Assembly: GCF_028748185.1 (NCBI RefSeq) | Contig: NZ_CP118164.1 | Span: 6,225,814-6,289,813 of the forward strand | Direction of reading: 5' to 3' | DNA from: Bremerella sp. P1 | GTDB lineage: Bacteria; Planctomycetota; Planctomycetia; Pirellulales; Pirellulaceae | DNA: 64,000 nucleotides | Part shown: positions 1-64,000 of the stretch, piece after piece | How the letters are laid out: each line of letters starts with the position of its first letter | Position numbering within the stretch: the first letter of the stretch is position 1 | Made by a program: the position numbers and the translations under genes | The notes under the pieces: generated by a model | The model's database searches: none | What the model saw: the letters and a program-made list of their open reading frames with translations, nothing else | What the model was told of the DNA's origin: nothing

Positions 1-1
1 T

Positions 2-433
2 GCCTTGGAAAAGACGCTGGCCATTGTCGACATCCTGCAATCGCTGGGGCTGGAAATGGACGGACATCGAATCACGAAGACGCTTGAGAAAACCGAAGAA
101 ATCGATGATCGTCTCGAAGAATTCTCCGCGAACTTCTCAGAGATTACCGAGCGATTTCGACCTGACGGAACGCTTCGTGAGGCCGTGGCTGATGAAGTCA
201 AAGAGCGAACGTTGGTGGCCGTGGAGAAAGTCCTGTTTCCAACTGGCATACTCATTGATGAACTCAATCGGGTTGCTGAAGGTGCTCAAGATCTGGTGAG
301 TCAGATTCGTAGTCGTCTACGTTGGACCATTTTCTGGGTAACGAGCGTCATCGTGTTGATCGCGGCCTGGATGACGCTTGGTCAGCTTGCCCTACTCCGA
401 AACGGTTTACTTCGATCGGATAGTACGGGTTAG
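2..433 (+). CDS. C-terminal part of a small membrane protein of unknown function (5' partial)
   Basis: The frame is open from the first bases of the window, so the true start probably lies upstream; the first in-frame start-like codon is a TTG at 5. About 143 residues are visible. The N-terminal two thirds is charged and probably helical, with many Glu, Asp, Lys and Arg residues, and the end carries one clear hydrophobic segment (around IFWVTSVIVLIAAWMTLG) followed by a short tail. This suggests a soluble helical region anchored by a C-terminal membrane helix. It lies about 140 bases upstream of the patatin-like gene on the same strand. No family was recognised. Confidence 0.6.
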   Translation, partial: ALEKTLAIVDILQSLGLEMDGHRITKTLEKTEEIDDRLEEFSANFSEITERFRPDGTLREAVADEVKERTLVAVEKVLFPTGILIDELNRVAEGAQDLVSQIRSRLRWTIFWVTSVIVLIAAWMTLGQLALLRNGLLRSDSTG

Positions 434-575
434 AAGATTTAGGACACGAATCATGCCCTCAATGGTCTGCTTAGAGAGGCTGGCATGATGCATAAAAACA
501 TCGTAGGAGTAGCTCAAGCGAACTATACTTGGAAGGAGCCTAACCACGAATTGACATCATTGAGAGCGCTCGCAA

Positions 576-2648
576 ATGGCAAAAATCGGTCTAGCCCTAT
601 CTGGCGGTGGATTTCGTGCGACCTTGTTTCATCTAGGTGTTCTTCGATTTCTGAAGGATGTCGATTTGCTTTCCAGTGTGTCCGATATCGCTTCGGTTTC
701 TGGAGGAAGCATTCTCGCCGCGCACCTGACACTGAACTGGGATCGTTATAACGGCACCGACGAAGAGTTCGACGAGGCAGTAGGCGAGGTCGTTTCTTTT
801 GTCCAGTTCGACGTTCGCAATCACGTCGTCCGCCGCCTGCCTCTGCAATATCCGGCTCGGATTTTCTCTCGACTTGCCCGATACCCTTCGCGCAACCTCA
901 CACCGAATGCGATTCTCGAAAAGTGTTACCAGCGGTATCTGTACGGTGACACATGCATGTACGAACTGCCTGAGTCGCCAATGCTGCACATCTTGGCGAC
1001 CAGCGTTAGCAATGGCGGGCTGTCGGTGTTCAATCGAAATGGTCTGTACGTTCAGCAGCGAACCGAGGCTGGCGAAGTTGTTTTCTCGTATGTGCCCGGC
1101 AAGATGGCAAGAATTCCGCGAGTTGTCGGAGCATCGTCCGCTTTTCCTGGCTTTTTCCCGCCAGTGGAATTTACGGCCGAAGATCTAGGCGTTCGCGATG
1201 GTGAGTTCCCGACGGAATACTTCACCGACGGCGGTGTGTACGACAACTTAGGGATTCGCGCGTTCACCTGGCTCAAGGAGCTTGGAACTCAGTTTGACGA
1301 GGTCTTCGTTAGCGATGCTGGTAAGCCATTTCAAGTCTTGAGTGACAATTCACTCGGTTTCATCGGACAATCTGTGCGGGCATCGGATATTCTGTGGGAT
1401 CGTGTATGGCAACTAGAGAGAGAGAACTTTGCCAAGGAGACTGGCTTCGCGTTCATTCCCATCACCGATTCCGTTGCCGAAGACGAGGATCCGACACTCC
1501 ATCCGGTCGTTCAGGCCGAAGTACAGACAATTCGTACCGACCTGGATCGTTTTTCCGACTTCGAAATCAATGGTCTTGCCCAGCATGGGTATGAAGTCGC
1601 TAGAAAGGTCTTCCGTAATACGCACGCTGATTCAGGAAAGGATATCCCGAAGGGAGAAGGTTGGGCACCGATCCCGGCCAAGCGGCTGCCAGGCCCAGGA
1701 ATCCCGAAGAAATCGCCTAGTGGTGGCTCCGCTCCGACAAAAGTAGCACGGGACCTCCGAAAGTCGGCAGCTCGCCGAGTATGGACGACCTTGCTCGACC
1801 TTCGGGACTGGCCGAGTTACATCTACATCGCGCTAGCGATTTTCCTGTTCTGTTACTTGCCATTTCAGGTCTACGAACTTTACAAGCAGTCTCAAGTGCA
1901 GGCCCAGGTCATCGATTCGATTGCCAGCGGTAATCCTGATATCCACGATATTCTTGATTTGTTAGACCGAAATCCGCTTACTGATTGGAGTCCTATGGAC
2001 GTCGAGGACATCGACGAGCCGAGCCCAGAAAAGGAGACCGTGGTCGAACTCCTTGACTACAGTCGGATCATCGATTTAAGGCATTGGCATCCTGAGAAGA
2101 GCAATCGCGAAGACCAGGGAGGCGTTTATATCAAAGATCGCGTCATGCTAATGATTCCGGAAAACGCAGCCTCTGCGGAAGGTTGGGATCCGAAGATTGT
2201 ATTCAGCTATCCTTCGCTATTCAAAGATGTTGAATTCCGTCAACCAGAACAACGGTTCCCAGGACAGATTCGGCGTTTGACCAAACCTGTTATGGAATAT
2301 GGTCTGGAACGACAAACGTATGAAGTCGAGTACGACTTGACTGAGCTATCACGAGGCGAACCGGGGACGATTACCAATGAAATGTTAGTTCGCATTCCGG
2401 CGAAGATTTCGCGGGCACCTTTCGCCACGCGTTTTAAAACCGATCTGCTGACTGTGTGGATGCTATTTCCCGAAGATCGGCCGTATGTGAATTACGAACT
2501 GGTTCGCTATCCCATCGACAAAAGCGAGGCACCCACGGTGATGAATTCGCGGTATCGAATCAATCACCCGTACGGCTCGCTAATTGGCTGGTCGGTCGTT
2601 AATCCAGAAGTCGGCCAGGTGTATGAGTGCCGCTGGACGGATGAATAG
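576..2648 (+). CDS. Patatin-like phospholipase with C-terminal membrane anchor and extension
   Basis: Probable serine lipase / acyl hydrolase of the patatin family (Ser-Asp dyad). The glycine-rich oxyanion motif SGGGFR is at residues 9-14. The nucleophile elbow reads SVSGGS with Ser42, so the first Gly of GxSxG is Ser. The catalytic Asp is in DGG at about residue 218. Only the first ~340 residues match a patatin domain. A Pro/Lys-rich linker follows, then one strong membrane helix at about 415-433, then ~250 residues that I do not recognise. The N-terminus begins directly with the patatin strand and has no signal peptide. The catalytic domain therefore probably faces the cytoplasm and the C-terminal region lies across the membrane, but topology is inferred. 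The ATG at 576 has only a weak upstream purine stretch. Confidence 0.85.
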   Translation: MAKIGLALSGGGFRATLFHLGVLRFLKDVDLLSSVSDIASVSGGSILAAHLTLNWDRYNGTDEEFDEAVGEVVSFVQFDVRNHVVRRLPLQYPARIFSRLARYPSRNLTPNAILEKCYQRYLYGDTCMYELPESPMLHILATSVSNGGLSVFNRNGLYVQQRTEAGEVVFSYVPGKMARIPRVVGASSAFPGFFPPVEFTAEDLGVRDGEFPTEYFTDGGVYDNLGIRAFTWLKELGTQFDEVFVSDAGKPFQVLSDNSLGFIGQSVRASDILWDRVWQLERENFAKETGFAFIPITDSVAEDEDPTLHPVVQAEVQTIRTDLDRFSDFEINGLAQHGYEVARKVFRNTHADSGKDIPKGEGWAPIPAKRLPGPGIPKKSPSGGSAPTKVARDLRKSAARRVWTTLLDLRDWPSYIYIALAIFLFCYLPFQVYELYKQSQVQAQVIDSIASGNPDIHDILDLLDRNPLTDWSPMDVEDIDEPSPEKETVVELLDYSRIIDLRHWHPEKSNREDQGGVYIKDRVMLMIPENAASAEGWDPKIVFSYPSLFKDVEFRQPEQRFPGQIRRLTKPVMEYGLERQTYEVEYDLTELSRGEPGTITNEMLVRIPAKISRAPFATRFKTDLLTVWMLFPEDRPYVNYELVRYPIDKSEAPTVMNSRYRINHPYGSLIGWSVVNPEVGQVYECRWTDE

Positions 2649-2671
2649 AGCAGTCGAAAAATCGTGAGGCT

Positions 2672-2722
2672 GGCTGGGTTCCTGACAAGCGTGCCAGTTA
2701 TCGCTCATCAGGAACCGTAGCC
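2672..2722. terminator. Stem-loop between convergent genes, possible bidirectional terminator
   Basis: GGTTCCTGA (2677-2685) pairs perfectly with TCAGGAACC (2708-2716), and GGCT (2672-2675) can extend the stem with AGCC (2719-2722) across a small bulge. It sits in the 87-base gap between the stops of the patatin gene (+) and the glycine-zipper gene (-). There is no good T tract on either side, so a terminator role is only inferred from position. Confidence 0.35.
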
Positions 2723-2735
2723 CAACCTTCGCGAC

Positions 2736-3545
2736 TTATTGTGTATCACTAGCGTCCGAGTTGAAGTCATCGGAACGTCGGATCGTTTCGCAAATGCCGC
2801 GAACCGTTTCCTTGTAATGTTCGTCCAGCTTTGCGTCGACCGCGAAACCGGCGGCAACCAGTTGATTGTTGCCAGCATCGAAAACGCCGACTGCAAAGTT
2901 CAAGTCCGTTCCCGCCTTCTTGCCTTTGCCGTTGCCGGTCACAACCACGCCACCGTTTTTGCCTTCGGTCTGCTTATCGAATTTGATCTCGGTCATGTAA
3001 TTCTGCAGCCCATCTTCGACCTTCTTCAGGGCAGCGTTTACGTCCGTGGTGGACTTGATCGTCACAAACATCGACCAGCAGTGCCCGTCGGCGCTAACCG
3101 CCGAGATGTAGTTCTCGCCAGTGCGTTGCTTCCAGTCAGATGGAAACGTGACACCCACGATTGGCTTACCATCTAGGCGGATGACCGATTCGCCTACGGG
3201 CTTGGCGGCCGGTTCAACAGCAGGCTCCGCGGTTGCGGCGGTAGCTGCTTCACTCTCAAGGATTACGTTCGGCGACGATTCGCTAAAGTTGGCTCCCTGG
3301 TAATTCTGGTACTCGGTCGTCGACTGATACTGGCTGCGGGCCTGGGATTCTCGATTGATTGCCCCACGTGTCGCGCCGGTAACAACACCTACTTTCGCCC
3401 CGGTCGAGGCGCCCGACTTTCCTCCAACAAGTCCACCAACAGCCGCCCCACGCATTCCACCTCGAATGGCACCCTGAGCCATTACTTCGTGCGCGAGTAG
3501 AGAAACTCCCAATACCGCCACCCCTAGAACTAGCAATTTTCTCAT
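2736..3545 (-). CDS. Secreted glycine-zipper protein of unknown function
   Basis: The start is taken at the ATG at 3545, which has a GGAG ribosome binding site 8-11 bases upstream and puts a signal peptide first: MRKLLVLGVAVLGVSLLAHE followed by VMAQ, with probable cleavage after AQ. An upstream in-frame start is possible but would bury the signal. The mature protein opens with a glycine zipper (alternating GG, GAAVGG, GLVGG, GATRGA), typical of small membrane-associated or outer-membrane-linked proteins. A Gln/Ser/Tyr-rich linker and an Ala/Pro/Glu stretch follow, then a globular C-terminal domain of ~130 residues containing VGVTFPSDW and several Lys/Gly-rich turns. 269 residues. Function unknown; probably envelope-located. 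Convergent with the patatin-like gene. Confidence 0.75.
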   Translation of the reverse strand: MRKLLVLGVAVLGVSLLAHEVMAQGAIRGGMRGAAVGGLVGGKSGASTGAKVGVVTGATRGAINRESQARSQYQSTTEYQNYQGANFSESSPNVILESEAATAATAEPAVEPAAKPVGESVIRLDGKPIVGVTFPSDWKQRTGENYISAVSADGHCWSMFVTIKSTTDVNAALKKVEDGLQNYMTEIKFDKQTEGKNGGVVVTGNGKGKKAGTDLNFAVGVFDAGNNQLVAAGFAVDAKLDEHYKETVRGICETIRRSDDFNSDASDTQ

Positions 3546-3951
3546 GGCTTCACTCCAACTGATAAGTAAGGAAGTCAAATGCCCCTGGATCACTACTTAT
3601 TCATGAATTGGCCAGTTACGAAATCGATTCCTCAAGCAGGCTTCTCAAACCGACATTCGCTTAGTAGCTAACTACAAAGTGCATAAGCGATGTCAATTAT
3701 GGGTGTTTGTTCAACTCCTTAACTCGCATCGACATATATGAATTGATGGAACTCCTGTAGGTAATGTTTACGCCGTGTTATGTCCCGATTGTCGTTTCTC
3801 GTCGTAAGTCAGCAATCCACTTTCGGCAAAAACTCTGTTTTCATTTCCTTGACGAAAGTTCAGTGAACACAGAAAATTCGCTAGAAGTCTCTCTTCTATT
3901 CGAGTTCAATAAGAGTGGTCCTGGGATCATTCGGAACCGAGGCAAATACGC
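3546..3951. other. Divergent intergenic region between the glycine-zipper and AraC genes
   Basis: This 406-base stretch separates two divergently transcribed genes and must contain both promoters. It is clearly more AT-rich than its flanks. I see no convincing -35/-10 pair, riboswitch or long inverted repeat. An open frame at 3764-3955 (63 codons) has no ribosome binding site and no protein-like composition. Confidence 0.5.
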
Positions 3952-4893
3952 GTGATTACACACACGTTTCTAGAGTTCGAGGCCTATGCTTCTGCCGTTG
4001 GCGACGCCGACTTGAGGATGGTCTTGCCACGCATTGATAAACCACGTTGGGAAATCTCTGAATTTCACGTGGACGAATTTCATCTCCAGTATGGTAGCGA
4101 ATGGAGCGGAAACATCGCCGAAGGTGTGACTCGACCTGACGGAAAGATTGTCTTTATCCCGTTACATGGCCGTCATCACGCAAATGGATTGCCGCTGGGA
4201 GAGCATTCCGTTTTCGTGATGGATGCGGCGAGTGAGTTTACGATCAGCGTGCAAGAGGCACATGATTGGTGTTCCTTGTTTCTTCCGGATAGCCGAGCAG
4301 AGCCCAACCGCAGCTCAGCAGGTAGACACCAAGGTCGCTCACAAGGTACCTATACCGTGGAGTTGAACGATCAGGAGATTGCCAACCTTCGCTGGTTGAT
4401 GACCCAGTTGCATGACTCGATTCAATGCAACCCGGATATCTTGACCCAGAAGGCAGCTCGCGATGCGGTCAAAGACGATTTGGTCAAAGTGTGCCAGCGG
4501 ATTACATCCGTAAGTCAGGAACCTGCCACAACCACTGGCCGACCTCCTCTCAGGCGGGACGAAGTAATCCGCACACTTCGTAATCTTATCGCAACCCATT
4601 CGCACGAATGTTTAACAATCGAAGACTTCACCAAAGCGTTAGATATATCGGAGCGATCATTACGAAATGTATTCTTAGAGTATTACGGCATGCCGCCGCG
4701 AAAATTCTTGATGATTCAACGGCTGAATCACGTCCGAAACGTTCTACGCGCTTCCCACCCAGAAGAAACAACCGTGACGGCCGTAGCCGCGCATTTTGGC
4801 TTCTGGCATTTCGGCCGCTTTGCCGGGGCGTATCACAAAATCTTTCAAGAAGCCCCGTCTGCAACATTGAACGGAAATTGCCAGACCTGTTGA
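3952..4893 (+). CDS. AraC-family transcriptional regulator
   Basis: 313 residues starting at GTG 3952, which has GAGG at 3939-3942 nine bases upstream. The C-terminal ~100 residues form a typical AraC/XylS double helix-turn-helix: ALDISERSLRNVFLEYYGMP followed by PRKFL and RLNHVRNVL, then VAAHFGFWHFGRFAGAYHK and FQEAPS. The N-terminal ~180 residues resemble the AraC-binding-like cupin sensor domain found in EutR/OxyR-independent AraC regulators, but the ligand is not predictable. It stands alone, with no same-strand gene closer than 320 bases downstream (the aminotransferase), so its target is unknown. Confidence 0.88.
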   Translation: MITHTFLEFEAYASAVGDADLRMVLPRIDKPRWEISEFHVDEFHLQYGSEWSGNIAEGVTRPDGKIVFIPLHGRHHANGLPLGEHSVFVMDAASEFTISVQEAHDWCSLFLPDSRAEPNRSSAGRHQGRSQGTYTVELNDQEIANLRWLMTQLHDSIQCNPDILTQKAARDAVKDDLVKVCQRITSVSQEPATTTGRPPLRRDEVIRTLRNLIATHSHECLTIEDFTKALDISERSLRNVFLEYYGMPPRKFLMIQRLNHVRNVLRASHPEETTVTAVAAHFGFWHFGRFAGAYHKIFQEAPSATLNGNCQTC

Positions 4894-5215
4894 TGGCGTC
4901 TGTGTTGTTGTTGACGAGACGTGATGCAAGTTCCTATGTGGCACCGTTAAAATCCTAAGTGTGTGAAACTGACAAAGTTAGTTGGCTCAAATTTGCATCG
5001 ACGCAGACCCGTTTGTCCTCGAACATAGAACGCGGCCTGTTGACTCTGCAGAGAGCGAGTAAGGCATAGCTTGGGTAGTTCTTTCGGGCCAGTCATGAAG
5101 TCGCGTGAGTAGGGTATTGCTCAGTTCGCACTGAAAAGCAAGAATCCGATGCCAAAGTGACTGGTTGCTAAAAGAATCTCTCGAAGAACGCAAGACGTTT
5201 GTCGGTTGCCAATTT
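4894..5215. other. Intergenic region, no gene seen
   Basis: About 320 bases between the AraC regulator and the aminotransferase. CGTCT...AGACG just after the AraC stop can form a short hairpin with a long loop and lacks a T tract, so it is not a convincing terminator. Nothing else was recognised. Confidence 0.4.
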
Positions 5216-6364
5216 ATGTCTGACTTCCTCCTTGATCCTGATGTTGTCTTTTTGAACCACGGCTCGTTCGGAGCCTGTCCAAGGTCTGTATTTGAGGAGT
5301 ACCAGAGTTGGCAACTTAAACTGGAACGTCAGCCAGTACAATTTCTGCAGCGCGAACTGCCGGAACTCCTTGCGGACGCTCGCCGCCAACTGGCCCAATA
5401 TCTGGGGGCGCGATCCCATGAGGTCGTATTCGTCCCGAATCCGACGTTTGCTGCGAATACGATTGCACGTTGCCTGTCCTTAGGGACGGGTGATGAGGTC
5501 TTGATTTCGGACCAGGAATACGGCGCTTGCCGCTTTGCGTTTCAGTTTGCGGCTCAGCAAAAGGGCTTCCAGGTTGTCGAACAATCGATTCCCCTACCGG
5601 TTGAGTCAGACGAGGCAATTGTCGAGGCATTTTGGCAAGGCGTGACAAAAAAAACCAAGCTGATCTTCATCAGTCATATCACATCGACAACTGCTTTGAC
5701 CTTGCCGGTTGCCCAGATATGTCGACGAGCCCGCGAGGCTGGGATTCTTACGATGATCGACGGGGCACATGCTCCGGGCCAGGTCGACGTGAATCTAGGC
5801 GAGATCGGGGCCGACTTTTACACGGCGACATGCCACAAATGGATGTGCGCACCGAAGGGTTCCGGGATCTTCTACGCTCGGGAGGATCGGCAAGACCTCG
5901 TCGAACCGCTCGTGGTTGGATGGGGTTGGGGCAAAGACAAGACGTTTCATCGTGAAAACGAATTCGTGGAACATCACGAGTGGTTGGGGACGCACGATCC
6001 GTCGGCATATTTGACAGTTCCCGCAGCAATTGCGTGGCACAAGCAGCATTTTACTGCGGGTGTGCGTCAGCGATCATGTGACCTTGCTCGCTTGGCCGTC
6101 GATTTGGCATCACAAATCGACGGCGTCCATCGTGTTCACGCCGATCGATTCTTTCGGCAGATGGGCTTGATCGATATCACTTCTCTACAAGCTGACCCTG
6201 TCGAGCTGAAGAAGCATCTATACGACGCGTACAAAATTGAGGTGCCGGTAATCCGGTGGCAGAATCGCACACTAATCCGTGTTTCAACGCACGCGTATAC
6301 GAGCCGCGAGGATATTCAAACATTCACGTTCGCACTGCAAGAAGCTTTTAACCAACGCAAGTGA
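5216..6364 (+). CDS. Class V aminotransferase (isopenicillin-N-epimerase-like, PLP-dependent)
   Basis: PLP enzyme of fold type I, class V. The start is taken at ATG 5216 because MSDFLLDPDVVFLNHGSFG is the usual beginning of this family; the frame stays open upstream to a TTG at 5165. Visible features are the N-terminal LNHGSFG substrate motif, the cofactor Asp in MIDGAHAPGQ, and the Schiff-base lysine in TATCHKWM (Lys208), followed by PKGSG. 382 residues is normal for the isopenicillin N epimerase / cysteine desulfurase-like / EgtE-like branch. Those names cover many substrates and the real substrate cannot be told. It ends 20 bases before the convergent enolase-superfamily gene. Confidence 0.88.
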   Translation: MSDFLLDPDVVFLNHGSFGACPRSVFEEYQSWQLKLERQPVQFLQRELPELLADARRQLAQYLGARSHEVVFVPNPTFAANTIARCLSLGTGDEVLISDQEYGACRFAFQFAAQQKGFQVVEQSIPLPVESDEAIVEAFWQGVTKKTKLIFISHITSTTALTLPVAQICRRAREAGILTMIDGAHAPGQVDVNLGEIGADFYTATCHKWMCAPKGSGIFYAREDRQDLVEPLVVGWGWGKDKTFHRENEFVEHHEWLGTHDPSAYLTVPAAIAWHKQHFTAGVRQRSCDLARLAVDLASQIDGVHRVHADRFFRQMGLIDITSLQADPVELKKHLYDAYKIEVPVIRWQNRTLIRVSTHAYTSREDIQTFTFALQEAFNQRK

Positions 6365-6384
6365 AGAGAACCAGAGGTCGCTTG

Positions 6385-7491
6385 CTATTCGCAGATATCG
6401 ACGACCTTTGGCCCGAGAACATCCTGGCGGGCTTCAATCCCCAAGCCCGGCTCGGTTGATGCCTTCATCCTTCCGTCAACGCGCTGAGGTGCTCCTTCCG
6501 CTGTGCTGACCGTGACGTAGCTATTGAAGTCGGTCGAGGTAAAGCGGAATGACTCAGGCGTACTATGGGCCAGATGAGCAATGGCCGCGGTCGCAATGTC
6601 TCCTCCCCAGCTATCCTCCAACGTCATGGCAATCCCGGTAGCCACACACAGGTCGCGTAGTTGTCTGGTTCGCGTGAGTCCCCCCAGCTTGCTGATCTTC
6701 AGATTCACGACATCCATTGCTTTATCGGCCTTGGCTCGAAGCAAGGCATGCAAGCTGTCGATGTTTTCATCAAGCACAAATGGATGGTCTGTCTTTTGGC
6801 GTACGGTCAGGCATTCTTCGTAGGTAACGCATGGTTGCTCAATGTAGACATCCAGATGTTTGACCGCTCGCACGACGCGAATCGCTTCGTGCAACGTCCA
6901 GCCGGTATTAGCATCGGCGACCAGACGATCAGAAGGTGAGAGGACCTGGCGGGTTGCCTCAATACGTTCAATATCCGTGTTCGCGTCTCCCCCCACTTTC
7001 AGTTGAAATCGACGATAGCCTTCTTCACGGTACTTGGCGACATTCGCTGCCATTTCATCCGGTGGCAGTTGAGAAATCGCTCGGTAGAGCTGGACCGATT
7101 CCCCGAAACGACCGCCGAGAAGTTCGCAGATGGGAAGCTGTGTGAATTTGCCTAGAATGTCCCAGCACGCGATGTCAATTCCCGATTTCACGTAAGGATG
7201 GCCTTTGAGTGCGAAATCCATGACTTCGTTCACTTTGACCGTCTCACGAGGATCCAACCCGATCAAGTGGGGGGCCAACTCCTTCAGACCAGCCCTTACG
7301 CCTGCAGCATAGGCAGGTAAGTAGACTGGGCCAAGGGGACAGACTTCGCCATAGCCGACCAGTCCGCATTTGGTTTCAACCCCAACGATCGTCGAATCAA
7401 ATGTTGATACCGATTTGCCCTGAGCCCATTGGTAATTTGACTCAACAAGGGGAAGATCGACCTGATGGGCAAAAATTCGCGCGATTTGCAT
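6385..7491 (-). CDS. Enolase-superfamily enzyme (mandelate racemase / muconate lactonizing type; hydroxyproline dehydratase/epimerase-like)
   Basis: The start is taken at ATG 7491 ([15 protein letters not shown]), with a purine stretch upstream; a longer version adds nine residues. N-terminal capping domain, then the TIM barrel. The general-base strand reads RFQLKVGGD (Q-x-K instead of K-x-K). The metal ligands follow in order: [13 protein letters not shown] and LDENID. The second base is in NLKISKLGG, with LEDSWGGD near the end. These motifs, and [14 protein letters not shown] near the N-terminus, resemble the branch containing cis-3-hydroxy-L-proline dehydratase and 4-hydroxyproline betaine 2-epimerase. 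Racemase, epimerase or dehydratase activity cannot be distinguished. It is divergent from a PAS-AraC regulator, its likely controller. Confidence 0.82.
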
Positions 7492-7646
7492 GAGAGAACT
7501 TTCCAGAAACTTTGCCAACTCAGTTCCTAAGCTGGCTATTTTGCAACCCCAGAATACGAGGTAAGCTTGAGGCGATATTCAGTTTACGACATACCCAGCA
7601 TACCGTCGTAGGCTTCTCGAATCTTGGTTATGGATGGTAGTTCAGC

Positions 7647-8399
7647 GTGAATCCGCGCACAAAACTGCTGAAAGCGGTCACCTCGGAAAGCAACCGTACC
7701 GTTGATGTCGGTTTGCTGGCCGAGCTATTTGATAGCACCCCTGATATGGCATTCTTCGTGAAGGATGCCCAGGGAAGGTACATCGCCGTAAACGATTCCC
7801 TGGTCTTGCGTCATGGTTGGCGAGAAAAGCGTGATGTGATCGGCAAGCGATCGTCCGATATCTGCGAGGGAGACCTGGGGATAATTCCGACGCAACAAGA
7901 TGAACGTGTAATTCGGACCGGCAAGGCGTTGCTGAATCAGCTAGAAATGCAGTGGTATCGCCCGCCGGTAATGACTTGGTGCTTGACGACCAAGCTGCCG
8001 ATGCGAGATGCCGAAGGGAACATCACTGGATTAATTGGATTTTCCAAGGATGTCCGAACGCTGGTAGAACCCGAATCGATCCCGGCAGCATTCGCGAAAG
8101 CATTGGCCGAATTTGAGGATCACCTGTCCCCTGATGTCACACCTACTTGGTTCGCGGAGAAATGCCAATTAACTGCCCGCCGGATGGCAACATTGACCAA
8201 GAAGGTGTTCGATCTGACCCCGGGGCAATTCATCGCAAAAATTAGAATTGACGCGGCCACCAGGCTACTGCGGGAAACGGGCTTATCGGTTTCTGAAATA
8301 GCTCATCAGTGTGGGTTTTACGATCATAGCGCGTTTACCCGGGCGTTTCGAAACGCGACCGGCACGACGCCCCGATCTTTTCGCCAACTTGCCAAGTGA
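7647..8399 (+). CDS. PAS-domain AraC-family transcriptional regulator
   Basis: 250 residues from GTG 7647. An N-terminal PAS domain (about residues 20-130) opens with LLAELFDSTPDMAFFVKDAQ and contains RYIAVNDSL and VIGKRSSDI. It is joined directly to a C-terminal AraC helix-turn-helix pair: PGQFIAKIRIDAATRLLRET, then LSVSEIAHQCGFYDHSAFTR and FRNATGTTPRSFR. The PAS domain probably senses a small ligand or redox state. It is divergent from the enolase-superfamily gene with a 155-base shared spacer, and 140 bases upstream of the Xaa-Pro aminopeptidase, so both are candidate targets. Confidence 0.87.
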   Translation: MNPRTKLLKAVTSESNRTVDVGLLAELFDSTPDMAFFVKDAQGRYIAVNDSLVLRHGWREKRDVIGKRSSDICEGDLGIIPTQQDERVIRTGKALLNQLEMQWYRPPVMTWCLTTKLPMRDAEGNITGLIGFSKDVRTLVEPESIPAAFAKALAEFEDHLSPDVTPTWFAEKCQLTARRMATLTKKVFDLTPGQFIAKIRIDAATRLLRETGLSVSEIAHQCGFYDHSAFTRAFRNATGTTPRSFRQLAK

Positions 8400-8539
8400 A
8401 TCGCTTTTGCTGCCTAGGGTTTCCGGTTTTTCCCAAGTTATGCGCAATTCTTAGGTTCCGAGGGATTCGATGCCAAGTATTGCATCGGCAAACAAAATAG
8501 AATGAAGTGAAAATAGGCATCCCCAAGGAATCGACATCC

Positions 8540-9841
8540 ATGCGACATCAAGCTCTCGACTCAAAACTGTTCATTGAAAATCGAGCAAAGCTTATCAGCC
8601 TGCTCCCCAAAAACTCGATGGCGATTCTGAACGCCAATGATGTCTTGCCGACCAACGCGGATGGGAGCATCAAGATCATTCCCAACGCCGATCTCTTTTA
8701 CCTCTCCGGTATTGAGCAGGAGGAATCGATCCTTTTGCTTTACCCGGATGCATATGAGCCAAAGCACCGCGAAGTTTTGTTCCTGCGAGAGCCAACGGAA
8801 CTATTGCAGATCTGGGAAGGAACGAAGCTGACGAAAGAGCGCGCGACAGAGATCTCGGGAATCAGCAACGTCAAATGGCTAAGTGAATTTCCCCTGACGC
8901 TTCGTGATTGCATGCTTAGCGCGGACGAGGTTTTCCTCAACACCAACGAACATCGCCGCGCCGCTGTCACCGTCGAGACGCGTGACGACCGATTCATTAG
9001 CCAGTGCAAGCGGGACTATCCGCTCCATACCTACCGTCGGCTGGCCCCTTTCTTGCACCAACTACGAGCAGTAAAGTCTGATTTAGAAGTCGAGTTGATT
9101 AAAAAGGCGGTGGAAATCACGCATAAGGGTTTTGACCGATTGCTGAAATACCTCAAGCCTGGGGTCACCGAGTTCGAGCTCGAAGCCGAGTTGATTCACG
9201 AATACACGCGAAACCGAGGTGCGTTTGCTTATACGCCGATCATCGCTTCTGGCAAGAACGCATGCGGATTGCACTACATCGACAACGATCAGGTCTGCGA
9301 GGACGGCGATCTGGTGTTGATTGATACTGGGTCGAACTATGGAAACTACAATTCGGACATGACGCGGACGATCCCGGTCAGTGGCCGCTTCACTAAGCGG
9401 CAACGCGATGTGTACGACGCTGTCCTACGCGTCATGAGGGCATCGATCGAAGGAGCTGTCGTGGGCAAGGCTCATCGTGACTGGCACCACGAGGCTCAGT
9501 TGATGATGAATGAGGAATTGCTTGGCCTTGGCCTGATTACCAAGGAAGATGTTGCTGAGCATACACGCGACAAACCTGCGTGTAAGAAGTATTTCATGCA
9601 TGGCCTGGGACATCCGATGGGCCTGGATGTCCACGATGTGGCACCGGGTCACGCTCCTTTCGCCCCAGGCTGGGTATTGACGGTCGAACCGGGTATCTAC
9701 CTGCCTGACGAAGGATTCGCCGTCCGACTAGAGAATGACATCTTGATCACCGAGGATGGCCCCATCGATCTGATGAAAGACATCCCTGTCGAAGCGGATG
9801 AAATCGAGTCAATTATGCAGACAGCAGCCTCGGCGTCGTAA
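8540..9841 (+). CDS. pepP: Xaa-Pro aminopeptidase (M24B metallopeptidase)
   Basis: Removes N-terminal residues that precede proline, using a dinuclear metal centre in the cytoplasm. ATG 8540 is chosen because AAGGAA (8525-8530) lies at ideal spacing; a GTG 33 bases earlier is less likely. The N-terminal aminopeptidase P domain has NADLFYLSGIEQEES. The pita-bread catalytic domain has all metal ligands: Asp262 and Asp273 (LIDTGSNYGNYNSDMTRT), His in HGLGHPMGLDVHD, Glu in VEPGIYLPD and Glu in VRLENDILI. 433 residues is a normal length. With the neighbouring hydroxyproline-type enolase-superfamily gene it could help use proline-rich peptides, though that link is inferred. Confidence 0.93.
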   Translation: MRHQALDSKLFIENRAKLISLLPKNSMAILNANDVLPTNADGSIKIIPNADLFYLSGIEQEESILLLYPDAYEPKHREVLFLREPTELLQIWEGTKLTKERATEISGISNVKWLSEFPLTLRDCMLSADEVFLNTNEHRRAAVTVETRDDRFISQCKRDYPLHTYRRLAPFLHQLRAVKSDLEVELIKKAVEITHKGFDRLLKYLKPGVTEFELEAELIHEYTRNRGAFAYTPIIASGKNACGLHYIDNDQVCEDGDLVLIDTGSNYGNYNSDMTRTIPVSGRFTKRQRDVYDAVLRVMRASIEGAVVGKAHRDWHHEAQLMMNEELLGLGLITKEDVAEHTRDKPACKKYFMHGLGHPMGLDVHDVAPGHAPFAPGWVLTVEPGIYLPDEGFAVRLENDILITEDGPIDLMKDIPVEADEIESIMQTAASAS

Positions 9842-9849
9842 GCTGAATC

Positions 9850-10878
9850 CTAATCGCGTTTACCTTGCTCAGCCTGTTCCATTGGCTCCGAATCAGGATT
9901 TTCGTCGCCGGAAGTTTCGCCTGCTTGATAGACGCGTGCCAAGGGAACGAGAATCTCCTGGAGGTGGTGTAGATACTCCTCCTCACTGAGTTTCGATCTC
10001 TTCTGCCGCAACTCCGCCAACTGATGTTCGAGTTGATCTCGCTTTGTAACTAGTTCTGCGGAGAGCTGTAACTCTTCATCGCTAGAAACCAACACGAATT
10101 GATTAGCTAGAGTTCCGTCGGGAAGTGAACCATCTTTGGAGGCCTTGGTCACATAGATTCCCCGAAACCAATCGGCAGGCGTCCCCTTTCCGTCACCATT
10201 GTCGTCCAACAGAGCATGCTCCGTGGCCAGCTGTGAGTTGGAATCATAGTAGTTTTGCGTTTGCTTGGAGGCCGCGAGCCAGGCTTCCAGCAGTGAGGTT
10301 TGGCCGTCTTTATCTAGATCGCCAGACGTGTTGCCTATCGTCTGCGAAAGAAAGTCACCAAACCGGGCAAAATTGTATTCAAAGCCACTTTGCGTTGCGC
10401 TGATAACAACACGGTCGCGGCCTGAGAGTTGCTTGACAAATGGTCCACTCGCCGAGGCACAATTGATGATTGCCATGCGGGACGATATGGGCGCAATCAA
10501 TTCTGCTAGTTCTTCCGCACTGATATCGGGGCCGCGAAGATTGAATTTCGCCTGCTTACCGTCGAAAGTTCCATGCCCGATCAAGACAAGCCACAACGTC
10601 TGCGGAGGCGCCTTCCCCAGACTCTCGAGCGTCTCTTTGAGAAGAGGCCGATCTTTCTTTTGGGATGAACCGCCTTCATCGAGTCCGATTGTGACAAGCT
10701 GTGAAGTCGACCGTTTGGCGGCCGTTTGCCAACGATCGGCCCACTGCGTGAACAGCTCGTGGTATTTCGCTTCGCCGGGTTCACCAACAACAACGATGAT
10801 GGCGACATCCACGGAGTCGTCCGTCGACTTATCACTCGAAGGGGCAAGCAACAGGGTGCATGTCAACAGCCACAACAT
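9850..10878 (-). CDS. Legumain/caspase-like (clan CD) protein with EF-hand calcium loop and C-terminal coiled coil
   Basis: The start is set at ATG 10878, one base after the upstream stop (TGATATG), with GGAAGGGA inside that gene's end; a TTG at 10887 is an alternative. The N-terminus is hydrophobic (LWLLTCTLLLAPS), so it may be exported or anchored. A caspase-like fold is suggested by a hydrophobic strand ending in LIGHG (His102) and a second ending in IINCASASG (Cys140), the His-Gly and Cys-Ala pair of clan CD cysteine peptidases such as C13 legumains. Residues 187-198 make a textbook 12-residue EF-hand loop (DLDKDGQTSLLE), and 225-236 a second, weaker one. A predicted coiled coil and an acidic tail end the protein. 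Last gene of the MoxR operon. Peptidase activity is inferred from motifs only. Confidence 0.7.
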   Translation of the reverse strand: MLWLLTCTLLLAPSSDKSTDDSVDVAIIVVVGEPGEAKYHELFTQWADRWQTAAKRSTSQLVTIGLDEGGSSQKKDRPLLKETLESLGKAPPQTLWLVLIGHGTFDGKQAKFNLRGPDISAEELAELIAPISSRMAIINCASASGPFVKQLSGRDRVVISATQSGFEYNFARFGDFLSQTIGNTSGDLDKDGQTSLLEAWLAASKQTQNYYDSNSQLATEHALLDDNGDGKGTPADWFRGIYVTKASKDGSLPDGTLANQFVLVSSDEELQLSAELVTKRDQLEHQLAELRQKRSKLSEEEYLHHLQEILVPLARVYQAGETSGDENPDSEPMEQAEQGKRD

Positions 10879-10879
10879 A

Positions 10880-13258
10880 TCAGGCAAGTCCCTTCCAACG
10901 GCGAAGTCCCCATTCGATACTCAACAGTGAAATTGCCAGGAGGAAAACTCCCCAAGTATGCCAGACCGAACGAACCATTGGCTCCGCGATGGGAATCTCG
11001 CGATCTGGCAGCGTACTCACGAATGAATCAAGCTCATCAAGAGTGACCAGTTCCCCTCCTGATGCCCTAGCGATCGACTGTAAGAAGTCGACGTTCGGCC
11101 GTAGATTGGCAAACTCTTCAGCTGCCGGATCGGACACCCAGCCTGTTTCGACCCGGTCGATCTCGCTGCCGTCCGGATTGTTCGCAATGATCGTGGCCCG
11201 ATAGGTACCATCGGTACGTGACACGTAGCTGGAACCATACTGCCCAGAAACGGCATCCTTGGGTTCTGCTTTCAGCTTGAGCACTTCATCCGTCGGTGTC
11301 GATATTTCGATAGCCACCCCGGCATTATCCAGCGGTTGATAACTTTCATCGTTGACCTGCACGGCGACTTGAAGAGGCTGCGCCGGATCTTTTTTCGTCG
11401 TGATCGTCTGAACGCGGACTCGATGCGGCACATCCGCAATCAGCCAACGAATGGTCTGCCGCCAAGTCCGCTCGAAGTCCTCGTTGTCGTGCGATGAGGG
11501 GTGCAGCTTCCACCGCCAGAGGTCTCCGACCAGGAAGGCTGCCGTCCTTCCTTTACCAAAACGCTGCGTGACCAGCCCGGGGCGACTCTCGCCGCTTGCT
11601 GAGACAATCGATAGGAGCTCGCTCGCACCTGGCTTGAGTGCTCCCACTTCGTTGAGGATCCGCAGACCAGGCATGGCGTCGAGACGCTGCTGTTCTTGTT
11701 GCTGCGTTGTGCGAACACGAACCCAGGGCTCCAGAAGTCCATCCCGCGTTAAGGCGAGCGAGAACGCCATGGCTCCTGGTCGTGGTGAAACACCGTTCAA
11801 ATAGACCGGCAAGACCTCGCCAACTGGGGTGCGTAGGTAGTCACCTTCGACGAACGACTCACCACCACCAAGCATCAACAAGCCGCCCCCTCGCAGACTG
11901 ACAAACTCTTGAATCAGTGACTTTTGCTGCTGGGTAAAGAAGTCTGCTTCCAGGTCATCCAAGATGATCGCGTGGTAAGAGAACAGTTCGTCGGCAGACT
12001 TGGGGAATCCTCCGGAGAGTTCTCCTGGTTCGAGCTTGCCGACACGAAGCAAGACCGGCTCATCATATTGTTCGACCTGCTCTTTAGCCTCATCGTCGGT
12101 ATTGGTAAAAATTCGGTTGGCGTTTGAATCCTTTTCGCGAAACTGGAATCGAGGTTCTTTTCTTGCAATGCGAATAAGTCCGTGAAGTTCTACCTCATCG
12201 TCTTCAGCCAACGAACGATTGAGGAACTTGAACTCCCAGTTGGGACGACCCGAGACGTAGAGCACTTTGTACGGACCGTGACCTCGGTTCACCATCACGG
12301 TCCGGCTGTTATTCAGTAGTGTTGCCTCGGTGCTGGTGCTCGGATGCTCAAAGACGCCCTTCTGAGACTGGGCGTAAGCGCGAACCTGATAAAACAGGAC
12401 ACCACGCTTGTCAGGCTTGATCTGAAACCGAGTTGTGTACGACTGTCCGTCGCTGACGTTCGTAAGCGTTTGTGTTTCCAGGATCTCGCCTTGTTCGTCA
12501 AGCAGTTCGACGATGACCGAGTCGTTGGCGAACCCCGCCGCGGCAATATCGGCGGTCACGGTAACTGGCGAAGCTTCAAAGTTAGTTTGGCTGGCCGCGA
12601 CTCGCCGTACTTGCACATCCTTGGCAGGCTCGTTCGCCCCAATCTGAACCGGGAAAACTGGAGGATATTTGCTCCAGTCGACGGCGTCATTGGTAATGTC
12701 GGTGGCGTTGCCGTCGGTTAGTAGCAGCACCCCGGCGATAGGACGACCTGAGAAGCGATCAGCGATTGAAGCCAAAGCAGACTGTAGGGCCGATCCACGT
12801 CCGTCGGCGTCATAATGTTCAAAATCAGCCACAGGCAAAAGCTGATCGGCGAATTCGTAACGGCGAACGTCAAAATCCTGTCCTAAACGAATCTGCCAAT
12901 CCTCGGACCGATCGAGGCGTTTTTTCAACTGTTCGGCACGTGTTTCGGTTTCGCCTGGGTCGGTAACTTGTAGGCTTTGCGAGCGATCTGCGAGCACCAC
13001 GAAAAGATTCGCTCCGGGAACGGGCTTTGTTTCGCTACGCATCGGCTCAACCAACAGTGCGGCCAATAGCATCACCGCTAAGGTCTTCGCTGCGGCGCAG
13101 GCGAGCTTGACAATCAGCGGCGCTTGGATCGAGCGATATGCCCACAGAATAAGAAGGAATAGTCCCGCACCAATCGCGCACGCTGGAACTATCCAGTCAT
13201 GCGCACCCCAGACGTTTGGCCACTCGAGAAGCCATTGATCCTGAACCCATTCGTTCAT
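10880..13258 (-). CDS. VWA / glutamine-amidotransferase-like membrane protein of the MoxR operon
   Basis: 792 residues. The N-terminus has two hydrophobic segments (around 25-40 and 50-70), followed by a VWA-like region with a DRSQS metal-site motif (DxSxS) after LFVVLA. The middle holds a domain resembling the class I amidotransferase-like fold seen in BatB/YfbK-type planctomycete proteins (HAIILDDLEADFF, then SLRGGGLLMLGGGESF). The C-terminal part is beta-rich, and a last membrane helix sits around SVWHTWGVFLLAISLLSIEW. The bulk is therefore probably periplasmic. Start and stop overlap neighbours: ATGA with the DUF4175-like gene upstream, and a one-base gap to the clan CD gene downstream. 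It is likely a substrate or partner of the MoxR/DUF58 machinery; function unknown. Confidence 0.8.
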   Translation of the reverse strand: MNEWVQDQWLLEWPNVWGAHDWIVPACAIGAGLFLLILWAYRSIQAPLIVKLACAAAKTLAVMLLAALLVEPMRSETKPVPGANLFVVLADRSQSLQVTDPGETETRAEQLKKRLDRSEDWQIRLGQDFDVRRYEFADQLLPVADFEHYDADGRGSALQSALASIADRFSGRPIAGVLLLTDGNATDITNDAVDWSKYPPVFPVQIGANEPAKDVQVRRVAASQTNFEASPVTVTADIAAAGFANDSVIVELLDEQGEILETQTLTNVSDGQSYTTRFQIKPDKRGVLFYQVRAYAQSQKGVFEHPSTSTEATLLNNSRTVMVNRGHGPYKVLYVSGRPNWEFKFLNRSLAEDDEVELHGLIRIARKEPRFQFREKDSNANRIFTNTDDEAKEQVEQYDEPVLLRVGKLEPGELSGGFPKSADELFSYHAIILDDLEADFFTQQQKSLIQEFVSLRGGGLLMLGGGESFVEGDYLRTPVGEVLPVYLNGVSPRPGAMAFSLALTRDGLLEPWVRVRTTQQQEQQRLDAMPGLRILNEVGALKPGASELLSIVSASGESRPGLVTQRFGKGRTAAFLVGDLWRWKLHPSSHDNEDFERTWRQTIRWLIADVPHRVRVQTITTKKDPAQPLQVAVQVNDESYQPLDNAGVAIEISTPTDEVLKLKAEPKDAVSGQYGSSYVSRTDGTYRATIIANNPDGSEIDRVETGWVSDPAAEEFANLRPNVDFLQSIARASGGELVTLDELDSFVSTLPDREIPIAEPMVRSVWHTWGVFLLAISLLSIEWGLRRWKGLA

Positions 13259-16200
13259 TCACTGCTCCCCAGACGCTCGTAATACCGGCGCACAGCATCT
13301 TCGTATTGAGCCGGAACCGGGTCCTTGTCGAGCGGAACGCGGGCTTCCTCGGAGGTTCGCCGGAGAAGTTCCTCGGCGACACGATTTTGCAGCTGAGCCA
13401 ACGGGCGTGCAACTCTTTGCTGGATGATATCCCACTGCGGCGGCGCGGATGTTTCAATCTGCTCGCGGCGTAGCTCGCGGGCCTCGTCTCGAATACGGGC
13501 AGCTTCCGCGCGCAGCTCTGGATCGTTCACTATTTCTTCCACGTCACGAAGCCGGTCCGACCAGTCCACAAAGTCATCGCCAGAGAATGGGGACGTATTT
13601 CGATTGCCCCCACCACCCAGGAACCTATCCAACGCTCCGCTACCTGCCTGACTGCCTGGGCTACTTTGTTGTTGACCAGGTTGTTGACCAGGTTGTTGTT
13701 GACCAGGTTGTTGTTGACCCGGTTGTTGCTGACCCGGTTGTTGCTGACCCGGTTGTTGCTGACCCGGTTGTTGCTGACCCGGTTGTTGCTGTCCCGGTTG
13801 TTGCTGTCCCGGTTGTTGCTGTCCCGGTTGTTGCTGTCCCGGTTGTTGCTGTCCCGGTTGTTGCTGTCCCGGTTGTTGCTGTCCCGGTTGTTGCTGTCCC
13901 GGTTGTTGCTGTCCCGGTTGTTGCTGTCCGTTGCGAGCTAGTTCGCCTTCCAAATCTTCGTTGAGCTGTTCTAGCTCGTCCAGTGCGCGGCGTAGCATCT
14001 CTGTTTCATCGCCAAGTACCTGGTCGGCGGCCTGCTCAATTCCTTCGGCAAGTTGCTCGATGCCCTCGCGGGCTTGCTGTTCGCGTCGGGCTGCTTGATC
14101 GACAAATCCGCGATCGAGCAACATTTCAGTTTCCTTTAGGGCATCATTCGGCTTCGAGGTTCTCGTTTCCCGAATCGATTCATACAGCTTTTCAGCCAGC
14201 AGAGGTTGGGACTGCTCAGCTTGTTCCACCGTGTCCCTCATTCGCTGCAGCAATTGATCGAGCCGCTCTTGTTGCTCTGCGATTTGGCCACCGAGTTCCT
14301 CTTGATCGTTGGATTCACGAAGAGAATTGGTTTGCTCCGGTTTCTCGTCTAGCAGGTCTTCCAGTTGCCGCGCAAGCTCTTCTTCTGCCTCGACCAGGTC
14401 TTGGGCCTGGTTCTTCATGTCGCGAAGCTCTTCTTCGAACTCGCGCGACGTTTTTCGTTGGAATTCTTCTCGTAACTCGTTCAGTTCCCGCTGAGCACGC
14501 GTCCCTTCGTTGGCTGCCTGAGTGACCATTTGCTGCTCAATCGCTTCACTAGAACGTTGAATGTTCTCACGAGCTTGCTCTAACTGTTGCCGCTGCTCGG
14601 CCATGCGTTCCTGATTTTCAGGCTGCTCCATCCGCTGTTGCAGTTCTTCGGTATCACGGAGGATTTGTTCCTGTTCCTCTCGCAATCGCTTGAGCTGCTG
14701 TTGGGCTTCGGCACGCTGCTCGTCATTTTCCGCAGCTTCCAGAGCTGCTTGCAGTTCCTGGATTCGCTCGTTGAGGTCTTCCTGCCGTTGAGCGAGTTCT
14801 CGTAGACGATTGAGAATCTGCCGATCTTCGCGGGCTTGTTGCTGTTGCTCGGTCTGCGCCTGTTGCTCCTGGGCGTAACGGTTCTCGTCCTCTTGAAGCT
14901 GTAGCTGCTGCAATTGCTGCTGCGCTCGGCTGTTTTGCGATTGTTGAGACTGGCCCGACTGCTGCGATTGGCTCGATTGAATCACCTCATGCTCGCGAGC
15001 ACGCAAACGAAGCAGGCCTTGATAGGCGGCTTGCTCTGCCTGGAGGGCCTCTGACATCTTGGCCGGGGAAGACTCTTCGACCGCCGAGCTTAGAGCTTCG
15101 ACCGCTCTTTCCATGGAATTACGGACCTGAGCGGCGTGCTCGATAGAAGTGACGTCTTGAAGATTGCCCTGCAATTCCTCGAGCTGCACCATGGCTGACT
15201 CTTGCGATTCGATCAAGAGTTGGGTGTCGCTGTCAAACTGGTCGGTAGGCTGGTTATGCGTTTCCCGGCGTATAATTTTCCAGGTTGCACTGATGATCTG
15301 TTTTTGCAATTCGGCAAGTTTCTGAGCCTGCTCCGCATTTTGGCCACCTTGCTGTTGTTGGTGCTGCTGAGAGCCCTGGGGAGGCTGCTCTCCTTGTCGG
15401 AAAATCTGCTCGAAGGGACGCACTTCAGCGAAGAACATGTCACTCATTGTTCGCCTTAGCTGACCATCGGGACCAATGTCTTCAGCCCAGAAATACCAAG
15501 ACAGGAGCTGGTCAGGCTGGGCGTCAAGCGACTCGAACGCCAACAGATGCCCCAGTTCTACCCGCTCTTTACTGGGGAAAGAGTCTCCTAAGGAGACATC
15601 CTGATCGACCTTGCCAGGAATTGAATAGTTGATCCCGACGCGTTTCAGTCCAAAGTCATCCCACGCGGACGCGGCCAGATCGACTTCCTCGATCGGGGAG
15701 ACCTCGATGTCCTTCGTCGGTGTCGCCAGCTTAATATCGGGCGGCAGATTTGCGATCATGGTGATCTGTAGCTTTGGAGGATGCTGATTCACGCGCTGAT
15801 CGTCATCGGTAAGGTGAAGCGTCAGTTCGCGGGATCGATCCACAACGAATGTCGTGCTGTACGTCAGTGGGTCACTCGCTTCTGGCTGAAGCGAAAGAGC
15901 TTCATCGCCGGAATCCTTCTGTTCAATGAATTCGGCCGTTGCCAAGGGCTTGTTGACGCGGCACAAAAGCGTCAGTTTCGTACCTTCCACGGCTGACACG
16001 CGGCGAACATCAGGAACGAACTTATCTTCGTGGCCCGTATAGCTAGGAAATACCAGACGGGCATCCGTTTGGAGCAGCAGAGGGTACTCGAATACCTCGA
16101 CCTGAAAATCTCGCGTCTTCTGTCCTTCAAATTCAACGTGATACGACAGCGCCTGCGATACGACCGGGATCCGACTACCAAATAGGGGATCGTCGAGTGA

Positions 16201-16917
16201 ACGAGACATCGGTAGTGCGTGTTCGTTGCCATCTTCGGACGTGTAGACCAGCGTCGCTTCGGACGGCAAGGTCTGGAGGAACTTCGCCAACACCAGCAAG
16301 CCCGAGCCACGCTCGACTTCCGTATCACCGGGCTCGACCTCTACTTCGAAGACCGTTTCCGCAGCGACTGCGTCTGGCGAATCTGAGCCGACCGGTGCCC
16401 CCGACGCAAGGAGATCACGATTGAGCTGACCCAAAGCAATCGCCGCGAGCAGCGTGGCCACAAGCCCAACGCATGCTGTTAGCCGAGCCCCATACAACTG
16501 GCCTTGAGTGACAACATTTTGCCAGTTGTGGCTACGGCCATGACGGATTGCCTGACCAACAACCTCGCTCTGCAAATATCCAAAACGCCCAGTAATGCCA
16601 TCCGGCTGCTGCTCGACGGCAGTTAATAGAGCCGAGTCGAGTTGGGGATATCGTGATTCCACAAGATTGGCGACTTGATGCACATTTCGGGCCGAACGGC
16701 TACTGCCCCAGGTGACAAGCAGCGAGCCAATCACGCCGATCGTCGCGGCAACAATGAGGGTTCCGTCAAGGATGTTTCCCGTTACCTGACTAATGGCATA
16801 AACAACGCCGATAAAGATCGCAGCTAATACCCAGACGATGCCCATCCCGCTCCAAAAACGGAACGTTCTCAAGCGGTGGGCAACGCGGTCTAACTGGCTA
16901 GTGAGTTCGCGATCCAT
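13255..16917 (-). CDS. DUF4175-like membrane protein with long coiled coil and (QPGQQ)n repeat
   Basis: 1220 residues. Two membrane helices lie within the first ~70 residues and a third around 145-165. An Ig-like/beta-rich extracytoplasmic region follows (to ~500), and then a very long Gln/Glu/Arg-rich coiled coil (about 520-1000). Next comes a low-complexity tract made of 16 perfect QPGQQ units, then a short globular C-terminus. Domain order matches the DUF4175 proteins that accompany MoxR, DUF58 and BatA-type genes in planctomycetes and proteobacteria. It overlaps BatA-like by one base (TAATG) and the downstream VWA gene by four (ATGA), so translation is coupled. Probably an inner-membrane protein with a large, elongated periplasmic arm; function unknown. 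Confidence 0.82.
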   Translation of the reverse strand: MDRELTSQLDRVAHRLRTFRFWSGMGIVWVLAAIFIGVVYAISQVTGNILDGTLIVAATIGVIGSLLVTWGSSRSARNVHQVANLVESRYPQLDSALLTAVEQQPDGITGRFGYLQSEVVGQAIRHGRSHNWQNVVTQGQLYGARLTACVGLVATLLAAIALGQLNRDLLASGAPVGSDSPDAVAAETVFEVEVEPGDTEVERGSGLLVLAKFLQTLPSEATLVYTSEDGNEHALPMSRSLDDPLFGSRIPVVSQALSYHVEFEGQKTRDFQVEVFEYPLLLQTDARLVFPSYTGHEDKFVPDVRRVSAVEGTKLTLLCRVNKPLATAEFIEQKDSGDEALSLQPEASDPLTYSTTFVVDRSRELTLHLTDDDQRVNQHPPKLQITMIANLPPDIKLATPTKDIEVSPIEEVDLAASAWDDFGLKRVGINYSIPGKVDQDVSLGDSFPSKERVELGHLLAFESLDAQPDQLLSWYFWAEDIGPDGQLRRTMSDMFFAEVRPFEQIFRQGEQPPQGSQQHQQQQGGQNAEQAQKLAELQKQIISATWKIIRRETHNQPTDQFDSDTQLLIESQESAMVQLEELQGNLQDVTSIEHAAQVRNSMERAVEALSSAVEESSPAKMSEALQAEQAAYQGLLRLRAREHEVIQSSQSQQSGQSQQSQNSRAQQQLQQLQLQEDENRYAQEQQAQTEQQQQAREDRQILNRLRELAQRQEDLNERIQELQAALEAAENDEQRAEAQQQLKRLREEQEQILRDTEELQQRMEQPENQERMAEQRQQLEQARENIQRSSEAIEQQMVTQAANEGTRAQRELNELREEFQRKTSREFEEELRDMKNQAQDLVEAEEELARQLEDLLDEKPEQTNSLRESNDQEELGGQIAEQQERLDQLLQRMRDTVEQAEQSQPLLAEKLYESIRETRTSKPNDALKETEMLLDRGFVDQAARREQQAREGIEQLAEGIEQAADQVLGDETEMLRRALDELEQLNEDLEGELARNGQQQPGQQQPGQQQPGQQQPGQQQPGQQQPGQQQPGQQQPGQQQPGQQQPGQQQPGQQQPGQQQPGQQQPGQQQPGQQQPGQQPGQQQSSPGSQAGSGALDRFLGGGGNRNTSPFSGDDFVDWSDRLRDVEEIVNDPELRAEAARIRDEARELRREQIETSAPPQWDIIQQRVARPLAQLQNRVAEELLRRTSEEARVPLDKDPVPAQYEDAVRRYYERLGSSE
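13681..13920. repeat. Tandem 15-bp repeat, 16 units, encoding QPGQQ
   Basis: Sixteen uninterrupted 15-base units on the minus coding strand, plus a 12-base partial unit at 13669-13680. On the + strand, units 8-16 read TTGCTGTCCCGGTTG without change, units 4-7 read TTGCTGACCCGGTTG, and units 1-3 have TTGTTGACC(A/C)GGTTG. The clustered variants indicate block expansion by slippage or unequal crossover. Length is a multiple of 15, so copy changes keep the reading frame. The opposite strand is also open in this tract (VVADP/VVAVP repeats), a by-product of the repeat. Confidence 0.97.
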
Positions 16918-19031
16918 TATTGTGCTTCTCCCAATTCCTGTGTGGGAACTTGCGATCTGCGGGCAGCGAGAAACGTTTCAACCGCCAGCAGAAACAGCAC
17001 CGAGACAACCAGCCACTTCCATACCTTTTGATGGTTCTCCAGCTCACGATCTTGAAGCTGGCGAAGTTCCGCTAGTTGTTCGGAATGTGTGGCAGTCATC
17101 CCCAGCGGGACACCGAACTGTTCGAGCCGATCTAATTCCAGCGGGGCTGTATCGCTTTCTCCATCGGCCAGATTGACCGCGAAGGGAAGTTCCTTGCCGC
17201 CTTGCCGCAGGACGTAAATGCCTGGCTGGGTCGTCTCGTCAAAGGTGGTGGCGCCATCAGGTAATTGTAAAGTGTTTCCGCCTGGGGTTTGAATAGATTT
17301 CTCGCCCGTTGACGGCGGTAGGGGGACGCTCTGATTCACAAAATACGATTGCGAGGCCAGCTTTTGACGGTCGGCCAGTTCCAGCCAACGTGATAGGAGT
17401 GGAAGGAATTTGGTTGATAAAGCGAGTTGGCTGTCTGCTCGGTTCCAGCCGGCACTCATCACATATAGCAGCCCCTTGCCGCGCTCAATTGACCAGATCG
17501 CAGGGGTTCCGTCTTCAAACCGGGCAATCACGTCGGAGGACGATTCGTCGCCAAGAAGTACATCTCGATGCTTCCAGAACCGGATCGTGGTGAAATCGTT
17601 GTAGCGTGCCGCCGAAAACGGAGCGAAGAGAGGATGCTGAAAATCGATCTGTCCCAGCATCGCATAAGACCCGTTAGAAGACGCAAGCTTCTCATCTTCT
17701 TGCGAGACCAAACTCAGATTATCGAGCCAGGTACTAAGATCACGTACCATATCGTCGTTTTGCAGCACCACGACCGCGTGACCACCACGCTGTAAATATC
17801 GATCCAAAACGTCTCGCTGGCCTTCGCTAGGAGTCTGGGTAACGATCACCAGTCGCGGAACGGTTCCGGCCACATCATTCCAACTGGGAACACTTTCCGC
17901 CTCGACGGTCTGCACCTCAATCTTACGACTCGGCGTCTCGTCGAATACTCGACTTAGATAGAAGAGCATGCCTTCAGGATCGTCACTCGAGTCGGCTCCG
18001 AAGTAGGCGATGGTGACTTCTTCTTGCAGAGGAGGGATTACGAAGAACGTGTTGTCAAAGTCCATCCCGCTGGAATCACCATTGAGTTGAAGACGGTCGG
18101 GACCAGGAGAGCCAGGCTCGTACGGAACGTCCAGCACGAGGCTTTCGCCAGGCGGTACATGAAAGGAGACTGGACGGGAAGCAATTTGATCGCCTCGATG
18201 CCATACGACTTCGAACTGCTCTTTAACGGAGTCGGATGTGTTTCGGACACGAACGCGAGGCGCGACGGGGCTATCCCCCGCCTCTCTGCTTTCGACCAGC
18301 CGTACACGTGCATTGGAATCGTCTTCCACAGTGATGAGACGCACATCAACGCGAACAGCCTCTGGCCACTGACTGGTCTGCAGACGATCGATTTGCGAAC
18401 CAGATTGCATGTCGCTGATCAATACAATTTGTAGTGTGGCGCTGTTCTGAGTTAGGTCGTCATCGGCTGACAATCGCTCCGCAACTCCAACTAGGGCCGC
18501 CCCCAGATTGCTGGAGGCCCAAGTCGGCGACGCTTCTGCCAGGCTCTTTCGGACCATTTCGCGACGTTGGGATCGATCAAGCTCGCTTGTTTGTTCAGCG
18601 GTGACCAGTGGAGTCAGGTTCTCATCGAAGGCATAGAGAGAGACTTCGTCGGAAGCCTCCAGGTCATCGATTGTCTGGTCTGCTTCGTCCATCGCCTGTT
18701 TCCAAACATTCGCCCGTCGCATGCTGGCACTTTGATCGATGAGGAGAGCCACGTGACGACGAGGAATATCGTCGGGCGAAAGGTTGGTTGACGTGCGAAA
18801 AAAGGGCCGCATGAAGGCAAATGCAAGCAGCAAGATAACCAACGACCGAATGAGAAGCAGCAACCATTGATCAAGCCGACTGCGGCGCGTCAGCCGTGGA
18901 GGCGAAGGCTGCAGGAACATTAGCGAACTGAATTCAAAGCTTGCCTTGGGCGTGCGACGAATTAAGTGAAAGAGAATGGGTGCGGCAATCGCCGCTGCTC
19001 CCAGCAAAAAGATACCTGATAGAACGCTCAT
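16917..19031 (-). CDS. BatA-like VWA domain membrane protein
   Basis: 704 residues. It starts with the BatA N-terminal (aerotolerance-type) domain: a membrane helix, FHLIRRTPKASFEFSSLMFL and a second helix around residues 55-75. A VWA domain follows, with MIDAS residues in LLIDQSASM (DxSxS). A large beta-rich periplasmic part comes next, and a C-terminal membrane helix near VWKWLVVSVLFLLAVETFLA. BatA-type proteins are encoded with MoxR ATPases and DUF58 proteins and are thought to act in metal-dependent assembly or envelope stress tolerance. The start overlaps the DUF58 stop by four bases (ATGA) and the stop overlaps the next start by one (TAATG). Confidence 0.88.
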   Translation of the reverse strand: MSVLSGIFLLGAAAIAAPILFHLIRRTPKASFEFSSLMFLQPSPPRLTRRSRLDQWLLLLIRSLVILLLAFAFMRPFFRTSTNLSPDDIPRRHVALLIDQSASMRRANVWKQAMDEADQTIDDLEASDEVSLYAFDENLTPLVTAEQTSELDRSQRREMVRKSLAEASPTWASSNLGAALVGVAERLSADDDLTQNSATLQIVLISDMQSGSQIDRLQTSQWPEAVRVDVRLITVEDDSNARVRLVESREAGDSPVAPRVRVRNTSDSVKEQFEVVWHRGDQIASRPVSFHVPPGESLVLDVPYEPGSPGPDRLQLNGDSSGMDFDNTFFVIPPLQEEVTIAYFGADSSDDPEGMLFYLSRVFDETPSRKIEVQTVEAESVPSWNDVAGTVPRLVIVTQTPSEGQRDVLDRYLQRGGHAVVVLQNDDMVRDLSTWLDNLSLVSQEDEKLASSNGSYAMLGQIDFQHPLFAPFSAARYNDFTTIRFWKHRDVLLGDESSSDVIARFEDGTPAIWSIERGKGLLYVMSAGWNRADSQLALSTKFLPLLSRWLELADRQKLASQSYFVNQSVPLPPSTGEKSIQTPGGNTLQLPDGATTFDETTQPGIYVLRQGGKELPFAVNLADGESDTAPLELDRLEQFGVPLGMTATHSEQLAELRQLQDRELENHQKVWKWLVVSVLFLLAVETFLAARRSQVPTQELGEAQ

Positions 19032-20017
19032 GACCGGCCCCCTGCACGCGGAGCCCGTTGCCGGACGGTCGAACGACCACGTTTCAGACGATCGGCCAGT
19101 AGGTCGAATAGGATCAATTCGAGTGGATGATCGATCGAGACCTGGTGCAGTTCGACTCCCAGATTCTGGCAGATAGTTTGAACTGCCTGGGAATGCTCAT
19201 GAAACTGGTCGAGATACTTCTGCCGAGCCTGCTCTGGATCGATGAACAAGTTCTTGCCTGTTTCAACATCGCGAAACATGGCAGGCTGATCGAACTTGAA
19301 ATCGAGCTCGCGCGGATCGAGAACACGAAGAATCACGACTTCATGTCCGCGTGCCCTGAGAAATCCTGAGTGCTTGTACAGCGAGCCGATCGGCGTGAGC
19401 AGATCGGATATAAGGATGACCAAGCCCCGTTTGACGACCGTCGCGGCAATCTGCTCGAGTGGCTTCTCGATATCGGTCGCCGAGCCAGGTTCAGAGCGTT
19501 CCAGGCTCATCATGATCTGGTGAATATGTCCAGGACGAAACCGAGCCGGGATGCGATCGGTTATCGATTCGTCGAACGTCATCAACCCTACGGCATCGCG
19601 CTGCAGGGAGAGGAAATGGGCGATCGTCGCGGCTGCGGTCTTCGCATAGTCGGCCTTGCTGTAGCCAAGCGTCCCAAAGCTCATTGAGCGACTCAGGTCG
19701 ACTAGCAAATAACAGCGAAGATTGGTCTCGTCTTCGAAGCACTTGATAAAGTAACGATCCGACCGTCCGAAAAGCTTCCAATCGAGGAAGCGGGTATCAT
19801 CGCCGGGCGAATACTGACGGTACTCGGTAAACTCAACCGAGAATCCGTGATAAGGCGATCGGTGCAAGCCGGTCAGGAATCCTTCGACAACAGCACGAGC
19901 CCTCAGTTCGAGATTCTTGATGCGCATGAGCGAACCGGGATCGATCAGCGAAGCCGTCCCCGTGGGGCGACTTGTACTGGAAGTAATGGTCGACGATCCG
20001 CGCGTCGGGCTGCTCAT
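19028..20017 (-). CDS. DUF58 domain protein (MoxR partner)
   Basis: The start is taken at ATG 20017, overlapping the MoxR stop by four bases (ATGA). A longer version reaching 20248 only adds a shadow of moxR read in another frame. 329 residues. After a Ser/Thr-rich N-terminus comes the family signature GFSVEFTEYRQYSPGDDTRF followed by LDWKLFGRSDRYFIK, then a VWA-like domain with LLVDLSRSM (DxSxS). DUF58 proteins bind the MoxR ATPase, and the pair is proposed to activate or assemble metal-binding client proteins. No membrane helix is seen, so it is cytoplasmic. Confidence 0.92.
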   Translation of the reverse strand: MSSPTRGSSTITSSTSRPTGTASLIDPGSLMRIKNLELRARAVVEGFLTGLHRSPYHGFSVEFTEYRQYSPGDDTRFLDWKLFGRSDRYFIKCFEDETNLRCYLLVDLSRSMSFGTLGYSKADYAKTAAATIAHFLSLQRDAVGLMTFDESITDRIPARFRPGHIHQIMMSLERSEPGSATDIEKPLEQIAATVVKRGLVILISDLLTPIGSLYKHSGFLRARGHEVVILRVLDPRELDFKFDQPAMFRDVETGKNLFIDPEQARQKYLDQFHEHSQAVQTICQNLGVELHQVSIDHPLELILFDLLADRLKRGRSTVRQRAPRAGGRS

Positions 20018-21030
20018 TGTGCCCCCGGTACCGGTATGGCCGCTAGTAGCTGGTCGATTACCTTTTCGACCGTGATCCCTTCTGCCTCGGCACGATAGCC
20101 GACCAGTATCCGGTGTCGCAGAGTTACATGGGCCAGGGCCTTGATGTCGTCGGCGGTGACATGCGTACGCCCCAGCAGCAACGCCCGAGCCTTCGCTCCC
20201 AGAACGAGATACTGAGCACCACGAATCCCGGCTCCCCACATTACCCATTGATTAATGAAGTCAGGCGTCGAGGGTCGACCTGGTCGTGAAGCATCGGCCA
20301 GACGAACGGCATAGCGTACCAGGTTCTCGGCGATGGGGACTTTCTTCACGACGTCATGAAAACGCAGGACATCTTCACCAGAGAACAGAGGACTGATTGG
20401 TTCCGCTTTGCGCGAGGTGGTTTGGTTCACCACGGCCACTTCGTCATCCTCGGGAAGATAGTCCATCCAGATGTTGAACATGAAACGATCTAGCTGGGCC
20501 TCGGGCAGGGGATAGGTCCCTTCCATTTCAATCGGGTTCTGCGTGGCGAGCACGAAGAAAGGTTCCTCGAGGGCATAGCGCACCCCAGCGGCGGTAACCT
20601 GATGTTCCTGCATCGCTTCCAGGAGAGCGGCCTGGGTCTTGGGTGGCGTACGGTTGATTTCGTCAGCAAGGATGACGTTGGCGAAGATCGGACCTTTGGC
20701 AAACTGAAGCTTGCGGCGGCCTTCCTCCGTCTCTTCCAAGATTTCAGTACCTGTGATGTCGGCAGGCATCAAGTCAGGCGTGAACTGGATACGGCGAAAC
20801 TCAAGATCAAAAATCTTGGAGATAGAATTGACCAGCAACGTTTTGGCCAAACCGGGCGCCCCTGTGATTAAGCAATGACCGCCTGCGAAGAGGCACAGCA
20901 ACAGTTGCTCGACAACTTCCTGCTGACCGATGACGGTCTTGGAAAGCTCGGCCAAGATTTTCTCGCGGCCAACTCGGATCTGCTGGACCGCTTGTTCTTC
21001 GAAGTCCTGGTCTTCTATGTCAATGCTCAC
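20014..21030 (-). CDS. MoxR family AAA+ ATPase
   Basis: 338 residues starting at GTG 21030. Walker A GAPGLAKT (57-64), Walker B and the following sensor region VILADEINRTPPKTQAALLE (from 119), and FVLATQNPIEMEGTYPLPEA, which is diagnostic for MoxR. The lid domain follows, with HVTLRHRILVGYRAEAEGI. MoxR proteins are hexameric chaperone-like ATPases acting on VWA proteins. Here the predicted partners are the DUF58, BatA-like and VWA/GATase-like proteins encoded directly downstream. Confidence 0.95.
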   Translation of the reverse strand: MSIDIEDQDFEEQAVQQIRVGREKILAELSKTVIGQQEVVEQLLLCLFAGGHCLITGAPGLAKTLLVNSISKIFDLEFRRIQFTPDLMPADITGTEILEETEEGRRKLQFAKGPIFANVILADEINRTPPKTQAALLEAMQEHQVTAAGVRYALEEPFFVLATQNPIEMEGTYPLPEAQLDRFMFNIWMDYLPEDDEVAVVNQTTSRKAEPISPLFSGEDVLRFHDVVKKVPIAENLVRYAVRLADASRPGRPSTPDFINQWVMWGAGIRGAQYLVLGAKARALLLGRTHVTADDIKALAHVTLRHRILVGYRAEAEGITVEKVIDQLLAAIPVPGAQ

Positions 21031-21103
21031 GATTGTTCGACTTTCTGGTGGGAATTTGGGAATTTAGGAACGAGGGCTTGGCGAAGAAGGGGAATGAAGG
21101 GGG

Positions 21104-21934
21104 CTAATGCGTCATCGCGTAGGTAATAATATTGATGCCAAGGGGATAGGCGAAGCGTTCGGAATACTCCTTGAAGTAGGTCGGGTCGACTCCTTCCTCC
21201 TCCCAGCCGTCTCCCAGGTCGGTGTTATGGCAAATGACGACCATCATTCGCCCTTTGTCATCGAAGATGCCTTTGTAATGGGGTTCATCGGCATCCCAGC
21301 GTTCTGTTTCGCTGCCGCGCATCCATGTGCCGATACTGACAATCATGGGTTTTTCGGCCAGGTCGTACACCAAGTGAAAGATATCGTGCTCTAGCGGCAA
21401 CTCTTCTGGTTCCCGATCAGGAAAGACGAGCTTGATGTTATCGTAGAATGTTCGCCACTCTTCCTCACCCCAAAAGTCATCGACCATCAAAAACCCACCG
21501 TTTAGCAGGTAGGTGCGAAGCCCGGTGACTTCCCCGTCGGTGAGATTCATTTGTCCCGGTTCAACAATGTACAGAAACGGGTAGTCTGATAGATTTTCGT
21601 CGGTCAATTCGACAATCACGCTTTCCGGGTGAACTTCCATCGAAGTGAGTTCACGCAGGCGATGCGGTAGATTCAGGTCACTTTCGGGAAAATCGGTCCT
21701 CCATTTGTCTCGCCAGCCATAAGAGGTGTACTTCACGCGAGCAAAGCGGAACGCTTCATGCTCGAACTTCTCGTCGATCTCCCAATCGTTCTTAGCGCCA
21801 GTCATCGAGGACGAATTGCCGCTGAATCTTCCCCGCGATCGAAAGCCGTCCTGAAACTGTGCCCAGACCACGCCACCAAGAAGCGTGACCGAGAGAAAGA
21901 AGCAGAGGATTCGGACCGGTTTCGATTTCAACAT
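21104..21934 (-). CDS. DUF4159 domain protein, exported
   Basis: About 276 residues. The ATG at 21934 shares one base with the TGA of the upstream TPR gene (GTGATG), so the two are translationally coupled; a GTG at 21937 is an alternative. An N-terminal signal (VRILCFFLSVTLLGGVVWAQ) is followed by the DUF4159 domain, with FRFARVKYTSYGWRDKWRTD, a central Rossmann/GATase-like core (RTYLLNGGFLMVDDFWGEEE) and a C-terminal motif around VVICHNTDLGDGWE. The family is common in MoxR clusters of planctomycetes, and its biochemical role is not known. It lies 73 bases upstream of moxR. Confidence 0.85.
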   Translation of the reverse strand: MLKSKPVRILCFFLSVTLLGGVVWAQFQDGFRSRGRFSGNSSSMTGAKNDWEIDEKFEHEAFRFARVKYTSYGWRDKWRTDFPESDLNLPHRLRELTSMEVHPESVIVELTDENLSDYPFLYIVEPGQMNLTDGEVTGLRTYLLNGGFLMVDDFWGEEEWRTFYDNIKLVFPDREPEELPLEHDIFHLVYDLAEKPMIVSIGTWMRGSETERWDADEPHYKGIFDDKGRMMVVICHNTDLGDGWEEEGVDPTYFKEYSERFAYPLGINIITYAMTH

Positions 21935-24513
21935 CACTCGGAATCATCCTTGGTTTGGGAGGGCCGGTCAGATTCGGCCGAAGGAGCCTCGGTCAGGGTT
22001 AACAGCAAAGTGAGAGCCTTGCGATAACGGGGTGCTTCGTCTAAAGCCAAGAGAACATGTCGCAGCGCTTCCTCGTTTCGTTCTGACTCGAGCAATCGCT
22101 GGGCAAGGCGAAAATGAACATAGGCCGGATCGTAGGGATCTAGACTCGCGAGAGTTGATAATCCTTCGATCACGACTGCTCCATCGTCCAACTTTTCGCC
22201 GGCTTGGGTCAACAAGAGATAGGGCTCTTGAACGAGTGGGTTTACCGCCCGCATTCTCTTGGCATTAGTGATCACGGCCTTCCATCGGCCGGACTCGGCG
22301 TGCAATTCAGCCAAGCGCCGATATTCATCAACCGCATCAGCGCGCAGCTTCGCCAGTAGTTCTAACACCGCTAGTTCTTGTTCGGTTTCGCCTAATTCTC
22401 TCAGAATTTGGGCCTTCAACGGCAAAGGGCTACCGTCCCCGGCATAGTCGGGGGCCAGATCCAACAACTTATCAATTGGCTCCAGGGCTTCCGTATATTG
22501 TTTTTCCCGGATCAAAGCTGCGGAGTACTGCAGGAGCCCGGGGAAGCTATTAGGGTGTTCTTTCAACCACGCTTGAAGTTCAGCAACGCGTGGCGGTGGG
22601 AGGTCCTCGGCGTTGAAATCCGCATCAGGGGCAAACGCCCGAGCCCGATCCTGGATGTACTTCTTGAAGCCAGCGTCGATCGCGTCCAGGGGAGCCGCAT
22701 GCCGGGCGATCGCGTCGTTGATTTGCAATCCTCTTCCGAGCTCATCAAGGATTGACCGAAGTGCCTCGATTCCGAACTGGTCGACCAAAAATTCGACCGC
22801 GACAGCCGATTCATAATAGGCAAACATGAGATGCTTCGAACTCGGGGGGCGAAGGAACGCTCCGCTCAGCTGGCTGACCGGCGTTAGATCGTCGCCCAGA
22901 ATCATCTCTCGATAAGAGGGCGAGATCGATTGTCCCCAGGATGGATCGCGCAGGGTCTCTTCATAGACCGAGATCCCTTCGCTGAGCCAGCGAGGCATCT
23001 TGTTGTGGGTCTTGTTCAGCGTGACGACGTGGCAGAACTCGTGCCATAAGACGGCTTCCCAGTTACTAGGGTTGTCCGTTTGGGACGCTGGGGAATTCAT
23101 GGTGATCACATTGCCAAAGCAAACACCCAGAAAACCAGCTCCGCCGGGGAGTCCAAACGTCCGAATGGCAAAGTCTTGTTGCTTGGGGAAGATCTCGACA
23201 GCGATCGGTTCTTTCAGTTCGACATCATACTTCTCGCACAGAACGGCTTTGGCTTCGCGAAGGATTTCCAGCACTCGATCCCCATAGATAGCTGCTTCTT
23301 GTGCGTCCATTCGCACGATGAAGCCATCGCTTTCTAGCGTGCGAAACTTGGCCATGTGTTCCTGGAGAGTTGATAGATTGTGGGCAACAACATTATAGTT
23401 GTCCGCCTCGAAGACTTCTTCGGCCAGCCTCCAGCCTTGCTCTTCCTTGCCCAACCGTAGCAGATCGTTGGACAACTCCATTTTCGCGGGAAGATATTCA
23501 CTGTCGAAATTTAGAGCTCGACGCTGGGCTGCTTCTGCTTCGGCAAAACGGTACTTCCTGGCCAAGTGCTTGCCGATGAGATAATCGACTTCCGGATTAT
23601 CCTTCCAGTGCATCAAAGCCTTCTCGCGACATTCCTTCTCGCGGTCAGCGTCACTTGCCAGGTGCGCCAGCACGGCGCGAATCGCCCAAGCACTTGGCTG
23701 GTGGGGATTGATCTCCAGCACCTTGTTTAGCAGTTGCTCTGTTTCCTCATAGCGTTCCGCTGAAAGATGATCTTCGGCGATCATTAGCAGGCCCGGGATG
23801 TGGTTCGGGTTAATCCTCAGGGCCTGTTGGAGGTACCCTTCCGCCTTCTCTGAATCACTCGGCTCGAAGGACCGGGCCAGTCCATAGAGCACACGTGGAT
23901 TGTCCTCGTCTACTTTCAAGGCGACCTGGAAGTCTTCAGCAGCCAAGGCATAGTCGTTCTTAGAAAGCGCCAATTCCGCAGCCGCGATATAGCCATTGGG
24001 TAGACCAGGCGCCCGTTGCTGAATCGGTTTGAAAAGATCAATCCGAATGCGTTTTGGGTCGGCCCCAATCTCGAGAAAGAACTTGCCGATAACGATCGAC
24101 GTTTCCAAGTCGCGGTAGATACCACTGGTGCGTTCAAGCTGCGTTCCCAGTTCCGCCAGAACTTCTTTGGCTTGATTCGACTGGCCGTTATAGCGCCGGA
24201 CGTCACGCTCCAACCACAGCAGCCGTAAGTTCGTCGGAGACAGCTTCTTGGCGTCATTCATGGTTTGAGCCGCGTCGGCGTACCGTCCGAGAGTAAGCTC
24301 ACTCTCAGTTTTCAGCACATACCAATCGATAAACGTACGACCACCTTCGATCTCCTGGGCAGCTACCTCAATGCACTTGGCGTACTCACCGGTACGAAAC
24401 AGATCTTTGGCTTCCGATAAGGTTGCGGCGTGAACGGTGCCAAGGCAGAGAAGCAATCCCACTACGGCAAGCGCGCTCGCAAGCGAGACCGCGCGCATCG
24501 TGAGAGACATCAT
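21934..24513 (-). CDS. Exported TPR protein with HExxH metallopeptidase (peptidase MA-like) domain
   Basis: The start is set at ATG 24513 (859 residues); a TTG at 24537 and ATGs at 24510 and 24498 are alternatives. A signal peptide follows (SLASALAVVGLLLCLGTVHA). Residues ~25-400 are tetratricopeptide repeats, for example PRVLYGLARSF and EGYLQQALRINPNHIPGLL. A gluzincin-type domain has HEFCH at about 491-495 with a third ligand Glu ~17 residues later in RWLSEGISVYEE, as in peptidase MA. More TPRs form the C-terminus. It is probably periplasmic and opens the MoxR operon. A catalytic zinc site looks intact, but activity is not shown by sequence alone. Confidence 0.85.
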   Translation of the reverse strand: MMSLTMRAVSLASALAVVGLLLCLGTVHAATLSEAKDLFRTGEYAKCIEVAAQEIEGGRTFIDWYVLKTESELTLGRYADAAQTMNDAKKLSPTNLRLLWLERDVRRYNGQSNQAKEVLAELGTQLERTSGIYRDLETSIVIGKFFLEIGADPKRIRIDLFKPIQQRAPGLPNGYIAAAELALSKNDYALAAEDFQVALKVDEDNPRVLYGLARSFEPSDSEKAEGYLQQALRINPNHIPGLLMIAEDHLSAERYEETEQLLNKVLEINPHQPSAWAIRAVLAHLASDADREKECREKALMHWKDNPEVDYLIGKHLARKYRFAEAEAAQRRALNFDSEYLPAKMELSNDLLRLGKEEQGWRLAEEVFEADNYNVVAHNLSTLQEHMAKFRTLESDGFIVRMDAQEAAIYGDRVLEILREAKAVLCEKYDVELKEPIAVEIFPKQQDFAIRTFGLPGGAGFLGVCFGNVITMNSPASQTDNPSNWEAVLWHEFCHVVTLNKTHNKMPRWLSEGISVYEETLRDPSWGQSISPSYREMILGDDLTPVSQLSGAFLRPPSSKHLMFAYYESAVAVEFLVDQFGIEALRSILDELGRGLQINDAIARHAAPLDAIDAGFKKYIQDRARAFAPDADFNAEDLPPPRVAELQAWLKEHPNSFPGLLQYSAALIREKQYTEALEPIDKLLDLAPDYAGDGSPLPLKAQILRELGETEQELAVLELLAKLRADAVDEYRRLAELHAESGRWKAVITNAKRMRAVNPLVQEPYLLLTQAGEKLDDGAVVIEGLSTLASLDPYDPAYVHFRLAQRLLESERNEEALRHVLLALDEAPRYRKALTLLLTLTEAPSAESDRPSQTKDDSE

Positions 24514-24851
24514 CCAACTGCTAAGGGACGTACGCAAAGCCAGATACTCCGAACCAAGATTACGGATCGATGACGCTATTGTAGAGTTCTGGCTTCTTAG
24601 TCAACAAGAATTGCGTCCGTATTGCGGATGATCCCTTCCACTAAGGGGGAGGTAGTCTGGCAGCAACTTGACGCACTTTTCCGCGGTTGGCGACAGGATC
24701 AGACGGCAAGCAACGCAAAGGCCGATCGAAATGATCGATCCGCCGTGTACTTGTAGCGAGATGTAAAGACAGGCAAACGCGCGAGTTTAGTCGTGCCATC
24801 TACCATCGTCAGTGAAGCGGCTGACAGGCGATTGGCTTCGCTTACTTACTT
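24514..24851. other. Intergenic region upstream of the MoxR operon
   Basis: A 338-base stretch between the TPR gene start and the stop of the alcohol dehydrogenase gene, both on the minus strand. It should hold the promoter of the MoxR operon and the end of the dehydrogenase transcript. No clear hairpin with a T tract, -35/-10 pair or small gene was recognised. Confidence 0.4.
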
Positions 24852-25889
24852 CTACTGGGTCGGGTCGATAATGACCTTCATCGCCCCCGGTTCGCCTGAG
24901 TAGAGGCGGGCAAACCAGTCGACTCCTTCTTCCAACGAAGCTGTCGCCGTGATCATATCTTCGACACGGATCAGCCCCCGAGACATCAGGTCGATGCAAG
25001 CCGGGTACTCTCCGCTGGAGGCACACGAACCATACACGGAGAGCTCACGCGTCACGACGGCTTGCAAAGGAAACTCGACGTTCGGTGCCAGGTTACCTAC
25101 CAGGACGATTGAGCCCCCCTTCTTGGCGCACCCGATCGCGGTCTTGACCGTGGGAGTAGCCCCAACAACTTCCAGCACGACATCCGCACCGCGTCCTTCA
25201 GTCAGTTCGCGGACCTTTTCTTCGACGTTTCCTTCGCTGGCAACAATACCGACATCCGCTCCCAGCTTTTTGGCAACCTCAAGTCGATTGCTGTCGAGAT
25301 CGACGGCGATGACCTGGGAGCACCCGGCCAGACGAATTGCCTGGATGGCGAGCAGGCCAATCATTCCGCTTCCGACGACCACTGCCGTATCGCCCAGCGT
25401 AACAGGGGCTCGGCCTGCCGCATGAACTGCAACAGAAACGGCTTCGATCATCGCTGCGTGATTGTACGGAATCGAAGCAGGCAAGTGATAGCAAATATGC
25501 TGCGGTACGGCGACATATTCAGCGAAGGCGCCATGTCGACGGTATTCGTCACACGAAACACCCAAAACCATGCGGTTATCGCAAAGATTGATCTCTCCCC
25601 GACGGCAGTAGAAACAATGTCCACAAGAGACGGTGGAGTCAAACGTGACGCGATCCCCTTCGCGAAACCCGGTCACCGACTTACCCACCTTGGCAACGAC
25701 GCCTGCGGCCTCGTGTCCCATGACCAGCGGTGGTTGGCGACGCCCTGTGCTGCCATCGTATCCATGAATGTCGCTGCCACAGATTCCACAAGCTTTCACG
25801 CTGATCAGGAGATCGTGGTCGCCAATCTGAGGCTCTTCGAATTCAACGACATCCAGCTTTTTGTATTCCGAGAGTAATAGAGCCTTCAT
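24852..25889 (-). CDS. Zinc-dependent alcohol dehydrogenase (sorbitol/galactitol-1-phosphate dehydrogenase-like)
   Basis: 345-residue medium-chain dehydrogenase oxidising a sugar alcohol or similar with NAD(P). Catalytic zinc site: Cys in ACGICGSD, and His-Glu in MGHEAAG. The structural zinc loop is complete, with four cysteines in CGHCFYCRRGEINLC. The Rossmann nucleotide site is VVVGSGMIGLLAIQA, with Asp at the end of the second strand (VIAVDLDSNR), which favours NAD. It resembles galactitol-1-phosphate 5-dehydrogenase and other sugar-alcohol dehydrogenases, but substrate is uncertain. ATG 25889 has GAAGG nine bases upstream. Transcribed alone, with 240 bases of gene-free sequence upstream. 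Confidence 0.9.
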   Translation of the reverse strand: MKALLLSEYKKLDVVEFEEPQIGDHDLLISVKACGICGSDIHGYDGSTGRRQPPLVMGHEAAGVVAKVGKSVTGFREGDRVTFDSTVSCGHCFYCRRGEINLCDNRMVLGVSCDEYRRHGAFAEYVAVPQHICYHLPASIPYNHAAMIEAVSVAVHAAGRAPVTLGDTAVVVGSGMIGLLAIQAIRLAGCSQVIAVDLDSNRLEVAKKLGADVGIVASEGNVEEKVRELTEGRGADVVLEVVGATPTVKTAIGCAKKGGSIVLVGNLAPNVEFPLQAVVTRELSVYGSCASSGEYPACIDLMSRGLIRVEDMITATASLEEGVDWFARLYSGEPGAMKVIIDPTQ

Positions 25890-26129
25890 GGATAAACCTT
25901 CGTATTTGGGGACTGGTTCCCGGCGAACTTCACTTCAGGAAGGGTCGCTCCGGGAGGGGCGTGTTTTGGAATTGGGTCGAATGGTTTCGGTCGACGTAGG
26001 CCATAGCGTCTGCATCTGACAATCATTCTATTCCGAACGTTGTAGTTGGCGACATGGGGGAGGGCAATGAGAAGCATCGTCTCCGACCTAAGGTATATTG
26101 TGAATTCTGCTTACCTTCGCCCAGGTAAA

Positions 26130-26831
26130 CTACTTGGCCAGACGGGCCGTTTTTGAAGAAGGGCTGCACAATTCCGTGATTGTGTCGTCGGAAATCACAA
26201 AGTAGCGTGCCGGAGCGTACTTCACCGCTTGACCGTCAATAAAAGTCCCGAACGCGGGAAGGATGAGGATCTCGTTGGTCAGGACGAAGCAGGGTAGGGT
26301 TATCGAGTCGGTCGAAGTTCTTAAACGGTATTTCGGGTGCACATGGCCAGCAAGCAATGGTTTGGTGCTGCGTTTAGGTGGAACGTGTTGAAGCTGAAAT
26401 GGACCGCAGTCGGCGACATCACGACTATCAAGGTTCCAGGACGTCGGGAGGCAGCCGGCTTTATCGTCGTGATTGCCGACTATCAATTGAACGTGAAGGT
26501 CTCGATGCTCTTCTCGCCAACGAGCCGTCTGATCAATCACCTCTCGGCTCAGTCCACGAGCACAATGGACTAAGTCGCCCAGGATAATCAGTCGCCGACA
26601 TTCGGTCTTATCGATCAAGGACGACAATCGTCCCAGGTCGATTGCAGTCACATCGGGAACCGGGATCGAAGCTGCTCGGAACGCGGATTCTTTACCCAGG
26701 TGTAGGTCGGCGACAAGGAGTACCTCATAATCCGGCATCCAGACGGCACGTTCCCCTAGGAGCACAAGCCGTTGTTCGTGCCAGATCAGCTCGAATCCTT
26801 CCCCCATGGTGTTCTCGATGTTTCCTTCCAT
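26130..26831 (-). CDS. pdeM: Ligase-associated DNA damage response endonuclease PdeM
   Basis: Calcineurin-type metallophosphoesterase with metal motifs in order: LLVADLHLGKES (DxH), ILGDLVHCARG (GDxxH), GNHDD (GNHD) and LLAGHVHPKY (GHxH). 233 residues matches PdeM, the fourth member of the ligase-associated repair operon. The ATG at 26831 abuts the helicase TAG directly; an internal Met at residue 9 is another possible start. It probably trims or nicks DNA during end processing. Confidence 0.9.
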   Translation of the reverse strand: MEGNIENTMGEGFELIWHEQRLVLLGERAVWMPDYEVLLVADLHLGKESAFRAASIPVPDVTAIDLGRLSSLIDKTECRRLIILGDLVHCARGLSREVIDQTARWREEHRDLHVQLIVGNHDDKAGCLPTSWNLDSRDVADCGPFQLQHVPPKRSTKPLLAGHVHPKYRLRTSTDSITLPCFVLTNEILILPAFGTFIDGQAVKYAPARYFVISDDTITELCSPSSKTARLAK

Positions 26832-29369
26832 CTAGCGCCGCTCCGCCGCATTCTCGAGTTGTTGTTGCATCCTGCGAACTCGGTCAGAAAGCTTTTCCGA
26901 TGATAGCCGTTCCCGTAGACGATCCACGACCAGCGGAAACGCCAACGGCGTGAAACGCTTTGTATTCCGAATCACAACTTCGCTTTCGCGGATTTCTTGG
27001 AGCGTATCCAGTAGTCGCTGACGCTCTAGATTTCGTTCCAGAACTTCTGCTTTGGCCTGTTTAAGTAGTAGGTTGTCTTGGTCGTAATTGCTGAATACGT
27101 CAAAGAGAAGTCCCGTCGAGGCTTGAAGCTGACGAGCACTCTTGCGACTGCCTGGATAGCCTTGGAAAACGAGACCAGCGATATGCGCGACTTCACGAAA
27201 TTGTCGTTTGGCCATCTCCACCGAGTTAAGACAGGCCAGTATGTCGTCTTGAATAAGTTCCGAGCGAAACAGGTCCGTCTGAAGGGCTTCTTGGAGCGGG
27301 ATCTCCGTTGGCGAAAGCAGCTCGAACCCGTAGTCGTTGACCGCCATACTGAAGGTAATCGGCTGAAGCCTGGCGAGTCGATATGCCACCAGCGCAGCTA
27401 ACCCTTCGTGAACCAGTCGTCCTGCGAACGGAAAGAAGAAGAGGTGATATCCTTCTCGAGACTTCGACGACTCAATCAACAATTGCTTTCGTCGCGGAAT
27501 CGCCGACCATGCCGGTTGGAGCTCTAAAACTGGCTGGACCGCCTTCATTTCGCTCCCGTCAAAGTTCCCGTCGGCGGCTTGATCCAACTTGCGACGCACG
27601 GCGCGTGATAGTTCCGTGGAGAGTGGCATGCGGCCTCCCATCCAACGCGGAATCACAGGCTTTTCCGCGTTCTTGGCCCGTCGGACCCACACTTTGGAGT
27701 CCTGGACGCGTACCAATTCCACGAGTCGGCCTGCAAAATAGAATGCTTCGCCAGGAGAAACCTTCGCGATGAACGCTTCCTCGAGGGTGCCCAGGCGAGG
27801 ACCTTTGACGAACTGAACCGTAATGTTCGCGTCACCCACAATGGTCCCAATCGAGAGCCGATGGTTTCGGGCAATTTTGCGATCGCCGATTGCCAGCGAC
27901 CCGTCTTCACTGGGCACAACTCGGCGATACTCGGGATAAGCCTTCAGGGCATCACCTCCGGTCGTAACGAATTTGAGCGCCCACTGCCAGTCAGTGTCAG
28001 TCAGATTCCGATAGGCAAAGGTCTGCCGTACCTCCTGGAAGAGATTCTCTGCCTGGAATCCGCCTCCACACGCCATCGTCACCATGTGCTGGATCAAGAC
28101 GTCGAGTGGGGCGTTGGGTGGGACGCGACTCTCCAGCTCATTTCGTTCGATGGCTTCTTTAGCCGCTGCGAACTCGATCAACTCCAGGGTGTTGGTTGGA
28201 ACGCAAACGACTTGGCTTCGTCGATCAGGCGAATGTCCACTTCGACCAGCACGTTGCATCAATCGGGACACACCCTTAGGACTACCTACCTGAAAAACCT
28301 GTTCGACCGGACTAAAGTCGACACCAAGATCTAAGCTGGATGTACAGACAACACACTTGAGCTTGCCAACTCTTAACTGCTGTTCGACCCAACTTCTGGT
28401 GTCACGATCAATAGAACCATGATGGACGGCAATCAAACCGGCCCAGTCGGGACGTATTTCCAGAAGTCGCTGATACCAGGCCTCGGTCTGTGATCGCGTG
28501 TTCGTGAAGACCAAAGACGTATTCGCTGCGTCGACACGCTTGGCGACATCCTCGACGAGACGCGTACCTAGGTGCCCTGCCCATGGGAAGCGTTCGATCT
28601 TGCTGGGGATCATGGTCTCGATCGCAATGCTCTTTCGCCTTCGGCCAGCTATTATCGCCGGCTCAGCTTGTAAGCGGCGATGTTCTCCAAGAAGGACGTC
28701 GATTGCCTCGTCGGTGTTTCCGAGCGTTGCCGATAGGCCCAAGGTTTGGATAAGTGGATTCCATTGCCGTAGCCGCGACAAGGCAAGCTCCGTCTGTGTA
28801 CCTCGTTTCGATCCGATCAGTTCATGCCACTCGTCGATCACCACGAGGCGCAAGTCTCTTAGCCTGGCCTGGGCGTCTTCTTGACTCAGCATCACCGTGA
28901 GACTTTCCGGGGTCGTCACCAATGCTGTCGGAAGTCGTCTCTTCTGGCGGGCTCGTGCGGAAGAAGAGGTATCCCCAGTTCGAATATCGACCGTCATCGG
29001 CAGGTCCATATCCAAGACCGGCAGAGCCAACGAATCGAACGTGTCGTTGGCAAGTGCCCGCAGAGGCGTAATCCAAAGCACACGTAAAGGTAGCGGAGAA
29101 GATATCTTTCGTGACTGGCGCTCGGCAAGAATCTCGATCAGTGGCCCCATCCAGGCCGCATACGTCTTGCCAGTTCCCGTACTCGCGTGAATGAGGCCAT
29201 TTTGACCGCCTAGATAGGCGTTCCAGGCCTGACGCTGGAAACGAAAAGGCTCGAATCCCTGCGCGTGAAACCAATCGGTTACCTTGCGTTTAGCGGAATC
29301 AATGTGGGTCCGCGAAGGTTGGCGGCGTTTGCTTTCACGGGCCGTTTTGGTAATGACGGATCCTTCCAT
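26832..29369 (-). CDS. Ligase-associated Lhr-type DEXH-box helicase
   Basis: 845 residues from ATG 29369, which shares one base with the ligase stop (TGATG). Superfamily 2 helicase: motif I ASTGTGKTYAAW, motif II VIDEWHELIG (DEWH), motif III LSATLG, and C-terminal RecA domain motifs LVFTNTRSQ, VVCTSSLDLGVDF and RLMQRAGRSGH. A winged-helix and Lhr-specific C-terminal half follows. In this operon type the helicase is thought to unwind DNA 3' to 5' in end processing. Confidence 0.94.
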   Translation of the reverse strand: MEGSVITKTARESKRRQPSRTHIDSAKRKVTDWFHAQGFEPFRFQRQAWNAYLGGQNGLIHASTGTGKTYAAWMGPLIEILAERQSRKISSPLPLRVLWITPLRALANDTFDSLALPVLDMDLPMTVDIRTGDTSSSARARQKRRLPTALVTTPESLTVMLSQEDAQARLRDLRLVVIDEWHELIGSKRGTQTELALSRLRQWNPLIQTLGLSATLGNTDEAIDVLLGEHRRLQAEPAIIAGRRRKSIAIETMIPSKIERFPWAGHLGTRLVEDVAKRVDAANTSLVFTNTRSQTEAWYQRLLEIRPDWAGLIAVHHGSIDRDTRSWVEQQLRVGKLKCVVCTSSLDLGVDFSPVEQVFQVGSPKGVSRLMQRAGRSGHSPDRRSQVVCVPTNTLELIEFAAAKEAIERNELESRVPPNAPLDVLIQHMVTMACGGGFQAENLFQEVRQTFAYRNLTDTDWQWALKFVTTGGDALKAYPEYRRVVPSEDGSLAIGDRKIARNHRLSIGTIVGDANITVQFVKGPRLGTLEEAFIAKVSPGEAFYFAGRLVELVRVQDSKVWVRRAKNAEKPVIPRWMGGRMPLSTELSRAVRRKLDQAADGNFDGSEMKAVQPVLELQPAWSAIPRRKQLLIESSKSREGYHLFFFPFAGRLVHEGLAALVAYRLARLQPITFSMAVNDYGFELLSPTEIPLQEALQTDLFRSELIQDDILACLNSVEMAKRQFREVAHIAGLVFQGYPGSRKSARQLQASTGLLFDVFSNYDQDNLLLKQAKAEVLERNLERQRLLDTLQEIRESEVVIRNTKRFTPLAFPLVVDRLRERLSSEKLSDRVRRMQQQLENAAERR

Positions 29370-30991
29370 CAAGCCACCTCCAATTGAGCCATCGATTTGA
29401 TCGTGGCGAGCGTGTCGGCTTGCTGAATTGGCTTATCGTGTCGCCAGCGGCTGATGCGCGGAAAGCGAACCGCCACGCCTGACTTGTGCCGTTTCGACTC
29501 GTGAATACCCTCGAAGGCCAACTCAAAGACGAGTTCGGGTTTCACCGAACGAACTGGTCCAAATTTCTCCAGCGTGTTCTTGCGAATAAAGCGATCTACC
29601 TGCCGGATCTCTTCATCGGTCAGTCCGGAATAAGCTTTGGCGAAAGGGACGAGCTGTCCGTCATCCCAGGCAGCAAAAGTGTAGTCGGTGTACAAATTGG
29701 ATCTTCGGCCATGTCCTCGCTGGGCATAGATGAGAACCGCATCGCAGACAAACGGATCGACTTTCCATTTCCACCAGAGGCCGGTTGGGCGTCCAACTTC
29801 ATAGCTCGCGTCCAAACGCTTGAGCATCAGACCTTCCGTCCCGTGTAGCCGACTCTCTTCGCGATGTTGGGCCAGATCTTCCCAGGAGGTTGCCTCGATC
29901 GAAGATGATACTTGCAGGCACGTATGTTCGATCGCTCCAATCGTTTTCAGCAGTTTCATTCGACGGTCCGCGAGTGGCATTGAACGAATGTCCTGGCCGC
30001 CATGTTCCACCAAGTCGAACGCAATAAATCGACAGGGGACATCACTGAGCAACTTCTTCCCGACGCGCTTTCGGCCAATTCGCCTCTGCAGATCTGCAAA
30101 CGGCATCACTCGATCGTCTTTCCAGGCAACGATTTCACCGTCCAACACGGTACCGTCAGGCAGTTCGGCGATGGCATCGTAAAGCTCTGGAAACCTTTCC
30201 AGAATGAGCTCTTCTCCACGAGACCACACATACGATTGCCCGTCACGGCGAAGGATTTGTGCACGGATACCATCCCACTTCCATTCGGCGAGCCCGTTTT
30301 GAGGGTCTCCCAGCACGTTTGGGTCATCCTGAAGAGGATGAGCGAGCATGAACGGGTAAGGTTTACTGGCATCGGCCTCGCCATCATCACGACTCACCAG
30401 AGCTTCGAAGAATTGGGGTGTCGGCTCCCAACTGCCCATCAAGCGGTGGGCGATCACTGATGTGGCAACGTCGCTCGCCTTCGCAAGTGCCCGAACAACA
30501 AGTCCCTTGGATACGCCCACTCGGAAACCACCGGTCACAATCTTGTTGAAGACAAACCGTTCGTGGTTCGATAGTTCCTGCCACGATTGCCGCAAGAGAC
30601 ACGCGCGTTCTACCTCGTTGAGCTTGCGAAGGGGCAAAATGCGATTGTCGATCCAATGTGCCAACTCTTGTTGCTTTCTTTGATTGTGTTCCCCTGTTTT
30701 GCCTGGAGATGTCGAGGCGGCGACGAGAAGCGCCATCGTTTCTGCCAAGTCGCCGACTGATTCGTAGCAGGCCTCGAATAGCCAATCTTCAATTCCAGCC
30801 GCCTGGGCCGCCCACTGGCGCATGTCCTTAGAAGGTAACAAACGTTTGATTCGATGACCGACAAGGAAATAAACGGCCCATGCGCCATCATCCGGGCTAC
30901 ACCGCGAGAAGTAGTCGACGAGGGCATCGACCTTGGCATTGGTCCCCAAAGCTTCATCAAGGGCTCGGTACAACTCTGCGAATTGCCTCAT
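29369..30991 (-). CDS. ATP-dependent DNA ligase of the LHR repair operon
   Basis: 540 residues. The N-terminal DNA-binding domain (to ~200) is followed by the nucleotidyltransferase domain with the adenylated lysine in EWKWDGIRAQ (Lys238), then DGEIVAW, LKRLDASYEVGR and WWKWK, and an OB-fold C-terminus. Motifs match archaeal/bacterial ATP-dependent ligases rather than NAD-dependent LigA. ATGA overlap with the upstream exonuclease stop indicates coupled translation. It seals nicks after end processing, working with the exonuclease, helicase and PdeM. Confidence 0.95.
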   Translation of the reverse strand: MRQFAELYRALDEALGTNAKVDALVDYFSRCSPDDGAWAVYFLVGHRIKRLLPSKDMRQWAAQAAGIEDWLFEACYESVGDLAETMALLVAASTSPGKTGEHNQRKQQELAHWIDNRILPLRKLNEVERACLLRQSWQELSNHERFVFNKIVTGGFRVGVSKGLVVRALAKASDVATSVIAHRLMGSWEPTPQFFEALVSRDDGEADASKPYPFMLAHPLQDDPNVLGDPQNGLAEWKWDGIRAQILRRDGQSYVWSRGEELILERFPELYDAIAELPDGTVLDGEIVAWKDDRVMPFADLQRRIGRKRVGKKLLSDVPCRFIAFDLVEHGGQDIRSMPLADRRMKLLKTIGAIEHTCLQVSSSIEATSWEDLAQHREESRLHGTEGLMLKRLDASYEVGRPTGLWWKWKVDPFVCDAVLIYAQRGHGRRSNLYTDYTFAAWDDGQLVPFAKAYSGLTDEEIRQVDRFIRKNTLEKFGPVRSVKPELVFELAFEGIHESKRHKSGVAVRFPRISRWRHDKPIQQADTLATIKSMAQLEVA

Positions 30992-32028
30992 ACCTCGGAC
31001 TCCTGCTCGACAGGTTCGTCGTCAGAGTTGGAGTCAACCACCAGGTCGTCATTCTCGCCCGTAAACAGCGTGTTGAGCGCGTCGGCCTCGATTCCCTTTT
31101 CTCGCAGATATCGCTCCATCGGGGCCGTTTGGCCATGCGTGAGAAGAACTCGTTCAGCTTGGCTTGTATCAATGGCCGTGAGCAAACCATCCCAATCGGC
31201 ATGGTCTGATAAGACGAAACCTCGCTCGACATTGCGTCGACGACGATTACCCCGGACGAGCATCCAACCGGAAGCAAAGGCGGTGGATGCTTTGCGAAAC
31301 TTACGCATCCAAACGGAACCAAGTGCCGAAGGAGGGGCCACAATCATCGCCCCGTCCCACCGAGACTTCTCGTTGTCGCGGCCCGTGTAGAGCGTTTCTG
31401 GCAAAGCGATGCCACCTTGGCGATATGCCTCGTTGAGGTTCTGAATCGCTCCATGACAATAAATCGGACCAATGGAAGCGTCGAGACCCGCGAGGAGACG
31501 CTGAGCCTTACCAAGCGAGTAGGCGAACAAAACCGAAGGACGGCCATCGTCGGCATTGGCCTTCCACCAAGTATTAATGGATTGAAATACTCGCGCATCA
31601 TCTTCCCAGCGATAGATGGGTAGGCCAAAGGTGCATTCGCTGATCAGCGTATGGCAGTGGACGGGCTCAAATTCCGAGCACGTTGCGTCGGCTCCCAACT
31701 TGAAGTCGCCTGTGACGACCCAGACCTCGCCTCGGTGTTCCACACGAACCTGAGAAGACCCCAAGATGTGACCAGCCGGATGAAGCGAAACGGAAACACC
31801 GTTCATCGAGAGAGTTTCTCGATAGGGAAGCGTTGAAATCTGCGCAGTGTTACCCAGACGTTTGCGAAGAACGCCATAGCCTTCCTCCGAAGTGACATAC
31901 TGCTGACTGCCGAAGCGGGCGTGATCGGAATGGGCGTGCGTGACGATCGCTTTGGGAGTTGACCGCCAAGGATCAATATGAAAATCGCCGGCCCGACAGT
32001 AGAGCCCGGCCTCAGTGACTTCGATCAA
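30988..32028 (-). CDS. Ligase-associated DNA exonuclease (metallo-beta-lactamase fold)
   Basis: 346-residue metallo-beta-lactamase/beta-CASP-like nuclease with the metal motif THAHSDHARF (HxHxDH, 31-36), a second histidine in HPAGHILGSS, and Asp in VVTGDF. It belongs to the exonuclease family (PSMD-like, also annotated as mRNA 3'-end processing factor) found with LigB-type ligases. The start is a TTG at 32028, supported by a perfect AAGGAGG at 32033-32039 on the minus strand, four bases away. First gene of the repair operon; overlaps the ligase by four bases. The C-terminal tail is acidic. Confidence 0.9.
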   Translation of the reverse strand: MIEVTEAGLYCRAGDFHIDPWRSTPKAIVTHAHSDHARFGSQQYVTSEEGYGVLRKRLGNTAQISTLPYRETLSMNGVSVSLHPAGHILGSSQVRVEHRGEVWVVTGDFKLGADATCSEFEPVHCHTLISECTFGLPIYRWEDDARVFQSINTWWKANADDGRPSVLFAYSLGKAQRLLAGLDASIGPIYCHGAIQNLNEAYRQGGIALPETLYTGRDNEKSRWDGAMIVAPPSALGSVWMRKFRKASTAFASGWMLVRGNRRRRNVERGFVLSDHADWDGLLTAIDTSQAERVLLTHGQTAPMERYLREKGIEADALNTLFTGENDDLVVDSNSDDEPVEQESEV

Positions 32029-32032
32029 GATT

Positions 32033-32039
32033 CCTCCTT
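32033..32039 (-). promoter_or_regulatory. Strong Shine-Dalgarno supporting a TTG start
   Basis: AAGGAGG on the minus strand, four bases from the TTG at 32028. It is one of the best ribosome binding sites in the window, where most genes have weak ones, and decides the rare TTG start. Confidence 0.8.
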
Positions 32040-32232
32040 GTTATGCCTGTTGTTAACCGTGTTACCGCCAAAAGCAAGTCACGGTTAACAGCAAACACTT
32101 CGGTCGGTGTTCCCATGCGAGGTCTCGCAGTCCCGACGACAACTTCAGGTCTGCGGGCAGCATTTCACAGATATCGGACCATATTAAGTTCGGTCTCGTG
32201 GAGATTCAGTTTGCGGAGAGGAGTGAGATAAG

Positions 32233-32679
32233 ATGTGGCAAACTCGTCGGATACTTGTCGTAATCGGATCACCAGAATCTGAGAGGTCCAGGCGTCGATC
32301 TCACCAGCTCGCACTAGACACTTTACAGCGTCTTCCGGCGGCGGAGCGGTGGGAAGTGGTTTTGCTCGATCTTACCCCAGCAGGCCGGTGCGAATTCCCC
32401 GTCGAGATCGACGAAGACGGCCACTACACAGGTGACTCCTTTTCACGCTTCGAGGCAACGGAGTTGCTGCGTTCCATTCGGTTGGACTATGTCTGCCCAT
32501 TTGTGACGTGTCGGTCTGGATTCGATCTCTTCCAACAAGTCGCGTTAGAACTAAAGCTGCGACCATTGTGGATGCCCAGGCAGAAGCCGCCGATCAAGCA
32601 TCCCCGGTGGACGGTTGCATCATCTATCTCAGCAAAGACTTCCATCCTGAACCGCTTCACTCGCATCCACCCCAATTGA
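32233..32679 (+). CDS. Small unknown protein, possibly frameshifted
   Basis: 148 residues from ATG 32233. GGAGAGGAG just upstream (about 32216-32224) is a good ribosome binding site, so translation is likely. The first ~100 residues look protein-like (RILVVIGSPESERSR, WEVVLLDLTPAGRCEFPV) and loosely recall an alpha/beta N-terminal domain such as that of D-Ala-D-Ala ligases. The last ~35 residues are Ser/Lys/Arg-rich and less convincing. In a second frame, sequence from about 32560 to 32700 (containing VDGCIIYLSKDFHP) looks better, so a frameshift near 32570 is possible. No family is assigned. Confidence 0.45.
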   Translation: MWQTRRILVVIGSPESERSRRRSHQLALDTLQRLPAAERWEVVLLDLTPAGRCEFPVEIDEDGHYTGDSFSRFEATELLRSIRLDYVCPFVTCRSGFDLFQQVALELKLRPLWMPRQKPPIKHPRWTVASSISAKTSILNRFTRIHPN

Positions 32680-32793
32680 TACCTGCCGCGAACGGAAGAA
32701 GAAGTCAGGCTTATGACATGCCTCGCCGAGCAGCTACAATAGGGCCGTCGCCTATTATTGATTCAGCTTTCGCCGTTCGGGGAGTTGCTCGAG

Positions 32794-33777
32794 ATGAAAT
32801 GTGCATGGTTGCTTGGGATTGCTTCAGTATCTGTCCTAGGCTGGTTCTGTGGGCTTGCCTCCCATTGCACGGCTGAAAATCTGAGCGTAAGGGAATCGGA
32901 TAGCACGATAGTGATATCCGATGGGGACCAATCCATACTGACCTACAACAAGGTCTCGCCACCGGTTCCCAAGGGATTGAAAGAGATCTACCACCGTAGC
33001 GGCTGCCTGCATCCGGTTTGTTCTCCAAGTGGCCAGTCGGTCACGGCAATGTTTCCCAAGGACCACCCACATCAGCAAGGCATCTTCTCGGCCTGGGTGA
33101 AAACAACCTATGAGGGAGAGAACATTGATTTCTGGAATCTTGGCGGCGGGACAGGTCGCGTTTTACACGAGCAAGTGGTGGGGACCTTTCAAGAGAAAGA
33201 CCGCGCAGGGTTCGAGGTCAATCTGATCCATCGCAAAGAAACCGAGCCGAAGGTTGACGTCTTGCGAGAGCGCTGGAAAGTAACAGCTTATCCCACCGAC
33301 GGCAGTTACCGCTGTTTCGATTTGCAATCAACCCAGTCCGCAATCTCGCCACGCGCATTGCTTATCAACGAGTACCATTACGGCGGCTTCGCCGTGCGGG
33401 GACCTGCACGTTGGGTTACCACCGGGAACGAGAAGGAAGAACGAGAATCTAGCGGGTTTCTCAACAATCTTGGCTCAAAACGAGCGGAAGGAAACCATCA
33501 GCATGCCAAATGGGTTTCCCTATGGGGTGAGATCGACGGAAAGCCGGTAAGCATAACTGTACTGTGCGATCCGAATAACTTCCGAGCCCCTCAGGCTGCT
33601 CGAATCCATCCCACGAAGCCGTACTTCTGCTACGCTCCGTGTGTCGATGGAGAGTTCGTGATCGACGAAGATCACCCATATCAGTCTCGGTACCGGTACC
33701 TGGTAACCGATGCGATGCCAGATGCGAAATGGCTTGACCAACAGTGGGAAAAATGGTCGTCCGAATCGACCAAGTAG
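32794..33777 (+). CDS. Secreted DUF6807 (PmoA-like) protein
   Basis: ATG 32794 is chosen because GGGGAG (32779-32784) lies nine bases upstream and the N-terminus is then a signal peptide: MKCAWLLGIASVSVLGWFCG, probably cleaved around HCTA. 327 residues. It contains FPKDHPHQQGIFSAW, WNLGGGTGR, EYHYGGFAVRG and a C-terminal ITVLCDPNNFRAPQAARIHP, features of the DUF6807 family often annotated 'PmoA family' in planctomycetes. Those proteins are not methane monooxygenase subunits in any demonstrated sense. The fold is probably a galactose-mutarotase-like beta-sandwich acting on carbohydrate. It stands alone. Confidence 0.82.
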   Translation: MKCAWLLGIASVSVLGWFCGLASHCTAENLSVRESDSTIVISDGDQSILTYNKVSPPVPKGLKEIYHRSGCLHPVCSPSGQSVTAMFPKDHPHQQGIFSAWVKTTYEGENIDFWNLGGGTGRVLHEQVVGTFQEKDRAGFEVNLIHRKETEPKVDVLRERWKVTAYPTDGSYRCFDLQSTQSAISPRALLINEYHYGGFAVRGPARWVTTGNEKEERESSGFLNNLGSKRAEGNHQHAKWVSLWGEIDGKPVSITVLCDPNNFRAPQAARIHPTKPYFCYAPCVDGEFVIDEDHPYQSRYRYLVTDAMPDAKWLDQQWEKWSSESTK

Positions 33778-34031
33778 AGCGTTTAGAACCGATTCATAGC
33801 CCTTCCGGTTGTCATCTTGCGGGGTTCAAGCACGTTAAGAAGGCCGGAGCCTTGGGGCCAAAGAACAGGGCAGCGAGATGTAACGTCTTATAAGAAAGCA
33901 TGTTACGGTGCCGCTAGATTGGTCGCTTACGGGGTAATTTGAGAGCAATTGCCCGAAACATCGAACTGGTTTATCTTTGTTGTGCAGTGATTTCTCAACC
34001 CCTTTCTTGAAACCATAAGTAGATTACGCGA

Positions 34032-34754
34032 ATGGGAAGAAGCTTCGAAAACCGGAAGCATTCGATTGCTAAGACGGCCGCTCAAAAGTCCAAGCTTTAC
34101 TCCAAGTACGGCAAGATGCTGTACGTTGCGGCGAAGAATGGGGTGCCCGATCCTGAGTCCAACCCGTCCCTCAAAAGCCTGATGGAAAAGGCCAAACGCG
34201 AGCAGGTGCCCGCCCACGTGATTGATAAGGCCCTTGAAAAGGCCAAGGGGGCAGGGGGCGAGGACTACTCAGAAGCCCGATACGAAGGGTTCGGGCCAGG
34301 CGGCTGTAGCGTGATTGTCGACTGCTTGACCGACAACCCCAATCGCACGATTACCGACGTTCGTAACTGCTTCAACAAGAGCGGAGCTAAGCTGGGCACC
34401 GCCGGTTCCGTTTCGCATTTGTTCGATCACCTGGCCGTCTTCTCGTTCAAAGGTGGCGAGCAAGACCAGGTTCTCGAGGCCATGCTCGAAGCAGATGTCG
34501 ATGTCGATGACGTCGAGGAAGAAGATGGTCAGCTCACCGTCTTCGCCGCGGCGACCGACTTCTTCAAAGCGAAGCAGGCCCTCCAGGAAGCATTTCCCGA
34601 TGTTGAATTGGAAGTTCAGGAAATTGCGTTCGTTCCCCAAGCAAACACCGAGCTAACAGGCGATGACGCCAAGGCATTCGAGAAGTTCCTGGACATGCTC
34701 GACGACTGCGAAGATGTGCAAAACGTCTATCACAGTGCCCAGCTCCCTGATTAG
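34032..34754 (+). CDS. YebC/PmpR family protein, YeeN subtype
   Basis: 240 residues, ATG start. The N-terminus reads [20 protein letters not shown] instead of the MAGHSKWANIK of canonical YebC, and [20 protein letters not shown] matches the YeeN branch. The middle has [15 protein letters not shown], and the second domain [19 protein letters not shown] with NRTITDVR. YebC-like proteins were described as transcription regulators, and more recent work links them to relief of ribosome stalling; either role could apply. The gene ends at a long hairpin terminator at 34794. Confidence 0.93.
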
Positions 34755-34793
34755 TGCCTCGTCGCAAATCACACAGCTTCAGCGCAGCAACTA

Positions 34794-34844
34794 ACGGCTC
34801 TGTGAATCACTCCTCGACAGTGGTTCTCAGAGTCGTTTCTTTTT
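34794..34844 (+). terminator. Rho-independent terminator after the YebC/YeeN gene
   Basis: ACGGCTCTG (34794-34802) pairs with CAGAGTCGT (34828-34836) with one G-T wobble, and AATCACT (34805-34811) pairs with AGTGGTT (34819-34825), giving a long two-part stem. The T-rich tail TTTCTTTTT follows. It lies 40 bases after the stop codon. Confidence 0.8.
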
Positions 34845-35050
34845 GGCCACCTAACCACTCCCACGCATGCGATCTGCATAATCGCTGCAACCAAAACCGT
34901 CGGCACGGCCCGTTCAAGGGGAAGCTTGCTCACTTGCAAACCATGATTTCCGTCTGGATGCCCATTTCTACAAACGTCGCGTTTGCTGTCGATCTCTAAG
35001 CGAACTACTGTTTTATCGGCAGCTGCGGAGCAATATCCGTATTTCCGGCG

Positions 35051-35842
35051 TTGCTTCCTTCGTCGATCGCAAAGCCACTTTCCTCATGGTTTTTGCCGCT
35101 CTCACCCCTTGGCGTCATTCTTCGAAGTTGTACCTTGCTCACTCCTAGTTCCAATATCGCCCTGCTAGAGTCTTGCGGACAAGAACGCAAGCGGCTGCAC
35201 GATAGCTTGCAGAATCCCGCTCGTTATATCCACTGCCTGGATAGTATCGATGACCTCGCAAATACGAAAACGGTCTTCGATGCGCTTGTGATCGATGTGG
35301 ACTTTGAGAATGGCCGCGGTGAATCGCTGATTCTGGAACTCTGCGCGGAATCAGAACTTAGATCGATCTTGATTTCGGCAACTGAGTCGCAGCTCCACCG
35401 AGCCCTGCATTGCCTCGAGAGAGGAGCCATGTCCATTCTGGAGAAGCCTTTCGATCTAGAGCGGGCAAAGATCCTTGTCGATCAGGCAATTCTGGGAACT
35501 CGCCTCCGTCGAAAAACACGTCTGGAACGGCAGCAGCTTGGCCGTCGTATCGCAACGCTGACGGAGCGTCAACGCGAAGTATTTCGGCATATGGTAGCCG
35601 GGAAACACGTCAAGGAAATCGCTCTGGAAATGGGGATCGCCATTAAGACGGTTCATACCTTTCGGACGCAGCTGTTTGACAAGCTTGATATCGACTCGCC
35701 ACTACAACTGATTCGCGACATCGCAATGGTATTCGGGCGTCGAGGTCTTCAGAGGTTGAGTACTTCGGTCGACGACCAAACCATCTCCGAGTTGGTCCAG
35801 CAATTCAGGAAGCCGAAGTACTTCGACATTCCGGTTAGCTAA
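35051..35842 (+). CDS. FixJ/LuxR-type response regulator with atypical receiver domain
   Basis: The start is uncertain: TTG 35051 gives 263 residues, and another TTG at 35135 (LLTPSSNIALLES) is more natural for the domain. The receiver-like domain has VIDVDFENGRGESLILEL, with the Asp aligned to the phosphoacceptor, then ILISATES and ILEKPFD (Thr/Lys switch residues). It lacks the acidic pair normally found after the first strand, where TLLTPSSN stands. The C-terminal LuxR helix-turn-helix is clear: LTERQREVFRHMVAGKHVKE followed by IALEMGIAIKTVHTFR. It lies just upstream of the exopolysaccharide locus on the same strand, so it may regulate it, but no kinase is nearby. Confidence 0.8.
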   Translation: MLPSSIAKPLSSWFLPLSPLGVILRSCTLLTPSSNIALLESCGQERKRLHDSLQNPARYIHCLDSIDDLANTKTVFDALVIDVDFENGRGESLILELCAESELRSILISATESQLHRALHCLERGAMSILEKPFDLERAKILVDQAILGTRLRRKTRLERQQLGRRIATLTERQREVFRHMVAGKHVKEIALEMGIAIKTVHTFRTQLFDKLDIDSPLQLIRDIAMVFGRRGLQRLSTSVDDQTISELVQQFRKPKYFDIPVS

Positions 35843-35981
35843 GAGAGTGCGGTTGTCCCGCCTAACCGAGTCGTAGGATGGAAAGCGACTCGTCTTAATC
35901 GTTGCGCCAGTTACGCCGAAACTGATTGCATAAAGGGATACTACGAGGACGCCGAAAGCTCACGGAAGAGGAAACGGCCCA

Positions 35982-37076
35982 ATGCTAGCAATTCTGCGTA
36001 TGAACACGAAGGCAGTCTATGGACTGATTGTGGTCTGCGCGCTGGTTATTTGCTCAGGTTGTTATGCTCCACTGGTCAGTGGTGGAATTCCCGCTAGCAC
36101 GCTTCCCGAAGAGTTCCGCCTTCCTCTTCGTACGGGCGGCACTCCACTGAACTACACAATGCTCACAGCACCGCCCCCCAAAGATTATCTGTTGGGTGCC
36201 GAAGACGTGCTGGAAGTTACGGTTCCCGAACTGTTTCCCAACGGCGAGTATCGACCACTCTTAGTGCAAGTCATGGGGTCGGGGCATATCCAGCTTCCGC
36301 TGGTTGGATCGGTCCCTGTCGGTGGGCTGAATCTCGCGCAAGCCCAATCGGAAATCACGCGAGCCTACTCGAACGGTTTCTTCAATTCTCCAACGGTCAG
36401 TATCTCCTTGGCCCAGAAGGCCACGTTCAGCGTGGTCGTGTTGGGCAAGGTCGCGTCGCCAGGCGTTACGGAGCTTCCTCGCTACGAGAACGACGTAGCC
36501 CACGCAATTGCTTTAGCAGGCGGCTTAACCGAAGACGCGGCCGAAGCGATCGAAATTCACCGCCGGGCACACGGGGTTACCCCAGAGGTCGTGAAGATCG
36601 ATCTACGCGGCATGGATAACCTCAACTTCGGGCCGCACGATGTCATCTTGCACGAAGGCGATGTTGTCGTGGTTCCCAACCGAAGAAACGAAGTATTCTA
36701 TGTCGTTGGAAAGCTGAACCCGACGAATGTGGTTCGGTTCTCTGCCGGGGAACGAGAACGAGAGCTTGGTGGCGGTTTCATCCTACCGCGGGATCGGGAA
36801 GTTGACGTCATTACGGCAGTGGCCATGGCTGGTTACATCGATCCGATCGATTCACCCACGACCGTTACCGTCCATCGACAGATCCCTGGGCAAGAACCCA
36901 TGCTGATCCATGTCGATCTGATTAAGGCCAGGTATTGCCGGCAAGAGAACATCAATGTTTGCCCTGGCGATATCATCTACCTGAATCCGGATGCCAACTG
37001 GTACTTCCGTCGCACGTTTGATCGACTGATCGACGACGTGTTCCTGTTCCCCTATCGAAGTGTCTGGGGATTCTAG
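35982..37076 (+). CDS. Polysaccharide export outer-membrane lipoprotein (Wza-like, SLBB)
   Basis: 364 residues. An N-terminal signal (TKAVYGLIVVCALVICSGC) has a lipobox-like end, Cys at CSGC. The poly-export domain follows (YLLGAEDVLEVTVPELF, LPLVGSVPVGGLNLAQAQSE and VSISLAQKATFSVVVLGKV), then SLBB repeats (GVTELPRYENDVAHAIALAG and VFYVVGKLNPTNVVRF). A last section has GDIIYLNPDANWYFRRTF. Role: outer-membrane channel for exopolysaccharide. It faces the leftward EPS operon (convergent with the deacetylase gene, overlapping it by four bases at their 3' ends). A second in-frame Met lies at residue 7. Confidence 0.92.
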   Translation: MLAILRMNTKAVYGLIVVCALVICSGCYAPLVSGGIPASTLPEEFRLPLRTGGTPLNYTMLTAPPPKDYLLGAEDVLEVTVPELFPNGEYRPLLVQVMGSGHIQLPLVGSVPVGGLNLAQAQSEITRAYSNGFFNSPTVSISLAQKATFSVVVLGKVASPGVTELPRYENDVAHAIALAGGLTEDAAEAIEIHRRAHGVTPEVVKIDLRGMDNLNFGPHDVILHEGDVVVVPNRRNEVFYVVGKLNPTNVVRFSAGERERELGGGFILPRDREVDVITAVAMAGYIDPIDSPTTVTVHRQIPGQEPMLIHVDLIKARYCRQENINVCPGDIIYLNPDANWYFRRTFDRLIDDVFLFPYRSVWGF

Positions 37077-38095
37077 GCGGGCTGACGGGCTGGCTTCAAG
37101 CTTCTGGCATACGACAGAAATTGCATCCGCATGACGTTCGTCGACGTGCGGCCCCCGACATTGATGCGGTTTAATCGCATCGCATCGCAAGCGTCCAAGT
37201 CGTTCACGCCCCGCTTGGTTGTGAAGGCAGCCGTATAGCCGATGTCCTTCAACATCGCGGCAACCTCATCGCTGACGCCCCCAGCCGGATAGCAGAAAGA
37301 ATGGATCTCCTTCCCTAGGCGCTTTTGCAGTTCGTCTCGTGATCGAATGGCCTCTTCGCGGGCTTCGTCCAAATCAATTTGGTTCATAAGCGGATGCGTG
37401 TGCGTATGAGCCCCCATGGTAACGCCTTCCTCCGCCAACTCTCGTAGTCGTTCCCATGAGAGGACTTCGTTGGGCTTAGCATCCTCCTGAAGCTCTTCGC
37501 AAAGGGTATCGATCCATGGCATGGCATCTCGATGTGGCAGTTGTTTGACCTTGGCGGCAATCATGCGAGCGGCTTGGCTCTTCTGCTGGAGACCATCCAA
37601 AGGTAAAGTTTGACCGTCGAGAGTGATTTGGGTCTTGGGGGAGGAAGAAATCGCCCAATGAACGCGATCCCACCAAAACTTGTTTTCCGGGTGATCAGGG
37701 AACGAAGTCGGTACGAAAAGAACGACAGGAAGGCCGCGTGATTTAAGGTATTGCCAAGCCGTTTCAAAGTTTTGGTAAGCATCGTCGAAGGTTATCAATA
37801 CCGATTTAGCAGGCAATCGACGACGACCTTCGATGGCGTCTAGCACGTCGTCGAGCGAAACGATATTCGAGCACATTTGCAGCTGATCAAGCTGAGCGGC
37901 GAATTGTTCCGGCGTAGCACTGTGTACGCCTGGGTATAGGTGCGGGTTCTCGCTGGGACGATCGACGCGATGATAGGTAATCACGCGGAGCACGTTGTCA
38001 CAGCGATCTCTCGACTCGAAAGACGAGAGAAGGTTGCTTCCTGCCCAGGAGTTCACCAGAGACAGCGCGCATTGTGAGAACACTCGATTGATCAT
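37073..38095 (-). CDS. Polysaccharide deacetylase (NodB / CE4 family)
   Basis: 340 residues. The NodB fold is seen in VLITFDDAYQNFETAWQYL (metal Asp-Asp), a metal-binding HTHTHP (in MGAHTHTHPLM) and HSFCYPAGGVSDEVA. The middle contains PVVLFVPTSFPDH and WWDRVHWAI, typical of EPS-locus deacetylases. It removes acetyl groups from an amino-sugar polymer or, in planctomycete loci, from the EPS itself. Last gene of the leftward EPS operon; three bases separate it from the HTTM-like gene. Confidence 0.92.
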   Translation of the reverse strand: MINRVFSQCALSLVNSWAGSNLLSSFESRDRCDNVLRVITYHRVDRPSENPHLYPGVHSATPEQFAAQLDQLQMCSNIVSLDDVLDAIEGRRRLPAKSVLITFDDAYQNFETAWQYLKSRGLPVVLFVPTSFPDHPENKFWWDRVHWAISSSPKTQITLDGQTLPLDGLQQKSQAARMIAAKVKQLPHRDAMPWIDTLCEELQEDAKPNEVLSWERLRELAEEGVTMGAHTHTHPLMNQIDLDEAREEAIRSRDELQKRLGKEIHSFCYPAGGVSDEVAAMLKDIGYTAAFTTKRGVNDLDACDAMRLNRINVGGRTSTNVMRMQFLSYARSLKPARQPA

Positions 38096-38098
38096 AAT

Positions 38099-39547
38099 TT
38101 AGTGCCGAATGGTGTTCTTCTCTGGAAGCGGAACTTCACGGAACCACATCCACTTGCCCCAATAGGCCTCCGGCGGATGCGACAGAACCGGGTCACTCTT
38201 GGAATCAGAAACTTCATAGACTGCATCACCACGGCGGTAAGTCACTGCAATGCTGTCAGCCTCGCTGGCCTGGCGTTGGAACTCGAACCAGGTCAAGCGA
38301 ATGTCTTCCTTCGCGGCATGCTGAAACGGCGGGTAGGATGAGTCAATGATGCTCACCAGGTCATCCTGCCAGTGGAAGACCTTCATTGCTTTGGGCATCA
38401 ACAGGTGGTTCCACTGATTCCCTTCCGTTTGAAGGTTACTGTACATCGTGAACGAACTCTCGGTTTTCAATCCGATGTAAGGGCATAGTGCATTGAGGAT
38501 GACGACCAGCGGAACGATTGCCAGGCCGACACTGGCCAGCTTAAGTGACGCAGGTTGTGGCTTATCACTTGGGTCAAAGAGTGTGCGGCCGTACATTTTC
38601 CATACAAAAAACGCCACCCCTCCATAATACAACGCGAATAGCAATTGGCCGACGCGAATGACCGCCATGCGAACCTGAGCCGGTGGGAGCCATGCGTAGG
38701 ATCGTGTACAAGCGATCAAAAACCACACCAGGCACAATGTGATCGGAGTCGCGGGATTTCGAAAGACTCTTGCAATCGCCGAGCATGCTTTATCCAGCCA
38801 AGGCATGCTGACTCGAAGTTCCGTAAAGCGGGCAGGCACATCTTCCGGCAGGAACAGAAAAAGAAAAGCAACTGCGAAGCCGGAAAACGGGATGAAGCCT
38901 GACACTCCCATGGCAAAGTGAAACGAGAATGCCAGCGTAATGCCCAACCAGCGCGTCTTCCTCACGGTAAGCAGAATCGGCAACGAGCACTCCAGAGCCG
39001 CTGTTCCCCAGATGACCAGATAGAAAGCCCACATCTCCTGAGGCAGGATACCGCCCAGCTTTTCGGAAAGGCCACTGTACAATGAGACGGCGGCACTGAG
39101 TTCCGGCTTGAAGAAGTCAGAGTTCAACTTTGCCAAGGCGGCAAACGTATACATAACGATCACGGACCAGCGAATGACCGGTGCCAGAACTTGAAGTAGT
39201 TCTCCTCCAGTCAACCGTGAACATCGATGCTGAAGCCAAAGCCCCAGTGCGGTGAGCAGAATCGCGATGTCCATGACACCGACGAAAATCCAATGATTGA
39301 CGACATAAGGCAGGTCAATCAGCACACTGGCTAGGTGTGCGCCAACCATGACAAGAAAGGCTACAAGCGATTTTGGACGCGTGAGCACGATGATGGCCGT
39401 CAGTGACGCCACCATATGGTGAGAGAATGGATTCCAATCGGAAAGAATCGACTGGTGGAACAAAATGCCACATGCCATTAGGAAGGCAAAGATCGAGAAC
39501 TGACTGCCAAAATCAGTCGACTGTTGGACTTCTTTTTCTTCGTGCAT
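38099..39547 (-). CDS. HTTM-like / vitamin-K-dependent gamma-carboxylase-like membrane protein
   Basis: ATG 39547 has GGGAGAGAGG on the minus strand just upstream; a TTG six codons earlier is less likely. 482 residues. About ten membrane helices fill most of the protein. Around residues 140-230 it has YTFAALAKLNSDFFKPE, ALECSLPILL and FSFHFAMGVSGFIPF, which resemble the HTTM (horizontally transferred transmembrane) domain of gamma-carboxylase-like proteins. The C-terminal ~120 residues are soluble and may form an extracytoplasmic domain (WYEFQ-like WFEFQRQA). Role in the EPS locus unknown; a modification enzyme is plausible. Confidence 0.6.
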   Translation of the reverse strand: MHEEKEVQQSTDFGSQFSIFAFLMACGILFHQSILSDWNPFSHHMVASLTAIIVLTRPKSLVAFLVMVGAHLASVLIDLPYVVNHWIFVGVMDIAILLTALGLWLQHRCSRLTGGELLQVLAPVIRWSVIVMYTFAALAKLNSDFFKPELSAAVSLYSGLSEKLGGILPQEMWAFYLVIWGTAALECSLPILLTVRKTRWLGITLAFSFHFAMGVSGFIPFSGFAVAFLFLFLPEDVPARFTELRVSMPWLDKACSAIARVFRNPATPITLCLVWFLIACTRSYAWLPPAQVRMAVIRVGQLLFALYYGGVAFFVWKMYGRTLFDPSDKPQPASLKLASVGLAIVPLVVILNALCPYIGLKTESSFTMYSNLQTEGNQWNHLLMPKAMKVFHWQDDLVSIIDSSYPPFQHAAKEDIRLTWFEFQRQASEADSIAVTYRRGDAVYEVSDSKSDPVLSHPPEAYWGKWMWFREVPLPEKNTIRH

Positions 39548-39569
39548 GAAACCTCTCTCCCACAAAAAG

Positions 39570-40796
39570 TTATTTGCGCTTCAAAGCCCGACAAAGTCGA
39601 TGCCAATTATCCATCCAGGATGGCAGCGGGTCACTCCATTGGAAGATTTGAAGGGTTACATTTGTTTTGCTGATACTTTTAATCCAGTCGCGAAAACTCA
39701 ATTCGCCGCGCCTTCTTAGTTGCAGAAAGGCCCGTAGATCATCAACCGGATTCCAAAGGTAGGCGTTATCGGGATAGTCACCAAACTCGGGAAGATCGCC
39801 CTCACAAACGCGCTGATAGAGAAAATACGCCAGGTCGTACCCGCAGCGATCCAACAGAATGTTCGCCGCGGTAATTCGCGCATTACATTCAATGAGCTTC
39901 AAAACGCCATCCCGAGGATCAAGCTTGAACTCGACGTTCGCCAGTCCGCGCAAGCCGACTTCGGCGAAGAGCTTGGTGGCAGGTTCTACCAGTTCCGGAA
40001 TGTGATCGGTGACATGACGACAAGCGACGCCCATCTCTGGGGGAAAACGGCGGATGATGCGCTTGGTGAACTGGAATAGATGCTCGCCATCTTCGTCAAT
40101 GTAGGTGTAATAGCTGCAAAGCTGGCTGTCGGGTCCCGGGATCTTTTCTACGAGCATTACCTCGTGATCTTCGTCGATCTTTTCCCATGCCGAGATCAAC
40201 TCTTCAAACGTCTCAGCGACGAGGAATTTCACACCGAACGTAGCCACGAAGCGATGCGAATAGAGTGGCTTAACAAGCAGTGGAAAGACTAGTTCGTCAC
40301 GAACACTCATCACCGATGATTTCGAGTCGACCAGCCAGAACTTGGGAGTCGGAACGCCGACGCGCTTCGCTGCTTGATATGTCTCCAACTTGTTGAGCAT
40401 CGATGCCTGGGCATCCGGCACGAAGAGATCGAGACGGAATTTCCGTTTGAGCTTATCATAGTGCTCGATCAGCAGTTCCAACGCATCGTCACTTGCCGGA
40501 ATAAGAACGGCTCCTTCCAAGTCATCCGAAGCGGAACCCAGCAAAAAGTCTCCCCACGCTGATTTGCCCTGCGACTTTCCGTCCAGGCTCAGCCAGCGGG
40601 AGAAACGAGAGTATCGAACGGGAGAATTGTCGTAGTTGAGCGCCCACACCTGGATGCCCGTGCGGCCCAAGCTTCGTGCAATGGATAGGGCATTCGCTCC
40701 GCCACCAATCACGATCGCCGGAGGCTTAGCCGTTGTGGAGCAAGTGTTTTCGCTTGGCTCGATGCGTTTGCTAAGTGTGGGAGGAATCGCAGACAT
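39570..40796 (-). CDS. ATP-grasp ligase (carbamoyl-phosphate-synthase-like) in EPS operon
   Basis: ATG 40796 shares one base with the stop of the preceding gene (TAATG), so coupling sets the start. A longer version to 40892 only reads through the upstream gene. 408 residues. A Rossmann-like opening AIVIGGGANALSIARSLGRTG leads into ATP-grasp domains with YQAAKRVGVPTPKFW, LVFPLLVKPLYSHRF, VMLVEKIPGPDSQL and GLRGLANVEFKLDPRDG, then LIECNARITAANILLDRCG. ATP-grasp enzymes activate a carboxylate as acyl phosphate and join it to an amine or thiol. Substrate unknown. Confidence 0.85.
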   Translation of the reverse strand: MSAIPPTLSKRIEPSENTCSTTAKPPAIVIGGGANALSIARSLGRTGIQVWALNYDNSPVRYSRFSRWLSLDGKSQGKSAWGDFLLGSASDDLEGAVLIPASDDALELLIEHYDKLKRKFRLDLFVPDAQASMLNKLETYQAAKRVGVPTPKFWLVDSKSSVMSVRDELVFPLLVKPLYSHRFVATFGVKFLVAETFEELISAWEKIDEDHEVMLVEKIPGPDSQLCSYYTYIDEDGEHLFQFTKRIIRRFPPEMGVACRHVTDHIPELVEPATKLFAEVGLRGLANVEFKLDPRDGVLKLIECNARITAANILLDRCGYDLAYFLYQRVCEGDLPEFGDYPDNAYLWNPVDDLRAFLQLRRRGELSFRDWIKSISKTNVTLQIFQWSDPLPSWMDNWHRLCRALKRK

Positions 40797-41890
40797 TAGG
40801 TAGCGACCTCCCACTTCTCTTTGGCGACATCTTTCAGGGAAGGTGTCGCCTTGTGCAGGGCTGCTTCGAGAATCGCGGGAGCGACGCGGCACGTCAGTTG
40901 ATCGGGATCCAAGTGATGATAGAGCCCAGGGGTTGTATTCATTTCCAGCACGACACCGCCGGATTCCTCAAGCGGAACGCTCGGATCGGCCGTGATGATG
41001 TCAACTCCTGCGAGTTGGATACCCAACTCTAAAGCGCACTTACGACACAAATTGACAATCTCGGGACACATGTCTTGAACAAGCTGGTTTTCCGCGGCCC
41101 GGTTTTCATTAATGACAGTCTTGAGCACTACCGACTGGCCACTCTTCGGGATTGAGCGAAGCGTCAGGTCAGAAGCCGACAAGGTGCGCCGCATGTCGTC
41201 GTCGACCGATAGCATGGTTTGAGCACGTCGCCAGCCTTGTTCTCGGCGAAGCGCATTCTCGCTAGCGATCAACTGTTGGATGGAACTCTTCCCATCTCCC
41301 ACAACAACGGGAGCGCCACGATGTACGACTTCAATCAATTCACCATGCAGGAAAAGCAGGCGATAGTTATCTCCGGCAATCTGTCTTTCGATGAGCATGG
41401 TCGTATCAAATGCACGAGCCGTTGCCACCGATCTTCGGAGATCGCGAATCGTGCGAACGCCTGTTGTCACTCCCGAACCAGCCCCGGTGTTTCGTGCAGG
41501 CTTCACGACATGTGGGCTGCCATCGAGAAACTCGTAGGCGGCTTCTATCGTCTTGAGGGTAAAAGCCTTCCAAGGGGAAACCTTCGCAATGTGTTCTAGT
41601 TTCTTCAGTACCAGCGGCTTATTGCCAGCCAGGCGAAGCGTCACCGGATCGTCGAGTGTTGTGTAGTTCTTGAAGACACGCGTGCTTTCTCCCTTGCGAT
41701 GAAACTCAAAGAGTCCACCGCCAAGATGCTCGAGAGAAGCTCCGACCTGCGCTGCCGCTTGCTCCCAGGCGTGCGAGTAAAACTCATCACGCTGCCGTTG
41801 CATTTCTTGCCCCAATCCACGACGAACTGTCAGCTTCGAGCCAGCGAACGTCCAAAGACTCCGTGCGCGAAGGTCTAGATGATTCCACAT
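40796..41890 (-). CDS. ATP-grasp ligase, cyanophycin-synthetase-like
   Basis: ATG 41890, with GTG 41893 as alternative and AGG upstream. 364 residues. ATP-grasp core: PHVVKPARNTGAGSGVTTGV, MLIERQIAGDNYRLLFL, VVHRGAPVVVGDGKSSIQQL, then ELGIQLAGVDIITAD and VVLEMNTTPGLYHHL. It matches the central ATP-grasp domain of cyanophycin synthetases and related peptide ligases. The Mur-ligase half is absent, so it is not a complete cyanophycin synthetase. The N-terminal ~100 residues are a separate domain. Together with the next ATP-grasp gene it suggests sequential amide-bond formation. Confidence 0.85.
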   Translation of the reverse strand: MWNHLDLRARSLWTFAGSKLTVRRGLGQEMQRQRDEFYSHAWEQAAAQVGASLEHLGGGLFEFHRKGESTRVFKNYTTLDDPVTLRLAGNKPLVLKKLEHIAKVSPWKAFTLKTIEAAYEFLDGSPHVVKPARNTGAGSGVTTGVRTIRDLRRSVATARAFDTTMLIERQIAGDNYRLLFLHGELIEVVHRGAPVVVGDGKSSIQQLIASENALRREQGWRRAQTMLSVDDDMRRTLSASDLTLRSIPKSGQSVVLKTVINENRAAENQLVQDMCPEIVNLCRKCALELGIQLAGVDIITADPSVPLEESGGVVLEMNTTPGLYHHLDPDQLTCRVAPAILEAALHKATPSLKDVAKEKWEVAT

Positions 41891-41898
41891 CACGAAAC

Positions 41899-42690
41899 CT
41901 ATGCGTGCTCTTCGGTTTCAATCGGATCGGCGTGCGATGATGCTTCCTTCACTTCCGAAGGAGGCGGATCGATTTCTGGTGTCTCGAAAACGCAGTTCTG
42001 TTCGGCAAGCATTTCATCGACCCAAGCATTCGAGAACTCGCCACGATGAACGGCTTCGAGATACTCGCGCGAGCCCGCCTCGTGAACCTTCAATCGACGA
42101 ATCAGTTCGGCGACGATATCTTGCGGAGCAGCGACGATACCGGCCGCGTCAGCAACAATCACGTCACCTGGATTCACCACGATCCCGCCCAAAGCAATGG
42201 GGAAATTGATTTCACCAGGACCTCGATGCAGTGGGCCAATCGCTGTTTCGCCACGTGCAAACACAGGGAAATCGAGTTCCTGAATTTGTGGAAGATCGCG
42301 AATGAGTCCGTCGACGATGAAACCTTGAATTCCGCGATGACGAGCCTTGGTGCAGATGATGTCTCCCAAGACCGCATTCATCTGGGAACCACCAGCATCA
42401 ATGGCGACGATGTCCCCAGGCTTCGCGATATCGAGAACTTTATGCACCATCAAGTTGTCGCCAGGAAACACTTTTACGGTGCAAACCGGGCCACAGAGGC
42501 GGTGTTCCGGGTTGGTTCGCAAACGAATCTCGGAGTCGACTGCGTAGAGGCGATTAAGCATGTCCGAGATATCTGGCGTCTCGAAACGCGCGAGCTGTCG
42601 GTAGACAATGGACTCAAGACGTACAAAGTCGGTGCGCACTCGGAATCCCGGACCGGGATTGAGAGCGGCAGATCGGAGGCGTTTATTCAT
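41899..42690 (-). CDS. RraA-like aldolase family protein
   Basis: ATG 42690 is preferred; a TTG at 42708 extends it by six residues. 263 residues. Core motifs: IDAGGSQMNAVLGDIICTKA, GIQGFIVDGLIRDL and VNPGDVIVADAAGIVAAP, shared by RraA and the 4-hydroxy-4-methyl-2-oxoglutarate aldolases, which split or form C-C bonds using pyruvate-type substrates and a divalent metal. RraA (RNase E inhibitor) itself is shorter, and a metabolic role fits an EPS operon better. An acidic C-terminal tail of ~35 residues follows. It neighbours a DUF1932 dehydrogenase, which may reduce its product. Confidence 0.85.
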   Translation of the reverse strand: MNKRLRSAALNPGPGFRVRTDFVRLESIVYRQLARFETPDISDMLNRLYAVDSEIRLRTNPEHRLCGPVCTVKVFPGDNLMVHKVLDIAKPGDIVAIDAGGSQMNAVLGDIICTKARHRGIQGFIVDGLIRDLPQIQELDFPVFARGETAIGPLHRGPGEINFPIALGGIVVNPGDVIVADAAGIVAAPQDIVAELIRRLKVHEAGSREYLEAVHRGEFSNAWVDEMLAEQNCVFETPEIDPPPSEVKEASSHADPIETEEHA

Positions 42691-42732
42691 GGTGCTGGTC
42701 TTCTGCAATTGCTGACGTCCACTGGACGCTGG

Positions 42733-43695
42733 CTAGATCGAATCTACAAAGTGTTGCCCTGTAGATGTCGATAGGAACGATGACTGATGAGACAAGGCGC
42801 GGATGATTTCTTGAACGGGAGCGGTCTTGAGCGTACTGCTTGATTTCTCAAGATTGGTTTGGGCACAACTGCGAAGTAGCTGACGACCTCCGGCGACGAC
42901 TTGGCTTTCGATACCACAGTCAGCCAAACATGCCGTTACTTCTTCCAACTCGTGGGCTCGCCGCCCAGCGTGTAGTGGATAGGTAGGTAGAACCGAATCC
43001 ATAGCCGACAACACGTCGGGATAATACCGACCCAGGCCTTGGAGAAAGCGATCGAGAATACCTGCTCGATCGGCGCCCACGCCTAGTTCCATTACCAGCG
43101 TAGCAATTCCCTTGGATAGGCCGCCCATCAGCATCTTTAATAGCGATGCGGAGCCTACCTCAGCCCCCAGGTTTTCTGTTTCAATCGGGCGAAGCAGTGG
43201 TACCACTCGCTGCACGTCTTCGCCACTTAGGTAAATCGCACCCCGTTCGACCAACTTGCCAGCGAGCCCTCGAATCGCCATGTCGACCATCGTCATGCCA
43301 GCTGAGTTCACAAGTCCTTGAATATGTTGTGTCGTTCGAGGAGCGATGGAATTTGCGTCGATATAAAGTTTGCCATCATCGGAAGCCATCTCAGTGACTT
43401 CTTGGGCTAGTTCGACCGCACATTGTGGTGGTGTTGTCGAAATCAGGATAGACGACTGGCGAACAACTTCTTGCAAGCTCGGCAGTAATTCGATCTGCGC
43501 AAGTTCGGCGATTTGCTTTGTGCGATCGCTTCGTTTCTCCACCGAGGTAACGACCCGACAACCGTTTTGACGAAACACGTCCGCCAAGGCAGATCCCATC
43601 TCACCGGGCGCCAGAATTCCGATCGTTTCTAAAGGTGTCTTTGCCACAATGATCGCTAAAGCGGTAGTTATTCCGAGGAGCGCGAAATTCCACAA
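42733..43695 (-). CDS. NAD(P)-dependent oxidoreductase with DUF1932 domain (3-hydroxyisobutyrate-dehydrogenase-like)
   Basis: The start is uncertain: TTG 43695 lies two bases after the upstream stop, and GTG 43647 gives a more typical N-terminus (AKTPLETIGILAPGEMGSAL). The Rossmann motif is GILAPGEMGSALADVF. Other signatures are LISTTPPQCAVELAQEV and SASLLKMLMGGLSKGIATLV, where the catalytic Lys falls, followed by the DUF1932 helical C-terminus. The family reduces beta-ketoacids or oxidises beta-hydroxyacids. It pairs with the RraA-like aldolase 40 bases downstream, suggesting an aldol then reduction sequence. Confidence 0.83.
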   Translation of the reverse strand: MWNFALLGITTALAIIVAKTPLETIGILAPGEMGSALADVFRQNGCRVVTSVEKRSDRTKQIAELAQIELLPSLQEVVRQSSILISTTPPQCAVELAQEVTEMASDDGKLYIDANSIAPRTTQHIQGLVNSAGMTMVDMAIRGLAGKLVERGAIYLSGEDVQRVVPLLRPIETENLGAEVGSASLLKMLMGGLSKGIATLVMELGVGADRAGILDRFLQGLGRYYPDVLSAMDSVLPTYPLHAGRRAHELEEVTACLADCGIESQVVAGGRQLLRSCAQTNLEKSSSTLKTAPVQEIIRALSHQSSFLSTSTGQHFVDSI

Positions 43696-43697
43696 CG

Positions 43698-45233
43698 TTA
43701 TTCATTCTGATTCGTGAATTTGTGGATGGGATCAGAATAATTCTGAGAGCCTTGTTTCCCCAAAATCGAAGTTGCTTTCGGCCCGAAAATGGTCGCGGTT
43801 GCACTGGCGATAGCGAACATAAGCCAGAAGTAACGAATGTAGGAAAAATGCAGGAACATGCCTGACATCAGGTAGATCAAGAGCGTGAAGACCAGGGCAG
43901 TCGCCGTCAGCGCGATGGCTGGATTGCTATCCAAGTACTGTCGGCGAATGCGATGGAGTCGCACAATGACGACGCCAAGGGCTGCGAGAAAGCAGCTGAG
44001 CCCTAAGAGGCCGCTGTCGGCCCCGATTCCAAGGTAGAGATTGTGCGCTTCCCAATTGCCTTGCAGCACGCTGTATCCGCTCTTCTTGCCGTATTCGCGG
44101 GCGTACGAGGGGAACATGCCCTGACCGACACCAAGGATTGGATTTTCGGCAATCACGTTCGCAGCCGCCATCATGATGGTTGCTCGGCTTCGCAACGAAC
44201 CATCCACTTCCTCGCTGCCCTGGGTCGATGAAATCAACTGAGTCGCAGCCATGAGTGAGGTGATACGTTCTCGATAGGCAGGCATAATCGCTACAAACAG
44301 CACCGCCGTGATTCCCATCACCCCGAGCACTCTCGGCTTCAGATAACCGAGAAACACAGCGATCACAATTGCGCCTGCCAGGCCGATCACGGAGCCTCGC
44401 GAGAAGGTCACGGCCCACCCAACGACGGTCAGACCTGTTGCAATCCAGGCCAGGTACTTGAGCCAATGCTTCCGCTCCGACAGGGCCAAGCAAATACCAA
44501 TCGGCAAAAGCATCAACATGTTCTGGGCATACCGATTCTTTTCGCCAATGGGCCCTGCGGATCGAGCGCGTGTGATTGTGACACCACGTTCGTTAACCTC
44601 GCCAAACCCAAGTTGGTCTGCCTGAGCTAATCCACCGTAATCGCTTTGATAATTGTTGGTGAGGTATTGATGGCCTGTCACCGCCCCCATGAATGCCCCA
44701 GTTGCCAATATGGCCCAGAGCGAACCACGAAGAATCTCTGGCGTCCGAACCGCATTGATCACGAGAAAGAACAAGCCGAGTCCCTCGAAGATTGCGCGAA
44801 CAAGTTCCGAGAACGACTCATCCGGATCGCGTGAGAACATCACGCCGAATGCTTGAACGGCCACCATGCCCACCACGAGCATCCCTTCCCAGGGAAAAAT
44901 GATGCCTTCTTCCCGAACCCATAAAAAGTAGCCCAAAGGAAGCAGCAACATCGCGGGTGTCAAAGCCACCACAGCGTACGGCAAGCCGTGGAACTGTGCC
45001 GCGACGACTGGCAGATTTGAGTAGATCAGAAAGACACAAGCGAAAGTCGCCAGGTGGGGCTTCAGGTAGCCAGCAACCAGCACAACGGGAAGAACAACAA
45101 TTCCAAGCCAAATAGGACTTGCCCCAGAAAGGACGTAGAACGCAGCAAGTATCCAGAGGCAAGTAATGGCGAACCAACTGCCCCAGAGAAAGGCAATTTG
45201 CTGGATATCGGGCTTGTTTGAGCTTGCTTCCAT
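43698..45233 (-). CDS. O-antigen ligase / polymerase family membrane protein
   Basis: 511 residues, start ATG 45233, ten bases after the Wzz-like stop. About 12 membrane helices in the Wzy/WaaL pattern. A large periplasmic loop sits at about 330-390 with ENPILGVGQGMFPSYAREYG and EAHNLYLGIGADSGLLGLSC, the O-antigen ligase signature with its conserved His. In a locus with a Wzx flippase and Wzz it is most likely the polymerase that joins flipped repeat units. Confidence 0.9.
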   Translation of the reverse strand: MEASSNKPDIQQIAFLWGSWFAITCLWILAAFYVLSGASPIWLGIVVLPVVLVAGYLKPHLATFACVFLIYSNLPVVAAQFHGLPYAVVALTPAMLLLPLGYFLWVREEGIIFPWEGMLVVGMVAVQAFGVMFSRDPDESFSELVRAIFEGLGLFFLVINAVRTPEILRGSLWAILATGAFMGAVTGHQYLTNNYQSDYGGLAQADQLGFGEVNERGVTITRARSAGPIGEKNRYAQNMLMLLPIGICLALSERKHWLKYLAWIATGLTVVGWAVTFSRGSVIGLAGAIVIAVFLGYLKPRVLGVMGITAVLFVAIMPAYRERITSLMAATQLISSTQGSEEVDGSLRSRATIMMAAANVIAENPILGVGQGMFPSYAREYGKKSGYSVLQGNWEAHNLYLGIGADSGLLGLSCFLAALGVVIVRLHRIRRQYLDSNPAIALTATALVFTLLIYLMSGMFLHFSYIRYFWLMFAIASATATIFGPKATSILGKQGSQNYSDPIHKFTNQNE

Positions 45234-45243
45234 GGATTAGAGA

Positions 45244-46686
45244 CTAGGCAGTGCGACCGAATTCAAGCGGCAACTGTCGTGAAGCACGGGAGGGGTCGAC
45301 CGGTTGTTGTTTGTATTGCTTGAACTTTTCCGAGGCGAACACCAGGCAAAACCCGCTTGCCAATCCAGCAAGTACGCAAATACCGAACAATGGTTTGGGC
45401 TGAGGCCAGAGCAATTCATCCGTAAGAATAGGGCCATCCAAGACACTTACCACCACACTTGACCTGCCTTCGGTCACTGCCTGATCGGCAACGCGAAGTT
45501 CATTGAGCTGCACGACGATCGTATCGTGTGCCGACTTGACCAGGTCGATCTCATCCAGCTTTTGCTGCTGTTTTACCAGGTATTCGTCGATCTTCTTGGC
45601 TTCGGTGAACTCGTCCTGATAAAGAGACGCCAATCGCGTCTCACGTCGCCGTAGTGCTTCGGTCTCCTGCCGAACTATTGTCTGAGCCGAGGCCGCGACT
45701 TCGTTCAGTCGCTTTTCCAGCGTTTCGATACGCTCTGCGACAGCGAGCACACTTGGATGCTTTTCCCCGTAGCTCTTGCGTAGTTCCGAATATTCCACTT
45801 CCGATGAGAGAAGCGTGTCCAGGTCCGTTTGAAGATGAGAACCCGCCAATAGGCCTTCGGAGTTCAAACGCGAAAGAAGTTCAACCACTTTTCTTTGTTG
45901 ATCGAATTCGTTAGGAATCGCCGGCTTGGCAACCAAGTGCATGTTCTTCTGTGCTGGATCAGCCTGCATGGCCAATAAAGTTTCCAGCTTATTCTCTAAC
46001 GCAATACGCTGGGATTGCGTGCGAACCAGTTCTTCTCCCACACGCATTAGCTTGTTTCTTTGCACCGAAGCCGCATCAACGTCAGTCCCCAGCAGAGGGC
46101 TTTGGCTACGTACCTCTTGATACTCCACTTGGAGATCTGCGATCTCGTGCCGCAGTTTCTCGGCTCGCTTATCGAGCAGCACGATCGTCTGTTGATGGCC
46201 TGACTGCTCTCGCTCGGAAAGATAGTCGCGATACGATTCGATAACCTCGGAGAGACCGTCGATTGCCCACTGCGGATCCTCGTCGGTGTACGTGACGCTG
46301 AGCACGTTTGTTCCGGCGAGAGGTCGAACTTCAAGTCGTTTCAAGACTTTATCAATCGGAGACTTGTCTGGTGAATCAACCTTCGCACTTGGAATCTTCG
46401 GAACAGCACGGCTAATCACTGAAGGGCTGCTGAGAATCTCAGCGTGGGTAGGCAGAAAGCTCTGAACTAGCGCATTTTCATCATGAGGTGTAAGTGGTTT
46501 ACCACGCTCTTGGATGAGGATGCGTGCCGTAACAACGTAGGTGGGTGTCACCAGGAAGTAGTGAGCGGCGCCGAGACCGAGACACACTGGAATCGTGATC
46601 GCGAAGTAGTACCACTTCCGCAAGAACGTGGATACGCGAATCTGATCTGGGGCGGCCGTGTTGTCTTCCGAGTGAGCTTGGAACAT
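45244..46686 (-). CDS. Wzz/GumC-like chain-length determinant, no kinase domain
   Basis: 480 residues. First membrane helix about 30-50 (WYYFAITIPVCLGLGAAHYF), then a Wzz domain with TARILIQERG, and a long periplasmic coiled coil to ~400. A second helix follows (LFGICVLAGLASGFCLVF) with a basic, proline-containing cytoplasmic tail. The tail lacks the Walker motifs of a BY-kinase (Wzc/CapB). It controls polymer length and couples to the Wza-like exporter. First gene of the leftward EPS operon, divergent from the GT2 gene. Confidence 0.9.
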   Translation of the reverse strand: MFQAHSEDNTAAPDQIRVSTFLRKWYYFAITIPVCLGLGAAHYFLVTPTYVVTARILIQERGKPLTPHDENALVQSFLPTHAEILSSPSVISRAVPKIPSAKVDSPDKSPIDKVLKRLEVRPLAGTNVLSVTYTDEDPQWAIDGLSEVIESYRDYLSEREQSGHQQTIVLLDKRAEKLRHEIADLQVEYQEVRSQSPLLGTDVDAASVQRNKLMRVGEELVRTQSQRIALENKLETLLAMQADPAQKNMHLVAKPAIPNEFDQQRKVVELLSRLNSEGLLAGSHLQTDLDTLLSSEVEYSELRKSYGEKHPSVLAVAERIETLEKRLNEVAASAQTIVRQETEALRRRETRLASLYQDEFTEAKKIDEYLVKQQQKLDEIDLVKSAHDTIVVQLNELRVADQAVTEGRSSVVVSVLDGPILTDELLWPQPKPLFGICVLAGLASGFCLVFASEKFKQYKQQPVDPSRASRQLPLEFGRTA

Positions 46687-46869
46687 CAGAGCTTAATTCA
46701 AGGGTTTCGGCTACAAAGCAATTGCGCGAATTACGAACCCGTAATGCGCACATGAAATAGACACATAAATATGCGTCCTTCTACTTCTAGAATGCTTGCC
46801 ATCCCATGGTTTGTGAATAGTCTAGACAGGATATTTCTTACATTTGTACACCCACCATGTGACATACTC

Positions 46870-48027
46870 ATGACACTTCTGTGCGTAACTTTCTGGCTGA
46901 CCCTGCTACTGGTTGTCTACGCATATGTGGGGTTTCCGGTCCTGCTCATGGTGCGGGGATTGTTGGCCCGACCAATTCGGAAATCACCGGCAACTCCGAA
47001 CGTGACGCTGGTGATCATTGCGCACAATGAAGAGGACGTAATTGCGGACAAACTGCAAAACGCCATCACGCAGGACTACCCTGGCGAGAAGTTGGAAATC
47101 CTTGTCGGGTCAGATGGTTCGGACGATCGAACCAATGAAATTGTCCAAGGTTTCAAACACGCTGGAGTGCGCCTTATCGCATGCGAGCGGCAAGGCAAGA
47201 TTGGCACATTAAACGAAACCGTCGCGCATGCCCAAGGAGAGATCTTAGTTTTCTCCGACGCGAACAGTATGTATGACTCGAAGTCACTACAGGCCATCGC
47301 TTCGTGTTTTTCCGATCCAAAAGTAGGCGGCGTCGCTGGCGATCAGGTATACACGACCGATAAAGGAAACGCAGGAAGTCTCGGAGAACGACTCTTTTGG
47401 AACTTTGACCGTTTCCTGAAACAAATGCAATCACGGTCCGGCAGCGTCACTTCTTCAACTGGCGCCATTCATGCTGTGCGGCGTGATCTGTTCGAGCCGG
47501 TACCCTCAGGTGTTTGCGACGACTTCCTGATTTCAACCAGGGTGATCGCTAAGGGATATCGCTTGGTATTTGAGCCAAATGCAATTGCCTACGAAGAGGT
47601 CGCCGCATCAGACAAGGCAGAGTTTCGCCGTAAATCTCGCATCATTGCACGCGGTATTCGCGGGCTTTGGGTGATGAAGACCCTTCTAAATCCCTTGGCC
47701 TACGGGTTCTATTCCTTCCAATTGGCGTCGCACAAATTGCTTCGCTGGAGCGTGATCTTCCTGCTCCCGGTAATCCTTCTCTTAAACGTTGCCTGCGTCG
47801 GCGAAGGCTTAGTTTACCAAGTGCTACTTGGTCTACAGTTGGCCTTTTACGCACTAGCGTTTGTCGGCATTTTACTGAGAAACACCCCGATCTTCCGCAA
47901 CAAACTTGCGAAGATCATGGCCGTGCCATACTTCTTCTGTATGGCCAACTTCTCTGCCCTCAGCGGTTGGTATCAATTCTTCGTCGGCCGCCGGGTCGAT
48001 ATCTGGAATTCCCACCGAGCCGTGTAA
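46870..48027 (+). CDS. Membrane glycosyltransferase family 2
   Basis: ATG 46870 is chosen so the protein opens with a membrane helix (TLLCVTFWLTLLLVVYAYVG); the frame extends upstream to 46771. 385 residues. GT-A fold motifs: VTLVIIAHNEEDVIADKL, GSDGSDDRTNEIV, LVFSDANSMYD (DxD-like metal site) and SSTGAIHAVRRDLFE. A C-terminal membrane section of three to four helices follows, as in processive synthases or EpsO-type GT2 enzymes. It adds a sugar in the EPS repeat unit, or may be processive itself. It ends close to the convergent FemAB-like gene. Confidence 0.88.
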   Translation: MTLLCVTFWLTLLLVVYAYVGFPVLLMVRGLLARPIRKSPATPNVTLVIIAHNEEDVIADKLQNAITQDYPGEKLEILVGSDGSDDRTNEIVQGFKHAGVRLIACERQGKIGTLNETVAHAQGEILVFSDANSMYDSKSLQAIASCFSDPKVGGVAGDQVYTTDKGNAGSLGERLFWNFDRFLKQMQSRSGSVTSSTGAIHAVRRDLFEPVPSGVCDDFLISTRVIAKGYRLVFEPNAIAYEEVAASDKAEFRRKSRIIARGIRGLWVMKTLLNPLAYGFYSFQLASHKLLRWSVIFLLPVILLLNVACVGEGLVYQVLLGLQLAFYALAFVGILLRNTPIFRNKLAKIMAVPYFFCMANFSALSGWYQFFVGRRVDIWNSHRAV

Positions 48028-48030
48028 AGC

Positions 48031-49137
48031 TTATCGATAGAGCCAAGTGTCGAGCCAACGTTTGGACTTCCTCAGCAGCCCGCGAAATGGCAACTGCCTG
48101 GCTTGAGTCCGGGCCATACCGCATACGCGATTGCAGTATTTCGCCCACGCATTCGAGGCAATAGCGCCATGACAAACGTTCGTTGTGCCATTGGATAGGC
48201 GCTGTTTAAAGCGTTCGTCACCTTTTCCTAAATCAAACCGGCTGATACCACGCGTATCGGCCTGTTCCAACATGTTCAACATTAGGCATACGCCTGGAGA
48301 ATAGGCGGAAAAGTCGACGTTGTAGGCAGGGAACCAGAGGTGCATTACCTGGTTAGAGATAAGCCCAAAATGTGCTGCAACCAAGTGGTCGCCAGCGTAA
48401 AGTGCTGACAGACAACCCCGAAAATGCTCGGTCTGCATAGGCCGCAGAATCTCGAGGACACGTCGTGCCCAGTCCATCTGTAAAACGTCGAACGTCTTTG
48501 TGCTTTTGCGTTGGGCCGACTTCCAGTCAAGTAGCGTATTGAATACGTAGTCATCTTCCGAGTGGAACACAAACCGGATATCACCCACATCGCGAGCCAA
48601 CTTGCGTTCTTTTCGCCTGGTTTCTCGGATGATAGAGGAGTGAGCCTGGGCACGATCGTCTTGATACGCCTTCCAGCCGTTCGAGAAGTCGATATACGGC
48701 GAGGCAGAACTCCCGGCACCTGAGGGCACAAGATCTAACTGTGTCTCCGGTAAGTGATCGAAAGCCCAGCTGAATAGACCACACTCCTTCAAGAGTGCTT
48801 GAGTGGTGAGGGACCCAGGGAGTGTCCCGATGAGACCTTGAAAGTCATTGAGTTTGCCACCGACCGGCAATCCGAGTCCCGTGCTACCACGCTGAAAGGG
48901 AAAGAAGGCAACCGGCTGGTTGTCTTCTTCAACGACGGCGACGCGAACATCATCGCGTACCTGTCCGACAGCCTGGGTGTACTCGGGCTGATAAAACGGA
49001 GATTGAAGCGAACTGTTCTCAGCGACGACCGTCTTCCATGCCAAAAGCTGATCGGTTGTCAGTTGATTTGGTCTCAGGACGATGGGGCGCACTTGAGAGG
49101 CCGTTCTTTGCTGGACAAGTAGCGAGGCAGCACCCAT
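48031..49137 (-). CDS. FemAB/CelD-like GNAT acyltransferase
   Basis: 368 residues from ATG 49137. The pattern of two GNAT-like domains includes FYQPEYTQAVGQVRDD, AFFPFQRGSTGLGLPVGGKL and LVAAHFGLISNQVMHLWFPA, followed by FSAYSPGVCLMLNMLEQADT and DLGKGDERFKQRLSNGTT. This is the BcsL/CelD and FemAB-type fold (PF13480) common in EPS loci, and it transfers an acyl or aminoacyl group. It is separated by 53 bases from the upstream sugar transferase and is probably co-transcribed with it. If aminoacyl-tRNA or an acyl-CoA is the donor, it could decorate the polymer or its lipid-linked precursor. Confidence 0.82.
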   Translation of the reverse strand: MGAASLLVQQRTASQVRPIVLRPNQLTTDQLLAWKTVVAENSSLQSPFYQPEYTQAVGQVRDDVRVAVVEEDNQPVAFFPFQRGSTGLGLPVGGKLNDFQGLIGTLPGSLTTQALLKECGLFSWAFDHLPETQLDLVPSGAGSSASPYIDFSNGWKAYQDDRAQAHSSIIRETRRKERKLARDVGDIRFVFHSEDDYVFNTLLDWKSAQRKSTKTFDVLQMDWARRVLEILRPMQTEHFRGCLSALYAGDHLVAAHFGLISNQVMHLWFPAYNVDFSAYSPGVCLMLNMLEQADTRGISRFDLGKGDERFKQRLSNGTTNVCHGAIASNAWAKYCNRVCGMARTQARQLPFRGLLRKSKRWLDTWLYR

Positions 49138-49190
49138 CTAGTCTGAGTCCTGTAAATGTGTGCATGCATGTAATGACATTGCAACGTCTT

Positions 49191-50648
49191 CTAATACGCA
49201 CCTTCACGTAGTAATACCGTCTTTATTGTCCTTGCAAGAATATACAAGTCCAGCCATGGTGACCAGTTTCGCACATAGAACGCATCAAGGGTTATACGCT
49301 CTTGGTAGGTTGTATTGTTTCTGCCGGATACCTGCCACAGGCCTGTGATTCCAGGTGTCACCTTGAGGTAAAGCGGGAATACATCGCAATATTTTTCGAT
49401 CTCGGAATCAACGATGGGCCTTGGGCCGACGAGGCTCATATCGCCACGAAGCACGTTCCAAATCTGAGGTAATTCGTCGAGGCTGAATTTTCGGATTAGG
49501 TGGCCGACGCCTGGAATGATGCGTGGATCGTCTTTCAACTTATGATCGCGTTCCCATTCTTCCCGCAATTCGGGATGTTCGTTTAGGTACTGTTCCAGAA
49601 CTTCATTCGCATTTGGAATCATGCTGCGAAACTTCCAGGCAGTAAACGTTCGGCCCGATCGGCCAATCCGTTTGTGTCCGAAGAAGATCGGTCCGTGCGA
49701 GTTTAGGCGAACCAAAATGGCGATCACTAAGCACATCGGCACAAGCAGTGGTGCAAACAAAAGGACGAGGCCGACATCCAGAAGACGCTTGGCGAAAAGT
49801 CGCCAGTGGGAAAGTAACTTGGCCCTCGCGTGAAGCCCCATAATGCCACCGATGTCCCGAGTTTCCGTCCATAGCGTTGGCCATTGGAAATCGGCGGGAA
49901 CAATGATGACGTCGTGGGCCTGGGTCGACCAGAAATCAATATCGCTGCAGTAGGAAGATGGATCGGGATCTTCAACCGCCATGACAATGATACTGGCATG
50001 GCTTTGGGTGACCGTATCGCGGGCCAGCTGTTCTTTTTCGGCGGGTGTCATGGCGACTCGAAACTCATCCGACGTCAGGAGACTAACCGGACGCATTGCC
50101 AATTCAGCATTTTTCTGAATATGTCGCAGGACACGTCGTGCATGTTCGCGAGGTCCGACCACGACCACGGACCAGCCCCACCAACGCTGCGTACTCAACA
50201 AAGTTCGGCTCACGAGGCGAACCCCGGGGTGAATCAAATTCAGTGCGATAAGCGTCACGAAGAGCAGAGAGAGTTCGTAGGGAGTGCTTGTTTCGCTAAA
50301 GAGAAGGTTCGCCAGCAGCAAGAGCAACATGGACGTGTTGTCGAGCAGTGCGATACGTCGCAACTCTTGACTTGGGTGCAATCCACAGATGCGATAGGCG
50401 CCTCCGATGGAGTACGTGATAACTGCAATTGCCAGCAGGGGGAGCAGCTGCCGTGTGATGGCGTAATGCACATCCGGAAAAACCGTCCCAATCAGAACTT
50501 GCGAAAACGCCATGGCAACAACGATGCTCAACCCATCGGCAACCATCATGGGCACAACGGTGAGCAACGTCTGCAGAGTCTCCGACTTACTTCGGCGCGG
50601 GACGCGAAGCTCGAAGTCCTGATCTTTGGGAGAGGCAACGATCGACAC
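49191..50648 (-). CDS. Undecaprenyl-phosphate sugar-phosphate transferase (WbaP/WcaJ type)
   Basis: 485 residues from GTG 50648. Four N-terminal membrane helices lead to a cytoplasmic CoA-binding-like domain (WSVVVVGPREHARRVLRHIQ), then the catalytic bacterial sugar transferase domain. That domain shows KRLLDVGLVLLFAPLLVP (membrane helix), WKFRSMIPNAN, KFSLDELPQIWNVLRGDMSL and VGPRP, then VTPGITGLWQVSGRN. It starts polymer synthesis by moving a hexose-1-phosphate onto undecaprenyl phosphate. Confidence 0.95.
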   Translation of the reverse strand: MSIVASPKDQDFELRVPRRSKSETLQTLLTVVPMMVADGLSIVVAMAFSQVLIGTVFPDVHYAITRQLLPLLAIAVITYSIGGAYRICGLHPSQELRRIALLDNTSMLLLLLANLLFSETSTPYELSLLFVTLIALNLIHPGVRLVSRTLLSTQRWWGWSVVVVGPREHARRVLRHIQKNAELAMRPVSLLTSDEFRVAMTPAEKEQLARDTVTQSHASIIVMAVEDPDPSSYCSDIDFWSTQAHDVIIVPADFQWPTLWTETRDIGGIMGLHARAKLLSHWRLFAKRLLDVGLVLLFAPLLVPMCLVIAILVRLNSHGPIFFGHKRIGRSGRTFTAWKFRSMIPNANEVLEQYLNEHPELREEWERDHKLKDDPRIIPGVGHLIRKFSLDELPQIWNVLRGDMSLVGPRPIVDSEIEKYCDVFPLYLKVTPGITGLWQVSGRNNTTYQERITLDAFYVRNWSPWLDLYILARTIKTVLLREGAY

Positions 50649-50826
50649 GATCTATCAGCAATGCTTCAAATGATGTGGGTGGTGAAAAGACACTCATAAA
50701 TCATGGTTTTTCAGCTATCGACCCATGTAAATCAGAATTTTTCCGACCTTGAGAGCGGAACGCGGGAAGCATAATGGATCTCGGTCGTCCACTTTTCAAA
50801 GCACGGATATCTCACTGCCCACCTAA

Positions 50827-52380
50827 ATGAGTAATAGAACGGCATCTTCCACCACCCCGAATGGCGGGGAAATCTCCCGGGGCATTCGCGGGTCCTCGCT
50901 ATTGTTTGCTGGGCGGTGCCTTTCGTTGGGCATGAACTTCGCGATACAGCTGGCCGCGGTCCGATACTTTTCGAAGGACGAATTTGGTGTCTATTCCGTC
51001 GCGTTGTCCGCCGTAGCTGTGGCCGCGGTCTTCGCCGCTTTCGGCATGGATAAGACGGCCCTGCGAGTCTTGCCTCGTTATCAGAGCAGTGGCGATCTCA
51101 AGAAGTTCTCGGCGGCGACTCTCATGATGGCGCTGGCGACCTTCCTGTGTTCTTTGTTAGCGATCGCAGTGATTTACGTCACCTGGGGAGTCGAAAGCGC
51201 CTATTCGAGCCAGTCACGGTCGATGGACTTGATGCTGGTCATGATCTGGATGACACCCTGCATGGTGCTCGATTGTTTTGTCACCTCCCTGTTCTCAGTG
51301 TTTGGCAAGCCGCGGGCAATTTTCGTGCGGCAGCATGTCCTGGGCCCCTTGTTACGGTTGGCGGCCGTCATTGCAGTCGTGTTGGCCGGCGGAGGAATTT
51401 TCGCCTTCGCTGCGGGCCAGCTCGTTGCGTCGCTGATTGGTGTGCTCATTTACGCAACATTGGTCCGTGGGCTGATTCTCGAACGAAATGACTTCGTCCG
51501 CGTCACCTGGAACGACATGAAGTCAACAGCCAAAGAAGTCTTCAGTTATAGCCTCACGCTCATCTTCGGCGATGTTGGATTCCTGATGCGTGGAGCGATG
51601 GTCGTTCTGATCATCGGAATGTTCCATACCCCGTCCGAGGTCGCCGGATTTCAGGCTGTCTTTCCTGCAGCTCGGCTGAACGATATCGTCATCGCGACAT
51701 TTTCGATGCTCTTCATGCCTGGAGCAGGCCGCTTGTTTTCCGAGGGCGCGATCGATTCGCTGAATCACCTCTTTCGTAAAACGATAATTTGGACCACGGT
51801 TCTCTCCTTTCCGCTCTTCCTGGCATGCTTTCTTCTACCGGAGCAGCTTTGCGTGCTGCTGTTTGGGGCCCAATACGCTGACTCGGCGTCCACCCTGGCG
51901 ATTCTTTCGTTGGGATTCTTCATCAATACCATGGTGGGGATGAACCTAAGACTTATCCGCGTGGTAAGTGGGTTGCGGACACTGATCCTCGTCGACGTCA
52001 TTAGCCTGGCCGGGGCGATCGTAACGAACCTGTTACTGGTTCCATCGCTTGGAGCCGTTGGCGGTGCCTGGGCAATTTTGATCGGATTTGGTATTCAAGG
52101 CGTCGCCTGCATGGTGGCGGTCGCCATGACCGTTGATGTGAATCCCGTGTCGGGGCGATTGATCCGGGCCTATTCACTAGCCGCAGTCCTGACCTGGTGT
52201 CTGTGGGCAGCCGCGAACAGCGCTGTAGTGCCCGTTTTTTGGATGCCGGTACTGCTGGTGGCTGCGTCGATTCTGTTCGCCTGGCTGTGTCGACATGACT
52301 TGGAAGTCGCGAACGTGTTTCCTGAGGTTGCTCGGGTTCCCTACTTAGGACGTCTGCTTAGCACAGAACAAACTGGTTGA
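50827..52380 (+). CDS. Wzx-type polysaccharide flippase
   Basis: 517 residues, about 12-14 membrane helices, with the MATE/MOP-superfamily pattern: LLFAGRCLSLGMNFAIQLAA, FSKDEFGVYSVALS, GVESAYSSQSRS and a C-terminal half beginning near SYSLTLIFGDVGFLM. A flippase moves the lipid-linked repeat unit across the inner membrane. Followed 12 bases later by the GT4 gene, so co-transcribed. Its promoter lies in the 178-base divergent spacer shared with the sugar transferase. Confidence 0.9.
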   Translation: MSNRTASSTTPNGGEISRGIRGSSLLFAGRCLSLGMNFAIQLAAVRYFSKDEFGVYSVALSAVAVAAVFAAFGMDKTALRVLPRYQSSGDLKKFSAATLMMALATFLCSLLAIAVIYVTWGVESAYSSQSRSMDLMLVMIWMTPCMVLDCFVTSLFSVFGKPRAIFVRQHVLGPLLRLAAVIAVVLAGGGIFAFAAGQLVASLIGVLIYATLVRGLILERNDFVRVTWNDMKSTAKEVFSYSLTLIFGDVGFLMRGAMVVLIIGMFHTPSEVAGFQAVFPAARLNDIVIATFSMLFMPGAGRLFSEGAIDSLNHLFRKTIIWTTVLSFPLFLACFLLPEQLCVLLFGAQYADSASTLAILSLGFFINTMVGMNLRLIRVVSGLRTLILVDVISLAGAIVTNLLLVPSLGAVGGAWAILIGFGIQGVACMVAVAMTVDVNPVSGRLIRAYSLAAVLTWCLWAAANSAVVPVFWMPVLLVAASILFAWLCRHDLEVANVFPEVARVPYLGRLLSTEQTG

Positions 52381-52392
52381 AAGAGTATTCCC

Positions 52393-53688
52393 ATGGCGAT
52401 TGCTGCCGAAGCTGAACAGATCGAAACCCAGCGCGAAGATTCCGTAGTCACCCACGCACCGGTGGCCTACATCATGTCGCGTTTTCCCAAGCTGACAGAG
52501 ACATTCGTCCTCTACGAAATACTCGCTGCCCAACGAGCTGGAGTTCCGGTCGAGGTCTATCCGCTTCGCCGCGAAAAGTGCAAGACGATGCACAAAGAAG
52601 CCGAGCCGATTGTCGCCAAAGCACACTTCACCGGATGGTTGTCGGTCGCGATCGTTCTCGCTAATTTGCAATATCTGCTGACTATGCCCGGCACCTACCT
52701 GGCGACGTGGTTTACGCTGGTGCGAGCCAACATGGGAAGTCTTCGTTATCTTGCCGGAGCGATTCTGTACTTTCCGAAATCGGTGTGGATGGCCAAGGAC
52801 ATGAAAGAGCGGGGTGTCACACACATCCATGCGCACTTCTGCAGTCACCCGGCTGCCACGGCCTATATCATTCACCGACTGACCGGGATTCCCTATAGCT
52901 TCACGGCGCATGGGACCGATCTTCATTGCGATCGTCACATGCTATTGGAGAAAGTCGCAGACGCTTCCTCGGTGATTGGCATCTCCGACTACAACCGCAA
53001 TCTGATCTTGGAGGAATGTGGTCAGCAGTTTTCGTCCAAAGTGAAGGTGATCCACTGCGGGGTAGATACGGCCAAGTTTGCAGCACGAACTTCGTCTACG
53101 CCTTTTGATGAGGGAAGTGGGCCGATGGTCCTGCTTTGCATCGGCACCTTGCACGAAGTGAAGGGGCAAACCTACCTCATCCAGGCATGTGCCAAACTCC
53201 GAGAGCAATCTTTCGACGTGCACTGTCACTTCATCGGAGGTGGCCCCGACATGGAAATGCTGCAGTCGCAATGCGAGCAGTTGGGAATCCAAGAGCAAGT
53301 CGTCTTCTGGGGACCGCGAACACGCGACCAGATCGTTGATCACCTGGCAACCGCTGATGCACTCGTCACGCCCAGCGTTCTCACGCAAAGCGGACAGCGT
53401 GAAGGAATCCCTGTTGTGCTCATGGAAGGGATGGCCAGCGGCGTCCCGTGCATTGGCAGCAATCTTTCGGGAATCCCCGAACTGCTCGGAGGTCAATGCG
53501 GCCTCTTACCCAATCCGAGGGACGTGGACTCGATCGTCGACAGTATCAAGACCCTCTATCAAGATGCCGACTTACGTCGCCAACTTGCTGCCAATGGCCG
53601 AGCACGCGTCGAGCACGAGTTCAACCTCGTCAAGAATGCCGAGAAGTTGATCTCGGAGTTTCAATTGAGCGCGATCGCCACTTCTTAG
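52393..53688 (+). CDS. Glycosyltransferase family 4 (WcaL-like)
   Basis: 431 residues. A GT-B fold: N-terminal YIMSRFPKLTETFVLYEILA, middle IHAHFCSHPAATAYIIHRLT and SFTAHGTDLH, linker VIHCGVDTAKF, and C-terminal domain with LLCIGTLHEVKGQTYLIQAC, then EGIPVVLMEGMASGVPCIGS with NLSGIPELL (the E-x7-E sugar-nucleotide site). Matches colanic-acid WcaL-like transferases. It adds one sugar to the lipid-linked repeat unit on the cytoplasmic side. Confidence 0.93.
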   Translation: MAIAAEAEQIETQREDSVVTHAPVAYIMSRFPKLTETFVLYEILAAQRAGVPVEVYPLRREKCKTMHKEAEPIVAKAHFTGWLSVAIVLANLQYLLTMPGTYLATWFTLVRANMGSLRYLAGAILYFPKSVWMAKDMKERGVTHIHAHFCSHPAATAYIIHRLTGIPYSFTAHGTDLHCDRHMLLEKVADASSVIGISDYNRNLILEECGQQFSSKVKVIHCGVDTAKFAARTSSTPFDEGSGPMVLLCIGTLHEVKGQTYLIQACAKLREQSFDVHCHFIGGGPDMEMLQSQCEQLGIQEQVVFWGPRTRDQIVDHLATADALVTPSVLTQSGQREGIPVVLMEGMASGVPCIGSNLSGIPELLGGQCGLLPNPRDVDSIVDSIKTLYQDADLRRQLAANGRARVEHEFNLVKNAEKLISEFQLSAIATS

Positions 53689-53829
53689 GCGTCGATTCGG
53701 TAACTTCGAAAAAAGCGCGTACGGTCCTGCATCGCCGGCGGCAATTGCCATGTTTTGCCCTCGCGACATGCTGCCATATCGCGTAAGCTGCGAAAGCGGT
53801 TGGCATTTTGAATTTCGCGGCCAGCCTTG

Positions 53830-55446
53830 ATGACTTGGCTCTTCAAGAAGATTGGCACCATGTACACGGAAACCCAAGGCAGTCGAAAGGCAATCGGCGA
53901 CGTTGATATTGTCTATCACGATGGACTCTATCACCTGTTTCACTTGGTGTTGCCCAATCACGACTTCATCGCCCATGCGGTCAGCACCAATGGCATCGAC
54001 TGGCGGCGCGTGAATAATGCGCTCTTCATTGGTGATCCCGGCTCGTGGGACGATCTCATGCTGTGGACGATGGCCGTCTCACCAGACCCGCACCAGCCGG
54101 GGCGATGGCGAATGTTCTATACCGGCCTATCGCGGCGCGAGCAGGGAAATATCCAGCGACTTGGGATGGCGGTCAGCGATGACCTCTATCATTGGCATAA
54201 GCGACCGGTGAATTGGACCGACGAACGTGGGCCAAACGATCCGCCTAAGGTCATGGAGGCACGTGAACTCGCTCGCCAACAGTCGACCAGTTGCCGTCAT
54301 GCGATGACGGATCCTGAGAGTCATCTTCCCCTGGAAGCGGCTCCCGAGTATTACGAATCACGCCTCGACGAAGGACGCTGCTGGGTCAGCTTCCGTGATC
54401 CTTACTACTATCGCGAAGGGGATCGAGGCTGGTTGATCATGGCGGCCCGCATGAAAGAAGGACCGATCGTTCGCCGAGGCTGTGTCGGTGTGATGGAAGA
54501 AGTCGCTCCTGAGAAGTTCGAGGCAAGGCCTTCGCTTCATCATCCAGGCCTGTATGACGATATCGAAGTTCCCAACCTGCTGAAGCTGCGCGACGAGTAC
54601 TACCTGATCGGAAGTATTCGCGAAGACGCCAAGATCCGGTATTGGCATACCGACAAGATCGGCAAGCCGTGGCGCAGCTATTACGACAACGTGCTGCTCG
54701 CCCAGGGAAACTACGCTGGGCGTGTCTGCCGTGATGACAAAGGTTGGCTGCTTTGGAATTTCTTCTCGCTGGGTGGGGCTGACCGAACTGCCCGTAATTT
54801 GATGCCTCCTCCGAAGAGGCTTGAACTCACTGAGAATGGAATGTTGCGCACGAAAACATTCGAGGGGCTCAACGAGTTCATCGGAGAACGCGTCGATACC
54901 CGCTGCATTCACCAGCTCCAGCAAGGTATCGGCCAGCAATTCTGTTCGATCGACGGAAACAACCTGGATCTTGGGTGTGAAGCGGGTTTTCAAGCTTACG
55001 TCTTCGATGGTTCGATCGAATCGGCGAAGTTCACGGCGAAGATCGACTTGTATGGCCTCGGGAAGTGTGGGGTTATTTTTCGAGTCGATCCCGAGACGCA
55101 GGATGGCTACTATTTGTCCCTAGACCTGTTGAAGGGAATGGCCCAACTGCGCGCCTGGCACACGGGAGAACCAGGCAGCGGCGAGCACATGATGCAGTTC
55201 CAGGCCCTGCAAAGTGGCAACTGGCGGAGCGAAACACCAGGCCAAGCCGAGATCTGCTTGATTGCGTTTGGTCACTACATCGAGTTTTCCGTCAACGGTC
55301 GAATCATTCTCACTCTCGCTGACTCAACGTTTTCCGCTGGGCTGTTTGGGGTTTACTTAGAATCCGCCAGGATGCGTCTCAACGACGTCGATTTGCGGGT
55401 CATGCACAGTCCCGAGCAGGCCGCCAATCACCTGGTGACCGGTTAG
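53830..55446 (+). CDS. GH32-like beta-propeller glycoside hydrolase or transferase
   Basis: 538 residues from ATG 53830. N-terminal five-bladed propeller of the GH32/43/68 type. A first acidic blade has [19 protein letters not shown], an RDP motif in [16 protein letters not shown] (transition-state stabiliser in this clan), and [17 protein letters not shown], which aligns with the ECP general acid motif. The C-terminal ~170 residues form a beta-sandwich with [20 protein letters not shown] and [19 protein letters not shown], as in GH32 enzymes. The N-terminal WMNDPNG motif is missing, so fructan specificity is not assured. No signal peptide is visible. Placed after the GT4 gene, with a gap of 141 bases. 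Confidence 0.7.
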
Positions 55447-55517
55447 GCGGGGCCAGACCACGGCGGTTTAACGGCTCGCCAGCGAACCTCGTTGTAAGCG
55501 ACACGCTCTGGCAAGGT

Positions 55518-55961
55518 ATGGTCACGATCCGCTTAGCCACCTCCGCTGATTCAGACGAACTCCAAGCGCTGTTCGAACGTTTTGTTGGCGGCGCTGACTG
55601 GCTGCCTGTGGGATCGGCGAAAGACACCGATTTCATGAAGGCCACAAACGGGGAACGCGTCTATGTGGCGGTCTCGCAAGAAGGTTATCTGGTCGGGACC
55701 CTTACCGTCTGGCAGCCCGAAGCCTTCATTCATTTCCTGTTTGTCGACAGCCAGTATCAAGGGCAGGGGATTGGCACCCAATTGCTCGAATCACTTGCCC
55801 CGTGGTTGCCATTTCCCTGGAAACTGAAGTGCCTGGCAACCAACCACCGAGCACTCGAATTCTATCGCCGCCGTGGCTGGAAAAAGCTGGAAACGGGCCT
55901 CGACGCCCAAGGAACGTACTTCCTTCTTGGGCTGGAAACAGACGGCGATGATCTACCATGA
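55518..55961 (+). CDS. GNAT family N-acetyltransferase
   Basis: 147 residues from ATG 55518. Acetyl-CoA motif A in FLFVDSQYQGQGIGTQLLES (Q-x-x-G-x-G), preceded by VGTLTVWQPEAFIHFL, and motif B near LATNHRALEFYRRRGWKKLE. It transfers acetyl from acetyl-CoA to an amine. The location after the GH32-like gene suggests it belongs to the same transcript; substrate unknown. Confidence 0.88.
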   Translation: MVTIRLATSADSDELQALFERFVGGADWLPVGSAKDTDFMKATNGERVYVAVSQEGYLVGTLTVWQPEAFIHFLFVDSQYQGQGIGTQLLESLAPWLPFPWKLKCLATNHRALEFYRRRGWKKLETGLDAQGTYFLLGLETDGDDLP

Positions 55962-55991
55962 CCAAGTGTCCAGCAACCACGAAATTTGATC

Positions 55992-57035
55992 TCAGGAAGT
56001 GTGGCGAATTCTTAGCTTGGTCGGGATGAGAATCTCCGATGGCATTTCGTCGCTATCCGATTGAATGACGTTCACGGCGGCCTTCAGCAGGGCCGGCAAA
56101 TCATGAGCAACGGTTGTCAGGGGCGGATCAAGCAGCGACGAGAACTGCAGGTCATGCCAACCAATGACGGCGACCTTGTCAGGAATGGCAAGGTTCAACC
56201 GACGCAGCGACCGACAAACGGCGACGGCGTTGAAGTCGGTATCGCAGAGGATGGCGTCGGCGCCTACCTCCTCGACCAGGTGACGGCTAATCTCATCGAA
56301 TCGAGGGAAAGTCGTCGGATCGTTAACCAGCCAGCCCTTGGTATCGACGATGATCTGGTCTTCGGAAAGCTCCATACCGTGCTCGCCGAGGGCCTCTCGG
56401 TACGATTCGATCCGATCGAGTATCGACAATGATTCTCGCTGCTCGGTCAGCAATGCAACCTTCTTCCGACCCGTCGACACAAGGTGATCGATCGATTCTT
56501 TGGCACCCGTGCGAACATCGCTGATGACCCGGCAAGTCCCTTCATTCCCGAGGTTTTCGAGAACGGTCAGCACGTTTTGCCGCGACTCGAAGAGCTTGCC
56601 GACTTCGTCCCACTGCTCTTCGTTTTCGTGGGCGAGGTACATCACGCCATCGACCCAACCAGCGTCCAGATCCTGGACAACCCGTTTCAGACCGTCGAGA
56701 TCGGGGTATGAACCGACCGAGAGGAGGCGAAGTCCTAGCTCTTCGGCCTCGCGCTGAAGTTCGGCCGTGACCTTTTGGGTCAGGAAGTTTCGCGTTTCGC
56801 GAACGACCAACGCGACCACGTTACTCTTTTTGCCTGCCAACTGCTGTGCAGCAATGTTCGGGCGATAGCCCAGGTCGGCAGCCGCTTTGCGAATGGCTTC
56901 CGCCGTTTCTTCCGAAACGCGAATTCGGCCGTTGCCTGTTCCCATTAATACAGCTGAAGCAGCCATGCGAGAAACGCCTGCGACTTCAGCAACATCCTTC
57001 ATTCGGACCGCGGTTCGACCAGTCTTCTTTGCCAT
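55992..57035 (-). CDS. LacI-family transcriptional regulator
   Basis: ATG 57035 is chosen because the DNA-binding domain then begins at residue 12 (MKDVAEVAGVSRMAASAVLM, then a hinge GYRPNIAAQQLAGKKSN). A longer version adds 38 residues without family character. 347 residues. Sensor domain: VVALVVRETRNFLTQKVTAE, VDGVMYLAHENEEQWDEVGK, ILCDTDFNAVAVCRSLRRLN and VIGWHDLQFSSLLDPPLTTV. LacI proteins usually respond to sugars. It is convergent with the GNAT gene, so the GH32-like gene is a possible target. No clear LacI operator palindrome is seen nearby. Confidence 0.92.
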   Translation of the reverse strand: MAKKTGRTAVRMKDVAEVAGVSRMAASAVLMGTGNGRIRVSEETAEAIRKAAADLGYRPNIAAQQLAGKKSNVVALVVRETRNFLTQKVTAELQREAEELGLRLLSVGSYPDLDGLKRVVQDLDAGWVDGVMYLAHENEEQWDEVGKLFESRQNVLTVLENLGNEGTCRVISDVRTGAKESIDHLVSTGRKKVALLTEQRESLSILDRIESYREALGEHGMELSEDQIIVDTKGWLVNDPTTFPRFDEISRHLVEEVGADAILCDTDFNAVAVCRSLRRLNLAIPDKVAVIGWHDLQFSSLLDPPLTTVAHDLPALLKAAVNVIQSDSDEMPSEILIPTKLRIRHTS

Positions 57036-57830
57036 CGTGTTTACGCTTGTTATACTACTTCGAATGGGTGGAATGGCCGTGGCAGCGACTATCCCGCGAT
57101 ATGCCCTTGTTTTTATCCAATTTGCACGCTTTCGGCAAGGAAAAAACACAAAATCCAGGAATTCGCACTTCTCGTACGATAGGACTAGTACTCACTTCGG
57201 TTGTTGCCACGAAAACTCGCTGATCGATTCACCCAGTCAGCCCCGCGCAATCGCTGGCTTCACCCAGCGTTGACTCTCGATGCAACTTGTTAGAATTGCG
57301 TTACAGTTTACGACGTTTCGCCAATACACGGGGCGTCTGCCGGCGAGATTCAAGCGATTTAGTGAGAAAGCTTTCCATCAGTCGGCTCCTGGTGCACAGA
57401 ATATAGCCATACCATATTTCATTTTGGGCAAAATTGGCCCAACCGGCAGAATTGAAATAGACGGTTAGGTTGGCGCGTTGTACGCTAATGCGTTTTTATT
57501 GCGGCAGAAATCCTAATAGATGGGATTTCGCATTCTCGAAATTAATTAGGTCCCACCTTTCATCACATATCGGTTAGGCTCCCCGGCAAAGGATGCGGGG
57601 TACCCCAAGATGAACCCTCCATGGCAATTTCTGGCAGGACCTTTCAGCTCAAGCCGAGCAAGCTTTTGCATGTCCCGAATCCGGCAGGAACAGGCATGGT
57701 TCGTCATTGGCAATCTCCAAGACCAAAAGAATCGGAAATCTTGGCGTTGTCAGGGCATGCGGCCCCTAGGCTACCTGTGCTCCATGGAAGAATCGCGTAA
57801 AACTAGAAGTTCAAGAGGCATCGCGAAAAA
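57036..57830. other. Long intergenic region between lacI-type gene and sucA
   Basis: About 800 bases, AT-rich in its middle, with promoters for two divergent genes. A stem at 57507-57513 (GAAATCC) and 57523-57529 (GGATTTC) with a 9-base loop is the only clear local hairpin. CCCCG...CGGGG around 57580-57600 is a second weak one. No recognisable riboswitch or RNA gene. An open frame at 57610-57834 runs into sucA's start but has no ribosome binding site. Confidence 0.5.
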
Positions 57831-60707
57831 ATGATCTCCGAAAGTTCCCCCAGGCAGGCCAAAGCTGAGTCGACCGAAGAGCTCGACTTAGCGTGCTATA
57901 ACGCCAGCTATGTCGAGCAGTTGCTGCAGAAGTATCTGGATGACCGTAACGGTGTCCCAGAGAACTGGCGCGATTTTTTCGACCAGCAGGCGGCCGAAAA
58001 TGGTATCTCTGCCGACGAATTGGGATCGCGTGCCCCTTCGTTCCAGCCACGCAGCATTTTCCGTGAGTCCGGCGGAGATTCTGGCGCCCCGGTCACCAGC
58101 GTTGGCGGTAACGTTAAACTCCAGAAAGTGCAGTACGGTGCCGACCAGTTGGTCAATGGGTATCGTTCACGCGGGCACTACAACGCAAAGCTCGATCCGC
58201 TCAAGCTGAACATGCAGCTTCGGACGCCTCTTTCTCTCGAGTCCTTCGGCCTGTCGAAGTCGGATCTCAGCGAACGGGTCTACTACACGTGCGGCGATAA
58301 GATCGAACAGATCCCGTTGCGAGAACTCGTCCAGCGATTGGATGGCCTTTACTGCAATCACATTGGCTACCAGTTCACTCATATTGATGAGCAGGACGTG
58401 CAGCAGTGGCTGGTTGACCGCATCGAGCGTCAATCGCATATCAAAGAGCTGCCCAACGCTGTCCAAAAGCAGATCCTGCAACGCCTGACCGAAGCAACTG
58501 TTTTTGAAGAGTTCGTGCGTAAAAAGTACGTCGGTGCCAAGACGTTTTCGTTGTTCGGCTCCGAAATGTTGATCCCGCTGCTCGATCTGCTGGTCGACCG
58601 AGCGGCATCCAACAATGTTCGCGAAGTCGTCCTCGGGATGCCTCACCGCGGTCGCCTGAACGTCCTCACGAACATCATCGGACAGGCCCCTCGGGAACTG
58701 TTCGCCCAGTTCAATGATGTCGACTTCCACCAGTTCATTGGTGGTGGTGACGTGAAATATCACTTGGGTAATAGCGTCGACAAGGTGACGACTTCCGGTA
58801 ACGAGGTCCACCTGTCACTTTCGTTCAATCCGAGCCACCTCGAGTTCATCAACACGGTGGTATTGGGTCGGTTACGAGCCAAGCAGGACCGAACCGGCGA
58901 CATCAACCGCCGCAAGGGCATGGCCGTTCTGATCCACGGTGACGCGGCCTTTATTGGCGAAGGGATCGTTCAGGAAACGCTCAACCTGAGCCAGTTGGAC
59001 GGCTACAAGGTTGGCGGAACGGTTCATCTGATCGTCAACAATCAGATTGGCTTCACGACTTCGGTTGATCAGTCGCGCAGCACGCGGTACTGCACCGATA
59101 TCGCTCGCATGCTGCAGATTCCGATTTTCCACGTCAACGGCGACGACCCAGAAGCGGTGGCGGACGTCGTCTCGATGGCGATGGATTTCCGCGAGAAGTT
59201 CCAGCGCGACGTGATTATCGACCTGGTTTGCTACCGTCGACTAGGCCATAACGAAGCCGACGAACCGAGCTTCACCCAGCCGATGATGTACAAGGCAATC
59301 GACAAGCAGACGCCAATTCGCGACAGCTATCTGGATAGACTGATTGAGCAGAACCGGATTTCGACCGAAGAAGCCAATCAGATGTCGGACGAATATCAGG
59401 AGTTCCTCAAGGGTGAATATGATATCGCCCAAGAAATGAAGGAACGTTCCCTGCGTCGTCCTGAGGGTGTCTGGGAAGAATTCGACGGTGGCCTCGAGCC
59501 AACGGCCGAAGACGCCGAACACGACCCGGCGGACGAATGCCCAGAAACGCGAATTCCCGTCGATCGCTCGGCTGAGATTCTGCGGATGTTGGCTACCGTT
59601 CCGGAAGACTTCCATCGCAATCGTAAACTGAGCCGAATTGCCGACCAACGTAAGGAAATGGCCAACGGCGAACGAATGCTGGACTGGTCGTCAGCCGAAG
59701 CATTGGCATTTGCTACCCTTTCGATGGAAGGGCACCGCATTCGACTTTCTGGCCAAGACTGTCAGCGTGGTACGTTCAACCAACGGCATTCCGTCCTGCA
59801 TGACATCATCGACGGCCACGAGCACAGCATTTTCTCGAACCTTTCGCCCAAGCAGGCACCGGTCGAGATCGTCAATAGCCCGCTCAGTGAAGCTGGCGTG
59901 TTGGGCTTCGACTACGGCTATAGTCTCGACTATCCCAACGCCCTGGTGGCCTGGGAAGCTCAGTTCGGTGACTTCAGCAATGCAGCTCAGGTGATCATCG
60001 ACCAGTTCATGGCCAGTGCCGAAGACAAGTGGCGACGCTTGAGCGGTCTCGTACTGCTGCTGCCGCATGGCTATGAAGGGCAGGGGCCCGAGCACTCCAG
60101 TGCCCGCCTCGAACGTTTCCTATGGTTGGCTGCCGAAGACAACATTCAAGTTGCCATTCCAACGACGCCAGCTCAATATTTCCACGTCCTTCGCCGTCAA
60201 ATGAAGCGATCGTGGAAGAAACCGTTAATTTTGTTTACCCCTAAGAGTCTTTTGCGTCACCCTTCGGCGGTTTCTTCGCTAGAGGAACTGGCGAGCAATA
60301 AGTTTGAGCGGATCATCAAAGATACCCGCGACAACCCCGAAAAGACCTCTCGGGTAATCATGTGCAGCGGCAAGGTTTACTACGACCTGGCTCACTATCG
60401 TGAAGAGCATCAGCGTCACGATGTAGCGATTATTCGCGTTGAGCAACCTTACCCGCTCAAGAATCACACCGTTCAGGCTGTCCTCGACCAATATGATGAC
60501 GGCGTCCCCTTGTATTGGGTCCAGGAAGAACCCGACAATATGGGCGTGTGGCCTTACTGGAAATTACGATACGGGCATCGTATGTTCGAGCGATTCCCAC
60601 TCTCTGTAATCGCCCGGGAGACATCTTCCAGCCCGGCAACCGGATCCAAAGCGGCTCATGAATTCGAGCAGCAACAACTACTCGAACGAGCCTTCAACGA
60701 GACCTAG
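57831..60707 (+). CDS. sucA: 2-oxoglutarate dehydrogenase E1 component
   Basis: 958 residues. Decarboxylates 2-oxoglutarate with thiamine diphosphate and hands succinyl groups to the E2 lipoyl arm in the TCA cycle. N-terminal E1-specific segment NASYVEQLLQKYLDDRNGVP; YHLGNSVDK, LSFNPSHLEFINTVVLGRL and a thiamine-diphosphate site GDAAFIGEGIVQETLNLSQL with the Asn-Asn in IVNNQIGFTTS. The C-terminal pyrimidine-binding half has NSPLSEAGVLGFDYGYSLDY and LLLPHGYEGQGPEHSSARLE. Length is standard. Followed after 18 bases by the E2 gene; neither an E3 gene nor sucCD is in the window. Confidence 0.97.
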   Translation: MISESSPRQAKAESTEELDLACYNASYVEQLLQKYLDDRNGVPENWRDFFDQQAAENGISADELGSRAPSFQPRSIFRESGGDSGAPVTSVGGNVKLQKVQYGADQLVNGYRSRGHYNAKLDPLKLNMQLRTPLSLESFGLSKSDLSERVYYTCGDKIEQIPLRELVQRLDGLYCNHIGYQFTHIDEQDVQQWLVDRIERQSHIKELPNAVQKQILQRLTEATVFEEFVRKKYVGAKTFSLFGSEMLIPLLDLLVDRAASNNVREVVLGMPHRGRLNVLTNIIGQAPRELFAQFNDVDFHQFIGGGDVKYHLGNSVDKVTTSGNEVHLSLSFNPSHLEFINTVVLGRLRAKQDRTGDINRRKGMAVLIHGDAAFIGEGIVQETLNLSQLDGYKVGGTVHLIVNNQIGFTTSVDQSRSTRYCTDIARMLQIPIFHVNGDDPEAVADVVSMAMDFREKFQRDVIIDLVCYRRLGHNEADEPSFTQPMMYKAIDKQTPIRDSYLDRLIEQNRISTEEANQMSDEYQEFLKGEYDIAQEMKERSLRRPEGVWEEFDGGLEPTAEDAEHDPADECPETRIPVDRSAEILRMLATVPEDFHRNRKLSRIADQRKEMANGERMLDWSSAEALAFATLSMEGHRIRLSGQDCQRGTFNQRHSVLHDIIDGHEHSIFSNLSPKQAPVEIVNSPLSEAGVLGFDYGYSLDYPNALVAWEAQFGDFSNAAQVIIDQFMASAEDKWRRLSGLVLLLPHGYEGQGPEHSSARLERFLWLAAEDNIQVAIPTTPAQYFHVLRRQMKRSWKKPLILFTPKSLLRHPSAVSSLEELASNKFERIIKDTRDNPEKTSRVIMCSGKVYYDLAHYREEHQRHDVAIIRVEQPYPLKNHTVQAVLDQYDDGVPLYWVQEEPDNMGVWPYWKLRYGHRMFERFPLSVIARETSSSPATGSKAAHEFEQQQLLERAFNET

Positions 60708-60725
60708 AAAGGACAGCTGCGGAAG

Positions 60726-61943
60726 ATGACCATCGAATTGAAAGTGCCTGAATCGGGCGAGTCGATTCAGGAAGTGCAGATCCTCAAGTGGCTGAAAAGC
60801 GAAGGGGAAAGCGTTCAGGAAGACGAAGACGTTGTCGAGTTAGAAACCGACAAGGCTTCCATGGACCTGGCTGCCCCGGCCAATTGCACCCTCCAGAAGA
60901 TTCTAAAGCAAGAAGGCGAGATCGTTTCGGTCGGTGAAGTGATCGCGCTCTTTGAAGAAGGTGCCGGCAAGCCAGCGGCTAAGTCGGATAAGAAAGCGAA
61001 GAAGGCGGAAACGCCCAAGGCTGAGCCAGCGGCCGCCAAGAAGGACGGAAACGCAAAGTCAGCTTCGAGCACGGAAGACACCCAGGCAACCCCTTCGGGC
61101 CGTCGAGAACTGCTAAAGCACGGTCTCTCGGCCTCGGACGTCGCGCCAGCGGGCAAAACGGTTCGCCGCGAAGACGTCGAGAAGTACGTTCAGTCGATCT
61201 CCAGCCGTCCGAGCTCGGACTCTGGCAATCGCAATGAAAAGGAGATGGAAGAGGTCATTCCGATGAGCCTCATTCGTCGCCGCATTGCCTCGAAGCTGGT
61301 CGAAGCACAACAGAAGGCCGCCTTGCTGACGACATTCAACCAGGTTGACATGTCGTACGTGATGGACCTGCGAAAGCGTCATGGCGAGTCGTTCCAGAAA
61401 CGCTACGGCGTCAAGCTGGGCTTTATGTCCTTCTTCACCAAGGCCCTGATCGACGCGTTAAAGGCTCACCCCGAGCTGAATGCCGAGATTCGCGACGAAA
61501 CCAACATCGTCTATCGCAACTACTTCCACATCGGTATCGCCGTTGGCTCGGGTAAGGGCCTGGTGGTTCCTGTCCTCAAGTTTGCCGAACGGATGAGCTT
61601 TGCTGAGATCGAACAGTCGATCCAAGAGTTCGCCGGCCGTGCCAAGAGCAATCAGCTGAAGCCAGAAGAACTTTCTGGCGGTACGTTCACCATCAGCAAT
61701 GGCGGTGTGTACGGCTCGATGCTATCGACGCCGATCGTTAATCCGCCGCAAAGCGGTGTGCTTGGTATGCACGCGATCGAAGAACGCCCTGTGGCTGTGA
61801 ACGGTCAGGTCGTGATTCGCCCGATGATGTACCTCGCGTTGACCTACGATCACCGGATCGTCGACGGTCGCGAGGCGGTCACCTTCCTGAAACGCATCAA
61901 GGAAGCGATCGAAGAACCATCGCGGATGCTGATCGAAGCATAA
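60726..61943 (+). CDS. sucB: Dihydrolipoyllysine-residue succinyltransferase (E2 of 2-oxoglutarate dehydrogenase)
   Basis: 405 residues. N-terminal lipoyl domain with the modified Lys in [15 protein letters not shown] (about residue 43), an Ala/Lys-rich linker, then an E1/E3-binding domain in which [19 protein letters not shown] is clearly diverged from the standard form. The catalytic acyltransferase domain has the C-terminal H-x-x-x-D-G motif in [19 protein letters not shown]. It transfers succinyl to CoA. Translation is set by purine-rich sequence just before ATG 60726. Ends 25 bases before a strong terminator. Confidence 0.95.
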
Positions 61944-61967
61944 GCACGCGATCACAAGAAACAAAAG

Positions 61968-61998
61968 GAGCCGGCAAATTTCGCCGGCTCTTTTTTTT
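61968..61998 (+). terminator. Rho-independent terminator after sucAB
   Basis: GAGCCGGC (61968-61975), a 7-base loop, then GCCGGCTC (61983-61990) and eight T residues (61991-61998). All eight base pairs are perfect. It lies 25 bases after the E2 stop codon and in front of the convergent stress-protein gene. Confidence 0.95.
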
Positions 61999-62010
61999 GC
62001 GCAGAAGCCT

Positions 62011-62523
62011 CTACGGCTCGACGCTGTCGGCACTCTCTCGAACATGCATCGCGACCGAACGTGCATTGGTCTGATCAAGTACCTGCTTGGCGAAGTCGAC
62101 ATCGAATGGATCGCCATTGGCGACAACGAGGAACGCACCTTGACGGACTTCATCCTCATATTCCGCGACATGGTCCTCATGCACGCCCCAGCCAAGCATC
62201 GATCCGAGAAGCCCGCCGACAATCGCTCCGGTGAATCCTGCGGTAATCGGACCAGCAATTAACATCAGTCCAAATCCGGGAATGGTCAATAGCGGAGCGG
62301 CCATGAAGAAACCTAGCAGCCCGCCAACGCCAGCACCGAAGGCGGCATCCTTTTGCGACTCATCCCCATATTGAAGGATGTTGGTCGACTGAAGATCTTG
62401 GTGGACGCTGTTTGCCACCAAGGAGACTTGATCGGAAGGGAATGTGCTTTCATCAAGCTTGTGGACGGCTTCTTGAGCTGCGGAAAAGTCGTCGAAAACC
62501 GCGACGGTACAGTGTCTGGACAT
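62011..62523 (-). CDS. YflT-like general stress protein with glycine-rich membrane segment
   Basis: 170 residues from ATG 62523, with GGAGGG eight bases upstream on the minus strand. An N-terminal alpha/beta domain (MSRHCTVAVFDDFSAAQEAV, then VHKLDES) resembles the heat-shock/general stress YflT/17M family. A glycine-rich hydrophobic centre follows (GAGVGGLLGFFMAAPLLTIP, then GFGLMLIAGPITAG), like a membrane-inserting hairpin. The C-terminal domain has GAFLVVANGDPFDVDFAKQV. Stress function is inferred from similarity. A short stem TAGCCG/CGGCTA is in its 5' leader at about 62546-62561. Confidence 0.75.
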   Translation of the reverse strand: MSRHCTVAVFDDFSAAQEAVHKLDESTFPSDQVSLVANSVHQDLQSTNILQYGDESQKDAAFGAGVGGLLGFFMAAPLLTIPGFGLMLIAGPITAGFTGAIVGGLLGSMLGWGVHEDHVAEYEDEVRQGAFLVVANGDPFDVDFAKQVLDQTNARSVAMHVRESADSVEP

Positions 62524-62716
62524 GATTAACCCTCCTACTGAATTTTAGCCGTGTAACACCGGCTAGGCACCTATTTTTCTGAGTAAGTACCACCGCAAAG
62601 TTCATGCCCGACGAGGGATTTCCTGCAAATTCAAGCGAGATCAGTGGCCGCTTGGTACGCCAGTTGCGGTTAACCGGTTCGACAACAACGCATTCCTCAA
62701 AACGGAGTTTAGACAT

Positions 62717-62926
62717 ATGAGCTCGCTAGTTTGCCTCGAATCGCCGTCGACCAACGAACAACGCTTGACCAAACGTTCGCTCGCCCAGGCCTGTCGCCAG
62801 GTGCGACAATCGTGGAGCACTGAAGAGAGGGCACGTCGTAAGCAAGTAGCCGAGATGAAGCAAATTGGTCTGCTGCTGAACACGATCGACATGACCACGT
62901 TTATTCAAGCGGTCGCAGCAAGTTAG
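62717..62926 (+). CDS. Small basic protein of unknown function
   Basis: 69 residues. Supported as a gene by GGAG (62704-62707) nine bases before ATG 62717 and by a strong terminator right after its stop. The composition is basic and probably mostly helical (SLAQACRQVRQSWSTEERAR, then RKQVAEMKQIGLLLNTID). No cysteine pattern, membrane helix or signal is seen. No family recognised; a DNA- or RNA-binding small protein is one possibility, without direct evidence. Confidence 0.6.
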   Translation: MSSLVCLESPSTNEQRLTKRSLAQACRQVRQSWSTEERARRKQVAEMKQIGLLLNTIDMTTFIQAVAAS

Positions 62927-62948
62927 AAAAGCATCGCTTCGCATGATT

Positions 62949-62975
62949 AGCCACCCAACTTGGGTGGCTTTTTTT
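62949..62975 (+). terminator. Rho-independent terminator after the 69-residue gene
   Basis: AGCCACCCA (62949-62957), loop ACT, TGGGTGGCT (62961-62969), then a run of T to 62975. Nine perfect pairs with a very tight loop, 23 bases after the stop codon of the small gene. Confidence 0.93.
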
Positions 62976-63429
62976 GTGTCTCTATCTGGTCAACGTGGCT
63001 ATGCTTCGATCCTTCAGCGACCGCTGGGCGACCAACCACCTTCCCATGGCGATTAAAAACCGCTTTCACCATACCCCCTAATCGGCCCTTTTCATGCCCA
63101 GAACGGGCCCCTGTGTTGAAAGAATCCGATAGTGCTTATCGCAAAATAGAGGGAAATGTTAAGGCGAATGTTAAGATTCTGCGTGCATGTCTTACAGCGG
63201 GTTGTGATGCTCGATTGCACCCCTTAGATTTTGTGTCTGAACGGCGATTTTGCGGCTCGATTGAGTATCTCTCGAGATGACTTGAGAGGCCTGAGAGCGT
63301 GCTCGCCACAGATGATTTTGAGTTGACCGGCGCCCCCACCTCTGGGTGTGTCGTGCAAGGAATCAACCAAGCTCCTATCACGATCTCGAATAACATCCTG
63401 GGAATCCTTAATTAGGGAATCAACCAAGC
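62976..63429. other. Leader region of pstS
   Basis: About 450 bases between the terminator and the pstS start, AT-rich from about 63060 to 63180. It contains the TGTTAAG direct repeat described separately. No small gene with a ribosome binding site was seen; an open frame at 62960-63280 has no protein-like composition. Confidence 0.4.
63158..63175 (+). promoter_or_regulatory. Candidate Pho-box-like direct repeat upstream of pstS
   Basis: TGTTAAG at 63158-63164 and again at 63169-63175, a period of 11 bases, about 255 bases before the pstS start. PhoB/PhoP boxes are also direct repeats with 11-base period. The bases do not match the E. coli CTGTCAT consensus. Position and spacing are the only support. 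Confidence 0.35.
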
Positions 63430-64000
63430 ATGCAAATCACTCCATCTAACTTGGGCTCGTATGTCGCTCTGGCTGCCATGATGGTCGCCACGGTCGGCTG
63501 CACCGGTGGAAACAAGCCAGCTGCCAACGGAGAAGGCGGCGGTCAGGGTTCTGGTGAACTCGTTAAGTTGCAGGGTGCCGGGGCCAGCTTCCCCGCTCTG
63601 TTGTACGGAGCATGGTTCAAGACCTACTCCAACGAACACAAAGGCGCTGTTCAGGTCGACTATCAATCGGTGGGTAGTGGTTCCGGTGTGAGCGCTGTGA
63701 TCGACGGCACGGTCGATTTCGGTGCCAGCGATGCTGCGATGACCGAAGAAGAAATGGCCAAGGTCGAACGCGGCGTTCAGTTGCTGCCTATGACCGCTGG
63801 TGCGATCGTCATTGCTTACAACCTCGAAGGGGTGGAAGACCTGAAGCTTTCCCGCGAAGCTTACGCAGGTATCTTCCTCAAAGAAATCACCAAGTGGAAC
63901 GATCCTAAGATCGCTGCTACCAACGATGGGGTTGAACTTCCTGATGAAGAAATCAATGTCATCGTTCGTTCCGATTCCAGCGGTACCACCTACAACTTCA
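63430..64000 (+). CDS. pstS: Phosphate ABC transporter substrate-binding lipoprotein (3' partial)
   Basis: Open from ATG 63430 to the window end (190 codons visible). A short signal leads to a lipobox (MMVATVGC, then TGG), so the mature protein is a lipoprotein tethered in the periplasm. The start of a PstS fold follows: KLQGAGASFPALLYGAWFKT, YQSVGSGSGVSAVIDGTVDF with GASDAAMT, and IAYNLEGVEDLKLSREAYAG, then WNDPKI and VIVRSDSSGTTYNF. The GASF, SGSG and D-SS-GTT residues are the known phosphate contacts. The rest of the gene and probably pstCAB lie beyond the window. Confidence 0.93.
   Translation, partial: MQITPSNLGSYVALAAMMVATVGCTGGNKPAANGEGGGQGSGELVKLQGAGASFPALLYGAWFKTYSNEHKGAVQVDYQSVGSGSGVSAVIDGTVDFGASDAAMTEEEMAKVERGVQLLPMTAGAIVIAYNLEGVEDLKLSREAYAGIFLKEITKWNDPKIAATNDGVELPDEEINVIVRSDSSGTTYNF

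Follow-up and report, generated by a model that had tools for sequence, protein, structure and literature searches.

The locus described here raises the question of whether the last gene of a MoxR-type operon in Bremerella sp. P1 (contig NZ_CP118164.1) encodes a protease under calcium control or a protein with a protease-like fold that no longer cuts. A calcium-responsive protease of legumain or caspase type, with Cys140 as its nucleophile, had been proposed from the letters of the DNA (the original prediction). Beyond a few chaperone cases, little is understood, to our knowledge, about MoxR operons with BatA and DUF58 genes. We analyzed the gene, referred to below as the pseudo-legumain gene, within a window of 64,000 nucleotides (the whole stretch of DNA that was analyzed), and considered its predicted structure, the residue at its nucleophile position, its acidic loops and its distribution.

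Gene and operon context

Read in the direction of transcription, and using Pfam matches, the operon encodes a TPR/Peptidase_MA_2 protein, a DUF4159 protein, MoxR, a DUF58 protein, a BatA/VWA protein, a DUF4175-like protein, a VWA/GATase protein and, finally, the pseudo-legumain (Table 1). The TPR/Peptidase_MA_2 gene is perhaps the first gene of the operon, its membership being judged by gene order and overlap alone. The ATG of the pseudo-legumain gene is at 10878 and the TGA of the preceding GATase-type gene occupies 10882-10880, so that 1 base lies between them. The direct adjacency to a VWA/GATase gene had been predicted correctly, and the GATase1_like assignment holds. The VWA domain of that protein, in contrast, had no Pfam match at E up to 1; this part of the label comes from the earlier naming and from a DxSxS motif seen by eye.

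Searches with the pseudo-legumain sequence gave no meaningful match in Pfam or NCBIfam, and a search of PDB sequences returned weak, unrelated matches only. A lipoprotein signal around Cys7 was inspected by eye and dropped. Five promoter-like sites were found, compared to a mean of 6.6 by chance, and they are thus not above chance. A 15-base tandem repeat (about 17 copies, 98% alike) was localized inside the DUF4175-like gene, at window positions 13680-13929, and the encoded protein shows a Gln/Pro/Gly repeat. Also present in the window, at 26130-32028 on the minus strand, are genes that by eye resemble those for a metallophosphoesterase, a large helicase, an ATP-dependent DNA ligase and a metallo-beta-lactamase-type exonuclease.

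Table 1. Features of the pseudo-legumain gene and its operon, in window coordinates
Feature	Position	Strand	Basis or remark
Pseudo-legumain gene, 342 aa	9850..10878 (including stop codon)	minus	last gene of operon
Hydrophobic N-terminal stretch (residues 1-22), probably a signal for export	10813..10878	minus	pLDDT <50 over residues 1-15
Caspase-hemoglobinase fold, residues 24-240	10159..10809	minus	AlphaFold2 model and structural match
His102, presumed clan CD catalytic-type His	10573..10575	minus	123/123 orthologues; place by motif
Cys140, nucleophile in the original prediction	10459..10461	minus	2 residues before probable catalytic-Cys position
Ser142, probably at catalytic-Cys position	10453..10455	minus	structural register, 50/50 matches
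EF-hand-like loop 1, residues 187-198, DLDKDGQTSLLE	10285..10320	minus	ligand positions
EF-hand-like loop 2, residues 225-236, DDNGDGKGTPAD	10171..10206	minus	ligand positions
C-terminal helices, residues 274-325	9904..10059	minus	secondary structure of predicted model
VWA/GATase (GATase1_like) protein, co-occurring partner	10880..13258	minus	PF07090
Long DUF4175-like protein with Gln/Pro-rich repeat	13255..16917	minus	PF13779, E 0.0015, below its cut-off
BatA/VWA protein	16917..19031	minus	PF07584, PF13519, TIGR02226
DUF58/VWA protein, start uncertain	19028..19921	minus	PF01882
MoxR AAA+ ATPase	20014..21030	minus	PF07726 (AAA_3), PF20030 (bpMoxR)
DUF4159 protein	21104..21937	minus	PF13709
TPR protein with Peptidase_MA_2 domain	21934..24537	minus	Pfam

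Predicted fold

An AlphaFold2 model based on 74 sequences has a mean pLDDT of 90.1 and a pTM of 0.87 (one relative with a long extension, L121, was excluded from the underlying alignment). Foldseek ranked caspases first, with E about 1e-6, and MALT1 and the SAVED-CHAT filament were among the first rows. Realignment of 999 chains with VIA-align placed legumains on top (4nol, Z 19.0, rmsd 2.5 A over 191 residues), with plant asparaginyl endopeptidases, metacaspases, GPI transamidase and caspases behind them. The caspase-hemoglobinase (clan CD) fold that had been predicted is thus borne out, with legumain as the best match, and we regard it as settled as far as prediction allows. The motifs IGHG, with His102, and IINCASASG, with Cys140, are also present as originally read. 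The C-terminal helices of the model comprise residues 274-292 and 299-325.

The fold of the predicted model agrees with that of the legumain family (C13). No match to the C13 family profile (PF01650) was found for the window protein, and the matches of its orthologues to this profile are weak, with an E of 0.1 or less in 7 of 49 and a best value of 0.0054. PF01650 is nevertheless the family matched by most of them, although CHAT (one of the 49) and DUF2785 (two) gave better E-values. PF00656, the C14 caspase family, likewise had no match to the window protein, and one distant relative (L170) reached 21.1 bits, just under the cut-off of 21.4.

The residue at the nucleophile position

The motif NCASASG allows two registers on the CxSG of C13-like enzymes: without a gap, the catalytic Cys is matched by Ser142, and with a gap of two residues it is matched by Cys140. 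Profile comparisons were split between these registers, two of them (probability 81 and 23) gapping Cys140 onto the catalytic Cys and one (26) placing Ser142 there. Thus, residues 20-142 were modelled alone, with the model ending at Ser142 (pLDDT 90.7; L121 and L109 were both excluded from the alignment used). Compared with solved structures, this model gave Z values of 10.4 to 11.4 and rmsd values of 2.7 to 3.1 over 109 to 118 aligned residues. In all 50 structural rows, 49 of which are caspases, the alignment ended at residue 123 of the model, which corresponds to Ser142. The partner of this residue is the catalytic Cys according to entry titles in 14 rows (caspase-1 C285A in 10, caspase-11 C254A in 3 and metacaspase 4 C139A in 1) and, according to residue numbering that we take to be the established one, in 32 rows (caspases 2, 3, 6, 7 and 8); in the remaining 4 of the 50 the partner was not placed by numbering. 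Given that this last aligned residue is paired with what we take to be the catalytic Cys in the structural rows, the model points to Ser142, not Cys140, at the nucleophile position.

In sequence alignments, the Cys of three Cys-bearing relatives (L165, L169 and L174) falls in the Ser142 column, a result that comes from one aligner and overlapping sequence sets. These alignments, which were made with the Cys-bearing relatives and with the fusion proteins described below, included every sixth of 123 orthologues, with the C-group and fusion proteins trimmed to the region that matches. The last residue of strand 4 is 139 in the full model vs. 141 in the model of residues 20-142, and the active-site loop may therefore differ in the whole protein. 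We conclude that Ser142 rather than Cys140 probably holds the catalytic-Cys position, although two of the three profile alignments disagree. In terms of C13 membership, the catalytic His is present by motif place (His102) and the nucleophile position has Ser142 instead of Cys, again with those two alignments contrary. The combination of a kept fold with a lost nucleophile is as expected for a clan CD pseudopeptidase, the same two alignments again being contrary.

Conservation among orthologues and distant relatives

We compared 123 non-redundant orthologues, counting proteins that are identical after residue 30 once. Residues His102, Gly103, Asn113, Asp118, Ser144, Arg156, Asp187, Asp189, Ser195, Glu198, Glu220, Asp226 and Asp229 are invariant in all 123. 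Cys occupies position 140 in 92 proteins, with Thr in 14, Ala in 7, Gly in 6 and Ser in 4; at position 142, 114 proteins have Ser, 8 have Ala, 1 has Pro and none has Cys. On a tree built with alignment columns 139-146 masked, the state of Cys140 requires 16 changes, and at least 4 of these changes are forced by well-supported branches. Homologues that lose both the His and the Cys had been named as evidence against a peptidase. This was observed in part: Cys140 and Ser142 are both missing in 6 of the 123 orthologues, but His102 is lost in none. Across this alignment, selection has maintained the fold, the His and the acidic loops more strictly than Cys140 or Ser142.

More diverged paralogues (group B, L051-L061, n = 11) all keep the His and have Thr at 140; position 142 is Pro in 8, Ser in 2 and Ala in 1, and never Cys. 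Since the His is retained in 11 of 11 despite Pro or Ala at the nucleophile position in 9, conservation of the His need not mean catalysis. In 8 of 11 loci, the group B gene is located near genes that resemble the VWA/GATase or MoxR gene of the window, and in one (L055) the group B, MoxR, DUF58 and BatA genes are consecutive. The distant relative L170 is encoded in a row with DUF4175-like, GATase1_like and DUF4159 genes. Four weaker verrucomicrobial matches are degenerate legumain-type domains fused to DUF3857 and/or a transglutaminase-core domain (L182:673-4333, L183:3417-6065, L184:1215-4279 and L185:2184-4727). None of the four has Cys at the nucleophile column and all have lost the acidic loops; L182 adjoins MoxR and L184 adjoins DUF4159. 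To judge from these gene orders, degenerate distant relatives adjoin MoxR, DUF58, BatA, DUF4159 or GATase1_like genes. Two remote relatives, L167 and the fusion L185, no longer have the His.

Also identified were relatives with Cys at the nucleophile column. L165 (L165:7297-8388) is a distant relative with the motif SACGSDG and both acidic loops, and is possibly an active form. L169 (L169:5014-8049) is a Cys-bearing, C13-like gene that also encodes both loops and adjoins a transglutaminase-core gene.

These patterns bear on whether the protein could be an active hydrolase with a serine nucleophile, using Ser142 and His102 and requiring the calcium loops for shape. The prevalence of Ser at 142 is consistent with such an enzyme, and the invariance of His102, Gly103 and Ser144 would fit it too, but the Ala or Pro at 142 in 9 of the 123 orthologues argues against it, as does the His retained by group B beside a Pro or Ala. 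We know of no clan CD serine peptidase, which also counts against this explanation, and we consider it unlikely. A further argument against it comes from pseudo-orthocaspases with Ser in place of Cys, which also lack the His and are described as presumably inactive in PMC6426788. A Ser142-His102 enzyme of legumain/caspase fold that is structured by two calcium loops and acts beyond the cytoplasmic membrane, as an enzymatic component of a MoxR-VWA-GATase machine, is in our judgment distinctly unlikely. If it did exist, it would be the first clan CD enzyme with a serine nucleophile that we know of.

The alternative of an active cysteine peptidase that uses Cys140, with the active-site loop shifted by two residues and activity controlled by calcium, would account for the frequent Cys at position 140 and for the two profile alignments that set this residue on the catalytic Cys. 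It is opposed by the structural register and the alignment of Cys-bearing relatives, both of which favor Ser142, and by the absence of Cys140 from 31 of the 123 orthologues together with its repeated changes on the tree. We find this alternative very improbable, and Cys140 is no longer the best candidate for the nucleophile position, where Cys does not occur in any of the 123 orthologues; the two dissenting profile alignments are evidence in its favor.

Acidic loops

The original prediction included a perfect 12-residue EF-hand loop and a second, weaker loop. The second acidic loop is present at 225-236. EF-hand ligand positions 1, 3, 5, 9 and 12 are occupied as expected in 123 of 123 orthologues for loop 1 and in 95 of 123 for loop 2. 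The strict EF-hand pattern of PROSITE type fails in the window protein and is matched by 1 of the 123 orthologues. In the predicted model, the exit helix of loop 1 comprises residues 196-213 and the helix entering this loop is short. Thus, the ligand positions of the first loop are as predicted, but to call it a perfect EF-hand overstates the case. The pattern D.[DN].[DN]...[ST]..[DE] occurs three times in the 37,861 residues of the six-frame open reading frames of the window, and two of the occurrences are in the pseudo-legumain. As the motifs are common to many of the 123 orthologues and the core pattern is scarce in the window, they reflect more than chance.

Both loops are present at matching places in the Cys-bearing relatives L165 and L169, as is loop 1 in L174, and in the C13-like L154 group a similar loop is aligned with loop 1. 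Thus, the loops were probably inherited from a peptidase ancestor, and the idea that they are a novelty of the MoxR operon is not upheld. Portions of PMC4357240 describe calcium as needed by, or present in, several clan CD peptidases (metacaspases, clostripain, gingipain and separase), which by analogy makes calcium binding plausible for the pseudo-legumain. Its loops are probably calcium-binding. A calcium-responsive protease, as originally proposed, finds no support, given that the nucleophile position lacks Cys and that the loops are shared with Cys-bearing relatives. A calcium-binding, non-proteolytic component is possible.

Distribution and association with the VWA/GATase gene

Matches were identified in 50 of 98 related genomes; 49 of these encode an orthologue and one (G002) encodes a distant paralogue only. 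When the profile of the 49 orthologues was compared with named genomes, there were at least 582 relatives, of which the best 80, mostly from planctomycete and verrucomicrobial bins, were kept. Among 149 genomes spread over the phylum, including the genome of Bremerella sp. P1 itself, 9 have matches with E <1e-100 and 18 at 0.001. One of the 18 (L180 in G160) is, by eye, a false match to a dehydrogenase-like protein. Among 145 genomes across the phylum of a verrucomicrobial locus there are matches in 6 at E 1e-5 and in 2 at <1e-100, one of the latter being the genome on which the sample was centered. These counts indicate that the gene is common in near relatives and patchy elsewhere. No second pseudo-legumain copy was found in the genome of Bremerella sp. 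P1. This genome does encode a second, distant VWA/GATase gene (G000:C1:1149103-1151421, 27% identity).

A VWA/GATase gene is directly upstream (<400 bases, same strand) in 107 of 119 loci, with a median gap of 31 bases (four loci with too little upstream DNA were excluded). The 12 exceptions include two loci where the VWA/GATase gene is 781 and 1,549 bases away (L009 and L094), one with only 362 bases of upstream sequence (L086) and four (L021, L041, L047 and L083) that adjoin sulfatase, thymidylate synthase or M56/secretin genes, the gene of L021 having been read in L067. The neighborhood is thus conserved, and the predicted link with the MoxR operon proves to be a lasting one, in planctomycetes and some verrucomicrobia.

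Using cut-offs of at least 140 bits for the pseudo-legumain and E up to 1e-80 for the VWA/GATase protein, 49 of the 98 genomes have both genes, 1 has the VWA/GATase gene only, none has the pseudo-legumain gene only and 48 have neither (Fisher p 4e-27; relatedness is ignored in this value and in the counts). In the one VWA/GATase-only genome (G089) the gene is matched incompletely, and this may be the end of the contig. The genes are apart in 7 of the 49 genomes, by 0.5 Mb on one contig in G019 and on different contigs in G020, G025, G037, G039, G040 and G063. At E 1e-20, 82 of the 98 genomes have a match of VWA/GATase type, and the pseudo-legumain gene is thus tied to the close VWA/GATase orthologue rather than to the family. 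In the verrucomicrobial sample, matches at <1e-100 for the pseudo-legumain and for the VWA/GATase protein come from the same two genomes, in which the genes are adjacent; one is again the central genome.

A ligand-binding stalk, in which only the calcium loops matter, the caspase-type scaffold is inert and the link to MoxR reflects shared expression, would explain the invariance of D187, D189, S195, E198, D226 and D229 in 123 of 123 orthologues, but we think it very improbable because His102 is equally invariant, the co-occurrence persists where the genes lie apart, and the loops are lost in all four verrucomicrobial fusions, even though one is beside MoxR and one beside DUF4159.

Proposed role

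We consider it moderately probable that the pseudo-legumain is an exported clan CD pseudopeptidase of the legumain-like branch, probably calcium-binding, that works together with the VWA/GATase protein without itself being proteolytic. A non-cutting partner is more likely than a calcium-switched protease because the protein apparently has a legumain fold without the catalytic Cys and travels with one MoxR-type operon.

A hydrophobic N-terminal stretch was detected in 108 of 123 orthologues, in a crude count that used script-chosen starts. We infer that the protein is exported via this N-terminus, after which it would fold around its acidic loops. The loops would keep the C-terminal half of the domain rigid. 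With the catalytic Cys apparently replaced (by Ser142 here, and by Ser, Ala or Pro in orthologues), the former substrate groove, including His102, may bind a peptide, a protein segment or the surface of a partner without cleavage. The most likely direct partner would be the VWA/GATase protein. The MoxR ATPase and the VWA proteins might then use the assembly to remodel or hold a client in the cell envelope, with MoxR acting on the client via VWA domains, by analogy with NorQ/NorD as described in parts of PMC9976466.

Of the 50 related genomes with a close VWA/GATase orthologue, 49 also have the pseudo-legumain, whereas all 48 others lack it, which makes it a specific and testable candidate partner for the operon. 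Our findings also suggest that in bacterial C13-like peptidases the acidic loops can persist after catalysis is lost, and that bacteria can use a caspase-type fold for a component that is not an enzyme.

Comparison with known systems

Among the matches listed in a literature search that covered few subscription papers, there was no recognizable description of the protein or the operon, and DUF4159 is mentioned in none of the papers found by one part of this search. Legumain (MEROPS C13, PF01650) is the best structural match and, like the pseudo-legumain, has its His after strand 3. The pseudo-legumain differs in that it never has Cys at 142, carries the acidic loops and lacks a PF01650 match. 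Its C-terminal part has two helices; in prolegumain, as described in portions of PMC4357240, an activation peptide and a five-helix domain occupy this place. Bacterial C13-like peptidases of related genomes (the L154 group, L169 and L174) share the acidic D.D.D loop 1, and L169 also shares loop 2, but unlike the pseudo-legumain they keep the Cys, in QCYSGG, PCHSGG or NSCYSGG.

The pseudo-orthocaspases described in PMC6426788 resemble the pseudo-legumain in having Ser for Cys in a caspase-type fold. They occur in other hosts and have Tyr in place of His, whereas the His of the pseudo-legumain is invariant, so that only the Ser part of the comparison applies. In the MoxR-vWA ternary conflict systems, domains of the caspase superfamily are likewise linked with MoxR and vWA; according to the sections of PMC7159879 that describe them, these domains occur as fusions with VMAP or vWA components, unlike the pseudo-legumain. 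The terms GATase and BatA occur 0 times in the text of PMC7159879. NorQ/NorD and RavA/ViaA likewise combine a MoxR ATPase with a VWA partner; in contrast to the operon described here, a clan CD component is unmentioned in the relevant parts of PMC9976466 and PMC10585395. As far as those portions of the sources extend, the nearest published ideas are the pseudo-orthocaspases (PMC6426788) and the MoxR-vWA ternary systems with caspase domains (PMC7159879).
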